Assembly (NCBI RefSeq): GCF_022440845.1
Contig: NZ_JAKNTO010000001.1
Location: forward strand, 3,224,001 to 3,288,000
Length of the DNA stretch: 64,000 bases
Source of the DNA: Ruminococcus sp. OA3
Lineage (GTDB): Bacteria; Bacillota; Clostridia; Lachnospirales; Lachnospiraceae
Reading direction: 5' to 3'
Part shown: one piece after another, positions 1 to 64,000 of the stretch
Layout: each line of letters begins with the position of its first letter
Position numbering within the stretch: position 1 is the first letter of the stretch
The notes under the pieces: generated by a model
Told to the model about the DNA's origin: nothing
Database searches by the model: none
What the model saw: only the letters and a program-made list of their open reading frames with translations
Translations under genes and position numbers: made by a program

Positions 1-679
1 TCTTATCCTGCAAAAATGCCAGCGGCTGCTCCATCATATTCCAGTACTCCAGAAATCCTAAAACCACTGCAGACAGAATGCCCGGCGAACCCAGCGGAAT
101 CCCGATTTTCAAAAAAACCGCCAGCTCACCGGCACCGTCAATCTTAGCCGCTTCTATCAATTCTCTCGGTATCGCAGTAAAACTGCGGTATATGAGAAAT
201 ACCGGAAATGTAGAAAAAACTGCCGGCAGGATGACTGCCGCATGGGTATTCATCAGGTTCAGCCCATCCAGTACCAGATAGGAGGGAAGCATTGTCACCT
301 GAAACGGAAGCAACATTAAAATGACGTAGAGTGTAAACAACAGTTTCTTTCCTTTAAAGCGAAATGCTGCAAACGCCCATGCTGCCGGAACCGCAAACAC
401 CAGCTGTCCCGCGAGGATTGTTCCTACAATTTTCATCGAGTTCCAGAACACCGTAAAAAAGTCCGGTGTCCAGATCAGCAGTTTCACAAAATGAATCAAT
501 GTCGGATACAGCGGAAAAAGCTTCCATTCTATCATGCCGCCGGTTCCGTTTAACACTGGCGCCAGGCTTGCCGCCAGTTCATTTTTGCTTTTCAGAGAAC
601 CCAGGACTGTGAGAATCACCGGCATACAGATGATCACTGCTGATAACACCAGCCCCAGCTTCCAACAGATCTTTTTCAA
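1..679 (-). CDS. Carbohydrate ABC transporter permease (MalG type), 3' end cut by window
   Basis: Inner-membrane permease of a sugar-type ABC importer (CUT1, MalG-like); it would pair with the permease encoded just upstream. About 226 codons are visible and the gene runs off the left edge. Translation begins at a TTG at 679, chosen because AGGAGG lies 7 nt upstream (687-692) and no ATG fits. The start KKICWKLGLVLSAV is a first membrane helix. The EAA loop, where the ATPase docks, reads ELIEAAKIDGAGELAVF near residue 180. The start lies 2 nt after the previous permease's stop, so the two are translationally coupled. The family is clear; the substrate cannot be told. Confidence 0.9.
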   Translation of the reverse strand, partial: MKKICWKLGLVLSAVIICMPVILTVLGSLKSKNELAASLAPVLNGTGGMIEWKLFPLYPTLIHFVKLLIWTPDFFTVFWNSMKIVGTILAGQLVFAVPAAWAFAAFRFKGKKLLFTLYVILMLLPFQVTMLPSYLVLDGLNLMNTHAAVILPAVFSTFPVFLIYRSFTAIPRELIEAAKIDGAGELAVFLKIGIPLGSPGILSAVVLGFLEYWNMMEQPLAFLQDK

Positions 680-681
680 CC

Positions 682-1554
682 TCAATCCTCCTGTTTCTCC
701 CAGAAACGCTGCAGCAGCAGCACAAATGCAACAAATACAATCGTGATACAGACTGCCGCCGCCGCCATTTTATCGATCTCCAGCTTGGTAAACCAGTTGT
801 TAAAGATGTGCTGGAGAAGGTACATGTTCTGCTGCGGATAAGCTCCGGCTACCAGATAGGCCTCCCGGAATACCTTAAAGGAATTCAAAAAAGATAATAC
901 TGTGATTGTATACAGTACCGGCTTCAGTCCCGGGAGCACTACGTGGAAAAAACACTGAAACTCCGATGCACCATCCACTCTGGCAGCCTCTTTTAATTCC
1001 TCCGGTACATTGTGCAGGCCTGCCAGCCAGAGTATGATGGTATATCCCATGTTCTTCCACAGATAGCTGATGATCAGTACCCAGAAAGATGCATCACTCC
1101 CCAGCCAGTCCACCGCACTCAATCCCAGTGATGCAAGCCCCGCATTGATCAGGCCGTTTACATGAAACATCATCTTCCAGATCAGTACCACCGCCGCGGT
1201 GGGCACTGCCATTGGCAGCAGGTACACCGATTTCAGCCCCCTGATTTTTTTACATCCATTTAATGCCAGTGAGATCACAAGTGAGATCAGAAGCAGCAGC
1301 GGAAGCCCGACGGCCACAAATTTCAACGTATTTTTGACCGCCGCCAGGAATGCCTGATTCGTAAAAACTTCCCGGTAATTCGCAATCCCGCAGAACTTCC
1401 CCGTCACTGCAGTCTGAAAAGAACGTTTTCCCACATCCGCAAACGGTATCAGTACAAAGATGGCCACGCCTGCCAGACTTGGCAGCAGAAACCATACCCT
1501 ACTCCTGTAGATGAATCGAAATTTTCTGTACAATTTCCCCAGTACAATCTTCAA
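682..1554 (-). CDS. Carbohydrate ABC transporter permease (MalF/UgpA type)
   Basis: First permease of the importer, 290 aa with about six membrane segments. The EAA loop ELKEAARVDGASEFQCFFHV (about residues 190-210) is typical of CUT1 sugar permeases. No ATG is available in the right place. The likely start is TTG at 1554, preceded by a GGGGAGAAAGAGA stretch; a second TTG seven codons later is possible. Its 5' end overlaps the solute-binding protein gene by 56 bp. The order binding protein, permease, permease on one strand indicates an operon that continues beyond the window. No ATPase gene is visible here; CUT1 systems often share an MsmK-type ATPase encoded elsewhere. Confidence 0.93.
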   Translation of the reverse strand: MKIVLGKLYRKFRFIYRSRVWFLLPSLAGVAIFVLIPFADVGKRSFQTAVTGKFCGIANYREVFTNQAFLAAVKNTLKFVAVGLPLLLLISLVISLALNGCKKIRGLKSVYLLPMAVPTAAVVLIWKMMFHVNGLINAGLASLGLSAVDWLGSDASFWVLIISYLWKNMGYTIILWLAGLHNVPEELKEAARVDGASEFQCFFHVVLPGLKPVLYTITVLSFLNSFKVFREAYLVAGAYPQQNMYLLQHIFNNWFTKLEIDKMAAAAVCITIVFVAFVLLLQRFWEKQED

Positions 1555-3808
1555 TCTCTTTCTCCCCCGTCAGAGCCTGTGCACCGATGGTTATGATCTC
1601 TTCCTTCAGACTGTCGTCCGTAACAGCCGGTACCTTAAGAGTCTCAATCAGGTCTCTGAACTGCTTCTTTTCCGCGTCATTCGGCCAGACGACATCAAGC
1701 CGTATCTCATTTCCGTCACGGTCCATAATCCCTGCCCCCTCCATTGATCCCGGAATGGGATTGGTGGCAAAGCTGTCAAAAGCCTCTGCATTGACCGGAA
1801 AACCATCTCTCAGATCTTTACTCTGAACTTCTGTACCCAACAGCGTTTCCATCCATGACATGGCAAGCTCCTGGTTTTCAGAGTTTACGCTGACGCCGAT
1901 GATCCCGGACGGAGAAAATACATCTGAGGACTGTCCGTTAAACGCCCGGTAAGTATTCCCCTCCATTTGACGGTTGACCGCCAATACAGAATTCAGATCA
2001 GACATGCTGCCCAGCAGCCCCGCCGTCAGGACCTGCAGTCTTCCTATCTGCCACGCAGACTGGGGTCCATTGCTCAGCAGGTTCTCCTTTGCTCTCTGGT
2101 CATCCTGATAATATGCAAGAAATTCATCATACATCTTCTGGTGTTTCGCCAGTTCTTCCTCATCCAGATTTTTTTGCTCTGCCTCATAGATCCTTTTCGC
2201 CTGCGTCAGGAATTCCTGCAGGCCGTCTTCATTTACGTTCCCATCCTCCGAAGTCCATGCACCGGCTGAGGTTAAATACAACTTTTCCAGCAGCTCTGTT
2301 GCAGTGTAGGAGCCCAGTACTGTCTCCTCCGTTTCCGGTGAATCAGCGATCGCTTCTGCCGTATCTGCAAGACTTTTCAGATCTGAAATCTGTGACAGCC
2401 AGGATTCATTGCCGGTCAGAAGCGGCACATCAAACCTGAATGGCAGGATGAAAATTCCTTCTTCTGACTGATATCCTTTTAAAATCCCTTCAAAGTAATT
2501 TCCCGGAAGCTCTGCTACAAAATCGCTCAGATCCATCAGGATTCCCTTTTCGATGTAAGCATCTGCCGGCATTCCATTAAGCAGTATCATATCAGGTCCT
2601 TTTCCTGCAAGCAGCTGAGTATTCAGGTTCTTGACAGCATCATTTGCGGTCACACCGTTCTTCTCACTGACCCCGATCTCAAGCCTGATAAACGTATCCG
2701 GGTTCTCTGTGCGGTAGCAGCTGATCGCCTGGCGCACCGTCTCATTATCATACAGGGTGTATACCGTGAGCAGTTGTTCTGGAACGGCCGAAATATCCGG
2801 ATCATATACATAAGAATAGAGTGCTCCGTCGTGATAATAGATCAGAAACGAGCCGTCTTCATTTCTGCTCATCCATGCAGGGGTTTTTGACGGATCCCCG
2901 AGATTCGTCAATGCCCCGTCTGCCAGCTGTTCCATGACATTACCTCCCAGCACATGACCGTAGATTCCGCCCCCTGCTGCCAGATATAATGTCTGGTTTC
3001 CGTCCTTATCATCTGAGGCGCACATTGCAATGCCCGCTTTTTGCTCTGTCTGCTCGCCGATAAACGAATTGAGCACTTCATCCGGCGTGCCTAGCTCGCC
3101 ACTTTCCAGATTGTAGAAGTAGGCTTTCTGTCCATCCTGTACCACCAGCGAGTTACCACAGGCGTACAGACCCACGTCACGAACCTCATCCGGGGTAAAC
3201 AGCTTCTGATATGTCTGCTGCCTGACATCCAGCTCATAGACGTCATAGCTGTTCGTAATGACAAACACCCTGCCGTCCGCGGTGATCACAGCGTCTATGA
3301 CACTGGTGTTGTAATCCTCCAGACCAAACTCGGCATGATACACAGTACCATCGGGTTCCAGATAAATATATTTTTCAGGGTAAGTTTTTTCGGCATTTGA
3401 TTCTTCCCATAAAATATAGGATATAAAGATTCCCCCGTCCGGTGCGACTGCCGTGCCTGTGATATCCGCATCCTGGTCCGTCAGTGTTTTTAGTTCTGTC
3501 AGAGTTTCCGTACTCCATGTTTTCCCCCCGTCGTCTGAAGTGAATTTTATACCTTCATTCTTGTCGATCAGGATAAGTCTGCCATCCTGCAGGCGGCCGA
3601 TGCTCCCCACACCTGAGAATCCATCCGGCGCGGGAAGCTGTGTTTCGACGTATCTTCCCTTTGCATCCGCCGTATTCCCGGCATTGCCGCCGGTATTCTG
3701 TCCGGCATCCGTCATCTGTCCGCTTCCCACCCTGCTGCAGCCCATCAATGCCACTGCCAGTAACCCTGCAAGCAATATACGGTGCCACCGTTTTTTTTTC
3801 GTTTTCAT
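1499..3808 (-). CDS. Extracellular solute-binding lipoprotein with N-terminal propeller-like region
   Basis: Predicted secreted lipoprotein of 769 aa that should capture the substrate for the two permeases. The start is ATG 3808, behind AGGAAAGG, giving a signal peptide MKTKKKRWHRILLAGLLAVA and lipobox LMGC. A longer reading from 3862 lacks an RBS. Residues roughly 45-340 look like a beta-propeller with an Asp-box (SDDGGKTWS) and repeated W/Y-rich blades. Residues from about 350 (LLTVYTLYDNETVRQAISCY) to the end resemble a family-1 sugar-binding protein (LLAGKGPDMILLNG, WQIGRLQVLTAG, MSWMETLL). Ordinary family-1 binding proteins are about 430 aa, so the front half is an addition. It is divergent from a two-component system that may control it. 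Confidence 0.88.
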   Translation of the reverse strand: MKTKKKRWHRILLAGLLAVALMGCSRVGSGQMTDAGQNTGGNAGNTADAKGRYVETQLPAPDGFSGVGSIGRLQDGRLILIDKNEGIKFTSDDGGKTWSTETLTELKTLTDQDADITGTAVAPDGGIFISYILWEESNAEKTYPEKYIYLEPDGTVYHAEFGLEDYNTSVIDAVITADGRVFVITNSYDVYELDVRQQTYQKLFTPDEVRDVGLYACGNSLVVQDGQKAYFYNLESGELGTPDEVLNSFIGEQTEQKAGIAMCASDDKDGNQTLYLAAGGGIYGHVLGGNVMEQLADGALTNLGDPSKTPAWMSRNEDGSFLIYYHDGALYSYVYDPDISAVPEQLLTVYTLYDNETVRQAISCYRTENPDTFIRLEIGVSEKNGVTANDAVKNLNTQLLAGKGPDMILLNGMPADAYIEKGILMDLSDFVAELPGNYFEGILKGYQSEEGIFILPFRFDVPLLTGNESWLSQISDLKSLADTAEAIADSPETEETVLGSYTATELLEKLYLTSAGAWTSEDGNVNEDGLQEFLTQAKRIYEAEQKNLDEEELAKHQKMYDEFLAYYQDDQRAKENLLSNGPQSAWQIGRLQVLTAGLLGSMSDLNSVLAVNRQMEGNTYRAFNGQSSDVFSPSGIIGVSVNSENQELAMSWMETLLGTEVQSKDLRDGFPVNAEAFDSFATNPIPGSMEGAGIMDRDGNEIRLDVVWPNDAEKKQFRDLIETLKVPAVTDDSLKEEIITIGAQALTGEKEIEDCTGEIVQKISIHLQE

Positions 3809-3951
3809 ATTTTTCAATCCTTTCCTGTTGATTCCCCCGTCTGAACGATTACAATATAGCACAACAACCTCTAATGATTCTCTAAAATTTAGAGAATAAA
3901 TAAAGATTTCTGTGTTACAATGATTCTTACATAAAGGAACGGAGGGTTATT
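3809..3951. promoter_or_regulatory. Divergent promoter region with perfect palindrome
   Basis: The intergenic region holds a perfect inverted repeat at 3877-3897: arms ATTCTCTAAA and TTTAGAGAAT around a single A. Leftward, an extended -10 (TGCTATATT, about 3853-3861) precedes the lipoprotein gene. Rightward, TACAAT at about 3920-3925 precedes the response regulator. Neither -10 has a recognisable -35 at 17 nt, and the palindrome occupies or abuts that position in both directions. This suggests one activator site serving both promoters, most simply the encoded OmpR-type regulator; that assignment is inference. Confidence 0.55.
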
Positions 3952-4623
3952 ATGAGGATACTACTGATTGAAGATGACGAGGCACTGAGATATTCCCTCG
4001 AGTACCAGTTAAAGAATGCAGGTTATCTGGTTGATACCTGCGACGACGGGGAAGACGCTTTTTATTATATTGAACAAAACATCCATGATCTGATCCTGCT
4101 GGACCGCATGCTTCCGCATGTTGACGGCCTGACAATTTTAAAAAAGCTCCGGGCTGCAGGCAGTTCAACACCTGTTATCTTCCTGACCGCGCTAGGGGAA
4201 CTGGAAGACAAGATCAATGGCCTGAATACGGGTGCTGATGATTATCTGGTGAAACCATTTGCCTTTGAAGAGCTGCTTGCCCGTATGCGCTGTATCAGCA
4301 GGCGTCCCCGGAAATGTGAAGAAATCGAATCTCTGACTCTAGGGGATATCACGTATTCTGTTACAGGAAACATACTGACCGGCCCCCAGGGCAGCTGCAC
4401 CCTGTCAAAAAAGGAAGGCGCCATGTTCGAAGTCCTGCTGCGAAATACCGGGCAGATACTTCCCCGCATGACACTGCTTACGCGGGTATGGGGACCGGAT
4501 GCAGACGTTGAAGAGGGAAACCTGGATAACTATATGTATTTTATCCGCAGACGTTTACGACAGGTTGCATCCTCCGTAAAAATAAAGACCATCCGCGGTG
4601 TCGGATATCAGCTGGAGGACTGA
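3952..4623 (+). CDS. OmpR/PhoB-family response regulator
   Basis: Transcription factor of a two-component system, 223 aa. The receiver domain (1-115) has acidic residues EDDE, phospho-acceptor Asp in LILLDRMLPHVDG, Thr in FLTA and Lys in LVKPF. The C-terminal winged helix (about 130-223) ends IKTIRGVGYQLED, standard for the OmpR subfamily. GGAGGG lies 7 nt before the ATG. The histidine kinase gene follows after 5 nt, so the two form an operon. The divergent lipoprotein operon is the obvious candidate target. Confidence 0.96.
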   Translation: MRILLIEDDEALRYSLEYQLKNAGYLVDTCDDGEDAFYYIEQNIHDLILLDRMLPHVDGLTILKKLRAAGSSTPVIFLTALGELEDKINGLNTGADDYLVKPFAFEELLARMRCISRRPRKCEEIESLTLGDITYSVTGNILTGPQGSCTLSKKEGAMFEVLLRNTGQILPRMTLLTRVWGPDADVEEGNLDNYMYFIRRRLRQVASSVKIKTIRGVGYQLED

Positions 4624-4628
4624 ATAAA

Positions 4629-5909
4629 ATGTATAGAAAAGTTCACAGAAACCTGACGTTTCTCTTCACCGGAATCACGGCGCTGATACTGGTCGTAATG
4701 TCTGTCAGCTACCTGTACATGTCAGAAAAAACACTGAAAAATAACAGTTTCCTATCTTTTTCCGGTGAGATGAACACTCTGATATCCAACTTTGAACAGC
4801 AAAACACGATCACTTATGAATGGCTCTCCAAAGTCAGTGCCAATGGACGCTACCTGCTGGCCCTCTATGACAACGGTACTCCCCTGGATTATACGGCAAG
4901 CATCCTGACGGATGAGGAACGTTCTCTTGCGAATAACATCATGGAAAACAACCCAGATATCATCAGCTCTGTTCAGCCGGATACCGCCTACACTTCATCC
5001 CATAAAGAGTTCACATATCTCTCAGATAAAGGTGAACATTACTACATCTCCTTTGCAAATATCAGACATGATCCAGGAAGCTTAACGGCTGTGATCATGT
5101 ACTCCGCCGATGCAGTATTCCGTCAGCTGTTTTTCCAGCGAATCCGTTTTCTGCTGATCGACCTGGGCGGAATCCTTATTTTGTTTCTGTTCTGCTGGCA
5201 TTTTACGAAACGGCTGTTATCACCGATTCAGAAAGCTCAGGAACAGCAGGCAGCTTTTATCGCGGCCGCCTCCCATGAACTGAGAACTCCTGTCTCGGTC
5301 ATCCTGTCCTCCGTCTCCGCCTGGAAATGTGCGCCCCCATCTGAACAGACCCGTTTTATCAATACTGTTGAGCATGAAGGGCAGCGGCTGTCCCGCCTGA
5401 TCTCAGATATGCTGACTCTTGCCCGCTCTGATAGCCATACGTGGTCTTTTACTCTGAAAAAACAAGAGATGGACACCCTGCTGCTAAATGTCTACGAGGC
5501 GTTTAAGCCGATGGCGGATGAAAAACAGATGACTCTGTCCGTGGATCTGCCGGAGCAGGTTTTCCCCGCATGTCTGTGCGACGGAGAACGTATTTCACAG
5601 GTTCTTGGGATTCTGATCACCAACGCGATCGGATACGGCAATGCCGGGGGCCTCGTAAAACTGGGGCTGCAGTATCAAAACAATACCTTCAGTCTCAGCG
5701 TTTCAGACAATGGCCCCGGTATCACCGATGATGCAAAACAACATATTTTTGACCGGTTTTACCGCGAAGATTCCTCGCGCTCTCAAAAAGAGCATTTTGG
5801 TCTGGGCCTGTGCATAGCCAGGGAGATTGTGACTTCCCATCATGGAACCATTCAGGTCAGCGATACCCCGGGCGGCGGTGCCACTTTTACAGTATATTTG
5901 AGAAAATAG
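4629..5909 (+). CDS. Membrane sensor histidine kinase
   Basis: Sensor kinase partner of the preceding regulator, 426 aa. One membrane helix lies near residues 10-30 and another near 165-185, enclosing an extracellular sensor region of about 130 residues without recognisable family features. The HisKA motif is ASHELRTPVSVI (phospho-acceptor His near residue 218). The ATPase domain has N (ILITNAIGYGN), G1 (SDNGPGI), F (FDRFYRED) and G2 (FGLGLCIA) boxes. The gene is complete; the stop is TAG at 5907-5909 inside a short hairpin. Confidence 0.96.
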   Translation: MYRKVHRNLTFLFTGITALILVVMSVSYLYMSEKTLKNNSFLSFSGEMNTLISNFEQQNTITYEWLSKVSANGRYLLALYDNGTPLDYTASILTDEERSLANNIMENNPDIISSVQPDTAYTSSHKEFTYLSDKGEHYYISFANIRHDPGSLTAVIMYSADAVFRQLFFQRIRFLLIDLGGILILFLFCWHFTKRLLSPIQKAQEQQAAFIAAASHELRTPVSVILSSVSAWKCAPPSEQTRFINTVEHEGQRLSRLISDMLTLARSDSHTWSFTLKKQEMDTLLLNVYEAFKPMADEKQMTLSVDLPEQVFPACLCDGERISQVLGILITNAIGYGNAGGLVKLGLQYQNNTFSLSVSDNGPGITDDAKQHIFDRFYREDSSRSQKEHFGLGLCIAREIVTSHHGTIQVSDTPGGGATFTVYLRK

Positions 5910-5924
5910 CGGAGCATTTCCGCT
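5908..5924 (+). terminator. Hairpin at end of kinase gene, T-run absent
   Basis: AGCGGA-GCATT-TCCGCT forms a 6-bp stem with a 5-nt loop beginning in the kinase stop codon. It looks like a rho-independent terminator stem, but the following bases (gcttctccagg) are not a T-tract. The T-run may have been lost in the rearrangement that left the catalase remnant immediately downstream. Confidence 0.4.
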
Positions 5925-5933
5925 GCTTCTCCA

Positions 5934-6377
5934 GGTACAGAAGAACTGGCACACCTTGAGATGGTAGGAACCATCATTTACCAGCTGACATGTGACCTGT
6001 CGATGGAAGAAATCCAGAAATCGGGTTTTGACAAATACTATGTAGACCACACACTGGCACTCTGGCCGCAGGCCGCTGGAGGTATCCCGTTCAATGCGTG
6101 TGAGTTCCAGTGTAAAGGGGATCCGATCACCGATCTCCATGAAGACATGGCAGCCGAGCAGAAAGCCCGGTCAACGTATGATAATATTCTGCGGCTGGCA
6201 AAAGATTGTCCAGAAGTTGCAGATCCGATCAAATTCCTCCGTGCCCGTGAGATCGTGCATTATCAGAGATTCGGTGAAGCGCTCCGCTCCGTGCAGGAAG
6301 AGCTGGATGCCAACAACTTCTATGCTTTTAACCCGAGTTTTGATATGCCTGCAAAATGCAGCTGTAAGGACTGCTGA
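5934..6377 (+). pseudogene. 5'-truncated Mn-catalase / CotJC-like gene remnant
   Basis: From 5934 the frame reads GTEELAHLEMVGTIIYQLT and continues to a normal C-terminus (ITDLHEDMAAEQKARSTYDN, REIVHYQRFGEAL, CSCKDC), clearly the manganese catalase/spore coat CotJC family. About 60-80 N-terminal residues, including the first helix with one metal-ligand glutamate, are missing. The reading frame is open back to the kinase stop only by chance. The first internal ATG (5961) has no ribosome binding site. I read this as a broken gene left by a deletion. A short expressed protein from 5961 cannot be excluded but would lack metal ligands. Confidence 0.8.
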
Positions 6378-6884
6378 GTGCCTATGGAAATTCCAATTAA
6401 AGAAATTTTTTCAACACTTATGGATATGCCGCTGGAAGCCTATGCATCCATAGCCGGAAGCGAAGCTTACGCGGGTATCCAGGGTACCGTTTATTTTTAC
6501 CCGCTCTGGGACGGTACCTTCGTGATTGCCGATGTCGCCGGCCTTCCCTTCGAGGAAGGCACCTGCACGGAAAAGATTTTCGGTTTTCATATTCATACGG
6601 GAGAAAACTGCACGGGAAATGAAGAAGATCCATTCGCAGATACCGGTCTTCACTATAATCCGGACTCCTGCCCACACCCGGAACACGCCGGAGACCTGCC
6701 TCCGCTGTTCGGCAACAATGGTTATGCACTGACAATGTTCTATACTAACCGCTTTGTTCCTGAAGAAATCATCGGACATACGGTTGTTATCCACGATATG
6801 CCGGATGATTTCCGCACACAGCCCGCCGGTGATTCAGGATCAAAAATCGCATGCGGCAAGATTCAGGGAACTGACAACAGGTAA
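6378..6884 (+). CDS. Cu/Zn superoxide dismutase-like protein
   Basis: 168-aa protein of the Cu/Zn-SOD fold without a signal peptide. Metal-site motifs are kept: FGFHIHTG, the Zn loop GLHYNPDSCPHPEHAGDLPPLFG, and the last His in VVIHDMPDDF; paired cysteines (ENCTG and IACGK) could form the usual disulfide. It would dismutate superoxide. The likely start is GTG 6378 because AAGGA lies 7 nt upstream; the ATG at 6384 is further away. It begins directly after the catalase-remnant stop, and intact catalase-like/SOD gene pairs of this kind occur in Clostridia as I recall. With the kinase terminator damaged it may now be read from the two-component operon. Confidence 0.88.
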   Translation: MPMEIPIKEIFSTLMDMPLEAYASIAGSEAYAGIQGTVYFYPLWDGTFVIADVAGLPFEEGTCTEKIFGFHIHTGENCTGNEEDPFADTGLHYNPDSCPHPEHAGDLPPLFGNNGYALTMFYTNRFVPEEIIGHTVVIHDMPDDFRTQPAGDSGSKIACGKIQGTDNR

Positions 6885-6892
6885 ATCTGCTA

Positions 6893-6931
6893 AAAAAGGA
6901 TATCTTCCAACCCCCGGAAGATATCCTTTTT
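6893..6931. terminator. Bidirectional terminator
   Basis: A perfect 16-bp stem (5' arm AAAAAGGATATCTTCC) with a 7-nt loop is flanked by A- and T-runs. It lies between the convergent SOD-like and L,D-transpeptidase genes and can stop transcription from both sides. Confidence 0.9.
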
Positions 6932-6944
6932 CATTCTGCTGTCA

Positions 6945-8387
6945 CTATCCGATTGTATTTTCCTGTGTCGGCTGAGGTCCGACCACCTGATCAGTGCTGT
7001 AATATACGATGACGGGGTAGCCGATATCCACCGTATTGAATATTTGCTCAGCCGCCTCATACGGTGTATTCACACAGCCGTGGGAACCGTCCGACCGAAA
7101 TGTGGAAGGCACATATTCAGAAGAGGAACGCCAGCTGGCATCATGAATACCAACGCCTCCGTTAAACGGGAGCCAGAAAGTCACATCGACATTGAACTGT
7201 TTGAAATGTGCATCTTTCTTTTTGGCATCGATCGCCCATACACTGCCCGACGGTGTGTCATGACCGGTGGCACTGTTGCCTGTTACCACCGGAGTCTCCA
7301 CTACGAGCTGTCCGTCTTTGTAGCACCACATCTTCTGCTCTGAGATGCACACCTCCACATACGTGCCGCCGATATCATTCGATGACCGGTCCATTGCCGT
7401 GTAGACGTATACCGGCTCCAGATTGCCCTGCGTACCTGCATTGATATTGTCAATCAGCTGCTGGGTGGTCTCTTCCTTGTTGATTACCCAGCCGTAATCG
7501 CCTCCCGCTGCCAGTGTTATCGTCGGGCCAAGAGAGGTCTGGAATGTATGTTCCAGTCCAAATGTATCTGTCTCATACGCCATGTGCTTTACCCACGCCG
7601 CTGCCTGTTCCTGATCCAGTACATAATTCCCGCCTTCATCTTTGACCAGCCATTCCCTGATCACCGAGCGGTCGACCGTAAACTGGCTGTCCACAAAATC
7701 GTATGTAATCTGCGCTGTGGTAATGGTATTCAGCTGCTGAAGTTCTGCATTCAGCCCCTCATCTGTGCTGAGAACTGACGGTTTCTCATACAGGTCCAGT
7801 TCTTCCAGATCCAGTTCCGTCTTTCCGGTATTGACTGCGTCGATCACTGCCTGCTTTACCTGATCCCTTTTCAGCGTATTTCCCTGTACTTCAGGGGTGA
7901 TCCCAAAGCCGTCATCCGTCTCTTCTATCACGGCGTCTGCAGGTGCCGTCACATTTTCTTCCTGAAAGCATGCCAGGCCACTGAGAATCTCATCAATTGT
8001 ACTCTCATCATACACTGTATTTGCTGACACCTGGTAATCATTCCCCCTGAACAGTGCTGCGATCCACGAGTAGGGATTCTGTTCCTCAAGGAGCTGCTCC
8101 ACACCGTTATCATCGATATATTTCAGTCCAATCTGACCGGCACTTATCGTCTCTGACTGACCATCCCGTTCCTTCAGTAGCAGTTCATATTCCGAAATAT
8201 GATCCTGCAGCTCCTCTTTCACCCGCTCCACATTTTTGCCTGAACAGCCTAACCCGTTAATAGTTGTCCCAAACATAAAGTGCGACTGAAAAAACAGACT
8301 GAAACCAAAGTAAATTGCGATCAGCAATACAGCAACGAGCAGAATTGCCAATGCGATCTTCTTCCTGGTATTAAATAATTTTTTCAT
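6945..8387 (-). CDS. L,D-transpeptidase with PG-binding-4 region (YkuD family)
   Basis: Membrane-anchored peptidoglycan cross-linking enzyme of 480 aa. An N-terminal membrane segment spans about 10-32. The next 300 residues (FGTTINGLGCSGKNVERVKEEL and a second repeat) match the peptidoglycan-binding domain often found before YkuD. The YkuD domain holds IHDASW and the catalytic GSHGCVNTPYEA near residue 440; the position after Cys is usually followed by Arg, here Val-Asn, as in many Gram-positive variants. Expected activity is 3-3 cross-linking or attachment to stem peptides. AGGA precedes the ATG by 6 nt. It is a single-gene unit with its own promoter. Confidence 0.93.
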   Translation of the reverse strand: MKKLFNTRKKIALAILLVAVLLIAIYFGFSLFFQSHFMFGTTINGLGCSGKNVERVKEELQDHISEYELLLKERDGQSETISAGQIGLKYIDDNGVEQLLEEQNPYSWIAALFRGNDYQVSANTVYDESTIDEILSGLACFQEENVTAPADAVIEETDDGFGITPEVQGNTLKRDQVKQAVIDAVNTGKTELDLEELDLYEKPSVLSTDEGLNAELQQLNTITTAQITYDFVDSQFTVDRSVIREWLVKDEGGNYVLDQEQAAAWVKHMAYETDTFGLEHTFQTSLGPTITLAAGGDYGWVINKEETTQQLIDNINAGTQGNLEPVYVYTAMDRSSNDIGGTYVEVCISEQKMWCYKDGQLVVETPVVTGNSATGHDTPSGSVWAIDAKKKDAHFKQFNVDVTFWLPFNGGVGIHDASWRSSSEYVPSTFRSDGSHGCVNTPYEAAEQIFNTVDIGYPVIVYYSTDQVVGPQPTQENTIG

Positions 8388-8438
8388 AACTTTTCCTAAC
8401 CCTCTTTGCTCTGATACTGTTTATGATTCCCGTGTCTC

Positions 8439-8467
8439 AGTATAGCACCAACGTGCCATCGGGTAAA
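8439..8467 (-). promoter_or_regulatory. Sigma-A promoter of the L,D-transpeptidase gene
   Basis: On the minus strand TTTACC (8462-8467) and TATACT (8439-8444) are separated by 17 nt, about 50 nt upstream of the ATG. The rest of 8388-8574 holds only the terminator of the next gene. Confidence 0.6.
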
Positions 8468-8528
8468 TACTTTTCACACACTTAACAATTCTTTTATAAA
8501 GTTAATAGAAAAATTATGTCGAACAATG

Positions 8529-8556
8529 CAAAAAGAAGAGCACTTCCTCAAGTGCC
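8529..8556 (-). terminator. Terminator of the propionate-type CoA-transferase gene
   Basis: Stem GCACTT/AAGTGC with a 4-nt loop, followed on the minus strand by TCTTCTTTTTG, about 20 nt after the stop codon at 8575. Confidence 0.75.
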
Positions 8557-8574
8557 CTTCCTCAATCTTATTCC

Positions 8575-10134
8575 TTACTGTTCATTCGCAAGACCCATCA
8601 GTTCCTCGCGGAAGATTCTCTCATCCATCAGCTTCAGGTCATCTGCAATCTGTGGTTTGAATTCCATCTGATCCAGAATCTGTGTCTGAAGGTCGATACC
8701 AGGTGCGATTTCGATCAGCGTAACACCTTCCGGACGGAGCTCAAATACACAGCGCTCTGTGATATACAGAACAGGCTGTTTTACTTTGTTTGCATAATCG
8801 CCCGAGAACGTGATCTGTTCAACCTGTTTCACAAACTTTTTCTTTGCACCTTCCTGCGTAATCACCAGCTTGCCGTCTTTACACTCTGTCTTCAGGCCCT
8901 TGGCTGTCATCGTACCGCAGTACACAACACTCTTCGCATTCTGTGTGATATCGATAAATCCGCCTGCACCTGCCAGACGTGTTCCAAATTTAGATACGTT
9001 CAAATCTCCGTTCGGAGCTGTCTCAGCCAGACCAAGAAACGCGATATCAAGTCCTCCTCCCTGATAGAAGTCAAACTGTACATTATGCGGCAGTATGGAC
9101 ATGGAGTTTGCCGCAGCGCCGAACTGTGTTCCGCCATACGGAACTCCTGCGATAGAACCAGCCTCCACTGTCAGCGTCATACTGTTAGAAATGCCTTCCT
9201 CTGCGGCAACATTTGCGATTTTTTCCGGTGCCCCTGTTCCCAGATTGACAATGGCATCCTTCGGAAGCTCCATCGCTGCCCGGCGGGCAATAATTTTTTT
9301 CGCGTCCATGGGAATCGGAGGAATCGCATCAACAGGAATACGGAATTCGCCAGTGAGCGCTCCATCGTAAGGCATGCCGAGACACTGCATGTTCTCCTCA
9401 TCTGTACCGATCACAACAGAATCCACATAAATTCCCGGGATGGCCACGAGTTTTGGATCCAGAGAACCTCCCTGAACGATCTTTTCAACCTGAACGATCA
9501 CTTTACCGCCGGAATTTTTACATGCCTGCGCCATCGCTGTAACATCAAGCGGTCCGATCTCTCTATGTACGGTACAGTTTCCGAACTCATCACAGTAAGA
9601 ACCGCGAAGGAATACCACATTGATCGGAAAACCTTTATAAAGAAGGCGCTCTTCGCCGTCGATATTGACGAGTTTTACAAGATCCTCTTTTGTGCAGTCG
9701 TTGAGTTTTCCGCCTTCGTTACGCGGATCGGCAAATGTATACAGTCCTACATGCGTAATCGTGCCAATATTATGTGCCGCAATATCACGATACATGTGGG
9801 ATATGACACCCTGCGGCAGGTTGTATGCCTCGATCTTATTATTCAGGGCCAGTTCGCCCAGTTTTGGTGCCCGGTCCCAGTGCCCGCCGATCACACGTTT
9901 AACCATGCCTTCATGACCGTAATGGTCTCCTCCTGTCCCATCCCGATGCCCCTGTCCGGCTGCAAAAAACAGTGTCAGATCCTTCGGATGTCCCGTTTCC
10001 AGGAAACGTTTCTCAAGTGCTGTCGAAAGCGCCTCCGGACATGCACAGCTTACGAAACCGCCAGTCGCGATCGTGTCGCCGTCCTGAACCTTGAGCGCAG
10101 CCTCTTCAGCCGTGATAATACTTACCTTTTTCAT
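8575..10134 (-). CDS. Acyl-CoA:acetate/propionate CoA-transferase (family I)
   Basis: 519-aa single-chain CoA-transferase with fused alpha and beta halves, as in propionate CoA-transferase Pct and E. coli YdiF. It transfers CoA between short-chain acyl-CoAs and free acids such as acetate, propionate, butyrate or lactate. The N-terminal half contains DGDTIATGGFVSCACPEAL; the second half contains NLGTGAPEKIANVAAEEG and LTVEAGSIAGVPYGG, where the catalytic glutamate is expected. An earlier ATG at 10143 touches the AGGAGG; the ATG at 10134 has 9-nt spacing and is chosen. It lies downstream of a butyryl-CoA transferase but has its own promoter. Exact substrate is uncertain. Confidence 0.88.
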   Translation of the reverse strand: MKKVSIITAEEAALKVQDGDTIATGGFVSCACPEALSTALEKRFLETGHPKDLTLFFAAGQGHRDGTGGDHYGHEGMVKRVIGGHWDRAPKLGELALNNKIEAYNLPQGVISHMYRDIAAHNIGTITHVGLYTFADPRNEGGKLNDCTKEDLVKLVNIDGEERLLYKGFPINVVFLRGSYCDEFGNCTVHREIGPLDVTAMAQACKNSGGKVIVQVEKIVQGGSLDPKLVAIPGIYVDSVVIGTDEENMQCLGMPYDGALTGEFRIPVDAIPPIPMDAKKIIARRAAMELPKDAIVNLGTGAPEKIANVAAEEGISNSMTLTVEAGSIAGVPYGGTQFGAAANSMSILPHNVQFDFYQGGGLDIAFLGLAETAPNGDLNVSKFGTRLAGAGGFIDITQNAKSVVYCGTMTAKGLKTECKDGKLVITQEGAKKKFVKQVEQITFSGDYANKVKQPVLYITERCVFELRPEGVTLIEIAPGIDLQTQILDQMEFKPQIADDLKLMDERIFREELMGLANEQ

Positions 10135-10182
10135 TGTTGTCATCCTCCTCTTATAGGAATTTTAAAACATTTCACTATGTTA

Positions 10183-10242
10183 ATATTTTATCGTATTTGC
10201 TCTAATTTGTAAACGAATAATTGTGCAAATACGATAAAATAT
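10183..10242. promoter_or_regulatory. Promoter with perfect 18-bp inverted repeat (putative operator)
   Basis: ATATTTTATCGTATTTGC at 10183-10200 is repeated as its exact reverse complement at 10225-10242, with a 24-nt spacer. On the minus strand a good sigma-A promoter lies within it: TTTACA (10208-10213), 17 nt, TAAAAT (10185-10190), about 45 nt before the CoA-transferase ATG. One arm covers the -10 and part of the spacer; the other lies upstream of the -35. This is the arrangement of a repressor or activator operator pair. The cognate regulator is unknown. Confidence 0.7.
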
Positions 10243-10243
10243 G

Positions 10244-10271
10244 GCAACTGTTCAGGACGGTCTGGCAGTTA
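10244..10271. repeat. Partial copy of intergenic palindromic repeat
   Basis: The sequence CAACTGTTCAGGACGG followed shortly by CAGTTAC resembles one arm of the palindromes at 39401-39447 and 44639-44690. It lies in the gap after the butyryl-CoA transferase gene. The second arm is incomplete. Confidence 0.4.
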
Positions 10272-10288
10272 CAAAATATGGTACATCT

Positions 10289-11635
10289 CTACCGTCTGTT
10301 GCTGGCTTTCCAGATATTCATCTTTTCTGCCTCTTTGATCAGCTGATCGCGGAAATCCGGATGAGCTATGGAGATGAGCGCTTCACACCTCTGCCATGTA
10401 GAAAGACCTTTGAGGTTTACTTTTCCATACTCTGTCACAAGGAAATGTGTGTTTGTCCTGGTATCCGTTACGATTGAGCCTGGGTCCAGGACAGGTAGTA
10501 TCCTGGACTGCAGCTGTCCGTTTCTGTCAGTAAACGTGGAGGAACAGCAGATAAAGCTCTTGCCGCCTTTTGACAGGTATGCACCCAGTACGAAATCCAG
10601 CTGTCCGCCTGCACCGCTGATATGTTTGACACCGGCGGATTCAGCATTGACCTGACCAAACAGGTCGATATTCACCGCATTGTTGATGGACATAAAATTA
10701 TCCAGTGCCGAAACTGTCCGCACATCATTGACATATCCAACGGAGGCGCTGTACATTTCCGGATTATTGTCAATATAATCATATAACTCTCTGCTGCCCG
10801 CTGCAAACGCATAAACCTGCTTTCCAGTGTGGATGTTTTTCTTTCTTCCGTTGATCTTTCCTGCTTTTGCCATCTCAACATATGCATCAACATACATTTC
10901 AGTATGTACGCCGAGATCCTTCAGATCTGATTCGGCAATCAGCTTGCCGACTGCATTCGGCATACCGCCGATTCCGAGCTGGAGACATGATCCGTCAGAG
11001 ATTTCTTCCAGGATATATTCTGCAACTTTTTTATCGACCTCCGTCATCGGCGCCTGGCTTCCGCCGAGTTCCGGCACAAGCGGATTCTCGCCGTGTACGA
11101 TCATATCTACATCTGTAATATGTACGCTGCTTGTCTCATCACCGTAGGCAACCGGCATATTCTCATTTACTTCCACGATCACGATCTTCGATGTCTCACA
11201 GATTGCTTTCAGATGAGATGCGCTCGGTCCGAAGTTAAAAAATCCATGGACGTCCATAGGTGCAACCTGAATCATTGCCACATCCGGTTTACAGTCCATA
11301 TCATAATAATAACGCGGTAGTTCTGAATAGCGAATCGGTCCGTAGTATGCAAATCCCTGTGCGATCGCCTTTCTCTCAATTCCGGTCATATGCCAGGAAT
11401 TCCAGGAAAAATGCTCTTTTACGTTCTCCACTTTGAAAATTTCGGGAACCTGTAGCAGGATACCGCCTCTTACCTTGACATCACTGAGCTCACCCGCCCG
11501 TTTTGCCAGCGCGGCATCCAGCGCAACAGGAGTTGCTGTACTCCATGCATAATCTACCCAGTCACCGGATTTTACTACTTTGACCGCTTCCTCTGCCGTC
11601 GTTAATTTCATTTCATACTGTTTTTGTATGTTCAT
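10289..11635 (-). CDS. but: Butyryl-CoA:acetate CoA-transferase
   Basis: 448-aa member of the acetyl-CoA hydrolase/transferase family. In gut butyrate producers this enzyme makes butyrate from butyryl-CoA and acetate. Segments such as [42 protein letters not shown] and [18 protein letters not shown] match the Roseburia-type But enzyme as I know it. The catalytic Glu is in [14 protein letters not shown]. The start is ATG 11635, with GGAGG 5 nt upstream; an in-frame TTG at 11647 is rejected. A 4-hydroxybutyrate CoA-transferase is the main alternative. None of the butyryl-CoA synthesis genes (thl, hbd, crt, bcd) is in the window. Confidence 0.85.
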
Positions 11636-11761
11636 GATAGCCTCCAATCACATAATCCTCATAATCTTGTAAAAAGTGCGGAAAACCGCCGTTTTCTTTC
11701 GTTGCCAGTATACCATAGAAACACTTTTTCCCGCAACCCGGTTTTTCAAAACAGCGGACCT

Positions 11762-11806
11762 AAACACAGGCAAAGAGCAGCAAGTCCCTGCCCTTTGCCT
11801 GTGTTT
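11762..11806 (-). terminator. Long hairpin ending the Dlt-like operon
   Basis: A 14-bp perfect outer stem (AAACACAGGCAAAG with its complement) plus an inner GCAG/CTGC stem begins in the stop codon of the last operon gene. The following T-tract is short (GTGTTT), so termination is likely but not certain. Confidence 0.65.
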
Positions 11807-12767
11807 AATTCAATACGTCCGCCAGTTCACTGCTGAAGACTTTTGCGCTGTCACCATACATATGGCCTTCATAATCCGCAAATTCATCCAGTGTCCACGC
11901 TTCTTTTGTCATACCCGGTTTATTAAAGTTGTAATATGCCACATCAAACTGATCCGTCAGCTGATCAAAATACTGGAATGCATTGTCATACAGGGACTGG
12001 TAATCTCTGTAAGTGACATCCGGTATGGGTGTCGTAATCGCAACAAACTCAATTCCCCTTGCTTTGCAGAATTTTGCCAGCCTGACAAAGTATTTCAGGG
12101 AATTCTTCTCCATATGTGTGAGTGACCACGGTTCATAGTCCAGCTGTTTTTTTACCTCTCCGGTACGTTTCCGATACATAAAGCCGTTCGGCTGGAACGC
12201 CTGCCCCGCGGTATCAAATGCCTGTACACCGTATGTCTTATAATCTTCTGTCTGTTTTCCTTCCACGACACCGCGGATATTAAGCGCCTGTTTGCGGTAT
12301 GCAAACCATGGAAACAGTGTAAACCGGAAGTCGGCTTCCATTGCCTTTGCAAACAGGTACTCCACCTTCGTCTTTGACAATGGCATTTCTCTGTAGATCA
12401 GTGTGAAATCCGCCTGCTGCGTATCCCTGACCGTCCAGTAACTGGGATCGAATTCATAGATGACCCGCTTCGGAACATGATGCTCACACATCAGTTTCAG
12501 CATATAATAAGAGTCCCTCGTATACTCTCCGCCGCGGCACAGATTAATGCTCTTTCTTCCGGTTATTGCATCGACTGTCTCCGGGTCAATCCCCGCAAAC
12601 CCATGGGAAGTCCCCAGAAACACATCGTCATACTTTTGTGTCGTGATGTTATGGATATCGATGCGCACATAATTATTGGGGATCAGCAGATAATTCAGCA
12701 CGCTGTTTACCGCAATGCAGACAACCAGTATCATCACCGGAATCATCACTCTTTTAAAACTGCGCAT
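11805..12767 (-). CDS. DltD/SGNH-like membrane-anchored protein
   Basis: Last gene of the Dlt-like operon, 320 aa. An N-terminal membrane segment (RVMIPVMILVVCIAVNSVLNY) is followed by an extracytoplasmic domain with FLGTSHGFAGID near residue 50 and EGHMYGDSAKVFSSEL near the C-terminus. Both match the Ser and His blocks of SGNH/DltD/AlgX-type proteins acting with MBOAT acyltransferases. It probably accepts or positions the acyl group outside the membrane. Start ATG 12767 has AGGAGG 8 nt upstream; a longer frame from 12800 lacks an RBS. It overlaps the MBOAT gene by 14 bp. It is not a close DltD and the acceptor is unknown. Confidence 0.8.
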   Translation of the reverse strand: MRSFKRVMIPVMILVVCIAVNSVLNYLLIPNNYVRIDIHNITTQKYDDVFLGTSHGFAGIDPETVDAITGRKSINLCRGGEYTRDSYYMLKLMCEHHVPKRVIYEFDPSYWTVRDTQQADFTLIYREMPLSKTKVEYLFAKAMEADFRFTLFPWFAYRKQALNIRGVVEGKQTEDYKTYGVQAFDTAGQAFQPNGFMYRKRTGEVKKQLDYEPWSLTHMEKNSLKYFVRLAKFCKARGIEFVAITTPIPDVTYRDYQSLYDNAFQYFDQLTDQFDVAYYNFNKPGMTKEAWTLDEFADYEGHMYGDSAKVFSSELADVLN

Positions 12768-14292
12768 AGATAAAACCTCCTGCCATCGATGGATCTGCAC
12801 CCAGCAGCGGAAGTGACAGAACCAGTATCAGAACTATGCCGAAACGTACAACGCACGGGCTCTGAAGCACAACTGCCGCAACATTTGTCCCACATTCCTG
12901 CCGATAGCTTACAAAAAACAGCAGCACGCAGCCAGCCAGCACGATCCCGAGAAAGATCAGACACACATTTGGATTGCCATCCGCGAGTGCCAGGAAGCCC
13001 GGCCGGAGCAGCGGAGACAGATCAAATTTTGTCACCGCATTTTTCATCATCGCAAACGCCTGTCCCAGATCACTCCCCCGGTCCAAAAACCAGCTGATGT
13101 TGACAAGCAGAAAGGTACGCAGTATCTGAAATACATGAAACCATCGTGAATCATTCCGAATATTGCAGGCCTTCTTCCATTTTCTGTAATTCCCTGCCAT
13201 CAGTCCGCTGAATGCGATGATCACGCCATTATACAGACCGTATGCAATGAATTTCCACGCAGCGCCGTGCCAGATGCCGACAACCAGAAAGACGATGATA
13301 TTCGCCAGACAGATGGGCAGCGTCCTCCCGATACTTTTTCCGAATATTTTTTTTGCCCGTCTGGTAAAATGTCCCATCCATTTGGAAAGTGATACCGGGT
13401 AAAAAATGTAATCCTTCATCCAGGTCCCGAGTGTAATATGCCAGCGGTGCCAAAAATCGGTGATTGATACGGCAAAAAAAGGCCGCTTGAAGTTTTCTTC
13501 CAGACGGATGCCGAACAGTGACGCAATTCCGATGACAACATCCATTCCCCCTGAAAAATCCCCATAAAGCTGCACAGTATACCCGAGTACACCGAGAATC
13601 GCCATGCCGCTGTACGCCTGAGAATTTCCAAATATCACGTCCACAAACATCGCAGCATTATCGGCAATAACCATTTTCTTAAAAAATCCCCAGAGGATCC
13701 TGAGAAGTGCTTCCTGCGTCCGCTGCATGTCAAAAGCATGCTCCGCAAATAATTCTTTTGAGAGTGCGGAAAACCTGCTGATCGGTCCCTGCAGGATCTG
13801 CGGAAAAAAGGACACAAAAAGCGCAAATTTAAACGGGTTTCTCTCCGGTTTGCATTTCCCCCAGTATACATCCAGCAGATAACCCATTGACTGGAATGTA
13901 TAGAAAGAAATCCCAAGCGGCAGCAGCAGATTCATAAGCTGGAAGTCCGTGTGAAACACTGCATTGATATTGCCGATCGCAAAGTTCGTGTATTTCAGAA
14001 GTGCCAGCATGCCAAAGTTTAAAAACAGCGTAAGGACAAGTACACTTCGTTTCAGGCTGCGGACCTTCTTTTTATCTGCCTCTCCCTGGTCCAGCGCATA
14101 CATTCTGCGAGCCGCAAGGTACGTGGTTGCTGTTGAAAACAACAGGAAAGCTACAAGTTTCACTCCTGCGGACAAATAGTAGATATAGCTGAATCCCAGC
14201 AGCCACTGCCACTGATATTTCATCGGAATCAGATAATATCCTGTAACTGCTATTGCAGTAAAAACTAAAAACTGCAGTGAGATGAGTGACAT
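12754..14292 (-). CDS. MBOAT O-acyltransferase (DltB/AlgI-like)
   Basis: Polytopic membrane protein of 512 aa with about ten hydrophobic segments. The MBOAT block is intact: PLGISFYTFQSMGYLLDVYWG, FFPQILQGPISRF, ITDFWHRWHITLG and the conserved His in FLVVGIWHGAAWKFIAYGLY. Members such as DltB and AlgI move an acyl group from a cytoplasmic carrier across the membrane onto a cell-surface polymer. GAGGA lies 7 nt before the ATG and the carrier-protein gene ends 11 nt upstream. In this operon the donor is expected to be an aminoacyl-carrier protein. Confidence 0.94.
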   Translation of the reverse strand: MSLISLQFLVFTAIAVTGYYLIPMKYQWQWLLGFSYIYYLSAGVKLVAFLLFSTATTYLAARRMYALDQGEADKKKVRSLKRSVLVLTLFLNFGMLALLKYTNFAIGNINAVFHTDFQLMNLLLPLGISFYTFQSMGYLLDVYWGKCKPERNPFKFALFVSFFPQILQGPISRFSALSKELFAEHAFDMQRTQEALLRILWGFFKKMVIADNAAMFVDVIFGNSQAYSGMAILGVLGYTVQLYGDFSGGMDVVIGIASLFGIRLEENFKRPFFAVSITDFWHRWHITLGTWMKDYIFYPVSLSKWMGHFTRRAKKIFGKSIGRTLPICLANIIVFLVVGIWHGAAWKFIAYGLYNGVIIAFSGLMAGNYRKWKKACNIRNDSRWFHVFQILRTFLLVNISWFLDRGSDLGQAFAMMKNAVTKFDLSPLLRPGFLALADGNPNVCLIFLGIVLAGCVLLFFVSYRQECGTNVAAVVLQSPCVVRFGIVLILVLSLPLLGADPSMAGGFIYAQF

Positions 14293-14303
14293 CGCCCGAT
14301 CCT

Positions 14304-14534
14304 CTAACTTTCCTTCTGTAATCTTACTACCATATTCCAGAGCGCCTGGGCTGAATTAAAATTTTCCGGAATAATGTCAGCCGGTGTAACAGAAATATCA
14401 AACGCATCCTCCAGTTCACTGACGATGGAAAGAATCGCAAAGGATTCCAGAATCCCGTCATCAATTAAAGTAGTACAATTTTCATAGTCTTCTCCCGGTT
14501 GTATTTCCTCTAAGATTTCTAATATTTTTTCCAT
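14304..14534 (-). CDS. Acyl/peptidyl carrier protein (DltC-like)
   Basis: 76-aa acidic four-helix carrier protein. The phosphopantetheine attachment serine is in DDGILESFAIL (about residue 31), close to the DltC form rather than the DSL of fatty-acid ACP. It should carry the amino acid activated by the adenylase two genes upstream and hand it to the MBOAT protein. Its start overlaps the decarboxylase gene by 16 bp, which argues for coupled translation and joint function. Confidence 0.92.
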   Translation of the reverse strand: MEKILEILEEIQPGEDYENCTTLIDDGILESFAILSIVSELEDAFDISVTPADIIPENFNSAQALWNMVVRLQKES

Positions 14535-15727
14535 ACTGCTTCTCCTTCTCTTTCTGAATTGATCACATCCGTCGGGTCATCCCCGCGCACAAGCCTCACA
14601 CCATCCTGTTCTGAACAAAAAAACACCTTCGGCAAATCTCTGCTTAAAAACAGATGGATGCCCTCTGTCACGGAATATGCCCCTGTACGTTGAAACACGA
14701 GCAGATCTCCCAGGCAAGCTCCCGTAAGCGGAAGCTGTTTTACCAGCACATCCCCCACAGTACAGAGTGATCCGCAGATATTGTAAAGCTGCTCCTTACC
14801 GTGTCTATGTTCACCCAGATGTTCAAAAAATGGGATTTTCATCGCCATCGACTGACCATAATAATTTAAATGATGGATTCCTCCATCGACAATACAGTAG
14901 TTCTGTCCTTTGTTCTGTTTCATATCCACAATAGCCGTCACATACTCTCCACATGATGCTGCCAGATATCTGCCCATCTCAAGGGTAATCTGCCCATCAA
15001 ACGTCAGGCTATTCAAAATTCCGGCAAATTCTGCAAGCATTTCTTTCTGGTCTGACTGTCCGTCTTTCTGAAAGTACGGGATAAAAAAGCCCGGACCATA
15101 CTCAATATGTTCTGCGTGATAACCATACTGCTCTTCTAAGTCCGTCACCAGTTCATCCAGATACCGAAGCTCTTTTTCAATCCTGTCAAGCCTGTGCTTC
15201 TGGGTGCCGGAGTAAAACTGCACCCCCTCGATACAGACATGAGGATACCGGTTGCGGGTTTCAACGATCTCTCTTATCAGCATCTCATCCATACCGAACT
15301 GGTTTCCGCTGGTCACGCGCAGCAGTACTCTCGCAAACAGTCCCATGTTTCCTGCACACTCTTCTATCATCTGCAGCTGCTGAAAAGATTCTGCCGTAAA
15401 CGTATTACTCCCGGTCCATCTGGCCATCACAGCTTCAAGATCTCTTTTTTCCTTATAAACTCCCGACAGCACTACCTTCTTCATGGGAATCCTCAGCCGC
15501 TCACAGATACGCAGCTCTCCGGGAGAGCACACTTCAAATCCGTCGACGCAGGAATGCACTGCACGGACAAGGAACGGATTTGCCTTCATTGCATAACAGA
15601 TTCGGACCCGCTCTCCCAGAATCTCTTTCACTTCCCGGACCTGTGCCCGGACCTGATCCAGGTTGAAGAGATAAAACGGAGTCCCGCATTCATCTGCAAT
15701 CTTTTGAATCATCATCTGATGGGTCAT
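14519..15727 (-). CDS. Fold-type III PLP-dependent decarboxylase (LysA/BtrK-like)
   Basis: 402-aa enzyme of the diaminopimelate/ornithine decarboxylase family. The PLP lysine is in CYAMKANPFLV (about residue 48). Later motifs include YSGTQKHRL, EYGPGFFIPYF, MGRYLAASCGEYVTAI, a Gly-Cys motif ICGSLCTVGDVLV and GAYSVTEGIHLFLSRDLP. Ordinary LysA would sit with lysine genes; here it lies between an adenylase and a carrier protein, overlapping both. BtrK of butirosin biosynthesis is a relative that decarboxylates an amino acid while bound to a carrier protein. A similar role here is inference. An amino-acid racemase or free amino-acid decarboxylase are alternatives. Confidence 0.85.
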   Translation of the reverse strand: MTHQMMIQKIADECGTPFYLFNLDQVRAQVREVKEILGERVRICYAMKANPFLVRAVHSCVDGFEVCSPGELRICERLRIPMKKVVLSGVYKEKRDLEAVMARWTGSNTFTAESFQQLQMIEECAGNMGLFARVLLRVTSGNQFGMDEMLIREIVETRNRYPHVCIEGVQFYSGTQKHRLDRIEKELRYLDELVTDLEEQYGYHAEHIEYGPGFFIPYFQKDGQSDQKEMLAEFAGILNSLTFDGQITLEMGRYLAASCGEYVTAIVDMKQNKGQNYCIVDGGIHHLNYYGQSMAMKIPFFEHLGEHRHGKEQLYNICGSLCTVGDVLVKQLPLTGACLGDLLVFQRTGAYSVTEGIHLFLSRDLPKVFFCSEQDGVRLVRGDDPTDVINSEREGEAVWKKY

Positions 15728-17274
15728 TCCTGCACCTCCAGTCTCCGCCGGAGTTCCCCCCGGTCGATCTTTCCATTCTTCGTCAGCGGCATCTCATCCA
15801 CCTTCTCAAACAGATTGGGGATCATAAATGCCGGAAGCTTCTGCCTCAGTTCTCTCACCAGCGCCTTCACTTCAGGGCGGCCCAGATAACACGCCCCAAT
15901 TTTGTTGCTGTCTTCCAGATAGATGACACAGGCCCTCTCGACTCCTTCTGATTTTTCCATGGCTGTCTCGATCTCTCCAAGCTCGATCCTGTGTCCCATA
16001 TGTTTGATCTGAAAATCTTTTCTGGACGCAAAGCAGAGGTCACCGTCCGCATTATAAAACGCAAGATCTCCGGTCCGGTATATCATCTGCGGATACGCCG
16101 TATTGAGCGGATTTTTCACAAAAGCTTTTGCCGTCTGATCCGGATTCCCGTAATATCCAAGCGCAAGCGCCGTTCCGGCCACACAGAGTTCCCCTTTTTT
16201 GAATGGTTCTGTTACCAGCTGATCGTTATCATCCAGCAGCATTACCGTTTCATTTGAAAACGGCTGGCCGATCGGCAGATGTTCGCCCGGTTCGAACTCG
16301 CGCTCAACTTTGTAGTACGTACAATTGCAGGTAATCTCCGTCGGTCCGTACAGATTGACATACATTGCATCCGGCAGTGCTCTTTGCCACTGGTTCAGAT
16401 GTCCCACCGGCATCACTTCCCCGCTGAAAAGTACTTTATTCACATTTCCCGGTATTTTATAGTCAAATCCTTTCAGCGTTGTGATAATACAGAGTGCAGA
16501 GACTGCCCAGATCAGCGTCGTGACCTGTCTCTCTTCCAGAAAATCCAATAGCTTCGTCGGAAAAGAAAAATATTGTTTTGGGATCAGTTCCAGTGTTGCC
16601 CCCGTCTTCAGTGACGTGTAGATATCCTTCACTGAAACGTCAAAATCAAGCGGCGCCTGACATCCAAACACGTCATCCGCTGTAAATCCAAACGTCTCTG
16701 TAAACTCATCGATGAAATCAAGAACGGATCTGTGACCTACCAGCACCCCTTTGGGAACTCCGGTGGAACCGGAGGTGAAAATACAGTACAGTGGATCCAG
16801 ATCTGTACTCTGTTCCCGCACCCTTTCAAGGATTCCAGCCTTCACCTCAGCGTCCGCCAGCTCTTCTATATACAGAATCTGATCATTTTGTATGATTTTT
16901 TCCAGCGCTTTCCCATGTTTTTTATCCGTAATCACGGCAGGCTGCCCCAGCGTGTCCAAAATCTGACGGATACGCGCCGCAGGCTGCCGGCTGTCCAGCA
17001 TCACGTAGAAGTTCCCGCTGTATACAATTCCAAAAAACACAGTGAGCACCGCTGCCGATTTTTCCATAAAAACAGCGATCGGCTGTCGGTGCTCATCACT
17101 ACGTGCTGCCAGTGCCGTCCCAATCTGCTGGCTCTTCTTGAGCAGCTGCCGGTATGTCAGTGAATCCTTCTCGTCCTCGACCGCCGTCTTATCCGGCTTC
17201 TTTTTCGCAGACTCTTCAAGATACTGCAGCACATTTCTTCTGTGAGATGATATTTGAATATAATATTGTTCCAT
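15724..17274 (-). CDS. Amino-acid adenylation enzyme (DltA-like)
   Basis: 516-aa stand-alone adenylation domain that would activate an amino acid with ATP and load it onto the carrier protein. Core motifs are complete: TSGSTGVPKG (A3), NLYGPTEITCN (A5), YRTGDLAFYN (A7), KHMGHRIELGEIE (A8) and LTKNGKIDRGEL (A10 with catalytic Lys). Overall pattern follows DltA. First gene of the operon; its stop overlaps the decarboxylase start (ATGA). The specificity pocket includes LDFDVSVKDIY and LIWAVSALCI, but I cannot read the substrate from it. AAGGAG lies 10 nt before the ATG. Confidence 0.9.
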   Translation of the reverse strand: MEQYYIQISSHRRNVLQYLEESAKKKPDKTAVEDEKDSLTYRQLLKKSQQIGTALAARSDEHRQPIAVFMEKSAAVLTVFFGIVYSGNFYVMLDSRQPAARIRQILDTLGQPAVITDKKHGKALEKIIQNDQILYIEELADAEVKAGILERVREQSTDLDPLYCIFTSGSTGVPKGVLVGHRSVLDFIDEFTETFGFTADDVFGCQAPLDFDVSVKDIYTSLKTGATLELIPKQYFSFPTKLLDFLEERQVTTLIWAVSALCIITTLKGFDYKIPGNVNKVLFSGEVMPVGHLNQWQRALPDAMYVNLYGPTEITCNCTYYKVEREFEPGEHLPIGQPFSNETVMLLDDNDQLVTEPFKKGELCVAGTALALGYYGNPDQTAKAFVKNPLNTAYPQMIYRTGDLAFYNADGDLCFASRKDFQIKHMGHRIELGEIETAMEKSEGVERACVIYLEDSNKIGACYLGRPEVKALVRELRQKLPAFMIPNLFEKVDEMPLTKNGKIDRGELRRRLEVQE

Positions 17275-17310
17275 TTGATAAGAACTCCTTATTCATTAAT
17301 TTACTCATCC

Positions 17311-17338
17311 AGTATACCACAGGAATATCACGATACAA
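17311..17338 (-). promoter_or_regulatory. Promoter of the Dlt-like operon
   Basis: On the minus strand TTGTAT (17333-17338) and TATACT (17311-17316) are 16 nt apart, about 35 nt upstream of the adenylase ATG. Confidence 0.55.
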
Positions 17339-17371
17339 GGAACTCTCTCTTATAAAAGGATTAAGATTTTA

Positions 17372-20300
17372 TTAAATAATTCGACCCAAAACTTCCATAA
17401 TCTGGTCAATGTCGATCGGTTTTACAAGATAATCATCAAATCCGACTTTCGCCGCAGCTCTTTTGTCCTCTTCAAATGCATTTGCAGACATAGCGATAAT
17501 CGGAACCAGGTCCCCCCCGTTCTCCTCCATCTGCCGTATCAGCCGGGCTGCCTGGAGGCCATCCATGACAGGCATTCTGATATCCATCAGAATTGCAGCA
17601 TAGGTGCCAGTGTCCGCCTGTTTAAAAGTCTCCACCGCCAATTTCCCGTTTTCAGCCGTATCAACGGTAAATCCATAAAGTTCCAGCAGCGACTGCGCGA
17701 TCTCCATATTCAGTTCATTATCTTCCACGAGAAGCAGTCTGTGTCCAGTACTACTGACTTTCCTCTGTTCTGCAGCTTTTTCAGACGTACTGAGTTTGAG
17801 CTTCCGGAAAGTGTCACAGATTGTAGACTGGAAGACCGGTTTTGAAATAAAGTAATTGGCACCGGCCTCTCTTGCCTCCTGTTCAATGCTGCTCCAGTCG
17901 TATGCTGTAATAATGATGATCATCGTATCTTCCCCGACAAGCGCACGTATTTTTCTCGTTGTCTCAACTCCGTCCATCTTCGGCATTTTCCAGTCGATCA
18001 AGGCCACGTTAAACACCTTTTCCTGTTCGATCGACTTCTCCACCTCACGGATAGCTTTTATTCCCGAGTCTACCCAGACGGATTCTGCCCCGATATTTTT
18101 CATAATGACAGCTGTCTGTTCTCCAACAATGGCATCGTCATCGACAACCAGAACACTCAGCCCATTCAGCAGTTCCCTGGACCTGCGTTCCTCCTCTGCA
18201 TCTGCATCTGTTTCTGTAAGTCCCATGGGCAGAACAATGGTGAACCTGCTGCCCTTGTGTTTTTCACTTTCAATATCAATTGTTCCTCCCATAAGCTGAA
18301 CCAGATTATAGACAATAGACAGCCCGAGTCCGCTTCCCGCCCTGTTTCGGGCAACACCCGGATTCTCCTGTTCAAACGGCCTGCAGATCCTCTTCTGAAA
18401 CTCTTCCGACATGCCAATTCCATTGTCTTCAACGATAAATTCTACAAATGCAAAACCATTGGAACGGCTCCTCTCTCTGAGCATCAGTGAAACTTTTCCT
18501 CCTTCCTTCGTAAACTTCAGTGCGTTCGACAACAGGTTCATTAAAATCTGCTTCACGCGAAGCTCATCCGAGATATAACACTGCTCGATCCTCTCCCAGT
18601 GATAAACTTCATAATCGATCTTCTGCTCCAGTGCCTGAGGATAAATAATGGCAGTAATCTGTTCGATCAGCTCATTCAGATGAAATACTTCTTTGTTCAA
18701 CAGCATTTTCCCGTTTTCAATCTTGGACATATCCAACACATCATTGATGAGGGAGAGCAGATACCGTGTGGACATATCAATTTTATGAAAGCAATTCTGA
18801 ACACTCTCTTTTTGATCGGCCTTCAGCTTGCCCAGCGTACTCATACCTATGATCGCATTCATCGGCGTCCTGATATCATGACTCATTCTGGAAAGAAAAT
18901 CTGATTTTGCCTCATTTGCTGCTTCCGCAGATGCAAGTGCTTCCCGAAGAAGTTGTTCCTGTCTTATTTTTTCCGCCCTCTGCTCATCCAGCACCTTATA
19001 AAGCGTGACCTCTAAAATATCCTCATTGTAAGGATTCTCTATGTGGATCACATGAACGGAAATCCAGTGATACTCTCCGTCACTGCCCATCAGCTGAATC
19101 TCACGAAAAGTCTCCTTTTCGCCTTCTTCTATGCGCTTCAGCAATGCTTCTCTGCCAAACATCTCTTGAAATTCAGTCCTCTGTGAAGCATGGACCAGCT
19201 GTGTAAGACGAATGTGCTCTTTATCATAAGCATTACTTTCACTGTCCGAAATCACAAAATCCTGATTTACAAAATATTCATATGTCCCCTTCGACAGATT
19301 CACCTGGCTGATGCGCTGGTATGCCGTATGGATCGCAGTCCTGAGAGAGCGGTTTTCCAGCAGGCGTTCCTGTTCCCGCTCTTTCCGGAATTTCCATGCT
19401 TCCGAAATATCACTGTATACCGCCTGAATCACAGAGGTTCCTTTTTCGTTAATAACGCGCTCCATGCCGACACCGATAAAACAATGCGTCCCGTCTTTCT
19501 TAACTGCTTCACGCTCATAGTTAATCAGACCTCCATTCGCTGAGAGCTGTTCTACAGATGTATACACCCATTCAAAATCCTCCGGCATCACGGAACGAAA
19601 TGGATCTCTCGCCTCCTGCCAGTACTCGTCTTCCGTATATCCATACAGTTCCCATGCAGCCCGATTGGCGTTGATAATGCGGTATGGCTTTTCCGTAGAA
19701 AACTGGATGATGCCGCATGGAAGTGTATCGTAGAGATGCTGAAGAAACAGCGCCTGCCGTTTCAATTCTTCATGTGTCTCTCTCAGTTGATTTTCATGCC
19801 TCACCCGTTCGGTGATGTCCGTGACAAGACAGCAAATCACGGATTCCTGGTCACCGTCTGTATACAGCTTCCCGGCATCGAGAACCCAGCGGACACTGCC
19901 ATCACCACACCGGATACGGTATTCCACACTGTAGGAATCTCCTCGTTCCAGACTTTTGTGCACCTGCCGGTACATGCCGTCATAATCTTCTTCGACAATA
20001 AAAGATTTACAGCAGCCGGCTTCCTGCATATACTCCTGCTGAGACTCAAAGCCAAGCATCTGGCAAAGCCCGTCGCTGATCCACTTTGTAGTAAACTTCT
20101 CGTCGTAAAAGCATATCTGCAGTCCCCCCGGCAGCTGTCCCATCATCAGTTCTATCTGACGCTCCTGGTCAGATACCAGTTTTTGCAGCTGTTCATATCG
20201 GCGGCCCGACTCTTTTACCGGGAACAGTTCATCATCCTGGAGGGGTGAATATGCTGCCGAGTGATGTATATGTCCAATCTTAAGTTCCTCACCCTCCCTG

Positions 20301-20638
20301 CGGAATATGAAAGTCACCCTCTGAAATTCACGAAACATAAGTGTGGGATCAACTGACTCCACCCAGCTCTGGCCCTCACACAGCCAGCATCCGGGTGCCT
20401 GCTGCACAACAACATATTCTTCATCCCACATGCGGCAGGGGATCAGATCATTCGCCCCCGCCAGGAAGACCGATTCAACTGCCTCTTTTCCCTGCGCGGA
20501 CATTTCCTTTCCGCCTCCGAGCCAGACGATATCATCTGTAAAGCGGGAAATCAAAAAACTGACATCGCTTTCACAGAAATATTTTCTCAGAACCGTGTCC
20601 GCCAGTTCCTGCACTTCTTTTTTTTCATCCATATCCAT
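17372..20638 (-). CDS. Hybrid histidine kinase with SnoaL-like, PAS, HisKA, HATPase and two receiver domains
   Basis: 1088-aa soluble signalling protein without membrane segments. Domains in order: SnoaL/NTF2-like (about 10-130), three PAS-like units (about 165-285, 300-420, 430-560), HisKA with His in FLSRMSHDIRTPMNAIIGM (near 595), HATPase with VEDNGIGM and GSGLGLSI (700-815), receiver 1 with Asp in VALIDWKMPKMDG (835-950) and receiver 2 with Asp in AILMDIRMPVMDG (975-1088). It lacks an output domain or Hpt, so partners must be elsewhere. GGAAAAGGA precedes the first of two ATGs. A terminator separates it from the flavodiiron gene upstream. Confidence 0.93.
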   Translation of the reverse strand: MDMDEKKEVQELADTVLRKYFCESDVSFLISRFTDDIVWLGGGKEMSAQGKEAVESVFLAGANDLIPCRMWDEEYVVVQQAPGCWLCEGQSWVESVDPTLMFREFQRVTFIFRREGEELKIGHIHHSAAYSPLQDDELFPVKESGRRYEQLQKLVSDQERQIELMMGQLPGGLQICFYDEKFTTKWISDGLCQMLGFESQQEYMQEAGCCKSFIVEEDYDGMYRQVHKSLERGDSYSVEYRIRCGDGSVRWVLDAGKLYTDGDQESVICCLVTDITERVRHENQLRETHEELKRQALFLQHLYDTLPCGIIQFSTEKPYRIINANRAAWELYGYTEDEYWQEARDPFRSVMPEDFEWVYTSVEQLSANGGLINYEREAVKKDGTHCFIGVGMERVINEKGTSVIQAVYSDISEAWKFRKEREQERLLENRSLRTAIHTAYQRISQVNLSKGTYEYFVNQDFVISDSESNAYDKEHIRLTQLVHASQRTEFQEMFGREALLKRIEEGEKETFREIQLMGSDGEYHWISVHVIHIENPYNEDILEVTLYKVLDEQRAEKIRQEQLLREALASAEAANEAKSDFLSRMSHDIRTPMNAIIGMSTLGKLKADQKESVQNCFHKIDMSTRYLLSLINDVLDMSKIENGKMLLNKEVFHLNELIEQITAIIYPQALEQKIDYEVYHWERIEQCYISDELRVKQILMNLLSNALKFTKEGGKVSLMLRERSRSNGFAFVEFIVEDNGIGMSEEFQKRICRPFEQENPGVARNRAGSGLGLSIVYNLVQLMGGTIDIESEKHKGSRFTIVLPMGLTETDADAEEERRSRELLNGLSVLVVDDDAIVGEQTAVIMKNIGAESVWVDSGIKAIREVEKSIEQEKVFNVALIDWKMPKMDGVETTRKIRALVGEDTMIIIITAYDWSSIEQEAREAGANYFISKPVFQSTICDTFRKLKLSTSEKAAEQRKVSSTGHRLLLVEDNELNMEIAQSLLELYGFTVDTAENGKLAVETFKQADTGTYAAILMDIRMPVMDGLQAARLIRQMEENGGDLVPIIAMSANAFEEDKRAAAKVGFDDYLVKPIDIDQIMEVLGRII

Positions 20639-20664
20639 TTTTAAATCCTTTTCCCCTCTGACAT

Positions 20665-20687
20665 AAAAAGAGGCGGTTTCCCGCCTC
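20665..20687 (-). terminator. Terminator of the flavodiiron protein gene
   Basis: GAGGCGG/CCGCCTC 7-bp stem with a 4-nt loop, followed on the minus strand by TTTTTATG. It lies between the flavodiiron gene and the hybrid kinase start. Confidence 0.85.
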
Positions 20688-20695
20688 TATCTCTT

Positions 20696-21859
20696 TCAGT
20701 CGAGCAGCTGTTTTGCAAGAACTTCCATCTCTGTGATATTCTTTTCGTTCATGGTAGAACGAATTGTCACGACCTGATCACAGATACTCAGTTCCTTCAG
20801 CTGACTCAGCATTTCTTTCATATGTTTTGCAGCCATTGGAGCCCACGATCCGTTTTCCATAAGTCCAACCGTACGTTTCTGATAGTTTTTAGCCTTCAGA
20901 TGTGCGAGGAAATCCTCCATGCACGGGAAGAGACCGCCATCGTAAGTGGCACATGCAAGCAGAAGGCTGTTATAACGAAAGGCATCTTCCACCGCTTCTG
21001 CCATATCATTGCGGGACAGATCTGTTAAAACCACTTTTTTAGCACCCTGTGCTTCCAGTATCTCTGCCATCTTCTTTGCAGCCTTTGCCGTGTTCCCATG
21101 AATGGACGCATAGGCAATCAGCACGCCCTCATCTTCAGGTTTGTAGCTGCTCCAGATATCATATTTTTCTATGTAATAACCCAGGTTTTCTTTCAAAATT
21201 GGTCCATGCAGCGGGCAGATCATGGAAATATCAAGTGTAGCGGCCTTTTTCAGAAGAGCCTGCACCTGTGCTCCGTATTTTCCAACAATATTGATAAAAT
21301 ATCTCCTTGCCTCGCAGGTCCAGTCCTCCTCAGCATCAAGTGCACCAAATTTTCCAAAGCCATCCGCAGAGAACAGGATTTTTTCCGTAGACTCATATTC
21401 CACCATCACTTCTGGCCAGTGAACCATCGGTGCCATTACAAAATGAAGCTCATGTTTTCCAAGACTTAAGGAATCGCCTTCTTTTACCTCAACCGTCCGC
21501 CCGGTCAGATCAAGAGTGAAAAACTGCGGCATCATCTTAAATGTTTTTGCATTTCCAACCAGCTTCATGTTCGGATATTTTTCAGCAAGTACCTGTATAT
21601 TTGCCGCATGATCCGGTTCGAGATGAGAAACGATCAGATAATCCGCATCGCGTCCGGCAAGTTCACGTTCCAGGTTGGTCAGCCACTCCTGTGTGGCCCT
21701 GGCATCCACCGTATCCATAACAGCGGTTTTTTCGTCCAGAATCACGTATGAGTTATAAGAAACTCCGTTTGGGATATGATACTGGCTTTCGAATAAATCC
21801 AGTGTCTTGTCATCAACTCCGATATACCTGATGGAATCTGTTATCGTAATGTCTTTCAT
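20696..21859 (-). CDS. Flavodiiron protein (FprA, A-type flavoprotein)
   Basis: 387-aa soluble oxidoreductase that reduces O2 to water and/or NO to N2O, protecting anaerobes. The N-terminal metallo-beta-lactamase domain carries diiron ligands in VSHLEPDHAANI, MVHWPEVMVEY and CPLHGPI. The C-terminal flavodoxin domain starts around residue 250 with IAYASIHGNTAKAAKKMAEI for FMN binding. No rubredoxin domain is fused, so a separate electron donor is needed. AAGGAG lies 8 nt before the ATG; it is a single-gene unit. Confidence 0.95.
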   Translation of the reverse strand: MKDITITDSIRYIGVDDKTLDLFESQYHIPNGVSYNSYVILDEKTAVMDTVDARATQEWLTNLERELAGRDADYLIVSHLEPDHAANIQVLAEKYPNMKLVGNAKTFKMMPQFFTLDLTGRTVEVKEGDSLSLGKHELHFVMAPMVHWPEVMVEYESTEKILFSADGFGKFGALDAEEDWTCEARRYFINIVGKYGAQVQALLKKAATLDISMICPLHGPILKENLGYYIEKYDIWSSYKPEDEGVLIAYASIHGNTAKAAKKMAEILEAQGAKKVVLTDLSRNDMAEAVEDAFRYNSLLLACATYDGGLFPCMEDFLAHLKAKNYQKRTVGLMENGSWAPMAAKHMKEMLSQLKELSICDQVVTIRSTMNEKNITEMEVLAKQLLD

Positions 21860-22014
21860 AACTGCATCTCCTTTTCCTGATATGTAACGTTCATTTCTAA
21901 ATCAAATACATTTTAACATAATTGACTATTAAAATCCAGTAATATCATTTATTAAAACAAATACTTACCTGCGTCAAAACGGGCGAAGCAATCCTATGCT
22001 CCGCCCGTAAAATA

Positions 22015-23160
22015 TCATTCTACACTTGTCCAGACATTTCCTTCCCTGTTACTTTTGATGCACGCATCCACAAATTTAATTCCGCGCACTCCGTCTTCCA
22101 CTGTCGGATAGCGATAGCTTCCGGGATCACGTCCCTCCTTCTGTTTCAGTAAATGCGAGCAGAAGCCGCGGTAGATATTTCCAAATGCCTCAAAAAATCC
22201 TTCCGGATGCCCTGACGGCAGCCTTGAAAGATCCCGGCATGCGTCAGAGACGTAATCTCGTGTTGCCGTATAAAGCTGCGGCGGCTCATTGATGCGGGTT
22301 ACCTTCAGTACGGAAGGGTTCTTATGTTCCCACTCAATTGCTCCTTTATCGCCAAATATGCGGATCGTAAGGTCAGTCTCATGTCCGATCGCAACCTGTG
22401 AAGTCCAGATCATTCCGGATACCCCGCCCTTATAATTGACCAGCACCTGCACATTATTTTCCAGCGGAAGCTCCTGAGATTTTGGGAGACGTTCAAATCT
22501 GGCAAGCACACTGTCGATCTCCAGTCCCGTCATTTTGGAAACCAGACACTCCACATGTGTTCCGATATCTGCACAGCAGCCCGAAGGACCGCTCCTCGCC
22601 GGATCCATCCGCCATGTCGCCTGATCCGAGCGGTCACTGACCATCTGTACCAGCAGCCACTCCTGCGGATACTCGCTGACAACCGTCAGAATATTCCCAA
22701 TCTCGCCGGCATCGATCAGGTCTCTGGCCTGCCGGACCATCGCATAACCGGTGTATGTATAGGTCACACCGAACAGCACTCCTTTTTTTTCTGCGAGTGC
22801 AGCCAGTTCCTCACCCTCAGCTGCTGTCAGCGCCAGCGGTTTGTCACACATGATATGAATTCCGTGCTCCATAAAGCATTTTGCGATCTCATAATGTGTA
22901 TCATTCGGTGTCGTGATGGATACAAAATCAATTCCATCTTCCAGAGAACTCTCTCTTTCGGCCATCTCACGGTAGTCGGCATAAACACGACTTTCATCTA
23001 AAACGCCCCAGGTACGGGCAGTCTCCAGATTTTTTTCCATATTTCTTGTAAAACATCCTGCCGTCAGCACAGCAAGATCATCCATGACAGCACCGTGTCT
23101 GTGCACATTACCAATAAATGCACCGTTTCCGCCGCCTACCATTCCAAACTTCAGTTTCAT
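22015..23160 (-). CDS. Gfo/Idh/MocA-family oxidoreductase
   Basis: 381-aa NAD(P)-dependent dehydrogenase of the glucose-fructose oxidoreductase family. The Rossmann motif is GMVGGGNGAFIGNVHRHG at the N-terminus, and the catalytic signature HIMCDKPLALTAAEG near residue 115 has the Lys of the EKP/DKP motif. The C-terminal sheet domain has DIGTHVECLVSKMTG. Family members oxidise or epimerise sugars, inositols and related polyols; the substrate is unknown. AGGAGG lies 8 nt upstream of the ATG and a strong separate promoter is present. Confidence 0.92.
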   Translation of the reverse strand: MKLKFGMVGGGNGAFIGNVHRHGAVMDDLAVLTAGCFTRNMEKNLETARTWGVLDESRVYADYREMAERESSLEDGIDFVSITTPNDTHYEIAKCFMEHGIHIMCDKPLALTAAEGEELAALAEKKGVLFGVTYTYTGYAMVRQARDLIDAGEIGNILTVVSEYPQEWLLVQMVSDRSDQATWRMDPARSGPSGCCADIGTHVECLVSKMTGLEIDSVLARFERLPKSQELPLENNVQVLVNYKGGVSGMIWTSQVAIGHETDLTIRIFGDKGAIEWEHKNPSVLKVTRINEPPQLYTATRDYVSDACRDLSRLPSGHPEGFFEAFGNIYRGFCSHLLKQKEGRDPGSYRYPTVEDGVRGIKFVDACIKSNREGNVWTSVE

Positions 23161-23202
23161 TGCAATAACCTCCTGTTTTTATGTATTGCCCACCCAAATA
23201 TA

Positions 23203-23231
23203 ATTTTAGTATAAACGGAAGAATGTGTCAA
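23203..23231 (-). promoter_or_regulatory. Strong sigma-A promoter
   Basis: On the minus strand consensus TTGACA (23226-23231), 17-nt spacer, TAAAAT (23203-23208), about 40 nt upstream of the Gfo/Idh gene. It shows that this gene is not simply the tail of the following dehydrogenase's operon. Confidence 0.75.
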
Positions 23232-23290
23232 TCTATTTGCCGTATGCCGGTAAAACTGTGCAATAATTCAAAATAACAGTTCAGAAATTC

Positions 23291-23325
23291 AAAAAGACTG
23301 TGCACAAACTTGTACACAGTCTTTT
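23291..23325. terminator. Terminator of the IolG-like gene
   Basis: 11-bp stem GACTGTGTACA/TGTGCACAGTC with one wobble pair and a 4-nt loop, followed by TTTTT on the minus strand and CTTTT on the plus strand. Confidence 0.8.
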
Positions 23326-23344
23326 AATAATATGTATAGGCTAA

Positions 23345-24361
23345 TTAGATCTCGGAAATTTTTACCGGACGGCCTTCATCCAGAGAGATCTTAGCTGCTT
23401 TCGCAATCTTAACCGGCATTAAACCATCAATTCCACTTACCGGAACTTCTTTGTCATTCATGACAGCGTCAACAAATGCGTTTGTCTCTGCGATGAATGC
23501 ATTGTTATATCTTTCAAGGAAGAACCAGGTCGGTTTTTCGCAGACAACACCGTCAGCTGTACTGATCATGGAAGTATCATTCAGGTCGTTGGCTACCTGT
23601 ACGCAACCTTTTGCACAGTGAACTTCTGTTCTCTGATCGTAACCGTATGGAGCTTCACGGCTGTTATCGATAACACCGATCGCACCGTTTTCAAATTTCA
23701 GCATAACGATTGCTGTATCAACATCATCGTATTTCTTGAACTCTTCGTCGATCATGACTGTACCGTAAGCACTTACTTCCGTAACTTCACTTCCGGACAG
23801 GTAACGAACCATATCAAAGTCATGAATCATCATATCCATAAAGATACCACCGGATACTTTAACGTATGCCATTGGCGGAGCTTCCGGGTCACGGGATGTA
23901 ACTTTAACGATACTTGGAGCGCCCAGCATTCCGGATGCAACGGTATCTCTGACTTTTTTGTGGTTGTGATCGAAACGGCGAACAAATCCAACCTGAAGTT
24001 TAACACCGGCTTTATCTACTGCTGCAAGTGCATCTTCAATCACTTTGATATCAGTTGCGATTGGTTTTTCGCAGAAAATGTGTTTTCCTGCTTCTGCAGC
24101 CTTTACAATAAATTCAGCATGTGTGTCTGTTGATGAGCAGATGAAAACCGCGTCAACATCTGGATTTGCAAATACAGCTTCGGAATCTTTTGTGACATTT
24201 GTAACACCAAGTCCTTTTGCCCACTCTTCTGTTGCTTCGTTCATGAATGGATCTGCAATCATAACAACTTCAGCATCCGGTACAGCGTTTACCAGGTTTG
24301 TAGCATGAAGTTTACCGATTCTTCCGGCACCTAACATACCGATTCTAACTTTTTTTGCCAT
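23345..24361 (-). CDS. iolG: Inositol 2-dehydrogenase-like oxidoreductase
   Basis: 338-aa Gfo/Idh/MocA dehydrogenase that most resembles IolG, which oxidises myo-inositol to 2-keto-inositol with NAD. N-terminal GMLGAGRIGKLHA binds NAD. The catalytic EKP is in GKHIFCEKPIATD near residue 95, and the C-terminal domain has GGIFMDMMIHDFDMVRYL, the Asp-His pair typical of IolG. Length fits the family. No other inositol genes are nearby, so the substrate is tentative. AAAGGAAG precedes the ATG. Confidence 0.82.
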   Translation of the reverse strand: MAKKVRIGMLGAGRIGKLHATNLVNAVPDAEVVMIADPFMNEATEEWAKGLGVTNVTKDSEAVFANPDVDAVFICSSTDTHAEFIVKAAEAGKHIFCEKPIATDIKVIEDALAAVDKAGVKLQVGFVRRFDHNHKKVRDTVASGMLGAPSIVKVTSRDPEAPPMAYVKVSGGIFMDMMIHDFDMVRYLSGSEVTEVSAYGTVMIDEEFKKYDDVDTAIVMLKFENGAIGVIDNSREAPYGYDQRTEVHCAKGCVQVANDLNDTSMISTADGVVCEKPTWFFLERYNNAFIAETNAFVDAVMNDKEVPVSGIDGLMPVKIAKAAKISLDEGRPVKISEI

Positions 24362-24399
24362 CTTATATACTTCCTTTCAAGTGATATTTTACAAATTAT

Positions 24400-24428
24400 A
24401 TTATAAGCTAATTTGCTTTCACAGTCAA
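24400..24428 (-). promoter_or_regulatory. Strong sigma-A promoter of the IolG-like gene
   Basis: On the minus strand TTGACT (24423-24428), 17 nt, consensus TATAAT (24400-24405), about 40 nt before the ATG. Confidence 0.75.
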
Positions 24429-24506
24429 TCATAACAAAATGAAAATCTCATGTTTTTCCGTTTCCTGAAATTTTCAGGCATTTTTACTAGTTGCCCGGGC
24501 ACACTT

Positions 24507-24866
24507 TTATTGTTGCTTCCGTATCAGCACGAAGATCAGAATCATTTCTATTGCTTCAATTACAATGGCCGCCAGAAACAGCGATTCTCCGCTTTTCTGA
24601 AACATTTCCATAATGAATCCAACAAACAGCAGCAGCAAGGCCAGAGAAAAGCCCAGAAAAACATACGCGGCGGTCCTGTAAGAGCGTTTTCTCTCCTCAT
24701 CGCTCATCTTTGAAAGATCTTTTTTCTGTCCGTCTTTCACGAGTGAATACACATTCAGCGGTATTTTTCCTTTTTTCATAAATGCTGAAGCTGAATATTT
24801 CCCACATTGTCCTGCCGCGATCAGACAGACAACGGCAATTGCCACATTTATAATTTTATCGATCAT
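24507..24866 (-). CDS. Small membrane protein of unknown function
   Basis: 119 aa with three predicted membrane segments (about 5-20, 67-90 and 97-115) and a charged loop (KDGQKKDLSKMSDEERKRSYR) between the first two. I do not recognise the family. It overlaps the end of the upstream membrane-protein gene by 11 bp, so it is the last gene of the 27549-24507 run. No terminator is obvious in the 145-bp gap after it. Confidence 0.7.
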   Translation of the reverse strand: MIDKIINVAIAVVCLIAAGQCGKYSASAFMKKGKIPLNVYSLVKDGQKKDLSKMSDEERKRSYRTAAYVFLGFSLALLLLFVGFIMEMFQKSGESLFLAAIVIEAIEMILIFVLIRKQQ

Positions 24867-25734
24867 GTTCCTGTCTCCTGTTTTCCTTTTCTTCTTCCTG
24901 TTTTTCGTAATCTTCTCTTGCTGCTTCCATATAGTCCTGCTCCCTGGTCTTTTTACTCGGTATAAGCTTTTTCAGAATACTTCCTGTTCCCCTGTTTTTT
25001 ACATAAAAAAACCCGATCAGTGAAAAAACTGCGGCACCGATAAAGTTGACGAACAGATCCTTCATGGTATCCAGAAGACCGATATCCAGATATCCCCCGA
25101 GCCCAAGATCCTGTCCATTGACCACTGTACTCTGAATTCCCTTTATCACGTATGGTTTATTTCCTCCCGCAGGATCCAGCATCACGCTGCTGATCGTATG
25201 CAGTACAGTGTCTTTCTGCATATCCAGGTGAAAAAATAAATCCATAGCGCATTCAAAAAATTCCCAGATCACGCCGATGGTCATGGAAAAGCAGAATGCA
25301 ACGACAGCAATAAAAATCGGTGACATGGTGAATACCAGTTTTTGATTATCATTTAACAGAACCACCAGCGAAAATCCAATGGCTGCAGCCAGGAAGCCGT
25401 TCAGAGTATGTAGCAGAGTATCCCAGAATGGTATGATGATATAAAATTCCTGTATCTCTCCCAGTATTTCAGCTGCAAAAATAAACAACAGAATAATGAT
25501 CTCCAGTGCAGTCGGCAGTTCGATCCTGAATTTCACCTGAATAAAACTTGGCACTATCAGGAGCAGCAATGTCAGCACACAAAGAAATACATTTTCATAA
25601 TTTCCGTTAAAAAACTGCCGGATCATACTAAGCACGACCAGAATGCGAAGAACAGCGTACACGATGAAAGAACTCTTATGTTCTTTCACCTCCATTCTCA
25701 TGGCCATACTCAGCAGCTGAAAGTACTTTTTCAT
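24856..25734 (-). CDS. Polytopic membrane protein, YjdF/DUF2238-like
   Basis: 292 aa with about seven membrane segments and a charged coiled tail (EQDYMEAAREDYEKQEEEKENRR). Motifs PFWDTLLHTLNGFLAAAIGF, IGVIWEFFECAMD and LLDTMKDLFVNFIGA resemble the WDT/H, WE..E and DT.DL blocks of YjdF-type proteins of unknown function. The acidic and His residues inside membrane segments could bind a metal; that is inference. Its ATG overlaps the patatin stop (ATGA), so the two are translationally coupled. Confidence 0.72.
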   Translation of the reverse strand: MKKYFQLLSMAMRMEVKEHKSSFIVYAVLRILVVLSMIRQFFNGNYENVFLCVLTLLLLIVPSFIQVKFRIELPTALEIIILLFIFAAEILGEIQEFYIIIPFWDTLLHTLNGFLAAAIGFSLVVLLNDNQKLVFTMSPIFIAVVAFCFSMTIGVIWEFFECAMDLFFHLDMQKDTVLHTISSVMLDPAGGNKPYVIKGIQSTVVNGQDLGLGGYLDIGLLDTMKDLFVNFIGAAVFSLIGFFYVKNRGTGSILKKLIPSKKTREQDYMEAAREDYEKQEEEKENRRQEHDR

Positions 25735-26600
25735 GCATCTCCTCCCTGCGGTGCCTCGAGGTATGCGCGCAGCAGCTCCATCCTTGCCTCCGCACAGTCA
25801 ATCCCCTGCTGATAAAGTGCCTCCAGCTTATCAGGACTGGACTCGGTCCGTTTAAACCCGCCGACATTCTGAGGCTCAATTATAAAAACCTTTCCTTCTT
25901 TCTCCAGTTCAAATACTCTCCGTCTGTTTGCATTATACCGCTCCGCCCTCGTCAGAAGCGCTTCCGCAAACTGCGGATATTTCCTGTAGATTCTGGCAGC
26001 CAGACGCGTGGTTCTGCTCCCCTCTTTTAAGTAAGAGCGCTCTCTTGTCAGCACTACAATATTTTTATCACATCCCGAGCGTACCGCCTGATCAATCGGA
26101 ATGGAATCTGCAATTCCTCCATCCATGTAGTATTTGCCGTCAATTTTTACCGGTTGAAACAGTATCGGCAGCGCACAGCTGGCCTGAAGAACTTTCCACG
26201 TGGGATCCTCTGCCGTAACCTTAAGATATTCCGCCTGACCCGTTTTCAGCCTGGTCACACAGGCAACCAATTCGCCGGGATAATCACTCAGCGCCTCATA
26301 ATCATACGGTACTAAATGATTTGGCACTTCATCAAAAACAAATTTGATATTATAAAAGCTTCTGTTATCTTTCTGAAAAAGATAACGCGCACCCATATAG
26401 CGCGGGTCCACCATATATTTCCTGCTGATTTCATGGGCTCTGCCTCTCTGCCAGGAAGCATAGGATGCGCCGTTGGCGATTCCCGCCGAGGCCCCTATAA
26501 TATAATCCGCCCGTATATTCTCATCCATCAGGACATCCATCACGCCGTTTGAAAAACAGGTGCGGCTTGCCCCTCCTTCCAGAATCAATCCTAATTTCAT
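25731..26600 (-). CDS. Patatin-like phospholipase
   Basis: 289-aa lipid acyl hydrolase of the bacterial patatin group. The oxyanion motif is EGGASRTCFSNG, the nucleophile Ser is in IIGASAGIANG (GxSxG, about residue 40), and the catalytic Asp is in YYMDGGIADSIPI near residue 165. No signal peptide, so cytoplasmic or membrane-associated. It follows the thioesterase gene by 5 nt and is coupled to the membrane-protein gene downstream, hinting at a lipid-turnover unit. The RBS is weak (GAAGGG). Confidence 0.9.
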   Translation of the reverse strand: MKLGLILEGGASRTCFSNGVMDVLMDENIRADYIIGASAGIANGASYASWQRGRAHEISRKYMVDPRYMGARYLFQKDNRSFYNIKFVFDEVPNHLVPYDYEALSDYPGELVACVTRLKTGQAEYLKVTAEDPTWKVLQASCALPILFQPVKIDGKYYMDGGIADSIPIDQAVRSGCDKNIVVLTRERSYLKEGSRTTRLAARIYRKYPQFAEALLTRAERYNANRRRVFELEKEGKVFIIEPQNVGGFKRTESSPDKLEALYQQGIDCAEARMELLRAYLEAPQGGDA

Positions 26601-26605
26601 ATCTT

Positions 26606-27085
26606 TTAAAACCCTTCTTCTTTCCGCAGTTTACGCATCTCTTTTCTCTTCACTCCGGCTTCCCATTCCGCTTTTTCGGCCTCTGTCTCGACAATGAGTC
26701 CCGGAACCTTTCTGGGACGGCCATTTTCATCCACGGCCACCTGAACCAGATGGGCGATATTGATCAGACGTCTGACTCCATCCAGACTTTCCACATACGT
26801 ATCAACACGTATTTCCATAGAGGTGTTGCCGACATAGCTCATTCTTCCGATCAGTACGACCAGATCTCCCTGGAATGCACCCCGGAGAAATTTAAGATTG
26901 TCGACAGAAGCCGTGATAACATTAGACTGTGCATGACGTATTGCCACCAGACCGGCAATCTCATCAATCCACTCCATCAATCTTCCCCCAAAGAGTCTCC
27001 CGGCTCCGTTGAGATGTTCTGGTCTTACCTGATAAATGACCTCTATTTTAGAATCGGACACTCGCTTCATTGTTTCTCTTTCCAC
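26606..27085 (-). CDS. Acyl-CoA thioesterase (hotdog fold, YkhA/BACH type)
   Basis: 159-aa single hotdog domain with HLNGAGRLFGGRLMEWIDEIAG near residue 25 and ITASVDNLKFLRGAFQGD, the signature of YciA/YkhA thioesterases that hydrolyse acyl-CoA. A GTG at 27085 with AAGGAG 10 nt upstream and an ATG at 27070 are both plausible starts. Genes run thioesterase, patatin, membrane proteins on one strand. Confidence 0.9.
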   Translation of the reverse strand: MERETMKRVSDSKIEVIYQVRPEHLNGAGRLFGGRLMEWIDEIAGLVAIRHAQSNVITASVDNLKFLRGAFQGDLVVLIGRMSYVGNTSMEIRVDTYVESLDGVRRLINIAHLVQVAVDENGRPRKVPGLIVETEAEKAEWEAGVKRKEMRKLRKEEGF

Positions 27086-27120
27086 TTTTTATCTGCTCCT
27101 TATGAGTGAAATGCAGGCAG

Positions 27121-27549
27121 CTAAAACAGTTCTGTCTCGGCAACACACTTTGTCTTTATCTGTCCCACCAGCGCCTGCAGAGCGTCCACGACGTGGGGAC
27201 GGATATCTCCGCCGATGAGTACCTGCATGATGTCATCTCCCACAGACAGCTCCCCGCGGTTGAGCCACACACGTATATAATAGATACCCGGCATCTGATA
27301 CGTTTCCTCTACCGCAGCAGCCGCCTTCTCTTCATCATAGGAAAACAGCAGGCCTGTAACTGGCTTAGCCGTCTCCTCACCCAGACGGACTTTTGCCCTG
27401 GCTGTCTGACGCACAACACCGTTATGAATCAGGTACATACCGCAGTCGGAAGCACTCCTGTCTGTTTTTGCCTCTTTCAGCCATGCATCAACAGAAGGTG
27501 CGTTGCCCCCATTACCGCTTTCTATCATAAATTTACTAATGTTTTCCAT
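27121..27549 (-). CDS. Divergent MoaE-like protein
   Basis: 142-aa protein whose middle and end (ARAKVRLGEETAKPVTGLLFSYDE, IYYIRVWLNRGELSVGDDIMQVLIGGDIRPHVVDAL) align by eye with molybdopterin synthase large subunit MoaE. The usual His-Arg before the Gly (HRxG) is replaced by Leu-Asn-Arg, and the C-terminal catalytic lysine block (PIWK) is absent; the end reads IKTKCVAETELF. No other molybdenum-cofactor gene lies in the window. Real molybdopterin synthase activity is therefore doubtful. AAGGAGG precedes the ATG. It is divergent from the radical-SAM repair pair. Confidence 0.65.
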   Translation of the reverse strand: MENISKFMIESGNGGNAPSVDAWLKEAKTDRSASDCGMYLIHNGVVRQTARAKVRLGEETAKPVTGLLFSYDEEKAAAAVEETYQMPGIYYIRVWLNRGELSVGDDIMQVLIGGDIRPHVVDALQALVGQIKTKCVAETELF

Positions 27550-27686
27550 TGAAAATCCTCCTTGTCAACATCCTGTTTGATTCATATCATGCTTTATGGA
27601 AAGCTTTTTTAAGAACATATCCTATATTTGATATCACTGTATCCAGTATATATTTTTCTGATACTATTTGCAATAAAAACAAATCC

Positions 27687-27751
27687 AGAACATTTGTTCT
27701 TGATTATCTGTCTCCGTTGTGTTACAATCAGTTAAAACAAACGTATGTTCT
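27687..27751 (+). promoter_or_regulatory. SOS-type promoter with two LexA-like boxes
   Basis: A sigma-A promoter (TTGATT 27700-27705, 17 nt, TACAAT 27723-27728) is bracketed by two sites of the Gram-positive LexA pattern (CGAAC-4-GTTYC type). AGAACATTTGTTCT (27687-27700) abuts the -35, and CAAACGTATGTTCT (27738-27751) lies just after the expected transcription start. The start codon follows at 27770 with GGAGG. LexA binding is inferred from pattern only. Confidence 0.7.
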
Positions 27752-27769
27752 TATTGTTATGGAGGTTGT

Positions 27770-29224
27770 ATGCTAACAGTTACACATTCTTTTTCTTTGC
27801 AGGAAAAACTGAATATTCTGGCAGATGCCGCGAAATATGATGTAGCCTGTACATCCAGCGGTTCGGACCGGCGGGGAAAAGCAGGATATCTCGGCAATTC
27901 TTTTGCTTCCGGGATCTGTCACAGTTTTGCAGGTGATGGGCGGTGCATCTCTCTTTTAAAAATTTTGTACAGCAATGAATGCGTCTACGACTGCAAATAC
28001 TGCGTTAACCGCCGTTCCAACGACCGCCCGAGGGCTACCTTTACCCCGGAGGAAGTCTGTCAGCTGACCATGGAGTTTTATCGCCGCAACTATATTGAAG
28101 GCCTGTTTTTGAGTTCCGGAGTCTGCAAAAGCCCCGAATACACCATGGAACGAATTTATGAAACCCTGCTTCTGCTCCGTGAAACTTACCGTTTCAACGG
28201 ATATATTCATGTCAAAGCCATCCCGTCTGCCCCAACGCAGCTTTTGACACAGGCAGGCTTTCTGGCTGACCGCATGAGCATCAACATGGAACTGCCCACG
28301 GAGGAAAGCCTGCACACACTTGCTCCCCACAAGACATTTCAGAGCATCTTTCATCCCATGAAAGAAATGGCACAGGGTATCGCTGCATCACGGCTTGCCA
28401 TCGGCAAATCGGCATCTATGGAAAGGCACCGCGCCAACCGGTATTTAAACGGAAGCATCTTCGGTCAGAAACAGCTGGAAGCCAGGCGGGATTTTGATCC
28501 CGGCAATGCCCCTTCCGTTTTTATGAAAAAAGGGGAAGAAGAAAATTCTGCTTTCATCCCCGCCGGTCAGAGTACCCAGATGATCATAGGGGCCAGTCCG
28601 GAGAATGACTATCAGCTTCTGCTGACTTCTCAGAACCTTTACCAGCGTTTTGACCTGAAACGTGTCTTTTACTCTGCCTATATTCCGGTCAATGAGGACA
28701 GCCTTCTGCCTCCTCCTGACACCGCCGTTCCCCTTCTGCGGGAACACCGCCTCTATCAGGCTGACTGGCTTCTTCGTTTTTACGGCTTTCACGCGGAGGA
28801 GCTATTGAGCCCGGAACGCCCCAATTTCAATCCACTGCTGGATCCCAAATGTGAGTGGGCGCTTCGTCATCTGGAACACTTCCCGATAGAAGTCAACACT
28901 GCCTCTTTTGAAACCCTGCTCCGAATCCCCGGAATCGGCAACAAGTCGGCCATGCGTATTGTCAATGCCCGCAGGTACGGGAACCTGGATTTCTCTCATC
29001 TGAAAAAGACAGGGGTGGTGTTGAAACGTGCTCAGTACTTCATTACCTGCGGCGGTAAAATGATGTACCGGATACCGATCGAAGAAAAATTTATCACTCG
29101 GCAGCTGACGGGAATGGACCAGAAAGCAAACTGGGAGCTGGCACATCCTCCCGTTTACCGGCAGATGTCACTGTTTGAAGATATGAATCTGTCATATCCG
29201 CAGACTGTGGAGGGTATACGATGA
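27770..29224 (+). CDS. Radical SAM DNA-repair-associated protein (UDG-linked type)
   Basis: 484 aa. The radical-SAM cluster motif is NECVYDCKYCVNRR (CxxxCxxC, near residue 75). The C-terminal part has a helix-hairpin-helix (LLRIPGIGNKSAMRIVNAR, near 400), which binds DNA. This matches the family named putative DNA modification/repair radical SAM protein, which is encoded beside a partner related to UDG-linked proteins. No reaction has been established as far as I know. Start ATG 27770 has GGAGG 4 nt upstream; a longer frame from 27719 would begin inside the promoter. The stop overlaps the partner start (ATGA). Confidence 0.9.
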   Translation: MLTVTHSFSLQEKLNILADAAKYDVACTSSGSDRRGKAGYLGNSFASGICHSFAGDGRCISLLKILYSNECVYDCKYCVNRRSNDRPRATFTPEEVCQLTMEFYRRNYIEGLFLSSGVCKSPEYTMERIYETLLLLRETYRFNGYIHVKAIPSAPTQLLTQAGFLADRMSINMELPTEESLHTLAPHKTFQSIFHPMKEMAQGIAASRLAIGKSASMERHRANRYLNGSIFGQKQLEARRDFDPGNAPSVFMKKGEEENSAFIPAGQSTQMIIGASPENDYQLLLTSQNLYQRFDLKRVFYSAYIPVNEDSLLPPPDTAVPLLREHRLYQADWLLRFYGFHAEELLSPERPNFNPLLDPKCEWALRHLEHFPIEVNTASFETLLRIPGIGNKSAMRIVNARRYGNLDFSHLKKTGVVLKRAQYFITCGGKMMYRIPIEEKFITRQLTGMDQKANWELAHPPVYRQMSLFEDMNLSYPQTVEGIR

Positions 29225-29976
29225 CTGTTTTTACATGTGCTGATGATTTCAGCTCAATGATGACCTGCATTTATGAAGCATGGGGAAGCGGACTTGGCCA
29301 CCGGAATGTCCGTCTGATGACAGAACCCCTCTATGAAACTGCGCTTTTCTGCAGTTACCATCATATTGAAGCAGATGAAGAAAAGACCAGAAAAGTTATC
29401 CGGTCCATTCAATGTAAAATATCGTATGAAGTTTTCAAAATGGTCTACCGTTCCAGTCTGTCATTTAAAGAGGATAAGCTGGACTGCATCTACCGCTTTT
29501 TACTGCTTGGATTTCACTATGGTCCCTCTGTTACGGGACGCCTGCAGGAACCTGCCGTCGCCAGTCTGTTCGCTGTCGAACGCAAGGTTTTAAATGAAGC
29601 GCATCTGTTTCGTGAATTCATCCGTTTTTCCAGTATACAAGGCAGTACTCTGGTCAGTCATATCGAACCGAAATGCAATGTCCTTCCCATTCTGGCAGAG
29701 AATTTTTCTGACCGCATGCCTTCAGAGAACTGGATGATCATCGATGATACCAGAAAAAGCGCCGTGATCCATCCCGCCGACAGTTCTTACTATATGACGC
29801 TGCTTACCCCGGAAGAATTTTTAACACTGAGCCGTACAGAGATCAGGGATGAATACAGTGAACTCTGGACTTCTTTTTTTCAGGCAGTCTCTATCACTCC
29901 CAGAGAGAACAAGCGATGCCAGCGCAATATGATGCCGCTCTGGTACCGGAAGCATATGACGGAATTTATGACATAA
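29221..29976 (+). CDS. DUF4130-type DNA-metabolism partner protein
   Basis: 251-aa soluble protein of the DUF4130/TIGR03915 type that accompanies the radical-SAM protein. Features include CADDFSSMMTCIYEAW at the start, FLLLGFHYGPSVTGRL in the middle, and SRTEIRDEYSELWTSFFQAVSI with a basic YRKHMTEF end. In some bacteria this domain is fused to a uracil-DNA-glycosylase-like domain; that domain is absent here. Translation is coupled to the upstream gene by a 4-bp overlap, so both share the LexA-like promoter. Confidence 0.86.
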   Translation: MTVFTCADDFSSMMTCIYEAWGSGLGHRNVRLMTEPLYETALFCSYHHIEADEEKTRKVIRSIQCKISYEVFKMVYRSSLSFKEDKLDCIYRFLLLGFHYGPSVTGRLQEPAVASLFAVERKVLNEAHLFREFIRFSSIQGSTLVSHIEPKCNVLPILAENFSDRMPSENWMIIDDTRKSAVIHPADSSYYMTLLTPEEFLTLSRTEIRDEYSELWTSFFQAVSITPRENKRCQRNMMPLWYRKHMTEFMT

Positions 29977-29981
29977 AATTG

Positions 29982-30731
29982 TCAGGAGGATACCTGAATG
30001 ATATTCCTGCACGACTTATACGGCTCTTCTTTTACCAGAGTCGTAATGATCGTTGCATCCTCAAATGCCGCAAATCTTACCGGAGATATCTTCGCAATCT
30101 TGGAACTGTCACACAGTACGTAACACTCCCTGCACTGTTTCATGGCATATTCCTTTACCTTTGCCTCCCTGAGTCCCGGTGTCGTGTACCCCGCCTCAAT
30201 ATCTGCACCGTTTGTTCCCAGAAAACCTATGGTAAAATTGTACTTCTGAAGACTTTCCAGTGCCTCCTCCCCGACGATCGCCTCAGTCACTGACTTGAAT
30301 TCCCCTCCCGGCAGATAGACATGAAATCCTTTAGCAGCAAGTTTTCTCGCATGCATCACGGCATTTGTCACAAATACCGCATTATTGGGCACCAGATAAT
30401 CGATGATCTGCCCGGTCGTCGTTCCGGAATCCAGATAGACCAGATCGTTTGCCTTGACCAGAGCCGCAGCATACCTGGCGATCAGTCCCTTCTCATCCCG
30501 GTTGATATCTTCACGGATTTCAACAAAGGAATCCGTATGGATCCCGCTGTTGCGAATGGCGATTGCACCTCCATGCACTTTTGTCAGCAGTCCTCTTTTA
30601 TCCAGTACCGTCAGATCCCGGCGTATTGTAGATTCTGATGTATTGAGCAGTTCGATCAGTTCCTGGACCTGAATACTCCCGCGCTCTTCAACCACCCGTA
30701 CGATCTCTTCCATTCTGTCTTCGATCAGCAT
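29982..30731 (-). CDS. DeoR/GlpR-family sugar-metabolism repressor
   Basis: 249-aa regulator. The N-terminal HTH (IQVQELIELLNTSESTIRRDL) with KRGLLTKVHGGA is the DeoR signature. The C-terminal sugar-phosphate sensor domain has YLDSGTTTGQIIDYL and FLGTNGADIEAGYTT. It probably responds to a phosphorylated sugar made or used by the kinase upstream. Start ATG 30731 follows GAGGAGA by 6 nt; the frame from 30746 begins too close to it. Its first 44 bp overlap the kinase gene. It ends 5 nt from the convergent DUF4130 gene, with no terminator between. Confidence 0.93.
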   Translation of the reverse strand: MLIEDRMEEIVRVVEERGSIQVQELIELLNTSESTIRRDLTVLDKRGLLTKVHGGAIAIRNSGIHTDSFVEIREDINRDEKGLIARYAAALVKANDLVYLDSGTTTGQIIDYLVPNNAVFVTNAVMHARKLAAKGFHVYLPGGEFKSVTEAIVGEEALESLQKYNFTIGFLGTNGADIEAGYTTPGLREAKVKEYAMKQCRECYVLCDSSKIAKISPVRFAAFEDATIITTLVKEEPYKSCRNIIQVSS

Positions 30732-31725
30732 ATCTTTTCTCCTCATTCTTCAAATACGCTCCAGCGTACCTGCTTCGGGTCGCACATAATGCATCTGTGC
30801 GACTCCACAATCCGCCGGAGGCTTTTATCCCGCAAAGCAGTGCTTCTATCTCTTCCCTGGACGCCAGCTCTTCTGAAAATGCGCTGGCACTTCCCGCAGC
30901 AATTCCCATTTCCAGTGATTTTCGGTAGCTGCCATCCGAAAAGTAGCCTGCCAGAAACCCCGCAACCATGGAGTCACCTGCTCCCACAGAATTCACTACC
31001 TTTCCCCTGGGTGCAGAGCCTATGAATACCCCCTCTGTCTCAGAAACCAGAATCGCTCCGGCTTCGGCCATGGAGACCAGCACATTTCTCGCCCCGTACT
31101 TTTGAAGCTTTCTGGCGCACCTTACAATATCTTTCGGACCCTGCAGGTCTTCACGGAAAATCTCGGACAGCTCATGATGATTTGGTTTAATTAAAAACGG
31201 TTGATATTGCAGTACACTGACAAGAAGGTCTTTCGCGGCATCTACGATCACCATGACATTTTTCTCAGACATCCTTCTGGTTATGTCCCGGTAGATCGTA
31301 TGCGGCATTGAATTGGGAATGCTTCCTGCCAGCACCAGCACATCCCCTTCTTCCAGCATTTCGAGTCTCTTCAAAAGTGCCGCAACAGCATCACTGCTGA
31401 TCGGGGGGCCCTGTCCGTTGATTTCACTTTCACTGCTGGAACGAAGTTTCACGTTAATGCGGGACCATCCCTGGCTGACAGATATTAATTCTTCTGCGCA
31501 TCCCGCCTCTCTGACTCTTTTTCTTATTTCTTCCCCGGTAAACCCCGCGGTAAAGCCGAGTATCGTGCTCGGGATACCGAGATTTTTTAACACGATAGAC
31601 ACATTGATTCCTTTTCCCCCGGGAAGGATACGTTCATTTTCTGTCCGGTTCATCCCACCGATCGTAAAGTTTTTCGCTGTAACAATATAATCCAGTGATG
31701 GATTGCAGGTTAACGTATAAATCAT
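30688..31725 (-). CDS. PfkB-family sugar-phosphate kinase (1-phosphofructokinase/tagatose-6-P kinase like)
   Basis: 345-aa kinase with the PfkB motifs ILPGGKGINVSIVLKNLG (about 35-50) and VNSVGAGDSMVAGFLAG with catalytic Asp (near 250). It would phosphorylate fructose-1-phosphate or a related sugar phosphate. The usual C-terminus comes at SEELASREEIEALL; here about 40 more residues (GGLWSRTDALCATRSRYAG and onward) run into the deoR gene, suggesting a shifted or lost stop. Start ATG 31725 follows a GGGGGAAAGGA stretch; an earlier GTG/ATG region to 31761 has no RBS. No fructose PTS gene is adjacent. Confidence 0.86.
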   Translation of the reverse strand: MIYTLTCNPSLDYIVTAKNFTIGGMNRTENERILPGGKGINVSIVLKNLGIPSTILGFTAGFTGEEIRKRVREAGCAEELISVSQGWSRINVKLRSSSESEINGQGPPISSDAVAALLKRLEMLEEGDVLVLAGSIPNSMPHTIYRDITRRMSEKNVMVIVDAAKDLLVSVLQYQPFLIKPNHHELSEIFREDLQGPKDIVRCARKLQKYGARNVLVSMAEAGAILVSETEGVFIGSAPRGKVVNSVGAGDSMVAGFLAGYFSDGSYRKSLEMGIAAGSASAFSEELASREEIEALLCGIKASGGLWSRTDALCATRSRYAGAYLKNEEKRYADRRQNGRDRTGG

Positions 31726-31764
31726 TCCTTTCCCCCTTTCAGCATAAACTTTTCTTCTCACCCT

Positions 31765-31808
31765 ATCATAATTTCTTTTTCAGTCACTGTCAATCATAAT
31801 CAGTCACT
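31765..31808 (-). promoter_or_regulatory. Promoter with direct-repeat operator for pfkB-deoR
   Basis: On the minus strand TTGACA (31788-31793), 17 nt, TATGAT (31765-31770) form a near-consensus promoter 40 nt upstream of the kinase gene. AGTGACTG occurs twice exactly 20 bp apart (31781-31788 and 31801-31808), flanking the -35 on the same DNA face. This fits repression by the co-encoded DeoR protein, which is inference. Confidence 0.7.
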
Positions 31809-31853
31809 TCCATCCTCCCAGACACCGCAGCCAATTCACATGGCAGCAGCAAA

Positions 31854-31883
31854 GCGGTCCGCAGGATTTCTCCCGCAGACCGC
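31854..31883 (-). terminator. Terminator of the aminotransferase gene
   Basis: GCGGTC/GACCGC outer stem with an inner imperfect GC-rich stem, followed on the minus strand by TTTGCTGC. The T-tract is poor. Confidence 0.5.
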
Positions 31884-31931
31884 CCATATTCTGGTTATAT
31901 GATTCTTATTTTATACCAGCCTGCATTCAAG

Positions 31932-33098
31932 TCACAGTATTTTACTCTCTCTGACTCTCTGAACAGCCTGTTTTATCATCTCCTCCTCCTGAACAAGGGC
32001 AATCCTTACAAATCCTTCCCCAGATGGTCCAAAAGCACTTCCCGGCGTGACCATTACGCCCGCCTCTTCCAGTAAGGTCCTGACAAAATCAAGAGAAGAC
32101 GCAAAGTTTCCGGGTATCTGCGCCCAGACAAACATAGTTGCCGGGCTTCTCTGCATCTTCCACCCGATCGATGAGAATCCGTCACACAAAAGATCCCTTC
32201 GCCTTTTATATGCTTCTCTCGTAGTTTTAACACACTGTTGATCACCCAGTATCGCCGCTATCGCAGCTTTTTGTACAGGCAGAAACATACCGTAGTCCAT
32301 ATTGGATTTTAGCCTTGTCAGCTGTTTTACGATCTGTTCGTTTCCAATACAGAAACCAATACGAGCTCCTGCCAGTCCATATGTTTTGGAAAGGGAATTG
32401 AATTCCACCCCCACCTCTTTTGCACCCGGATAAGATAAAAAGCTTTTTCCCTGCACATTATCGTCGAAGATCAGCTCGCTGTATGCGTTGTCATGCAATA
32501 CAATAATGTCATACTTTCGGGCAAATGCAATCAGTTTTTCATAAAAATAATCCGGTGCCACAGCCGCGGTCGGATTATTCGGATATGACACAACCATCAG
32601 CTTTGCCTCTCTGGCTGTTTCCTCCTCAATGTTTTCAAAATCGATAAGATAATCACATTCCTTCCTCAGCGGCATATATGCAAGTTTCGCTCCGGCGATC
32701 CTTGGACCATCCCCAAAAATAGGATAACAGGGATCCTGGACGAGCACGGTGTCTCCCGGATCCACGACAGAAAGACTGATATGTGCCAGCCCTTCCTGGG
32801 ACCCCAGAAGCGATACGATCTCTGTCTCTGGATTCAGCTTCACCTGATATCTGTTCTGATACCACTTTGCAACCGCCCTGTGCAGCTCAGCGAGGTCTTT
32901 GATCGCATACACATAATTCTTCTCGTCCTTCGCCGCTTCCACCAGCGCATCTATGATATGGGAGGCGGGAGGTATATTCGGCGTACCGATACTCAGATCA
33001 ATAACCGTTTCTCCCCTGCTTTCTTTTTCCTCTTTCATCTTCGCCAGTGTGGTGAAGATGCTCTCCCCAAACAACTGCATTCGCTCTGAGAACTGCAT
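31932..33098 (-). CDS. PLP-dependent class I/II aminotransferase
   Basis: 388-aa fold-I aminotransferase. Motifs: SIGTPNIPPASHIIDAL, SYPNNPTAAVAP (substrate/PLP Asn), Asp-Tyr in LHDNAYSELIF, PLP Lys in NSLSKTYGLAGARIGF (near 235), and arginine in GFVRIALV. The pattern resembles LL-diaminopimelate/alanine aminotransferase relatives (DapL/AlaA-like); the amino acid used cannot be told. Two ATGs are close: the one at 33098 has AGGAG 8 nt upstream, against 2 nt for 33104. It ends a run exoA, GH13, DUF5662, aminotransferase. Confidence 0.9.
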   Translation of the reverse strand: MQFSERMQLFGESIFTTLAKMKEEKESRGETVIDLSIGTPNIPPASHIIDALVEAAKDEKNYVYAIKDLAELHRAVAKWYQNRYQVKLNPETEIVSLLGSQEGLAHISLSVVDPGDTVLVQDPCYPIFGDGPRIAGAKLAYMPLRKECDYLIDFENIEEETAREAKLMVVSYPNNPTAAVAPDYFYEKLIAFARKYDIIVLHDNAYSELIFDDNVQGKSFLSYPGAKEVGVEFNSLSKTYGLAGARIGFCIGNEQIVKQLTRLKSNMDYGMFLPVQKAAIAAILGDQQCVKTTREAYKRRRDLLCDGFSSIGWKMQRSPATMFVWAQIPGNFASSLDFVRTLLEEAGVMVTPGSAFGPSGEGFVRIALVQEEEMIKQAVQRVRESKIL

Positions 33099-33100
33099 GT

Positions 33101-33640
33101 TCATCTCTCCTCTTTCAAAAATCTGTATTTTATATAGTGGAGGGTTTTTCTCTCCCCTTTTTCCGCCAGCATCCTCAGCAGAAATTCCATCTGTTTTTTC
33201 GTCTCACTGTGCACAAACCAGAGCCGCTTCCTGCTCCTGATATAGTAATTGAGCGGAGCCTTGTCGGTATAAGAGTCTCCGGCATACGTCTTGCACGCAC
33301 TGATACGGTCCATGATCATTTCCGCTACGTATCTGCGCGGCATCTGCATGCCTGTGATCACCGTATCACAGTCTACACCGTAATCCACCCAGTACTCATA
33401 GTGGTGTTTATTGCGGCCTTTGTGGTGCATCCAGGAAGTTGACACTCCAAGCGCTTCCCGCTCGGCATTATTGGGGCTTCTGTTCCCCTGATAATAGCGG
33501 CATCCCACCTTGAATTCTGGCCAGGAGTATTTTGACAGGTCATGAAGAAGCCCCTGTTTATAAAGACCGATGCGAAAACAGTATCTCATGACCAGCAGCT
33601 TATGCTTTGTGATCGTTTTAAAATGCTTCCAGATATACAT
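33101..33640 (-). CDS. DUF5662-family protein
   Basis: 179-aa basic soluble protein, family of unknown function. It has the HD-like pattern LLHDLSKYSWPEF near residue 32, SWMHHKGRNKHHYEYW near 70 and a later Asp/Lys-rich stretch, recalling metal-dependent HD phosphohydrolases, though the match is only by motif. AAGGATG precedes the ATG. It starts 18 nt after the GH13 gene and its stop lies 2 nt from the aminotransferase start. Confidence 0.75.
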   Translation of the reverse strand: MYIWKHFKTITKHKLLVMRYCFRIGLYKQGLLHDLSKYSWPEFKVGCRYYQGNRSPNNAEREALGVSTSWMHHKGRNKHHYEYWVDYGVDCDTVITGMQMPRRYVAEMIMDRISACKTYAGDSYTDKAPLNYYIRSRKRLWFVHSETKKQMEFLLRMLAEKGERKTLHYIKYRFLKEER

Positions 33641-33657
33641 ACTACGACATCCTTATT

Positions 33658-35559
33658 CTATTTTCCCAATAATATAACAATTGTCCGCGGTGATACAACA
33701 AATCCTTTTTCCTCGTCCGGTTCTATCTCCACTTTATCATGGCAGAAGCCTTCTCTTTTCTTGTCAGCCGTGTCGACTGCCAGATACCATTTTTTATGTT
33801 CCGGCAGATGCGGCAGTGCGAAAGTATACGGATTCCAGTGCATATTGCATGCGATGTAGATAAAACTGTCCGGATTTCCTTCCCTGTCCTTTGCATATTC
33901 CCCACAGTAAAGAATTCCGATACTCCTGCTCTGCGGTTCCATCTCTGAAAACCAGGCTCTGCTGCTGTGATAAGAAACTTCCGGAAATCCAAGCGAAAGA
34001 TAGTCGGTATCCCGCGGCTCCCGATCCATATGGAGGATCGGATGGCTTTTGCGGAATGCGATGGCTTCTTTTACAAACGACCACATCTCCTCACAGCGTT
34101 TATTTCTTCCCCAGTCAACCCAGCCAATCGGATTATCCTGACAGTAGGCATTGTTGTTTCCTTCCTGTGAGTTACACCGCTCATCGCCGGCATAGATCAT
34201 CGGTGTTCCCTGACTCGTCAGCAGCAGAAGCACGGCATTTTTCATCTGCCTTCTTCTTAATTCAACCACGTTCAATTTTCGCGTGGGGCCTTCCACACCG
34301 CAGTTCCAGCTGAAGTTATATGTGCTGCCGTCCCGGTTTTCTTCGCCGTTCTCTTCATTGTGTTTTTCATTATAAGTGACCATATCCGCAAGTGTAAATC
34401 CATCCTGATATGCCATATAATTGATGACGCCATGTGTGACAGGATTTCGCCTGTTATTGCAGATATAACGTGTAACCTGGTTCTCGTCACCTTTCAGAAA
34501 GCAGCGTGCACTGATCATAAATTCCGAATTACATTCAGCCAGGTTACGGTATTTCGGCAGCTTTCCAGAATAAATACTGTCGGCTGCAAATCCCTGATAC
34601 AAGATCTTTGTATGCTTCAGCAGATCATCCTGCGCAATAATCTCGATCGGAATATGATCACCCACCAGGTGAAATCCGTCGATATGGTAAAAAAGCTTCC
34701 AGTACCGGAGTATTTCCACTACCATTAAGGGATTCGTTTTCTGTGAAAAATAGAACTCCATCAGACATTCCATTCCGGCCCTGTGAAATTCATCGACGCA
34801 ATGCTGGAACTCACTGATACAATCCCTGTCTGTGCAAAAAGCAGCTTTTGGCGTGAAATAGTACCCCTCCGTATATCCCCAGTAATTTATGTCCGCCGTC
34901 GGCGTCTTAGCAGCAGAAGCGCCATTTTCAGAGGTAACTGTTTCCCTGGTTTCCCGGTTCTCATTGAAATCATACGCCGGCATCAGTTCTACCGAGGTAA
35001 CCCCCAATCCCTTCAGATAGGGTATTTTCTCTGCAAGTCCCTGAAAAGTCCCTTTGCTTGCAGAGCGGGAACTTCGCTGTGCGGTAAATCCCCGTACATG
35101 CAGCTTATACAGGATCATCTCCGGATACGGTATAAAGACCCCTGGTATTTCAGAGGGCCTTTTGTCTGACAAAATTCCTCTGACACTGTGCCTTTGTCCA
35201 TCTGACAATTTATTCCCAAACACATCCCGCCCGGTTACTGCCTTTGCACACGGATCCGTTATGATGTTTCCGTCTATTTTATAATTGTATTCAATATCGC
35301 CCGCATCTAAATGTTCTATCCAGACAGCAGCTATACCTCCTGTACGAAATTCCTCAGTCAGCGGTATCTCCTTCCAGATTTCCTCACTTCCTTTGGGATA
35401 CAGCAGGAGACTGGCCTCTTCACAGTCATCTACGGCGATTGTAAAATTATATCCGCCATTATGCTGCTGCGCGCCTGTTAACTGCGGCAATCCCTTCTGT
35501 ACCTCAAACCTCTTTACCTCCGCTGCTCTTGTCAATTCATTCTCCGCCTTTCTGTACAT
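33658..35559 (-). CDS. GlgX/isoamylase-like GH13 protein with degenerate active site
   Basis: 633-aa protein with CBM48-like N-domain and a GH13 barrel close to debranching enzymes GlgX and isoamylase (HNEENGEENRDGSTYN, LLLTSQGTPMIYAGDE, QEGNNNAYCQDNPIGWVDW). The catalytic positions are changed. The nucleophile motif GFRxD is GFHLV (DGFHLVGDHIP, near residue 300), the acid motif AEPWD is ILYQGFAAD, and the third motif HDGF is YQDGF, keeping only Asp. Reaction by the usual double-displacement mechanism is therefore unlikely. It may bind glycogen or regulate. The frame is intact and co-oriented with exonuclease III, so decay is not evident otherwise. Confidence 0.85.
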   Translation of the reverse strand: MYRKAENELTRAAEVKRFEVQKGLPQLTGAQQHNGGYNFTIAVDDCEEASLLLYPKGSEEIWKEIPLTEEFRTGGIAAVWIEHLDAGDIEYNYKIDGNIITDPCAKAVTGRDVFGNKLSDGQRHSVRGILSDKRPSEIPGVFIPYPEMILYKLHVRGFTAQRSSRSASKGTFQGLAEKIPYLKGLGVTSVELMPAYDFNENRETRETVTSENGASAAKTPTADINYWGYTEGYYFTPKAAFCTDRDCISEFQHCVDEFHRAGMECLMEFYFSQKTNPLMVVEILRYWKLFYHIDGFHLVGDHIPIEIIAQDDLLKHTKILYQGFAADSIYSGKLPKYRNLAECNSEFMISARCFLKGDENQVTRYICNNRRNPVTHGVINYMAYQDGFTLADMVTYNEKHNEENGEENRDGSTYNFSWNCGVEGPTRKLNVVELRRRQMKNAVLLLLTSQGTPMIYAGDERCNSQEGNNNAYCQDNPIGWVDWGRNKRCEEMWSFVKEAIAFRKSHPILHMDREPRDTDYLSLGFPEVSYHSSRAWFSEMEPQSRSIGILYCGEYAKDREGNPDSFIYIACNMHWNPYTFALPHLPEHKKWYLAVDTADKKREGFCHDKVEIEPDEEKGFVVSPRTIVILLGK

Positions 35560-35562
35560 TCT

Positions 35563-36318
35563 TTACATTTCAATATCCAGTTCTACCGGACAATGATCAG
35601 AGCCCATAATGTCCGTGTGAATCTTTGCATCTCTCAGGTACTGTTCCAGATCCTCGGATACGCAGAAGTAATCAATCCGCCATCCGGCGTTCTTCTCTCT
35701 GGCTTTAAATCGGTAGGACCACCAGGAATACACCTGTTCCTTCTCAGGATAAAAATAACGAAACGTATCAATGAATCCATGTTGCAGAAGTTTCGAGAAT
35801 TTTTCTCTCTCCTCATCAGTAAAACCGGCATTCTTTCTGTTTGTCTTAGGATTCTTCAAATCAATCTCCCGATGCGCAACATTTAAATCACCGCAAAAGA
35901 TGACCGGTTTCTTTCCTTTGAGTTCTGAAAGATATTTCAAAAAAGCGTCCTCCCATTCCATCCGATAGGGAAGCCGCGCTAATTCACTCTGCGAATTCGG
36001 TGTATAGACAGTGACCAGGTAGTATTTCTCATATTCCAGCGTTATGACACGCCCTTCCTGATCATGTTCTTCTGTCCCGATTCCATAAGTAACCGACAAT
36101 GGTTCCTCTTTCGTAAACACTGCCGTCCCGGAGTAACCTTTTTTCTTTGCATAATTCCAATATTGATAATAACCCGGAAGATCCAGTTCAATCTGCCCTT
36201 CCTGCAGTTTGCTTTCCTGTATACAGAAGATATCGCCGTCGAGCTGTGCAAAAATATCAAGAAAACCTTTATTCACACATGCTCTAAGTCCGTTTACATT
36301 CCAAGAAATCAGTTTCAT
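35563..36318 (-). CDS. xth: Exodeoxyribonuclease III
   Basis: 251-aa AP endonuclease/3'-5' exonuclease for base-excision repair. Motifs: [24 protein letters not shown] (metal Glu), [23 protein letters not shown] and [12 protein letters not shown] with the catalytic His. Length and spacing match ExoA/Xth. The start ATG 36318 has GGAGG 5 nt upstream; the frame from 36330 begins before that RBS. The GH13 gene starts right after its stop. The leader contains a repeat fragment. Confidence 0.96.
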
Positions 36319-36337
36319 GATGACCTCCATTTTCCAT

Positions 36338-36402
36338 GTTGTCTATATGATTGCGGGAGCAATCTGTGGGTATCATGGAATCAAATTGCCTTTGACCCCA
36401 AC
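36338..36402. repeat. Shortened relative of the 39138-39338 element
   Basis: On the minus strand the sequence begins GATGTTGGGGTCAAAGG and, after an unlike middle, ends GATTGCTCCCGCAATC, matching two separate blocks of the larger element. It lies in the exonuclease III leader, and its first base is about 12 nt after a TATACT box, as in the ilvE case. It looks like an internally deleted or diverged copy. Confidence 0.55.
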
Positions 36403-36448
36403 ATCGATAATTAGGTATAGTATACCACAAAAACCTCATCACTTAGAA

Positions 36449-37912
36449 TTATTTTTCAATTATTTCAAACATTGAAAGCGAATCATCGGATGGTCCATGA
36501 AAATGGCATCCCCATCTCCGATACATCTCCACCGCATTCCATATTTCGTCGCTCAGACGCTCTCCCGGATATACCAGGGGGATACCCGGCGGATACGGTG
36601 CGATCAATTCTCCGGCAATTTTCCCTCTGGCCATCTCCCAGGGCACCTCTCTCACAACCGAAAAATAGGCTTCTCTTGGTGTCAGCACCATCTCTGTTTC
36701 AGGCAAACCGGTCGGATCAGTTTCCCGGCCTGTATACTCCAGCGGTTGTTCTGCAATATCCGTAAGCGCCGCAAGAAAGCGCCGGATATCTTCCCGTGTA
36801 TTTGCATGGGTAATGATCGCCAGTACATTTTTTTCATCGGCCAGCTCCAGTTCTATCCTGTGTTCCTCCATAAGCCTGCGTTTCAGCTCATAACCGCTGC
36901 TGTGCCCGCAGCGTATAACGACACGTGTGCCGTCTATCCCCTGTACTCCGTATTTTCCGGTAATTCCATTGTTCATGCAGAACATACCGGGGATCTGTCT
37001 GATTCCTTCCTTTAACTCATCACTCAGAGCCAGGGACTTTTCCATCATATCCTCGCCCTGCGATGCCAGTTCATAACGCGCCGCATCGAGGGACGCCATC
37101 AGCAGATAAGAAGGGCTTGTGCTCTGGACCAGTTTCAAGGCACGTTCCACACGTCGTTCGTCCACCCTGCCTGTGCCGATATGCAGTACAGAACTCTGTG
37201 TCAGCGCTCCTGTTACTTTATGGAAGCTCTGAACACACATGTCTGCCCCCTGGGTTAACGCTCCATCCGGCAGTTTATCAGAAAAATACAGATGCCCCCC
37301 ATGTGCCTCGTCAACCAGGAGAAGGGTTCCGTTTTCATGACATATGTCCGCTATTTGTTTTAAATTACTTGTCAGGCCATAATAATTCGGGCTCACCAGA
37401 AACACAGCTTTACAATCGGGATGCTCCATTAATTTCTCCTCTACCGTCTGCTGCAGGACTCCTCCATAGATGCCCTCCTCGCCGATCCATTCCGGCATCA
37501 TATACACAGGCTTTGCCCCTGATAAAATGATGCCTTCCAGTACAGATTTGTGAACATTCCGGGGAAGCAGGATTTTTTCCCCTTCCCGGAGGACAGCGAG
37601 AATCATGGCTTCATTTCCACAGGTCGAACCATTGATCAGAAAATAACTTTTTTTGGCACCATAGAGGTCAGCCATGAGTTCCTGCGACTCCAGGATCACC
37701 CCTGACGGCTGATGCAGGTCGTCAAGACCAGTCGCCTCTGTCAGATCATACCGCAAAAAACCACATTCTTCCTCAGACAGCCACCGTCTGCTCACTCCGC
37801 GCTCGAAGCGGTGACCCGGGATGCAAAAATATGCAGGCCTGTCCTCCTGATACTGCTTCAGCGCGTCCACAAGCGGGGTTCTGTCCTGTTTTCTGTTGTA
37901 TTCTTTTTTCAT
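36449..37912 (-). CDS. Orn/Lys/Arg decarboxylase family (SpeA-type)
   Basis: 487-aa fold-I PLP decarboxylase of the lysine/ornithine/arginine group in the shorter Gram-positive form. Motifs: PAYFCIPGHRFERG, SYFLINGSTCGNEAMI, LLVDEAHGGHLYF and the PLP Lys in QSFHKVTGALTQSSVLH (near 220). The C-terminal part has APYPPGIPLVYPGE. It makes cadaverine, putrescine or agmatine; SpeA-like arginine decarboxylase is most common in this subgroup. The start ATG 37912 has AAGGAA 6 nt upstream; the frame extends to 37981 but crosses the ilvE terminator. Confidence 0.92.
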   Translation of the reverse strand: MKKEYNRKQDRTPLVDALKQYQEDRPAYFCIPGHRFERGVSRRWLSEEECGFLRYDLTEATGLDDLHQPSGVILESQELMADLYGAKKSYFLINGSTCGNEAMILAVLREGEKILLPRNVHKSVLEGIILSGAKPVYMMPEWIGEEGIYGGVLQQTVEEKLMEHPDCKAVFLVSPNYYGLTSNLKQIADICHENGTLLLVDEAHGGHLYFSDKLPDGALTQGADMCVQSFHKVTGALTQSSVLHIGTGRVDERRVERALKLVQSTSPSYLLMASLDAARYELASQGEDMMEKSLALSDELKEGIRQIPGMFCMNNGITGKYGVQGIDGTRVVIRCGHSSGYELKRRLMEEHRIELELADEKNVLAIITHANTREDIRRFLAALTDIAEQPLEYTGRETDPTGLPETEMVLTPREAYFSVVREVPWEMARGKIAGELIAPYPPGIPLVYPGERLSDEIWNAVEMYRRWGCHFHGPSDDSLSMFEIIEK

Positions 37913-37953
37913 AATCTGTTCCTTTCTGCCATGACAGCTCCGGACAAATATCA

Positions 37954-37990
37954 TAAGAAAAGGAGACACCGCACGTTCCATGTGTCTCCC
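37954..37990 (-). terminator. Terminator of ilvE
   Basis: Stem GGAGACAC/GTGTCTCC with an internal loop of about 12 nt, followed on the minus strand by TTTTCTTATG, 35 nt after the ilvE stop. Confidence 0.75.
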
Positions 37991-38025
37991 TGCCTTATTA
38001 TTCTTCTATTTTAGCCCTGACGCTG

Positions 38026-39090
38026 TCAGCAGACTTCCACTGTCCAGTTATACCGGTCTTCTTCGTCGCCCCACTGAATCCCCGTCAGATAATCATACAG
38101 TTTCTGTGTCAGGTCACCTGTCTTAAAATCATTGACTGTAACTTTATCATCTTTATAGACGAACTCCCCAACCGGAGATATGACTGCTGCTGTTCCTGTT
38201 CCGAATGCCTCTTCCAGGGTACCTTCATGTCCGGCCTTCATCAGGTCCTCAACAGAAAGTTTTGTTTCATTTACTTTATATCCCCAGTCTTTCAGGATAT
38301 GAAGGATGGAATCTCTCGTAACGCCGGGAAGGACCGTTCCTTCGATCGGTGCTGTATAGATCTCTCCATTGATCTTGAACATGATATTCATCGTTCCGAC
38401 TTCTTCCACATACTTTCTTTCCACACCGTCAAGCCACAGCACCTGTGCACATCCCTGTTCTTCGGCCTTCACCTGTCCGAGAATAGATGCTGCATAATTC
38501 CCACCGCATTTTGTAAAGCCGGTTCCGCCTTTTACAGCACGCACAAGTTCATCTTCCACCAGAATACGCACCGGATTCACACCTTCCGCATAATATGCAC
38601 CTACTGGTGTACAGATAATAACAAATTTATAGGAGTTTGCCATGTGAACTCCCAGAGAAGACTCCGTGGCAAACATAAACGGACGAATATACAGTGATGT
38701 CTCCGGCTCTGACGGAACCCAGTCACGTTCCACACATACCAGTTCTTCCACTGCCTCCACAAACATGTCTTCCGGAAACGCCGGCATACACAGTCTTGCA
38801 TTAGAATTGATCATACGCCTGGCATTCATCTCCGGGCGGAACAGCTGAATTTTTCCGTTCTTTGTGCGGTATGCCTTCATTCCCTCAAATGTCTCCTGTG
38901 CATAGTGCAGGGCCACGCACGCAGGGTCCAGAAGCATTGGCCCATGCGGTACGATCCTGGCATCATGCCATTCATTTTCTCTGTCCCAGTCCATGACAAA
39001 CATATAATCTGTCATATATTTTCCAAAACCAAGTTTCGTCTGATCCGGTTTCTCCTTTAACTTTTCACGTTTCTCAAATTTGATATCCAT
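38026..39090 (-). CDS. ilvE: Branched-chain amino-acid aminotransferase
   Basis: 354-aa fold-IV aminotransferase interconverting Val, Leu, Ile and their 2-oxo acids. Motifs: HYAQETFEGMKAYRT, RPEMNARRM, PLP Lys in GGTGFTKCGGNYAASI (near residue 195), VEEVGTMNIMF, LPGVTRDSIL and EEAFGTGTAAVISPVG. It is the type II BCAT common in Firmicutes. Start ATG 39090 has GGAGG 8 nt upstream; the longer frame to 39129 is rejected. The transcript probably starts near 39344 and carries the MITE-like element in its leader. Confidence 0.95.
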   Translation of the reverse strand: MDIKFEKREKLKEKPDQTKLGFGKYMTDYMFVMDWDRENEWHDARIVPHGPMLLDPACVALHYAQETFEGMKAYRTKNGKIQLFRPEMNARRMINSNARLCMPAFPEDMFVEAVEELVCVERDWVPSEPETSLYIRPFMFATESSLGVHMANSYKFVIICTPVGAYYAEGVNPVRILVEDELVRAVKGGTGFTKCGGNYAASILGQVKAEEQGCAQVLWLDGVERKYVEEVGTMNIMFKINGEIYTAPIEGTVLPGVTRDSILHILKDWGYKVNETKLSVEDLMKAGHEGTLEEAFGTGTAAVISPVGEFVYKDDKVTVNDFKTGDLTQKLYDYLTGIQWGDEEDRYNWTVEVC

Positions 39091-39137
39091 TGTACTGTCC
39101 TCCCCGGGATGGTAAAGTCTGTATCCCATTTATTTAC

Positions 39138-39338
39138 TGATGCCAGGGTCAAAAGGTCAAATACCGTTCATGCTTGCATGATAAGGCATTTGATCTTGGG
39201 ACCCGCTAAACATGAGGAAGAAGCGATTTACGCAGTAAATCAGCGGATTCCGAATGTTTACAGGATTGCGGGAGCACGAAGTGCGGAGCAAGCCGTAGGC
39301 ATCAATTGGGGGCAAAAGACCTTTTGACCCCAACATCA
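39138..39338. mobile_element. MITE-like element with terminal inverted repeats
   Basis: About 201 bp with imperfect 21-bp ends: left TGATGCC-A-GGGTCAAAAGGTC, right its near reverse complement ending TTTTGACCCCAACATCA. It is flanked on both sides by TTTAC (39133-39137 and 39339-39343), the expected 5-bp target duplication. No transposase is encoded. A 60-codon frame inside it on the minus strand is probably not a gene. It lies between the ilvE promoter and ilvE. A related fragment is at 36338-36402. Confidence 0.75.
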
Positions 39339-39350
39339 TTTACTTCATAT

Positions 39351-39379
39351 AGTATAAAACTGTGTTTCCCATCCGTCAA
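39351..39379 (-). promoter_or_regulatory. Sigma-A promoter of ilvE upstream of the element
   Basis: On the minus strand TTGACG (39374-39379), 17-nt spacer, TATACT (39351-39356). The expected start near 39344 lies just outside the MITE-like element, giving ilvE a leader of about 255 nt. The gene-free stretch 39091-39519 holds this promoter, the element, a palindromic repeat and the upstream region of the DUF1292 gene. Confidence 0.75.
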
Positions 39380-39400
39380 TATCTATTACTGAAATATTAA

Positions 39401-39447
39401 TATCTATTCAGGACAGCTTATCTTCTTCCGCCGTCCCGAACAGTTAC
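39401..39447. repeat. Intergenic palindromic repeat, copy b
   Basis: Arms CTATTCAGGACAGC and its near-complement GCCGTCCCGAACAGTTAC face each other across about 12 nt, forming a hairpin. The same arms occur at 44639-44690 and partly at 10244-10271. It lies between the divergent ilvE and DUF1292 promoters. Confidence 0.6.
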
Positions 39448-39519
39448 AAATATTATTTGCTTTTATGGCGGCTATCTGGTAAAGTAGTCTTATAAAAACA
39501 CAGGAAAGAGGTATAATCC

Positions 39520-39888
39520 ATGGGAAATCAAAACGACGATGTCTGCAGCGGAAATTGTGACTGCTGCGGTTCTGATTGTGATTCTTCAATCCAGCCGGGC
39601 GATACAACTGTCACCCTGACACTGGATGATGACAGCACGATAGAATGCGCTGTTCTGACCACATACAAAGTTGAGGACAAGGAGTATATTGCGCTGCTTC
39701 CGCTTGATGAAAATGGTCAAAACACCGACGGTGAAGTTTTTCTTTATCGCTTCACTGAAGATGAAAACGGTCAGCCAATGCTCGACAACATCATGGATGA
39801 TGATGAATACGAAGCTGCTGCCGATGCATTCGATGAACTGCTCGACAAGGCAGAATACGATGAAATCGTAGACGGCGAAGAATTATAA
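39520..39888 (+). CDS. DUF1292 protein with Cys-rich N-terminus
   Basis: 122-aa very acidic protein. Residues about 28-115 (LTLDDDSTIECAVLTTYKVEDKEYIALLPLD) match the DUF1292 family of small Firmicute proteins of unknown function. Unlike usual members, the first 21 residues hold five cysteines (positions 9, 13, 15, 16, 20), which could bind a metal. GAAAGAGG lies upstream of the ATG. It is a single-gene unit ended by a strong terminator. Confidence 0.85.
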   Translation: MGNQNDDVCSGNCDCCGSDCDSSIQPGDTTVTLTLDDDSTIECAVLTTYKVEDKEYIALLPLDENGQNTDGEVFLYRFTEDENGQPMLDNIMDDDEYEAAADAFDELLDKAEYDEIVDGEEL

Positions 39889-39905
39889 TCTGAGTTTAAC
39901 AGACG

Positions 39906-39946
39906 ACAGACCGCATGCCCGAACTTTCAGCATGCGGTCTGTTTTT
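39906..39946 (+). terminator. Terminator of the DUF1292 gene
   Basis: 13-bp perfect stem ACAGACCGCATGC with an 11-nt loop, followed by TTTTT. It also lies right after the convergent dut stop but lacks a T-tract on that side. Confidence 0.85.
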
Positions 39947-40466
39947 ACTGTAAAGTTCCGGATGTACTTCCGAAACCACCATTGCGCGCCTCCGTCACAT
40001 CATCATCCCATGTGATTCCGTATTCCACAAAAATCCCCTGCATAAAGCCGTCTCCCGTCTTTATCTCAATGGTCTTCTCCTCGTTGGAATCATTCGTGAT
40101 CTTGGAAAAAATATGTCCCTCATTATCAGAATAGAAATAGTCACTGTCAATGATGCCTACCGTATTATTCAGCTGGAGGCGGTACTTGAAACCCAATCCG
40201 CTTCTGGGATACAGCTTCAGCACCCAGCCGTTTTCCATTTCTGCGTGTATTCCAGTGGGAATACGGATGGTCTCTCCCGGCTTTAACGTAAAAGTCAGCG
40301 GACTGAAAAAATCATAGCCGGCGCTGCCTGCCGTCGCCCTGCGCGGAAGTCTGATATTCTCATATACGCTCTTCGCCTCTTCTGGATCGGATCCGGAAAA
40401 CGTATCCAGCCACCCCTCTGTAAACTGCTTCAAACTAACCTTGCCGAATCTCGCAATTTTTTTCAT
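39945..40466 (-). CDS. dut: dUTPase-family nucleotide hydrolase
   Basis: 173-aa trimeric dUTPase-type protein. Motifs: ATAGSAGYDFFSP (motif 1), YPRSGLGFKYRLQLNNTVGI (motif 2 and 3 region), IIDSDYFYSDNEG with the catalytic Asp, and a Gly-rich C-terminal NGGFGSTSG (motif 5). It hydrolyses dUTP to dUMP, possibly dCTP as well. It has an N-terminal extension of about 45 residues. Start ATG 40466 has GGAGG 10 nt upstream. It follows nrdG by 19 nt, joining two steps of deoxynucleotide supply. Confidence 0.85.
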   Translation of the reverse strand: MKKIARFGKVSLKQFTEGWLDTFSGSDPEEAKSVYENIRLPRRATAGSAGYDFFSPLTFTLKPGETIRIPTGIHAEMENGWVLKLYPRSGLGFKYRLQLNNTVGIIDSDYFYSDNEGHIFSKITNDSNEEKTIEIKTGDGFMQGIFVEYGITWDDDVTEARNGGFGSTSGTLQ

Positions 40467-40485
40467 GTCAAACTTTCCTCCACTT

Positions 40486-40980
40486 TTAATCAGCCGTATG
40501 CAGCACAATTTTCCCAGCATCCAGTGATTTTTTTACATCTATCACTCTCTGGTTGGCGCTGCCTTTCCATTTCAGCGACGTATCTTTCCTGTCAGACTCG
40601 AATTCTCCATCCACCAGTACATCCAGGTAATTTACGATCTCTTCAAGTTTTACAAACTCCCACAGCCCACCGGTGTACAACCAGATCGTCTTGTCCGGAA
40701 ATTTACTGCGGATTTCTTTGGCCAGCTCCGTCACCTCCGTGATATTGTTGACATGCAGCGGATCACCCCCGCTGAATGTAATCCCTGATACGTACGGTTT
40801 TTCCAGCTGCAAAAACAGTTCCTGTTTCGCAGACTCATCAAAAGGTATACCGCCGTTCGGGTCCCAGGTCTGCGGATTCTGGCAGTCCCTGCAGCAATGA
40901 GAACAACCCGATACCCACAAGACAACGCGCAGTCCGTCACCGTTGAGCATATCATCTTTTGTAATATTATGATATCGCAT
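40486..40980 (-). CDS. nrdG: Anaerobic ribonucleotide-reductase activating protein
   Basis: 164-aa radical-SAM activase that installs the glycyl radical on NrdD. The cluster motif is SGCSHCCRDCQNPQTW (CxxxCxxC, about residues 26-33), with ITFSGGDPLH and the later LDVLVDGEF that fit NrdG. NrdD is usually encoded next to it but is not within the window. Downstream gene is dut. GAGGGAAG precedes the ATG. Confidence 0.93.
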   Translation of the reverse strand: MRYHNITKDDMLNGDGLRVVLWVSGCSHCCRDCQNPQTWDPNGGIPFDESAKQELFLQLEKPYVSGITFSGGDPLHVNNITEVTELAKEIRSKFPDKTIWLYTGGLWEFVKLEEIVNYLDVLVDGEFESDRKDTSLKWKGSANQRVIDVKKSLDAGKIVLHTAD

Positions 40981-41007
40981 GTATCTTCCCTCTTTTTCAA
41001 ACTAAAC

Positions 41008-41035
41008 GGACATGTCTGCTGACGCAGACATGTCC
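41008..41035. repeat. Perfect 12-bp hairpin between pnp and nrdG
   Basis: GGACATGTCTGC, a 4-nt loop, and its exact complement. A second imperfect hairpin (GATTGC...GCAATC, about 41048-41080) lies next to it. Neither has a clear T-run. They may end pnp mRNA or protect its 3' end. Confidence 0.55.
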
Positions 41036-41104
41036 AATCATAAAAGTCGATTGCTCCGCGCTCACGCGCTCACGCAATCCCCTCTTATATCTGTTTCTGA
41101 TTGT

Positions 41105-43201
41105 TTATTTTGCTTCTTCCGGAACGTCCTTGATGCTGAAGCTGATTCTGCCCATCTTGTCTTTTCCGAGGCAGACTACCTTAACAATATCTCCAAGTGT
41201 CAGAACGTCTTCCACACGGTTGATTCGCTCTTTTGCTATTTTGGAAATATGCACCATGCCTTCTTTTCCAGGAGCAAACTCAAGGAACGCTCCGAATTCT
41301 TTAATGCTGACAACTTTTCCTACGAAAATCTGTCCGGCTTCAAAATCTGTTGTAATGATTTTGATATATTCAAGCGCTTTATTCATCGCATCCTGCTCAA
41401 CGCCGCAGATAGATACCGCACCGTCGTCTGCGATATCAATTTTAACGCCTGTTTCTTCGATAATCGCATTGATGGTCTTTCCGCGTTGTCCTACCACATC
41501 ACCGATCTTTGCAGGATCGATCTGAATCTGAATAATCTTCGGTGCATAAGGACCTACACTCTCCCGCGGTTTTGCGATGCATGGTTCCATGATCTCTGTC
41601 AGGATAAACTCCCTTGCCTCTTTTGTTTTAGCGATTGCCTCTTCAATGATCGGACGCGTCAGACCATGGATTTTAATATCCATCTGAATTGCCGTAATAC
41701 CGTCATGTGTTCCGGCAACCTTAAAGTCCATATCACCGAAAAAGTCTTCCAGACCCTGAATATCTGTCAACACCAGATAATCATCATCCGTATCTCCAGT
41801 CACCAGTCCCGTGGATATCCCTGCAACCGGTTTTTTAATCGGAACGCCCGCCGCCATCAAAGACATGGAGGATGCACAGATACTTGCCTGCGATGTGGAT
41901 CCGTTTGATTCAAACGTCTCAGATACCGTACGGATTGCATACGGGAATTCTTCTACTGACGGCAATACCGGCAGCAGTGCTCTTTCAGCCAGTGCCCCAT
42001 GACCAATCTCACGGCGTCCCGGGCCTCTGGATGGTTTTGTCTCACCGACCGAATAGGACGGGAAGTTGTAGTGATGCATATATCTCTTTGAAGTTTCAAA
42101 CTCATCAAGACCATCAATCCGCTGTGCCTCAGACATCGGCGCGAGCGTCGTGACGGTACAGATCTGCGTCTGTCCGCGTGTGAACATCGCGGAACCGTGA
42201 ACCCTCGGAATCAGATCAGTCTCAGCAGACAATTTACGAATTTCTGTGATCGCTCTTCCGTCCGGACGTTTATGATCCTTTAAGATCATTTTGCGGACGG
42301 TCTTTTTCTGATACTGATATACAGCCTCGTCCAGAACTGCCAGCCACTCTTCATTCTCGGCAAATGCCTCGGTAAGTTTGTCTTTGATCTGACGGATATT
42401 CTCTTCTCTCACCTGTTTCTCGTCTGTAAATACAGCCTCCTCCATTGCAGCTGGAGGTACGATTTCCTTAATCGCTGCAAACAGTTCTTCCGGAACCGCA
42501 CAGCTCTCATATGTGTGTTTTTCTTTACCGCATTCAGCTACGATCTGATCAATAAATCCGATGATCTCCTGATTAATCTCATGTGCTTTAAAGATCGCAT
42601 CGATCATCACCGCTTCCGGAATCTCATTCGCTCCGGCTTCAATCATGATGACTTTGTCCCTTGTGGAGGCAACCGTCAGCTGAAGATCTGAGATGTCCTT
42701 TTGTCCAAGACTCGGGTTGATAATGAACTCTCCGTCGAGCATACCGATCTGTGTCGCCGCACACGGTCCGTCAAACGGAATATCAGAAATACAGGTTGCG
42801 ATCGCAGAACCCAGCATCGCAGGGATCTCCGGATTACAGTCCGGATCTACCGACATTACAAGATTGCTCAGAGTCACATCATTTCTGTAGTCCTTCGGAA
42901 ACAGCGGACGCATCGGACGGTCAATCACACGTGATGTCAATGTCGCATGCTCGCTCGCTTTTCCCTCTCTCTTGTTGAATCCGCCTGGAATCTTACCTAC
43001 GGCATACTGCTTCTCTTCATACTCCACACTGAGCGGAAAGAAATCGATTCCTTCTCTCGGCTTATCCGATGCAGTAGCCGTTGAGAGAACCGTCGTATCC
43101 CCGTAATGCATAAATGCCGCGCCGTTTGCCTGTTTTGCAACTCTGTCGATATCTACGGTCAGAGTTCTGCCAGCCAGCTCCATTGAAAAACTTTTGTACA
43201 T
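41105..43201 (-). CDS. pnp: Polynucleotide phosphorylase
   Basis: 698-aa 3'-5' phosphorolytic exoribonuclease of RNA turnover. Two RNase PH domains (about 10-140 and 315-540; GGTREGIDFFP-like AREGIDFFPLSVEYEEK, GRREIGHGALAERAL, DIQGLEDFFGDMDFKVAGT), then KH (IIQIQIDPAKIGDVVGQRGKT, near 560) and S1 (GQIFVGKVVSIKEFGAFLEF, near 625) domains, ending just after S1. The rpsO gene precedes it, the universal order. AAGGAG lies 8 nt before the ATG. Confidence 0.97.
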   Translation of the reverse strand: MYKSFSMELAGRTLTVDIDRVAKQANGAAFMHYGDTTVLSTATASDKPREGIDFFPLSVEYEEKQYAVGKIPGGFNKREGKASEHATLTSRVIDRPMRPLFPKDYRNDVTLSNLVMSVDPDCNPEIPAMLGSAIATCISDIPFDGPCAATQIGMLDGEFIINPSLGQKDISDLQLTVASTRDKVIMIEAGANEIPEAVMIDAIFKAHEINQEIIGFIDQIVAECGKEKHTYESCAVPEELFAAIKEIVPPAAMEEAVFTDEKQVREENIRQIKDKLTEAFAENEEWLAVLDEAVYQYQKKTVRKMILKDHKRPDGRAITEIRKLSAETDLIPRVHGSAMFTRGQTQICTVTTLAPMSEAQRIDGLDEFETSKRYMHHYNFPSYSVGETKPSRGPGRREIGHGALAERALLPVLPSVEEFPYAIRTVSETFESNGSTSQASICASSMSLMAAGVPIKKPVAGISTGLVTGDTDDDYLVLTDIQGLEDFFGDMDFKVAGTHDGITAIQMDIKIHGLTRPIIEEAIAKTKEAREFILTEIMEPCIAKPRESVGPYAPKIIQIQIDPAKIGDVVGQRGKTINAIIEETGVKIDIADDGAVSICGVEQDAMNKALEYIKIITTDFEAGQIFVGKVVSIKEFGAFLEFAPGKEGMVHISKIAKERINRVEDVLTLGDIVKVVCLGKDKMGRISFSIKDVPEEAK

Positions 43202-43247
43202 ATTCTTTTCTCCTTATAAACTTATTGACAAAACTTCTCCCGAAACA

Positions 43248-43283
43248 ACTGAAAAGAACACTCCGCTAAATATGCTTTTCAGT
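43248..43283 (-). promoter_or_regulatory. Stem-loop in the pnp leader
   Basis: ACTGAAAAG and CTTTTCAGT form a 9-bp inverted repeat with an 18-nt loop, about 50 nt before the pnp ATG. pnp leaders often carry a processed stem-loop used in autoregulation; that role here is inference. Confidence 0.4.
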
Positions 43284-43337
43284 GGTCTCGGACAGTCACA
43301 GTTTTGCCGATTTTCATGATCCGTTACTGTTTTCTTA

Positions 43338-43365
43338 CAGAAACGGGGCGGAAATCATCCGCCCC
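43338..43365 (-). terminator. Terminator of rpsO
   Basis: GGGGCGG/CCGCCCC 7-bp stem with a 7-nt loop followed on the minus strand by GTTTCTG; 14 nt after the rpsO stop. Read-through into pnp is common in this gene pair. Confidence 0.65.
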
Positions 43366-43378
43366 CCTTTATAACCTA

Positions 43379-43645
43379 TTATTTTCTGATTCCTAATCTT
43401 TCAATCAAATTACGGTATCTTTCAATGTCGGTTTTCTTCAAGTAATCCAGCAGACCTCTTCTCTGACCTACCATTTTCAGAAGACCTCTTCTGGAATGAT
43501 GATCTTTATGATGCTCCTTCAGATGCTCTGTCAGTTCCTGGATTCTTGCTGTCAGAATTGCAACCTGTACTTCCGGTGAACCGGTGTCGCCAGGTGTTCT
43601 GGCATATTCATTCATAATTGCCTGTTTCTTTTCTTTTGAAATCAT
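43379..43645 (-). CDS. rpsO: 30S ribosomal protein S15
   Basis: 88-aa primary 16S-rRNA-binding protein. The sequence [59 protein letters not shown] and [14 protein letters not shown] is the canonical family pattern at normal length. Start ATG 43645 has AAGGAGG 6 nt upstream; the frame extends to 43687 without another RBS. Confidence 0.98.
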
Positions 43646-43735
43646 GTTTTTCCTCCTTGATTTTAATAAACGCCTCAGATTAAGCAATGGTTGGAGATTC
43701 CGATTCCTGAATCCGGGCTGATTTCATACTCATCC

Positions 43736-43764
43736 AGTATAGCATACCGCGGTGTGGATGTAAA
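43736..43764 (-). promoter_or_regulatory. Promoter of rpsO
   Basis: On the minus strand TTTACA (43759-43764), 17 nt, TATACT (43736-43741). The leader of about 85 nt contains GATTC/GAATC hairpin sequences (about 43696-43714) that could be an S15 autoregulatory site. Confidence 0.7.
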
Positions 43765-43788
43765 TACTTTTTTTGCCACGGCAAGGCG

Positions 43789-44619
43789 TCAGAGCAGAGT
43801 AACGACACAATCCACATTATCATAGTAAATATCGGATATCTTAATACCCGTCTCGCTGCTGCTCGCATGTACAACCTGTCCATCCCCGGCATACATCACA
43901 ACGTGATAGATCTCCCCATCCCGTGCATAAAAGATCAGATCACCCGGCCGGGCCTGTGACAGATCAATCCTTGTCCCCACAAGTGCCTGTTCTTTGGAAA
44001 CTCTCGGCAGCGATATCCCGAACTGCGCATATACACTCTGGACAAATCCCGAACAGTCTGCTCCATTTGTCAGTGATGTTCCTCCCCATACATAGGGATT
44101 ACCGACAAACTGTTCCGCAAAGTTCACAATCTCCTGTCTCAGCTGGTCAGCCTCCAGATTTCCTCCGTACGCCGTAGCTGCCAGAGTCTCCTGAAATGCT
44201 TTCTCCTGCTCCATGGCATATTCATCTGTATCCTGAACTGTCGATACAGCTACAGGCATATTTTCCTCGCCCATCTCATGGACCAGGCTCCAGGCTGTAT
44301 CTTCTGTATACAGATACTCCATACTGACATATCCGGTTACCTCGCCGGAAGACACAAAAGCCCATCCGTTTTCAACCGACTGAATATAGCAGACTGCCTG
44401 ATCCGGCAGCATTCCTATGATATCAAATTCTATTCCTTTATCTGACCGTACATTCAAATGGGTGTTTACATGAACCACTCCATAGTTTTTTTCATTCGTA
44501 TTAGACACCTTTGCAGTCTCCGGCTGTGCATAAGCCGTTTTTGCAAACAAAGGATCAGAAACTGCCGCCGCGCAGACAATTAAGACTGCCGCACTCAGCA
44601 TCCATGCCTTTTTGTGCAT
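43789..44619 (-). CDS. Secreted NlpC/P60 endopeptidase with SH3b domain
   Basis: 276-aa cell-wall hydrolase. Signal peptide at 1-31 (MLSAAVLIVCAAAVSDPLFA then AYAQ). Bacterial SH3 domain about 47-105 (VNTHLNVRSDKG, YVSMEYLY). The NlpC/P60 domain from about 160 has catalytic Cys in NGADCSGFVQSVY, His in EIYHVVMYAGDG and a second His in QVVHASS. It cuts peptidoglycan stem peptides, probably D-Glu-(m)DAP. A terminator is not obvious after its stop; it has its own promoter. Confidence 0.95.
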   Translation of the reverse strand: MHKKAWMLSAAVLIVCAAAVSDPLFAKTAYAQPETAKVSNTNEKNYGVVHVNTHLNVRSDKGIEFDIIGMLPDQAVCYIQSVENGWAFVSSGEVTGYVSMEYLYTEDTAWSLVHEMGEENMPVAVSTVQDTDEYAMEQEKAFQETLAATAYGGNLEADQLRQEIVNFAEQFVGNPYVWGGTSLTNGADCSGFVQSVYAQFGISLPRVSKEQALVGTRIDLSQARPGDLIFYARDGEIYHVVMYAGDGQVVHASSSETGIKISDIYYDNVDCVVTLL

Positions 44620-44638
44620 AATACCTCCTATGAAATTG

Positions 44639-44690
44639 GTAACTATTCAGGACGGCTTACAGCTATACTCCCGCCGTCCGGAATTGTTAC
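44639..44690. repeat. Intergenic palindromic repeat, copy c
   Basis: Arms GTAACTATTCAGGACGGC and GCCGTCCGGAATTGTTAC pair with two mismatches across a 16-nt loop. On the plus strand ATTTTTATT follows. It lies in the 5' leader of the NlpC/P60 gene and downstream of the symporter gene, where it could also act as a terminator. Confidence 0.7.
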
Positions 44691-44715
44691 ATTTTTATTA
44701 CAGCTGTACATGAAA

Positions 44716-44743
44716 AGTATACCACATTTTCATCATACTACAA
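44716..44743 (-). promoter_or_regulatory. Promoter of the NlpC/P60 gene
   Basis: On the minus strand TTGTAG (44738-44743), 16 nt, TATACT (44716-44721); the palindromic repeat lies between it and the ATG. Confidence 0.55.
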
Positions 44744-44778
44744 CGGAATTCGTTCGACAAAATCTTCCAGTCTCCCCT

Positions 44779-46428
44779 TTAAATTGGAACCTGCACCACA
44801 CGTTTGTCCTCTTCCGGCTCTTCATCCAGGATTGAAAACGCGATATTTGTCGCATGGTCAGCCACTCGTTCCAGACCGGATACCACATCGGAGAAGATCA
44901 TTCCGGCTTCCGGCGTACATGCATTTCTTGTCAGCCGCTCAACATGACTCTGCTGAAGGTCACGTTCTTTTACATCGATCCGGTTTTCCAGATCCAGAAT
45001 CTCCTGCAGATGTTCCTGGCTGTTATTTGAGAACATATCCAGTGCATATGTCATGATCTGCATAACCAGATCAAGCATCTCTGAGAGTTCCCGTTTACTT
45101 TCGCTGCTGAACGTTACCTGGTCGTCCCTGACCATAAGAGCCGCCTCAGCAATATTTTCCGCATGGTCGCCGATACGCTCAATATCGTTCGCCACATGGA
45201 ACAGTCCTCCGATACTCCTGGCATCGTCAATCGGCAGCGTCATCTGATTGATATTTACCAGATAGTTTGTAATTGCATTATTGAGATAGTCAATATTTTT
45301 TTCCACCCGGTACACCGTCTGTATCTCTTTTTCATCCAGTGTTATCAGCGCATTCATGGAACGGACAAGGTTCGTCATCGCCATATTCCCCATATGCTCC
45401 AGTTCTCTCGTCGCCTCCAGCACCGCCGTTGTGGGTGAGAACATGGATTTGTCTCCAATATAGAGAAGTTCGAAATCTTCTCCCTCCTCGTCTTTTCCCC
45501 TGACCACAACATGTGTCAGTTTGATGATCCAGGGCATGATCGGGAATATAATCACCACCCAGGCAATCTTCATAATCGTATTGGCATTTGCGATCGCACG
45601 GCTGATATTTCCGCCTGAAATATGTAATACCCAATCCACAACCGGATTCAGTGCAAACAGGAACACAACACAGAAAATCAACATTCCCGTCAGGTTATAG
45701 AACAGATGGATAAGAGCTGTTCTCCTGGCGTCCTTACGTCCCCCGAGACTTGCAAGCAGCGCTGAGGTTGTACAGCCTATATTGCTTCCCATCATAAGAT
45801 ACAGGCAGATTGGCAGTTCCAGAAGTCCTCCCTGCGCCAGCAGCATCAGGATACCTACAGTCGCCGAATTGCTCTGCAGTACAGCTGTCACGAGATACCC
45901 GACAAGTATCGCCAGATATGGATTCGACAGGGAGCCAAGCGTATTGACAATGACCGGCGCATCCTTAATGATTGCGAGTGCCGCTGACATTGTCGACAAA
46001 CCCATGAACAGCATACCGAACCCAAGAAACACTTCACCAAACTTATTGACAATCGGTTTCTTTATAAACATCAGCATGACAACGCCCAGAATAACAAACA
46101 GCGGCGCTATATCTGACAGATTGAAAGCAATCAGCTGACCCGTCATAGTCGTACCGATACTTGCTCCCATGATCACTCCTGAAGCCTGGGCCAGATTCAT
46201 CAGCCCTGAATTGACAAAACTTACCACCATAACTGTCGTCGCATTCGATGACTGTATGATCGCAGTGAATATGATACCTACTATCACACCAATAAAACGG
46301 TTTTTCGTAAATACTTCCAGTATTTTGCGCAGTTTGGAGCCGGCAGCCTTTTCCAGGCCTTCACTCATCATTTTCATACCGTACAGAAAAAAACCTAATC
46401 CACCGGCTAGCATTAATACTTCTTTCAT
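44779..46428 (-). CDS. Na+/Pi cotransporter with PhoU-like domain
   Basis: 549-aa membrane protein of the NptA/YjbB family that imports phosphate with sodium. Two repeated Na/Pi motifs are seen: GVIVGIIFTAIIQSSNATTVMV (about 50) and YLVTAVLQSNSATVGILMLL (about 180); each has the QSS/QSN signature. About eight membrane helices occupy residues 1-310. The C-terminal PhoU-like helical domain spans about 340-540 (NDIERIGDHAENIAE, SGLERVADHATNIAF). AAGGAG lies 9 nt before the ATG and ribF ends 35 nt upstream, so cotranscription is possible. Confidence 0.95.
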   Translation of the reverse strand: MKEVLMLAGGLGFFLYGMKMMSEGLEKAAGSKLRKILEVFTKNRFIGVIVGIIFTAIIQSSNATTVMVVSFVNSGLMNLAQASGVIMGASIGTTMTGQLIAFNLSDIAPLFVILGVVMLMFIKKPIVNKFGEVFLGFGMLFMGLSTMSAALAIIKDAPVIVNTLGSLSNPYLAILVGYLVTAVLQSNSATVGILMLLAQGGLLELPICLYLMMGSNIGCTTSALLASLGGRKDARRTALIHLFYNLTGMLIFCVVFLFALNPVVDWVLHISGGNISRAIANANTIMKIAWVVIIFPIMPWIIKLTHVVVRGKDEEGEDFELLYIGDKSMFSPTTAVLEATRELEHMGNMAMTNLVRSMNALITLDEKEIQTVYRVEKNIDYLNNAITNYLVNINQMTLPIDDARSIGGLFHVANDIERIGDHAENIAEAALMVRDDQVTFSSESKRELSEMLDLVMQIMTYALDMFSNNSQEHLQEILDLENRIDVKERDLQQSHVERLTRNACTPEAGMIFSDVVSGLERVADHATNIAFSILDEEPEEDKRVVQVPI

Positions 46429-46463
46429 ACCGTACTTCTCCTTAATTTCCCCTCATGGTAAAA

Positions 46464-47411
46464 CTATAAAGGAAACTCAGATGTTTGTCCATAAGTATCC
46501 CTGAAAAACTGCAGACACTGCATCTCGTCCCTGCGGATCTGATGCTGCAGTTCCGTAAGGGAGGAGAACTTGAACTCCGGCCTCAGAAAATGATGAAGTC
46601 TGACACAGGCCTGTTTTCCATATAACTGTTCATCACAGTCAAAAAGATACGTTTCCACACCCGGAAACCTGTCCCCAACCGTTGGTTTCATACCGATATT
46701 GCTGATTCCAAAGTAATGGATCCCTTCAATCTCTGTCACAGATGCATAGACTCCAAAAGGCGGGAGCAGTTTCTGAGCACACGGCCTCTGATTGATCGTT
46801 GGAACACCAATCGTATGTCCAAGGTGATTGCCGTGCAGGATTTCTCCCTCAATAAAAAACGGATACCCCAGCAGATCATTTGCCTTCTCTATATTTCCGG
46901 CTAAAATCTCTTCGCGGATATAAGTGCTGCTGATTTCTTTCGCACCGTCCATTTCTTTTTCTATGATATCCACCGAATAGCCATACTGTCTGCCCATCTC
47001 GGCCAGAAGCTCCGGAGTTCCCTGGCGCTTATAGCCAAAATGAAAATCCGGTCCGACAGCAATGTATGCTGCTTTCATCTGATTTACAAGGATCTCACGT
47101 ACGAAATCCTGTGCATCCATATGCATGATCTCAGGTACAAACGGACACTCGATCAGGCATTCCACACCTTCCAGCTCTGCAACATGGCGCCGTTCTTCAT
47201 TTGTCAGTATAATCTTAAAAGCAGGATCTGACAAACGCATGACCGGTGACACGTCAAACGTAAAGATGACTGTTTCAAAGCCATCTTCTCCAAATTTCTT
47301 TATGCAGTTAAGCAGCTTCCTGTGCCCTCGGTGGAGCCCGTCAAACTTACCCAGCGTTATGGCACTGCGTCTATTCAAAACAAAATCAAGTGAACTTGTT
47401 ATATATTTCAT
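46464..47411 (-). CDS. ribF: Bifunctional riboflavin kinase/FAD synthetase
   Basis: 315 aa. The N-terminal FAD synthetase (adenylyltransferase) domain has ITLGKFDGLHRGHRKLL and SSTYIREEILAG. The C-terminal flavokinase domain has GHTIGVPTINQR and VETYLFDCDEQLYG. Makes FMN then FAD. The PTIN in place of PTAN is a small variation. Start ATG 47411 overlaps the truB stop by 4 bp; the frame to 47450 is inside truB. Last gene of the classical operon. Confidence 0.95.
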   Translation of the reverse strand: MKYITSSLDFVLNRRSAITLGKFDGLHRGHRKLLNCIKKFGEDGFETVIFTFDVSPVMRLSDPAFKIILTNEERRHVAELEGVECLIECPFVPEIMHMDAQDFVREILVNQMKAAYIAVGPDFHFGYKRQGTPELLAEMGRQYGYSVDIIEKEMDGAKEISSTYIREEILAGNIEKANDLLGYPFFIEGEILHGNHLGHTIGVPTINQRPCAQKLLPPFGVYASVTEIEGIHYFGISNIGMKPTVGDRFPGVETYLFDCDEQLYGKQACVRLHHFLRPEFKFSSLTELQHQIRRDEMQCLQFFRDTYGQTSEFPL

Positions 47412-48322
47412 CTTTCGCTGCTCCCGTCTCTGAACATTTTCACCAGACAAAACACCTGGGATTTTCCATCATAACGGTAGATTCCAATAAACATTTCCTC
47501 TCCGTCATATGCGCGGACACATTGATCATCGCTCAGGCAGCCTGAAGGTCTTTCCAGATCTTTCACTGAAAATGAATTCCCGTTACAGACACGCTGAATG
47601 GCTGGCTGTGCCACCTGTACCGACGGATACTGTTCAAACATAACATCAATCGGCACAACTGCCTGCTCCACCGTTCCCTCAGCCGCCATCCGCTCCATCT
47701 GTGCAAGAGTGAAGCTTTTATCAGCTGTAAAGCGGCCCACCCTGGTCCTGACCAGCGATTCCATACATGCCCCGCATCCCAGCTTCTCGCCGATATCATG
47801 GCATAACGTACGGATATACGTTCCCTTTGAGCAGGTCACCCTCAGGGCAATCCGCGGAAGTTCCATGTGCAGTACATCGATTTCATAAAAATGTACCGGT
47901 CTGGCTTTTCTCTCCACTGTCTTCCCTTCCCGGGCCAGTTCGTATAGTTTTTTTCCGTTAATCTTCAGCGCTGAATACATGGGCGGCACCTGCATATAAT
48001 CGCCGATAAAAGTATCGATACACGCTGCCGCCTCCTGTTCTTTCACAAAGACTTCCCGTGTTTTCAGCACAGCTCCGCTCAAATCCTGAGTATCGGTTGT
48101 GATACCGAGGTGCAGGACGGTCTCATAGGTCTTATTTTCATCTGTGAGCATATCACAAAGTTTCGTCGCTTTTCCGAGGCATACCGGAAGAACGCCGGTT
48201 GCATCCGGATCCAGTGTTCCCGTATGGCCGATTTTCTTCTGTTTCAGAATCCCTCTCAGCCTGGCCACGACATCATGTGAAGTATATCCCGCCTCTTTAT
48301 AGATATTGATAATACCATTCAT
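47408..48322 (-). CDS. truB: tRNA pseudouridine-55 synthase
   Basis: 304 aa. The catalytic Asp lies in the HTGTLDPDATGVLPVCLG motif (about residue 40). Other landmarks are NKTYETVLHLGITTDTQD, VPPMYSALKINGKKLYELAR and CSKGTYIRTLCHDIG. It modifies U55 of the T-loop in tRNAs. Start ATG 48322 overlaps the DHH gene stop (ATGA); the frame to 48361 is upstream of that. Confidence 0.97.
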   Translation of the reverse strand: MNGIINIYKEAGYTSHDVVARLRGILKQKKIGHTGTLDPDATGVLPVCLGKATKLCDMLTDENKTYETVLHLGITTDTQDLSGAVLKTREVFVKEQEAAACIDTFIGDYMQVPPMYSALKINGKKLYELAREGKTVERKARPVHFYEIDVLHMELPRIALRVTCSKGTYIRTLCHDIGEKLGCGACMESLVRTRVGRFTADKSFTLAQMERMAAEGTVEQAVVPIDVMFEQYPSVQVAQPAIQRVCNGNSFSVKDLERPSGCLSDDQCVRAYDGEEMFIGIYRYDGKSQVFCLVKMFRDGSSER

Positions 48323-49287
48323 CTTTTCTTCTTCTCCGCTTTCAGCTGGCGGCGGATGCATGTTACAATTTTTTCAATAATTTCTTCAGGCTCTCCCGCA
48401 AGCGTACAGCCAGCTGCCATCCGATGACCGCCTCCCTCAAAAGAAGCCGCTATTTTGCTGACATCCACAATGCCGTTGGATCGAAGGCTCACCTTATACT
48501 GCTGCGCAGCCACCGCATACAAAAAGACAGCTGCTTCCACTCCTTCCGTCAGACGAAGCTGATTCACAACACCATCCAGATCCTGGGGCGCAGCACCATA
48601 CTTTTTCATATCCTTACCGGTCACAACTCCAGCTATGCATTTTCCATCGAGAAGCAGCCTGCTTTGCATCAGCGTCTGTCCCATGATCCTGTTCTGATCA
48701 TATGTTTTCTTATAGAAAGAATCCTCGATAATACGTGTGAACGGGATCCCCTGATCCATCAGCCATCCCGCGATCCGCATCGTCTTTCCGGATGTATTCG
48801 TATACTGAAAAACTCCGGAGTCATGAACAATTCCGGTATAAAGTGCTGTCGCAACGGGTACTGTGATCTTTTCCCGCTGCATCAGATCAAACAGAACCTC
48901 ACAAGTTGAACTTGCCTTCGGCACTACGTGGTTGATCTCTGCCAGCCCATGATTTGTGATATGATGATCGACACATACGCTTTTCTTTGCTGTCTGAAGA
49001 TATTCGCCTGCAATTCCGATCCTGTCTTCACTGCTGACGTCAAACAGCAGCAGCAGATCATATATTTTCCCTGTCTCTGCCGCTTTTCTGACAATCTCAA
49101 GTTCATCCAGATGTCCGAATACCGGCCGCATATCACCCAGGTATACGTCCGCCTTAACATCGGGATAATTCGCCTTCAGATAAAGGTACATCGCCATACA
49201 GGAACCGATGCAATCCCCATCGGGATTGACGTGTCCTGCAATCGCGATACTCTCAGCACCTTCAAGAATTTCTTCAATACTATTCAT
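48319..49287 (-). CDS. DHH/DHHA1 phosphoesterase (NrnA type)
   Basis: 322-aa bifunctional oligoribonuclease/pAp-phosphatase homologue. Motifs: IAGHVNPDGDCIGS, LLFDVSSEDRIG, VDHHITN (DHH motif, near 100), YTGIVHDSGVFQYTNT and the DHHA1 GGGHRMAAGC near residue 290. It degrades nanoRNA and pAp. Start ATG 49287 lies 4 nt after the rbfA stop; a longer frame to 49380 overlaps rbfA and has no RBS. Confidence 0.94.
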   Translation of the reverse strand: MNSIEEILEGAESIAIAGHVNPDGDCIGSCMAMYLYLKANYPDVKADVYLGDMRPVFGHLDELEIVRKAAETGKIYDLLLLFDVSSEDRIGIAGEYLQTAKKSVCVDHHITNHGLAEINHVVPKASSTCEVLFDLMQREKITVPVATALYTGIVHDSGVFQYTNTSGKTMRIAGWLMDQGIPFTRIIEDSFYKKTYDQNRIMGQTLMQSRLLLDGKCIAGVVTGKDMKKYGAAPQDLDGVVNQLRLTEGVEAAVFLYAVAAQQYKVSLRSNGIVDVSKIAASFEGGGHRMAAGCTLAGEPEEIIEKIVTCIRRQLKAEKKKR

Positions 49288-49291
49288 CCGC

Positions 49292-49663
49292 CTATTCCTC
49301 TTGGGCCGGTTCGGATGACTGAAGGTCAGAGATCTTCTTTGCCATTGTAACCCCGTACTCGATTGATGTATCAAGGACAAATGTGATCTGCGGGGTATTG
49401 CGGAGATTCAGATTTTTTGCAAGCTGACGCCTGATAAATCCCTCCGCACTCCTTAAACCGGCAATCGTATTGGTTTTTTCCTCTTCATTTCCAAGCACAC
49501 TGATGTATGCTTTACACGTCTTCAGATCCGGGGCAACTTCAGCTGCAGTCACAGACGTCATCATATGGATCCTGGGGTCCTTGATTTCCTTCTGAATGAT
49601 CAGGCTGAGTTCTCTTTGCACTTCTCCGCTGATACGTGTGTTTTTTATGCTGTTTTTTCTCAT
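49292..49663 (-). CDS. rbfA: Ribosome-binding factor A
   Basis: 123-aa 30S maturation factor. Family pattern: ISGEVQRELSLIIQKEIKDPRI, VTAAEVAPDLKTCKAYISVLG, LRSAEGFIRRQLAKNLNLRNTP, ITFVLDTSIEYG. It ends with an acidic tail. Position between infB and the DHH gene is universal in Clostridia. Confidence 0.97.
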   Translation of the reverse strand: MRKNSIKNTRISGEVQRELSLIIQKEIKDPRIHMMTSVTAAEVAPDLKTCKAYISVLGNEEEKTNTIAGLRSAEGFIRRQLAKNLNLRNTPQITFVLDTSIEYGVTMAKKISDLQSSEPAQEE

Positions 49664-49688
49664 TTTCTACTCCCTGCGCGGTATCTGC

Positions 49689-52436
49689 TTATCTGGGCAC
49701 TTCAACCATGGTATATGCTTCCACCACATCCAGTTCCTGGATTTCATTGAATCCTTCAAATACAAGTCCGCATTCATAACCAGATTTCACTTCTTTTACA
49801 TCGTCTTTAAAACGTTTCAGGGATGCGAGCTGACCTTCAAAGATCTGAGTTCCTTCACGGGTGATCCTGACGGAGCAGCCTCTCTGGAAGATACCGTCCA
49901 GCACATAGCTTCCCGCAATATTTCCAACCCCTGATGCCTTAAAGATCTGGCGTACCTCTGCGTGGCCGATCACTTTTTCTTCAAATATAGGATCCAGAAG
50001 ACCTTTCATCGCTGCTTCCACATCTTCTATCGCCTGATAAATGACACGGTACAGGCGGAGATCAACACCTTCCTGTTCCGCTATCGCCTTAGCGGTCGCA
50101 TCTGGACGTACATTGAAGCCGATAATGATCGCATTGGAAGCTGAAGCCAGCGTTACATCCGATTCGTTCACGGCACCTACTCCGCCGTGCACGATCTTGA
50201 CTACCACTTCATCATTGGAGAGCTTGGTAAGACTCTGCTTCACAGCCTCCACAGATCCCTGCACATCAGCCTTCACAACAATACCCAGCTCTTTCAGGTT
50301 GCCTTCTTTGATCTGGCTGAACAGATCATCCAGAGACATTTTCGCTTTTGTCTCTTCCAGAAGACGGTTTCTGTTTTCGGATACAAAGGTAGCTGCGAAA
50401 TTCTTGGCTTCCTTATCATTTTCTGTGGCAACAAGAACCTCCCCTGCATTTGGCACATCACCAAGTCCAAGGATCTCAACAGGCGTAGACGGTCCTGCCT
50501 CTTTTACTCTTCGTCCCTTATCATCCATCATTGCCCTGACTTTACCAGAACATGCACCTGCTGCGATAAAATCTCCTACATACAGAGTTCCCTTCTGTAC
50601 CAGGATCGTTGCAACCGGTCCTTTTCCCTTATCCAGTTTGGCTTCAATGACAAGTCCTCTGGCTTTGCGCTTTGGATTTGCCTTCAGTTCACATACCTCG
50701 GAAGTCAGCAGGATCATCTCAAGCAGTTCATTGATACCTTCCTGTGTGTGGGCAGATACCGGAACAAAAATGGTACTTCCGCCCCAGTCCTCCGGAATCA
50801 GCTCATACTCTGACAATTCCTGTTTTACCCGCTCTACATTTGCACTCGGTTTATCGATTTTATTAATCGCTACGATAATTTCAACTCCTGCCGCTTTGGC
50901 ATGGTTGATCGCTTCAATCGTCTGTGGCATAACACCGTCATCCGCTGCCACCACCAGGATCGCAATGTCTGTCGCATTTGCACCACGCATACGCATTGCA
51001 GTGAACGCTTCATGACCCGGTGTATCCAGGAATGTGATCTGCTGTCCGTCAACATCTACTGTATAAGCGCCAATATGCTGTGTGATGCCTCCGGCCTCTC
51101 TGTCTGTCACCCTCGTGTTCCGGATCGCATCCAGAAGAGACGTTTTTCCATGGTCAACATGACCCATAACACAGACAACCGGCGGTCTGGAAACAAGCAT
51201 GCTGGTATCTTCTTCTTCCTCTTTCAGAAGTTCTTCTATTACGTCAACTTTTACTTCCGGTTCTGCGATGATATCGTACTCGAGCGCAATCTCCTGAGCC
51301 TTCTCGAAATCAATCTCATGATTAACTGTAACCATGATTCCCTGCATAAACAGTTTCTTAACGATAACAGACGGCTGCATTTTCATTTTGTCAGCGAGCT
51401 CACGAATCGTCATTTTCTCCGGAAGTATAATTTCTTTGATTTCTTCCTTCTTCTCCTCTTTCGGCTGCTGATGCACCGGTTTCTGAAGAGCCTTCGGAAT
51501 TCTTGACTGCTGGCGGCGTCCCTGATTCGGGCGTTTGCTTCCGCCTTTTTGACGGTCATTCGTAAATTTATCTCCGCGCTGTGCTACTTTATCTTTTTCT
51601 TTATCTTTTCTCACATCACGGGACGGTTTCTGTACAAGTGGCGTATCCCCCGTCTCTCCCTGTGGTTTCCGTGCAGTCGTACTGCGGCGCGCGTCCTGCG
51701 GTCCCCTGCGGAAATCTCTTCCGTCCTTGTCTCCCTGCGGTCTGCGGCTGTCATTACTTCTTGGACCCGGTCTTCCCTGACCACTCTGGCCCGGTCTTCC
51801 CTGACCACTCTGGCCTGGTCTTCCCTGACCGCCCTGGCCCGGTCTTCCCTGACCGCTCTGGCCCGGTCTTCCCTGACCACTCTGGCCTGATCTTCCCTGT
51901 CCACCTGAACCCGGTCTTCCCTGACCGCTCTGGCCCTGACGCTGCTGGCCCTGTGTACCACCGGATGCATACCGCTGGCCCTGACCGGAACTCTGACGGT
52001 TCTGCTGATTCTGTTCTGTCCTTCCCTGAACACCGCTGTTCTGCGCAGAACGCTGCTGTCCCTGGCCGGACTGCTGACCCTGATTCTGACTCTGCTGACC
52101 CTGATGCTGAGGTTTGGACCCCTGTGCCGGGCGTGCTGAACCGGATCCGGATTTTCCTCCCGAACGGCTCTTTCCATAGTTTTTCCCCTCCGGCGTCGTT
52201 GCATTCTGCGGCCGGAACACCTGGATAATATTGGATTTCTTTTTAGGTTTTCCCTCGTTGTTGTTTTGATTTTCTTCTTTCTTATCAAATGTATCTCGCA
52301 ATAATTTCTCCTCCGCTTCCTCTAAAGAACTCATATGACTTTTTACTTCCACACCACGGCTTATTAAAAAGTTCATGACTTCTCTGTTACTTTTTCCTAT
52401 CTCTTTTGCAATTTCGTGTACTCTGATTTTTGGCAC
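49689..52436 (-). CDS. infB: Translation initiation factor IF-2
   Basis: 915-aa GTPase that recruits fMet-tRNA. It starts with GTG 52436 (AGGTGG upstream) and [20 protein letters not shown], the IF2N domain. A long Gln/Gly/Arg-rich linker (about 60-330) includes seven tandem GQSGQGRP-like octapeptides. A second IF2N follows ([20 protein letters not shown]). The G domain has [22 protein letters not shown] and NKIDKPSA near residues 425-540, then domains II-IV. Third gene product after nusA with ylxR and ylxQ between. Confidence 0.98.
51769..51936. repeat. Seven tandem 24-bp repeats within infB
   Basis: Seven consecutive 24-bp units, each starting GGTCTTCCCTGACC (plus strand), with small changes between units (the sixth is most divergent). 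On the coding strand each encodes an octapeptide of the GQSGQGRP type. The unit length keeps the frame, so copy number can vary without harm. Confidence 0.9.
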
Positions 52437-52462
52437 TCTACCACCTGACCTTTCTGCCTTTC

Positions 52463-52768
52463 CTATGCATTTAGCTGCTGTTCAATGGCCTGCCCCAGAT
52501 TCTCATCCAGAATTGCTAATGATGCCCGAAACTCCTTTCCGATCGCTCTTCCAAGTTCTGTCTTCTCTCCAAAGAAGTAACATGGCACTTTATAATACAG
52601 ACACATATTCTGAAACTTTTTTTTCGTATTTGCCGACGCTTCGTCAGCTACGATCACCAGCCTGGCTTTTCCGGTTTTGACTGCCTTTTCCGTAGAGAAC
52701 TCTCCGCTTGCTACTTTTCCGGCCTTCATTGCAAGGCCCATCAATGATACTGTTTTATTTCTGTTCAA
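52463..52768 (-). CDS. L7Ae-family ribosomal-like protein YlxQ
   Basis: 101-aa L7Ae/L30e-fold RNA-binding protein (YlxQ) always found between ylxR and infB in Firmicutes. Motifs: [21 protein letters not shown] and [17 protein letters not shown]. Start is TTG 52768 with AAGGAG 10 nt upstream and a 14-bp overlap with ylxR. Precise role is not settled. Confidence 0.93.
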
Positions 52769-53021
52769 TCGTATCCAGCTCCTTTTTAAGCGCTTCGTAG
52801 ACTTCTGTCGGAATGGCCATTTTAAGCGAACGTTCCAATCCCTTATTATTCACTGCCTTTTCAAAGCACTCCTTTGAAAAGCACAGATAAGCTCCGCGTC
52901 CGTTTTTCTTACCGGTCGTATCCAGGATGATTTCTTCTTCTGTAGTCCTCAGGATGCGCATCATATCTTTTTTGCTCTTCATTTCCTGACATCCGGTGCA
53001 TTTACGCATCGGCACTTTCAT
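52755..53021 (-). CDS. YlxR (DUF448) RNA-binding protein
   Basis: 88-aa protein. It has MRKCTGCQEMKSKKDMMRI, the CxxC-containing start of YlxR, and TGKKNGRGAYLCFSKECFEKA. It is a small nucleic-acid-binding protein of the nusA operon; in B. subtilis it is reported to affect transcription of other genes. The start at 53021 lies inside the end of nusA (20-bp overlap), so translation is coupled; an ATG 12 nt later is also possible. Confidence 0.93.
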   Translation of the reverse strand: MKVPMRKCTGCQEMKSKKDMMRILRTTEEEIILDTTGKKNGRGAYLCFSKECFEKAVNNKGLERSLKMAIPTEVYEALKKELDTIEQK

Positions 53022-54174
53022 CTTTTTCGCTGTATTCTTCGTACTCATTTTCACCGTCTTCATATTCATTTACGTCAACATCTTCTTCAAACTCATTCAC
53101 ATCTTCGTCATATTCTTCAAAGATTTCAAAGTCACCTGCTTCTCTCGCCTGTGTCTCACTCTTGATATCGATCTTAAATCCGGTCAGTCTGGCGGCAAGT
53201 CTGGCATTCTGTCCTTCTTTACCTATCGCCAGTGACAGCTGGTAATCCGGCACGATCACTTTTGCCGCCTTCTCATCCGGATCCGCCATTACGGAAATAA
53301 CTTTCGCCGGACTCAGTGCATTTTCGATCAGGAATGCCGGATTGTCATCCCAGTTGATGATATCGATCTTTTCGCCGCGCAGTTCTTCTACAATCGCGTT
53401 GACTCTGGCACCATTCATGCCTACACAGGCTCCGACCGGATCTACATCCGCATCATTCGACCATACGGCAATCTTTGTCCTTGAACCGGCCTCCCTTGCA
53501 ATGCTTTTAATCTCCACGATTCCTTCTCTGACTTCCGTCACCTCTGATTCAAACAGGCGCTTCACAAGTTCCGGGTGTGTCCTGGAGACCTGGATCTTTG
53601 GTCCTTTCGGTGTATCCTTTACCTCCAGAACATATACTTTGATTCGCTCTGTCGGTTTGAAGTGCTCTGTTTTGACCTGTTCGGATTCGTTCAGCATTGC
53701 ATCCACTTTTCCGAGGTTAATGCTGATGTTTTTACCCATGTTGCGCTGTACAATACCTGTCACAACATCTTTTTCTTTCTCAAAATATTCGTTGTACAGT
53801 ACCTTGCGTTCTTCTTCCCTGATTTTCTGCAGAATCACATTCTTTGCATTCTGTGTGGCAATACGCCCGAACTCCTTGGATTTTATCTCCACATTGACGA
53901 TATCACCGAGTTCATATTTGGAATCTATCATTTTTGCATTTGCCAGACTGATCTCCATCACAGAATCTTCTACCTTTTCAACAACCGTCTTTTCCGCATA
54001 AACGCTGAAATTGCAGGTTTCAGGGTCAATATACACTTTTACGTTATCTGCTTTTCCAAAATGGTTCTTACAGGCCTGAATCAGTGACTGTTCAATCGCT
54101 TCCAACAGGGTATCCTTACTGATGTTTTTTTCTTGTTCCAGAATGTTTAGCGCTTCCAGTAACTCTGTGTTCAT
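53002..54174 (-). CDS. nusA: Transcription termination/antitermination factor NusA
   Basis: 390 aa. N-terminal RNA-polymerase-binding domain (MNTELLEALNILEQEKNISK), S1 domain (VTGIVQRNMGKNISINLG), two KH domains (VDPVGACVGMNGARVNAI, LSLAIGKEGQNARLAARLTG) and an acidic tail of about 45 residues in place of the proteobacterial AR repeats. Second gene after rimP; no tRNA lies between. Confidence 0.97.
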   Translation of the reverse strand: MNTELLEALNILEQEKNISKDTLLEAIEQSLIQACKNHFGKADNVKVYIDPETCNFSVYAEKTVVEKVEDSVMEISLANAKMIDSKYELGDIVNVEIKSKEFGRIATQNAKNVILQKIREEERKVLYNEYFEKEKDVVTGIVQRNMGKNISINLGKVDAMLNESEQVKTEHFKPTERIKVYVLEVKDTPKGPKIQVSRTHPELVKRLFESEVTEVREGIVEIKSIAREAGSRTKIAVWSNDADVDPVGACVGMNGARVNAIVEELRGEKIDIINWDDNPAFLIENALSPAKVISVMADPDEKAAKVIVPDYQLSLAIGKEGQNARLAARLTGFKIDIKSETQAREAGDFEIFEEYDEDVNEFEEDVDVNEYEDGENEYEEYSEKDESADA

Positions 54175-54195
54175 TTTTTCTTTTTTCCTCCTAAT

Positions 54196-54663
54196 TTAAA
54201 AATCGAATGCCAGACGAATCAATGCGATTTCACCTTTTTCAAATGTCCTCTCACTTCCATCTTCCATCTCAATAGTCACGCTGTTATTATCATATGCGGT
54301 CAAAATCCCATAGAATTCCTTTTGTTTATCAATTGCCCGATACGTTCTTATCTCCAGCTCTTTTCCCATACTTCTGGCATAGTCTTTTTCTTTTTTCAAC
54401 GGCCTGCCCAGGCCCGGTGAACTCACCTCCATGATATACGTATCTTCGATATAATCTTCCTGATCAAGTTTTTCGCTGAAAGCTCTGCTGACAGCTTCAC
54501 AGTCATCAATTGTAATGCCGCCTTCCCTGTCAATATAAGCTCTCAGATACCAGGTGCCCCCTTCTTTTACGTACTCCACATCTACCAGTTCAAATCCCTT
54601 TTCACTGACGATGGGCTCCAGCATCACTTCTGCTTTCTGTTCATAGTTTTCCTTTTTACTCAT
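54196..54663 (-). CDS. rimP: Ribosome maturation factor RimP
   Basis: 155-aa 30S assembly factor. Family pattern: ELVDVEYVKEGGTWYLRAYIDREGGITIDDCEAVSRAFSEKLD then YIMEVSSPGLGRPLKKEKDY (key motif VSSPGLxRPL). It is first in the rimP-nusA-ylxR-ylxQ-infB-rbfA-DHH-truB-ribF operon. Upstream lies the parC terminator; I could not assign a confident promoter in the 50 bp between. Confidence 0.97.
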   Translation of the reverse strand: MSKKENYEQKAEVMLEPIVSEKGFELVDVEYVKEGGTWYLRAYIDREGGITIDDCEAVSRAFSEKLDQEDYIEDTYIMEVSSPGLGRPLKKEKDYARSMGKELEIRTYRAIDKQKEFYGILTAYDNNSVTIEMEDGSERTFEKGEIALIRLAFDF

Positions 54664-54715
54664 GCATCATCCCTGCCTTATCGGATTATGTTTCCTTTAT
54701 ATGGTCTTTACATCG

Positions 54716-54743
54716 TAAAAAAGCGGGCTTTTTCAAGCCCACT
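54716..54743 (-). terminator. Terminator of parE-parC
   Basis: GTGGGCTT/AAGCCCGC 8-bp stem with one G-T pair and a 4-nt loop, then TTTTTTACG on the minus strand; about 70 nt after the parC stop. Confidence 0.85.
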
Positions 54744-54811
54744 CTCATTCAGTAATTTATTTAATTCTTGTTTATTGTAGCACTTCTTATTATAAAATGC
54801 AAGGCGTTTCT

Positions 54812-57055
54812 TTAAACACGGATTTTTATGCCTTTCGTATCACGTTTTCCCAGTTTCAGCCTGTTCAGCGTCACTTCCTTTTCATGGTACGAAATGGTGT
54901 AATCCATCCGGCTTTCGATCAGGTAGCCCTGCTCGATCTGATCCTGTTCCGCCAGACGCATTCCGCGTACACCGATCGCCGTCTTTTTCTTATCCGGCAC
55001 CTCTTCCTTCAGGAACCGAAGGAAATATCCTTCCCTGCTCTGCAGCACGACGTAATCCATCGTATCCGCCGGCTGTACAAATACTACTTCATCGCCGTCC
55101 GCCAGCTTTGTCGCGGCGATCGTGCGTTTGGCGGCATCGAATTCCGTACCTTCCACCTGTTTTAGCATGCCGTTTCTTGTGATAAACAAAAGCTTCTGCC
55201 TCTTGATTTCTTCCAGACATCCAAGATACAGAATCGTCTCCTGGGCGGTACTGTAATTTCCAAAATTATCGATCGGCACACCCTTGTCCCTGAATTTACC
55301 GTACGGCAGATCCAGCACCTTCACCATGTGCATTTTTCCCTGTTCCGTGAAGATGCAGAGTTTATCCGTATTGCTGCACAGGAACGCATACTGATAGTCC
55401 TTGACCGCAGCCTCCTGGTTACGCTCAAACACAGTTTTGTCCACTGTTTTGATATAACCGAAGCGGTCCATCAGGATGCAGACTTCCATCTCTTCGATCT
55501 TATTTTCCTCGTAGACAGCTTCCTCAGCATTTTCTATCACCGTTTTACGTCTCTGCCCGTATTCCTTTTTGACCGCGTCCAGTTCTTTGATGATCACATC
55601 CGCCATGGCATCATAGTTATTGAGGATATTTTCATATGCGGCGATATTTGCCAGTGTCAGATCATGCTCCTTCATCAGTGCTTCGATCTCCAGCCCGATC
55701 AGCTTATACAGACGCATTTCCAGAATCGCCGTTGCCTGTCTGATCGTAAAACGAAGCTTTGCCGCCGCCCGCTCCGATGTTTTGGTCTTAAACCGGATAC
55801 CTTCGGTAATCCCCATTGTCAGACAATCCTTCACCTGTTTCTGACTCTTGCTGCCGCGGAGAATTTCGATGATCAGATCAATCACATCACACGCTTTGAT
55901 GAGTCCTTCCTGAACTTCCTTTTTGTCCAGTTCTTTTGCCAGAAGATTCTGGTATTTTCTGGTTGCCACTTCAAACTGAAAATCCACATGGTGTTCAATG
56001 ACTTTCTTAAGACTCAGTGTCTCCGGTTTCCCGTCTGCAACGGCCAGCATATTGACACCGAAAGTATCCTCGAGGCGCGTTTTCTTATAGAGCATGTTGG
56101 TCAGATTGTCAGCGTCTGCTCCCTTTCTGAGCTCCAGTACGATACGGATGCCTTCTTTCGATGACTGGTTGGAGATGTCTACGATATCCGTTGTCTTCTT
56201 AGTCTCCACGAGCTGTGCCACATCATTCAGAAACTTTCCAATGTTTGCACCTACCATCGTATAGGGAATCTCTGTGATGACCAGACTCTGCTTTCCGCCT
56301 TTTCCCCTTTCGATGTCCACTTTTCCTCTGATGCGTACTTTTCCGCTTCCTTTTTCATAGATGGAGTACAGATCATCTTTATTGACAACGATGCCTCCTG
56401 TCGGAAAATCCGGTCCCTTGATATACCGCATCAGACCCTTTACCGTAATGTCATTGTTCTTCATGTACGCTTTGACACCGTCGATCACTTCCCCGAGATT
56501 ATGGGGCGGAACGCTGGTCGCCATGCCGACTGCGATACCATCCGCACCATTGATCAGAAAATTTGGCACACGGACAGGAAGTACTTCCGGTTCTTTTTCC
56601 GTTTCATCAAAGTTTGGCACAAAATCCACGACATCCTTGTCCATATCACTCAGATAGACTTCCTGGGTGATCTTCTGCAGACGCGCCTCCGTATAACGCA
56701 TGGCGGCTGCACCGTCCCCCTCGATCGATCCAAAGTTTCCATGACCGTCCACCAGGGGCTGTCCCTTTTTAAAATCCTGCGCCATCACAACCAGCGCTTC
56801 ATAGATCGAGCTGTCCCCGTGCGGATGATATTTACCCATGGTATCGCCGACGATACGGGCACATTTACGATAGGGTCTGTCATACCGTATGCCGAGCTCA
56901 TACATATCATACAGGGTTCTTCTCTGCACCGGCTTTAATCCATCCCGGATATCAGGAAGTGCTCTGGCCACGATTACACTCATCGCGTAATCGATGTAGG
57001 ATTTCTGCATGACTTCTGAATATTCTGTTTTTATGATCTGTTCTTTTTCACTCAT
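54812..57055 (-). CDS. parC: DNA topoisomerase IV subunit A
   Basis: 747-aa cleavage/religation subunit. Active-site Tyr is in AAAMRYTEARL near residue 118, with PDIRDGLKPVQRRTLYDMYE at the start. The C-terminal domain is shorter and lacks a clear GyrA-box (QRRGGKG), the reason for calling ParC rather than GyrA. It decatenates sister chromosomes. It follows parE by 10 nt. The location away from dnaA/recF supports ParC. Confidence 0.87.
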   Translation of the reverse strand: MSEKEQIIKTEYSEVMQKSYIDYAMSVIVARALPDIRDGLKPVQRRTLYDMYELGIRYDRPYRKCARIVGDTMGKYHPHGDSSIYEALVVMAQDFKKGQPLVDGHGNFGSIEGDGAAAMRYTEARLQKITQEVYLSDMDKDVVDFVPNFDETEKEPEVLPVRVPNFLINGADGIAVGMATSVPPHNLGEVIDGVKAYMKNNDITVKGLMRYIKGPDFPTGGIVVNKDDLYSIYEKGSGKVRIRGKVDIERGKGGKQSLVITEIPYTMVGANIGKFLNDVAQLVETKKTTDIVDISNQSSKEGIRIVLELRKGADADNLTNMLYKKTRLEDTFGVNMLAVADGKPETLSLKKVIEHHVDFQFEVATRKYQNLLAKELDKKEVQEGLIKACDVIDLIIEILRGSKSQKQVKDCLTMGITEGIRFKTKTSERAAAKLRFTIRQATAILEMRLYKLIGLEIEALMKEHDLTLANIAAYENILNNYDAMADVIIKELDAVKKEYGQRRKTVIENAEEAVYEENKIEEMEVCILMDRFGYIKTVDKTVFERNQEAAVKDYQYAFLCSNTDKLCIFTEQGKMHMVKVLDLPYGKFRDKGVPIDNFGNYSTAQETILYLGCLEEIKRQKLLFITRNGMLKQVEGTEFDAAKRTIAATKLADGDEVVFVQPADTMDYVVLQSREGYFLRFLKEEVPDKKKTAIGVRGMRLAEQDQIEQGYLIESRMDYTISYHEKEVTLNRLKLGKRDTKGIKIRV

Positions 57056-57065
57056 ACACTACCTC

Positions 57066-59006
<1,941 letters not shown>

Positions 59007-59040
59007 TTACTTATGTTCAATGATGAATTACTGTCCAATA

Positions 59041-59868
59041 TTATAAATTCAAAAAACTAGTCAGAGCTTTCGCCACTCCATCCTTATTATTCGTATCTGT
59101 TTCGTATTTTGATACATTTTTAATTCTCTGAGATGCATTTTTCATTGCTACAGAATATCCGGCCCACTCCATCATCTCGTAGTCATTATTGCTGTCGCCA
59201 AATGCCAGCACCTCTGAAGGCAGTACGCCCAGCCTTTCTGCCAGAAAAGACAATCCGTCCCGTTTGCTCAGTTTTCCGTACACAAGCTCCAGGTTCTGTT
59301 CCACCACAGATATCGGGTTGAGCTTTGGAATCTCCGCCAGCTCCTGTCTGAGCCTGACTTTCTCTTCAGGGTCTTCGCATACGATATGAAACTTGCTGAC
59401 CGGTACCTGCGTATCATCCATCAGGGCACTTAAATCCGCACATTCAATATTGGAGCGCATAAGCTGTGTGCAGTATGATTCCGGAAGACCGCTCGCGAAC
59501 AGATGCCGGATGCCTTCTGTCTCCATATAAGCCTGCAGACCGGCATATGGCTCAATATACGTTTTATACTTTTTGCACAGCCGGTAAATCCTCGACGCAA
59601 TCCCCGGCGGAAAGCCTTTTATGTACAGAATTTCTCTTGTCCTTCCATCTGTCACCACGGTACCATTCGCGTTGATAAAGTATGGGATATCATCAAAATC
59701 ATGAAAAATCTCACTGCGCGCATTTTCAAAACTTCTGCCCGTTGTCGGCACAATACAGTGCCCGGCATCCAGTGCCCTGCGTATCGTATCCAGACTGCTC
59801 TTTGAGACCGTGCAGTCATCCCGCAGCAGGGTGCCATCCAGGTCGATGGCTGTCAATTTTACGTTCAT
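59041..59868 (-). CDS. HAD-superfamily Cof-type phosphatase
   Basis: 275-aa cytosolic phosphatase. Motif I AIDLDGTLLRDD with the nucleophile Asp, motif II VPTTGRSF, motif III Lys in GKLSKRDGLSFL, motif IV LAFGDSNNDYEMMEWAG. C2B-type cap; such enzymes act on sugar phosphates, FMN or PLP. Substrate unknown. It lies between topoisomerase IV and the exporter genes with no sign of sharing their operons. Confidence 0.92.
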   Translation of the reverse strand: MNVKLTAIDLDGTLLRDDCTVSKSSLDTIRRALDAGHCIVPTTGRSFENARSEIFHDFDDIPYFINANGTVVTDGRTREILYIKGFPPGIASRIYRLCKKYKTYIEPYAGLQAYMETEGIRHLFASGLPESYCTQLMRSNIECADLSALMDDTQVPVSKFHIVCEDPEEKVRLRQELAEIPKLNPISVVEQNLELVYGKLSKRDGLSFLAERLGVLPSEVLAFGDSNNDYEMMEWAGYSVAMKNASQRIKNVSKYETDTNNKDGVAKALTSFLNL

Positions 59869-59955
59869 AAGTTCCTCCGCCCGTATTTTCTGTTATCGTG
59901 CAGTAGTATATCATAACTTTTGGGGTTTGCGCAAAGAAAAATGGAATTCAGCCGC

Positions 59956-59998
59956 AAAAAGGGACATCCGCTTTTTATGATACGGCGGATTGTCCCTG
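59956..59998 (-). terminator. Terminator of the ABC exporter genes
   Basis: GGGACAATCCGC pairs with GCGGATGTCCC (one bulge) across a 13-nt loop and is followed on the minus strand by TTTTTGCGG, just after the permease stop. Confidence 0.85.
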
Positions 59999-60008
59999 TT
60001 TTATGCCT

Positions 60009-60788
60009 TTATCTTTTTGTTTTTTTCTTATAGATCATCACCGCCCCGGCATGCGCTGCGATAAGTAAACCCACGCACCATAGAACGGCGGGTAAAAAGC
60101 AAGCATCGAGCTCTGCATTGATTAAGAGTGAGCGTATTGATTCAGCAATCGGAGTCATAGGCTGTCGCTCTGCAAAAAACCGCAGAGCCGCCGGCATTGT
60201 TTCTGTCGGGGCAAACCCGGAACTGAGATACGGCAGAAACATAATGACGGCTGAGATACCATTTGCACTCTCGGCACCGCCTGCGATAAGACCCAGTATC
60301 ATTGAAATCCAGGTCATTGCCGCCATAAATAAAAGTAATATTCCAGCCACTATGAGCCACTGTGCCCCACCCGCCGACGGTCTGAATCCGATAAGAAACG
60401 CCATGCCAAATACCAGGACAGCAGTTATGATATTACGTACCATGGCTGCAAACACATGCCCTGCCAGTACTGATGATGCCGCAACAGGCATAGAGCGGAA
60501 GCGGTCAACCATTCCCCCTTTCAGATCAATATTTACACTGACAGCTGTCGTACATCCGCATTGTCCGATACACTGCAGAATGATACCCGGTACCAGGTAG
60601 TCCACATAATTTGCACTGCCTGTTTTCATTGCACCTCCAAGGACACAGACAAACAGCAGCATCATAAGTATGGGGGTGCCGATTCCCGTAAGAAATGCGT
60701 CAGGATTGCGCAGTGACAGAAGGATACAACGCTCAGACATTGTCCTGGAATCCTGTGCCAGACATACAATTTTCTCCCCGGTCCTCAT
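60009..60788 (-). CDS. ABC-2 type exporter permease
   Basis: 259-aa membrane subunit of a DrrB/NodJ-like exporter with six membrane segments (for example FLTGIGTPILMMLLFVCVLGG, VLVFGMAFLIG, GLLIAAHAGAVMIY). The conserved ABC-2 motif region ILLLFMAAMTWISMILGL and PYLSSGFAPTETMP are present. Its ATG overlaps the ATPase stop (ATGA). Such pairs often export drugs or lipids; the substrate is unknown. Confidence 0.9.
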   Translation of the reverse strand: MRTGEKIVCLAQDSRTMSERCILLSLRNPDAFLTGIGTPILMMLLFVCVLGGAMKTGSANYVDYLVPGIILQCIGQCGCTTAVSVNIDLKGGMVDRFRSMPVAASSVLAGHVFAAMVRNIITAVLVFGMAFLIGFRPSAGGAQWLIVAGILLLFMAAMTWISMILGLIAGGAESANGISAVIMFLPYLSSGFAPTETMPAALRFFAERQPMTPIAESIRSLLINAELDACFLPAVLWCVGLLIAAHAGAVMIYKKKTKR

Positions 60789-61732
60789 TGATATCTTCCT
60801 CCCTCATTTTCACCCACCAGTAAAAGAAAGACCTCCTGAAGCGTAGGCCGCTTTTGTGTAAATCCAGAGAGTAAAATATCAGCATGATTCAATCTGTTCA
60901 TAATATCAGCCAGCTGCTTTACACTGCCGTCAGTGATAATATTGACTGCAGGTATATTCTTATCAGGAATCATCTGATATTCTTTTAAAAGTTCCAATGC
61001 GCGCGCCCTCCCATTATCATCATAAAATGTAAGCTCCACCACACCCTGAGAAAGATTTTCTTTTAAGGTATCCGGTGTCCCCTCTGCTGCTATGACACCG
61101 TCATTTAAGATGGCAATGTGGTCGGCAAGCTGCTCCGCTTCCTCCAGATATTGTGTTGTCAGGAAAATTGTGACACCGGATTCAGCCAGGGATCTGATCA
61201 TTCTCCACACGGACAGGCGGCTTTGAGGATCGAGCCCTGTGCTTGGTTCGTCTAAGAATATGATCTGAGGATTTCCCAGCAGGCTCATTGCCAGATCAAG
61301 CCTTCGTCTCATACCTCCCGAATACGTTGAGACCCGGCGATCGGCAGCATCAGTCAGCCGGAAAGCATCTAAAAGCTCATCGGCTCTTTTATTTCGGTCT
61401 CTCAGATGGTGTAACGCACCGATGATACGCAGATTCTCCCTGCCTGTTAAAAGCTCATCTACCGCAGCATACTGACCGGTCAGACTGATACATTCCCGCA
61501 CCTTATGACTCTCCCGGGTGACATCATAGCCGCAGACAGCAGCGCTCCCGCCGTCAGGTTTGATTAATGTAGAAAGTATTCTGACCGTGGTCGTTTTTCC
61601 TGCCCCGTTTGATCCCAGAAGGGCAAAGATACTGCCTTTTGTTACCGTAAAATGAATTCCCCTCAGCACTTTGGAACCCTGATACGACTTCTCAAGGGAA
61701 TTTACCAAAATGACAACCTGACTCTTATCCAT
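60785..61732 (-). CDS. ABC exporter ATP-binding protein (DrrA-like)
   Basis: 315-aa ATPase of the daunorubicin-resistance type. Walker A LGSNGAGKTTTV, Q-loop LTGQYAAVDELLTG, signature YSGGMRRRLDLAMSL, Walker B IIFLDEPSTGLDP, and H-loop LTTQYLEEAE. The C-terminal extension (ELTFYDDNGRARALELL onward) is typical for DrrA. An ATG at 61741 nearly touches AGGAGG; the ATG at 61732 has 10-nt spacing and is chosen. A TetR-like operator sits upstream. Confidence 0.93.
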   Translation of the reverse strand: MDKSQVVILVNSLEKSYQGSKVLRGIHFTVTKGSIFALLGSNGAGKTTTVRILSTLIKPDGGSAAVCGYDVTRESHKVRECISLTGQYAAVDELLTGRENLRIIGALHHLRDRNKRADELLDAFRLTDAADRRVSTYSGGMRRRLDLAMSLLGNPQIIFLDEPSTGLDPQSRLSVWRMIRSLAESGVTIFLTTQYLEEAEQLADHIAILNDGVIAAEGTPDTLKENLSQGVVELTFYDDNGRARALELLKEYQMIPDKNIPAVNIITDGSVKQLADIMNRLNHADILLSGFTQKRPTLQEVFLLLVGENEGGRYQ

Positions 61733-61759
61733 GAAAACCATTCCTCCTTCATTTTAGAA

Positions 61760-61779
61760 ACATTCAAATGTATGTATAT
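61760..61779. promoter_or_regulatory. TetR operator copy upstream of the exporter
   Basis: ACATTCAAATGTATGTATAT matches the TetR palindrome at 62466-62493: the right arm TGTATGTATAT is identical and the left arm has one change. It lies 28 nt before the ATPase start, between the tetR hairpin (ACTGCC-TTAC-GGCAGT, 61792-61807) and the gene. Confidence 0.65.
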
Positions 61780-61791
61780 TGTTATTAAGAA

Positions 61792-61807
61792 ACTGCCGTA
61801 AGGCAGT
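61792..61807 (-). terminator. Short hairpin after tetR
   Basis: ACTGCC/GGCAGT 6-bp stem, 4-nt loop, followed by TTCTTAAT on the minus strand; it may partly end tetR transcription. Confidence 0.55.
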
Positions 61808-61811
61808 ATTC

Positions 61812-62456
61812 TTAAATCAGAATATTATCAAAGGCTTTTTCAGCCCTCTTACGCAGCTCATCATCAAAAATCGATAATCCTATATGGTCCAGCAGATACT
61901 TAAGATAGTCATACTTTCTCAAGTATTCTCCTTTTGTGACAGGAAACAGAATCGGATTAAACCATAATGTCATAAGAATGGTAAATGTCTCAGAAACCTG
62001 TTCCGGGTATTCTACTGTAATGGATCCATCATTCAAACCTTCTTCGAAAAAGCAGTTCAGTTTTGGTGCCACAGAATGAATACAGTCCCGCAGCTGCTTA
62101 CTGACGAATATGTGGCTGCTGAAAACCGAGGGGAGTGATTTTGCAAATTCAAGTTGTTCTTCATTTATCACAGATAACTGCAAAATCTTTTTCAATTTTT
62201 CGAACCCATTTAAACCTTTTTCTTTTTTCACCGTATCAAACATGTCATCTTTGTTAAACATACGGGTGGTAACTGCATCAATTATCTCATCTTTTGATTT
62301 ATAATGATGATAAAAAGCTCCTCTGGTTAAATCCCCGAGCTCATCTATAATATCCTGAATCGTCGTTTCTTCCCATCCTTTTTCAAGAAACAGCCTGGTT
62401 GCCGTATCTAATATACGCTGCTCCGTGATTTCGGGATATTTGTTTCTAGCCAACAA
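61812..62456 (-). CDS. TetR-family regulator
   Basis: About 214 aa. N-terminal HTH: EQRILDTATRLFLEKGWEETTIQDIIDELGDLTRGAFYHHYKSKDEI. The C-terminal ligand domain is not recognisable beyond helical content. The start is a TTG: 62456 with 4-nt spacing from AAGGAGG, or the next TTG at 62453 with 7 nt. It should repress itself and the exporter through the shared palindrome. Confidence 0.92.
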   Translation of the reverse strand: MLARNKYPEITEQRILDTATRLFLEKGWEETTIQDIIDELGDLTRGAFYHHYKSKDEIIDAVTTRMFNKDDMFDTVKKEKGLNGFEKLKKILQLSVINEEQLEFAKSLPSVFSSHIFVSKQLRDCIHSVAPKLNCFFEEGLNDGSITVEYPEQVSETFTILMTLWFNPILFPVTKGEYLRKYDYLKYLLDHIGLSIFDDELRKRAEKAFDNILI

Positions 62457-62465
62457 AAGACCTCC

Positions 62466-62521
62466 TTATATACATACATTTGTATGTATATAAGAATATC
62501 ATAAAATCATCCTCTGGTCAA
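62466..62521 (-). promoter_or_regulatory. tetR promoter with perfect 13-bp palindrome
   Basis: On the minus strand TTGACC (62516-62521), 17 nt, TATTCT (62493-62498). Directly after the -10 lies TTATATACATACA, TT, TGTATGTATATAA (62466-62493), a perfect 13-bp inverted repeat. Repressor bound here would block the start site. Confidence 0.8.
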
Positions 62522-62657
62522 CATTTGAATCTTCATCCGTTCTGCGTACAGTTAGCCGCATCAATGGCAATCACCAGAAGCAAAAACTCATCCCAGCACT
62601 ACTATCAAAAACATTCCATATCTTGGCATTGAATTTATTTTTTTAGATGTACAGGTT

Positions 62658-64000
62658 TTACTTTACGCTTACCATAACTGAATTAGCCAAATAACTGCCT
62701 TCTGTATTGTACACATATATTAATATTGTATATTGATATTCATTTGAAGTTTTTAATTGATATTTACTTTTTGAAAATAAGTATGTATTAATATTATTAT
62801 TGAGTGTAATATCATCTAAAAACTTGTAATTAAAACCATCATCTATGGATGAGTTTTTTTTGCATTCATAGATAACAAGTTTTTGAGTACTAGTATTATC
62901 CAGTTTATTCCATGTAACATTTACACCATCTGTTTTATTTGTATAATTCAAATTAATCTTACTAGAATAATCTGGATTATTCGGTAAATATGTTTTACTG
63001 TCACGCCTAGAAGCATAATTGTCATTACTATATTCCAATATAGTAATAATATATACTGTATCAGGCTTTAGATTATATTTTGTTGAAGATAAAAAATATG
63101 TACTTGTAGTTTTATCGAGTTCAGTTCTTGCTATCTCTGTATAACCGGTTCCATCACTATTTTTTTCACTAACACTCAGCACCTGCCTGTTAGTTTCCTC
63201 TAATATATTCCAAAATATTCTTATGCCCTTTTTATCTCCTCGTGTCACTATACTTATATTACCTAGCTCAGTTTTTGCTGAAGCAGAATTACTAAAGGCA
63301 CTTTCATCATACTCATTAAATCCCTGCACTTTGTAAAAATATTCATGATTATATTCAAGATTATCGTTATCCATATACCATGCAAGGTTATTTTCGCATG
63401 GTATGGTTGCAATTTTTTCATAGTTACCATCAACACTGTCTGCCCGATAAATATCAAAAGAGGTAGCTCCATTTAAAAAAGGATCAAGTCTCATTCCTTC
63501 TTTATTATATTTACTAACATGTAATATGGGCGTCGTCAGCTTTGCTTTTGTATTTTTTATATTACTGAAATTAGTGGTCCCCAATCCAGAATACACTGCA
63601 CTTATTTTATAATAATATGTATTCCCACTCCGCAGACCGGTATCGGTATAATACTTTTCTTCTGCCTCCACAGTTGCTATTTTTTTGAAATTATCTGAAT
63701 TAAACATGGATCGATAAATATTAAAATATGTAACTCCTTGTTCAGCATAAAAAGAAAGTGTTATTGCTGTCTCTTCCCTATTTTCTATCCGAAGTGTGGG
63801 CACCGGTATGGTATCACATCTAATAATCACATTTTCAATATTGCTAGGATTGGAAGGTGTTTCTTCATAATTGTAGCCAACTACTCTGTAAAAATACTCT
63901 TTATTAATTTGAACATCATAATCGCTATAATATCCATCATTTGTTTCTGCAATTTCATTCCAGTGAACTCGATCCTCAGAGCGGTATATTTTATAACTTT
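62658..64000 (-). CDS. Fibronectin-III-like repeat protein, 5' part beyond window
   Basis: About 447 codons are visible, open to the right edge; an internal GTG at 63830 is not the real start. It is built of roughly 90-residue units, each with a pattern such as YKIYRSEDRVHWNEIAETND, FNIYRSMFNSDNFKKIATV, FDIYRADSVDGNYEKIATI and later EYFYRV, TYYYKISA, EYFYKVQGFN. This is the FN3-like repeat of clostridial surface proteins; later units are more divergent. It ends NSVMVSVK with no LPxTG sorting signal. By eye the DNA is about 30% G+C, well below its neighbours. The N-terminal part and any catalytic domain lie outside the window. Confidence 0.8.
   Translation of the reverse strand, partial: SYKIYRSEDRVHWNEIAETNDGYYSDYDVQINKEYFYRVVGYNYEETPSNPSNIENVIIRCDTIPVPTLRIENREETAITLSFYAEQGVTYFNIYRSMFNSDNFKKIATVEAEEKYYTDTGLRSGNTYYYKISAVYSGLGTTNFSNIKNTKAKLTTPILHVSKYNKEGMRLDPFLNGATSFDIYRADSVDGNYEKIATIPCENNLAWYMDNDNLEYNHEYFYKVQGFNEYDESAFSNSASAKTELGNISIVTRGDKKGIRIFWNILEETNRQVLSVSEKNSDGTGYTEIARTELDKTTSTYFLSSTKYNLKPDTVYIITILEYSNDNYASRRDSKTYLPNNPDYSSKINLNYTNKTDGVNVTWNKLDNTSTQKLVIYECKKNSSIDDGFNYKFLDDITLNNNINTYLFSKSKYQLKTSNEYQYTILIYVYNTEGSYLANSVMVSVK

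Follow-up and report, generated by a model that had tools for sequence, protein, structure and literature searches.

A Dlt-like operon with a built-in PLP decarboxylase in Ruminococcus sp. OA3, a probable variant of D-alanine surface decoration

Described systems and the layout of the operon

The D-alanylation of teichoic acids governs surface charge, resistance to antimicrobial peptides and host recognition of Gram-positive bacteria. The Dlt pathway (DltA, DltC, DltB, DltX and DltD) shares with the operon described here a stand-alone adenylase, a carrier protein, an MBOAT acyltransferase with a catalytic histidine and a DltD-like SGNH protein, as well as, by our prediction, a carrier-bound acyl donor. 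A second group of relatives is the PatA/PatB type of MBOAT-SGNH O-acylation, in which the MBOAT has a C-terminal FXYXXF motif and an SGNH partner, as it does here; these acyl-Tyr shuttle systems are described without a carrier protein and with acyl-CoA as donor (PMC12148441). Precedents for the remaining gene come from antibiotic biosynthesis. In the vicenistatin pathway VinN loads an acidic amino acid through its side chain onto VinL and the PLP enzyme VinO decarboxylates it on the carrier, a step that needs the thioester; this is the biochemical precedent for an adenylase, carrier and PLP decarboxylase acting together, and we predict a similar sequence of events here, except that the vicenistatin product primes a polyketide synthase rather than feeding a membrane acyltransferase. 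In butirosin biosynthesis BtrK acts on glutamate bound to BtrI, which is loaded by an ATP-grasp ligase, and the product enters the antibiotic. Finally, the exosortase A locus, also a surface-polymer locus, pairs an adenylating ligase (TIGR03098) with an alanine-racemase-fold PLP decarboxylase (TIGR03099), although we know of no MBOAT/SGNH operon there.

The window, that is the whole stretch of 64,000 nucleotides that was analysed, contains five ORFs on the minus strand at the positions and with the overlaps of the original prediction. They encode a stand-alone amino-acid adenylase (15724..17274, 516 aa), an alanine-racemase-fold PLP decarboxylase (14519..15727, 402 aa), a carrier protein (14304..14534, 76 aa), an MBOAT acyltransferase (12754..14292, 512 aa) and an SGNH/DltD-like protein (11805..12767, 320 aa, with its ATG at 12767). 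The adenylase and decarboxylase genes overlap by 4 bp, the decarboxylase and carrier genes by 16 bp and the MBOAT and SGNH genes by 14 bp, with a gap of 11 bp between carrier and MBOAT. Directly 3′ of the last stop codon lies a 19-bp hairpin (11762..11806, minus strand; fold -32.8 kcal/mol, z -5.89), the probable end of the transcript. Upstream of the adenylase a weak extended -10 promoter-like site (17311..17338, minus strand; TTGTAT, 16 nt, TGgTATACT) was picked out by eye from the sequence only, and fell below the threshold of the promoter scan.

Conservation was examined across 91 loci with a related decarboxylase. The adenylase was present in 88 of these and the carrier in 85, the latter setting the operon apart from the carrier-free PatA/PatB type, as do its adenylase and decarboxylase. 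All five genes were found at 67 of the 91 loci, in several different orders, and the overlap between adenylase and decarboxylase was retained (median -4 bp, 85 loci). The operon is therefore far beyond chance, and the conserved neighbourhood that had been proposed as a check on the idea was found. A literature search recovered no described system of adenylase, decarboxylase, carrier, MBOAT and SGNH protein, nor any report of a cationic surface group made on a carrier. It is probable that this five-gene kit, found in many gut bacteria, is a new variant of D-alanine surface decoration.

The decarboxylase and the adenylase

The decarboxylase has K48 as its PLP lysine and C322, within a GSLCT-D motif, as its catalytic cysteine, and matches the Pfam families Orn_Arg_deC_N and Orn_DAP_Arg_deC, with Ala_racemase_N also reported. 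The comparison with BtrK made in the original prediction was upheld, as BtrK is the closest solved structure (5e-39; 202 bits with the profile). The two have in common the alanine-racemase fold, the LCT motif and a carrier protein, while the operon family lacks the loop before QFGM. Its fold, its closeness to BtrK and the adjacent carrier gene are the features of the carrier-dependent group that includes BtrK and VinO. The top NCBIfam match is TIGR03099, the exosortase-associated decarboxylase, at 203 bits and so far under the curated cut-off of 478.

A second LysA that has come by chance to lie in a Dlt-like operon, or an enzyme that decarboxylates loaded meso-DAP to give a lysyl ester, would account for the match to the LysA model TIGR01048 (179 bits). 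That match, however, is below the cut-off of 297.9, and the family forms its own clade in the tree, apart from LysA, with 100/100 support, the outcome by which the claim that it lies outside true LysA was to be judged. Moreover, the LysA motif GSLCENxD...GAHG is replaced by GSLCTxxD...GAYS, with no CE(N/S) motif, a separate LysA is encoded in Ruminococcus sp. OA3 and in 14/14 genomes checked, and the linkage to the carrier is conserved. LysA and DAP-to-lysyl chemistry were rejected on the tree, the motif and the separate LysA, and are scarcely plausible. SpeC, whose fold differs, offers no useful comparison for this tree.

The adenylase was confirmed as an AMP-binding amino-acid adenylation domain (Pfam/NCBIfam), exceeding the cut-off of TIGR01733 with 340.6 bits in the NCBIfam profile search. 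It is not a DltA by the curated cut-off, reaching 306 bits with the equivalog model TIGR01734 against 559.85 needed, and no match over that cut-off exists anywhere in the Ruminococcus sp. OA3 genome. Its specificity code (GrsA 235..331) reads D-V-K-W-L-S-L-C-N and differs at most positions from DLMSLCTVA, the code of true DltA at the Dlt locus L125. Cut-off and code together rule out a true Dlt operon. The Ala_racemase_N match, and the fact that all other genes have Dlt roles, might still invite the view that this is ordinary D-alanylation with the fold-III enzyme as an alanine racemase-like supplier of D-alanine. We consider this very improbable given the foreign code and the lack of DltA in the genome, and an alanine racemase role is itself ruled out by the C-terminal domain and catalytic cysteine, both of the decarboxylase type. 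True DltA was found in 1/61 relatives sampled, among which Dlt-like operons with other adenylase codes are common.

The code DVKW[LMI]S[LVI]CN was found in 83 of the 86 adenylase homologues that adjoin a decarboxylase. Conversely, a decarboxylase occurs at 26/34 loci with this code and at 3/39 loci with other codes (Fisher p 1e-9, raw and with kinship ignored); the association is not significant in phylogenetically independent pairs, with 5-6 independent gains or losses on the MBOAT tree. Eight operons have the same code and no decarboxylase nearby, so that either the undecarboxylated acid is also usable or the decarboxylase is encoded elsewhere. Asp235, which would bind the amino group, and the invariant Lys239 are what one would expect, though not proof, if the substrate carries an amino group plus a second carboxyl; operons that lack a decarboxylase also have Lys239.

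The transfer machinery

The carrier has its phosphopantetheine serine (S31) in LESFAIL, conserved at >= 95% in 81 homologues, and is DltC-like by a weak match to NF003464 (34.5 bits, 1.6e-8, cut-off 68). The MBOAT (PF03062, 7e-18) has its catalytic histidine, H342, in GIWHG and scores 174 bits with the DltB model TIGR04091, under the cut-off. The absence of DltX had been noted in the original prediction, and indeed no separate DltX microprotein gene lies within the operon. None is needed, because the MBOAT ends in FIYAQF (12757..12774, minus strand; Tyr509), which matches the FXYXXF motif described for DltX and PatA (PMC12148441). Both H342 and Y509 are invariant in 20 homologues, and the shuttle-position tyrosine is present in 70/70. 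With the DltX acyl-shuttle motif fused to the longer MBOAT (512 aa, versus 385 aa at L125), the transfer machinery is complete. If the system works as predicted, an MBOAT-fused acyl-Tyr shuttle, modelled so far only for acyl-CoA-fed systems, may also serve one that is fed by a carrier.

No Pfam or NCBIfam match was obtained for the SGNH protein. It has one N-terminal membrane helix, and S54, D298 and H302 are invariant in the alignment, giving the Ser-His-Asp triad of the DltD fold. The AlphaFold2 model (pLDDT 92.4) has the DltD structures 3bma and 6pfx as its top Foldseek matches, and the protein thus models as DltD-like. The combination of MBOAT, SGNH protein and FXYXXF tail is the one seen in the acylation of envelope polymers, and genes for peptide synthetases, polyketides or export are absent from the conserved set. 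Both observations make it quite improbable that the acceptor is a secreted small molecule or lipid of specialised metabolism rather than a surface polymer, despite the occurrence of adenylase-decarboxylase-carrier triads in natural-product pathways.

A predicted route from an acidic amino acid to the surface

The explanation we favour, and hold to be moderately probable, is that the operon acylates the cell surface in Dlt-like fashion, using a shuttle of the Pat type and a decarboxylase of the BtrK/VinO type that acts on the carrier. For its substrate, the timing of decarboxylation, the acyl group and the acceptor polymer we infer the following route. The adenylase would activate an acidic amino acid, more probably aspartate than glutamate, at its side-chain carboxyl and load it onto the carrier. 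The decarboxylase would then strip the alpha-carboxyl, which is still free, and so generate the thioester of a beta-alanyl (or 4-aminobutyryl) group. This cationic group would next cross the membrane by way of the MBOAT and become bound to Y509 of that protein, from which the DltD-like protein would pass it via its serine to an extracytoplasmic polymer. A PLP alpha-decarboxylase needs a free alpha-carboxyl, and therefore, if it acts on the carrier, chemistry requires that the adenylase load Asp or Glu through the beta- or gamma-carboxyl. The original prediction stands in part: the conserved neighbourhood, the non-LysA clade and the likeness to BtrK are upheld, whereas simple loading through the alpha-carboxyl, in the manner of DltA, would have to give way to side-chain loading. 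In favour of the scheme are the recurring five-gene sets, the BtrK/VinO likeness, the adenylase code, the FXYXXF tail, the DltD-like model, the lack of true DltA in its own genome and the pantothenate linkage given below. If true, gut bacteria decorate their surface with a cationic group made on a carrier, and the predicted acyl group is directly testable.

In one related genome (G119) the adenylase-decarboxylase pair lies directly downstream of panB-panC-coaBC; PanC is present in that genome and PanD was not found. This single case favours aspartate to beta-alanine. No further pan-linked case emerged from about 400 genomes of the family searched, and the four nearest relatives of G119 had the ordinary operon. 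The same linkage might also reflect the production of free beta-alanine, in keeping with a scheme in which the free amino acid is decarboxylated first and the adenylase then loads beta-alanine or GABA, transfer being the same thereafter. The order of the two steps is not readable from sequence. Nevertheless, BtrK, the closest characterised relative, works on a carrier-bound substrate, VinO needs the thioester and the Asp235/Lys239 code expects a second carboxyl, making decarboxylation before loading unlikely.

Glutamate as substrate, with a GABA ester as product, would follow BtrK chemistry, and is in line with BtrK being the nearest solved structure and with the presence of Lys239 in some glutamate-activating NRPS domains. 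However, GABA thioesters tend to cyclise to the lactam; the butirosin pathway uses a protecting glutamyl group, for which the operon has no enzyme. As the pan linkage also points to beta-alanine, we regard glutamate as somewhat unlikely. A bolder version of the on-carrier scheme has aspartate loaded through its side chain, a beta-alanyl group made on the carrier and a wall-polymer ester in place of D-alanine, with one lineage having recruited the pair to make pantothenate beta-alanine in place of PanD. This is possible and is put forward tentatively; the aspartate/beta-alanyl reading, if true, would represent a widespread, undescribed surface-charge system.

The residue following the shuttle tyrosine is alanine in 20/23 decarboxylase-bearing operons versus 7/33 others; it was dropped as proof of the acyl group, the comparison comprising 5 independent contrasts only. 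A few adenylase-decarboxylase-carrier sets sit in exopolysaccharide clusters without an MBOAT, which counts against the favoured explanation. In its favour, 4/5 genomes checked that have isolated loading genes encode a full-length MBOAT of the operon kind at another place. These distant MBOATs end in FIYANF, FIYAQF or FIYAGF, and in three of the four genomes adjoin an SGNH gene.

Conservation of the five-gene operon

All five ORFs lie and overlap on the minus strand as originally predicted: adenylase (15724-17274), decarboxylase (14519-15727), carrier (14304-14534), MBOAT (12754-14292) and SGNH protein (11805-12767). Of the predicted protein classes, domain searches recognised the amino-acid adenylase, the alanine-racemase-fold PLP decarboxylase and the MBOAT protein; the carrier gave a weak DltC match in the curated family search, and the terminal SGNH protein matched no curated family. 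The AlphaFold2 model of the latter (pLDDT 92, alignment of 20 homologues) has DltD structures as its nearest solved relatives, and S54, D298 and H302 are invariant in the homologue alignment. A 19-bp hairpin lies 3′ of the last stop codon. A PAS histidine kinase gene and CoA-transferase genes border the operon, both outside the conserved set; the two CoA-transferase family genes are immediately downstream (8575-11647) and absent from the conserved neighbourhood. Elsewhere, the window end (62001-64000) drops to 32% GC and a strongly negative AT skew marks 50001-58000, both unlike the rest.

Decarboxylase homologues were sought among 61 relatives' genomes and a species-genome collection. They were found in 12 of the 61, at 40-48% identity save for one close congener, and at least 467 were confirmed in the collection, the best 80 of which were used. 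Hosts among the collection matches listed are mainly Lachnospiraceae, also Coriobacteriaceae. Across 91 decarboxylase loci examined, the predicted linkage to carrier (85) and MBOAT (71) is kept; adenylase is present in 88, SGNH in 70 and the complete set in 67, with several incomplete loci cut off by a contig edge. The gene set is preserved although its order varies (besides that of the window operon, MBOAT-SGNH-adenylase-decarboxylase-carrier; adenylase-decarboxylase-SGNH-carrier-MBOAT; adenylase-carrier-decarboxylase-MBOAT-SGNH), as is the adenylase-decarboxylase overlap (median -4 bp). The system is genuine, conserved and widespread. No earlier description was found in the open-access literature searched. 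At two loci (L166:8713-12057, L100:5741-8560) a far longer decarboxylase ORF, about 940-1114 aa and perhaps a fusion with another domain, lies upstream of the adenylase.

Some adenylase-decarboxylase-carrier sets sit within exopolysaccharide clusters without MBOAT (L094:1-19167, L024:476-8868), so this loading half may feed transfers of more than one type. L024 also encodes an asparagine-synthase-like protein similar to the exosortase-A amidotransferase. Where the loading half stands alone, four of five checked genomes carry a full-length MBOAT of the window kind elsewhere, adjoined by an SGNH gene in three.

Decarboxylase placement and adenylase code

BtrK is the nearest solved structure to the decarboxylase (5e-39 vs 7e-25 for the best DAP decarboxylase; profile scores 202 vs 162 bits). 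The protein falls under the cut-offs of both the LysA and exosortase-associated decarboxylase models. In a 41-sequence tree, a fully supported branch separates 26 window-family decarboxylases from 13 Lachnospiraceae LysA. LysA carries GSLCENxD and GAHG motifs; the window family, BtrK and SbnH instead have LCT..D and GAY. A separate LysA occurs in 14/14 genomes checked, with or without the window-family decarboxylase and including the window's own. Identity as LysA is therefore rejected.

The adenylase is not DltA: no protein of the window's genome reaches the DltA cut-off, which is reached in 1/61 relatives. Its code was read by alignment to the GrsA specificity positions. DVKW[LMI]S[LVI]CN occurs in 83/86 adenylase homologues adjoining the decarboxylase, which indicates a single conserved substrate bearing an amino group (Asp235), perhaps with a second carboxylate (Lys239). 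Among 73 operon loci from 150 family genomes, picked by adenylase and blind to the decarboxylase, the latter enzyme was present in 26/34 loci with this code vs 3/39 with others. The association is only suggestive, because no more than 5-6 independent changes on the MBOAT tree underlie it and Lys239 is also found in operons without the decarboxylase. Eight operons have this code but no decarboxylase nearby.

Decarboxylase-free Dlt-like operons in relatives (L116, L118-L124, L151-L188; adenylase, carrier, SGNH and an MBOAT with the FXYXXF motif fused as its tail) form a broad class with many differing codes. In one group, SMxWLALDI, the amino-binding Asp235 is missing, pointing to acyl groups that carry no amino function.

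Acyl shuttle and candidate chemistry

The acyl-accepting tyrosine of DltX lies in an FXYXXF motif at its C-terminus; in other polymer-acylation systems, which have no carrier, the MBOAT protein itself ends in the motif (PMC12148441). The window MBOAT ends in FIYAQF, with the tyrosine conserved in 70/70 full-length homologues adjoining the decarboxylase, whereas DltB of a true Dlt locus (L125, 385 aa) lacks the motif. With a carrier in the operon, the window system thus joins a Dlt-type donor to a Pat-type fused shuttle. It is a Dlt/MBOAT-SGNH variant whose proposed chemistry is plausible and open to testing.

Precedents for decarboxylation on a carrier are BtrK/BtrI (glutamyl-BtrI to GABA-BtrI) and VinN/VinL/VinO. 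In the latter, 3-methylaspartate is the amino acid loaded by the adenylase, and the thioester is needed for its decarboxylation. By analogy, the predicted acidic amino acid would be decarboxylated on the carrier. A PLP alpha-decarboxylase requires a free alpha-carboxyl, so attachment would then have to be via another carboxyl.

A GABA thioester is expected to form a lactam, which a beta-alanyl thioester avoids. Aspartate is placed ahead of glutamate, by roughly two to one, as the likelier adenylase substrate. In one genome (G119, L203:10237-16299), panB-panC-coaBC is directly followed by adenylase-decarboxylase; the pan genes and coaBC were named by inspecting their sequences, and Pfam confirmed PanC. 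No carrier gene was found near this pair and no close MBOAT in the genome. The window's own genome contains neither PanC nor PanD, so its pair does not serve pantothenate there. PanC was found in 13 of 40 genomes, 11 of them with PanD; of nine with PanC and the decarboxylase, G119 is the sole one without PanD. Read most simply, the pair in this one genome would convert aspartate to beta-alanine, possibly replacing the aspartate decarboxylase PanD. The nearest relatives of the G119 decarboxylase sit in ordinary operons.
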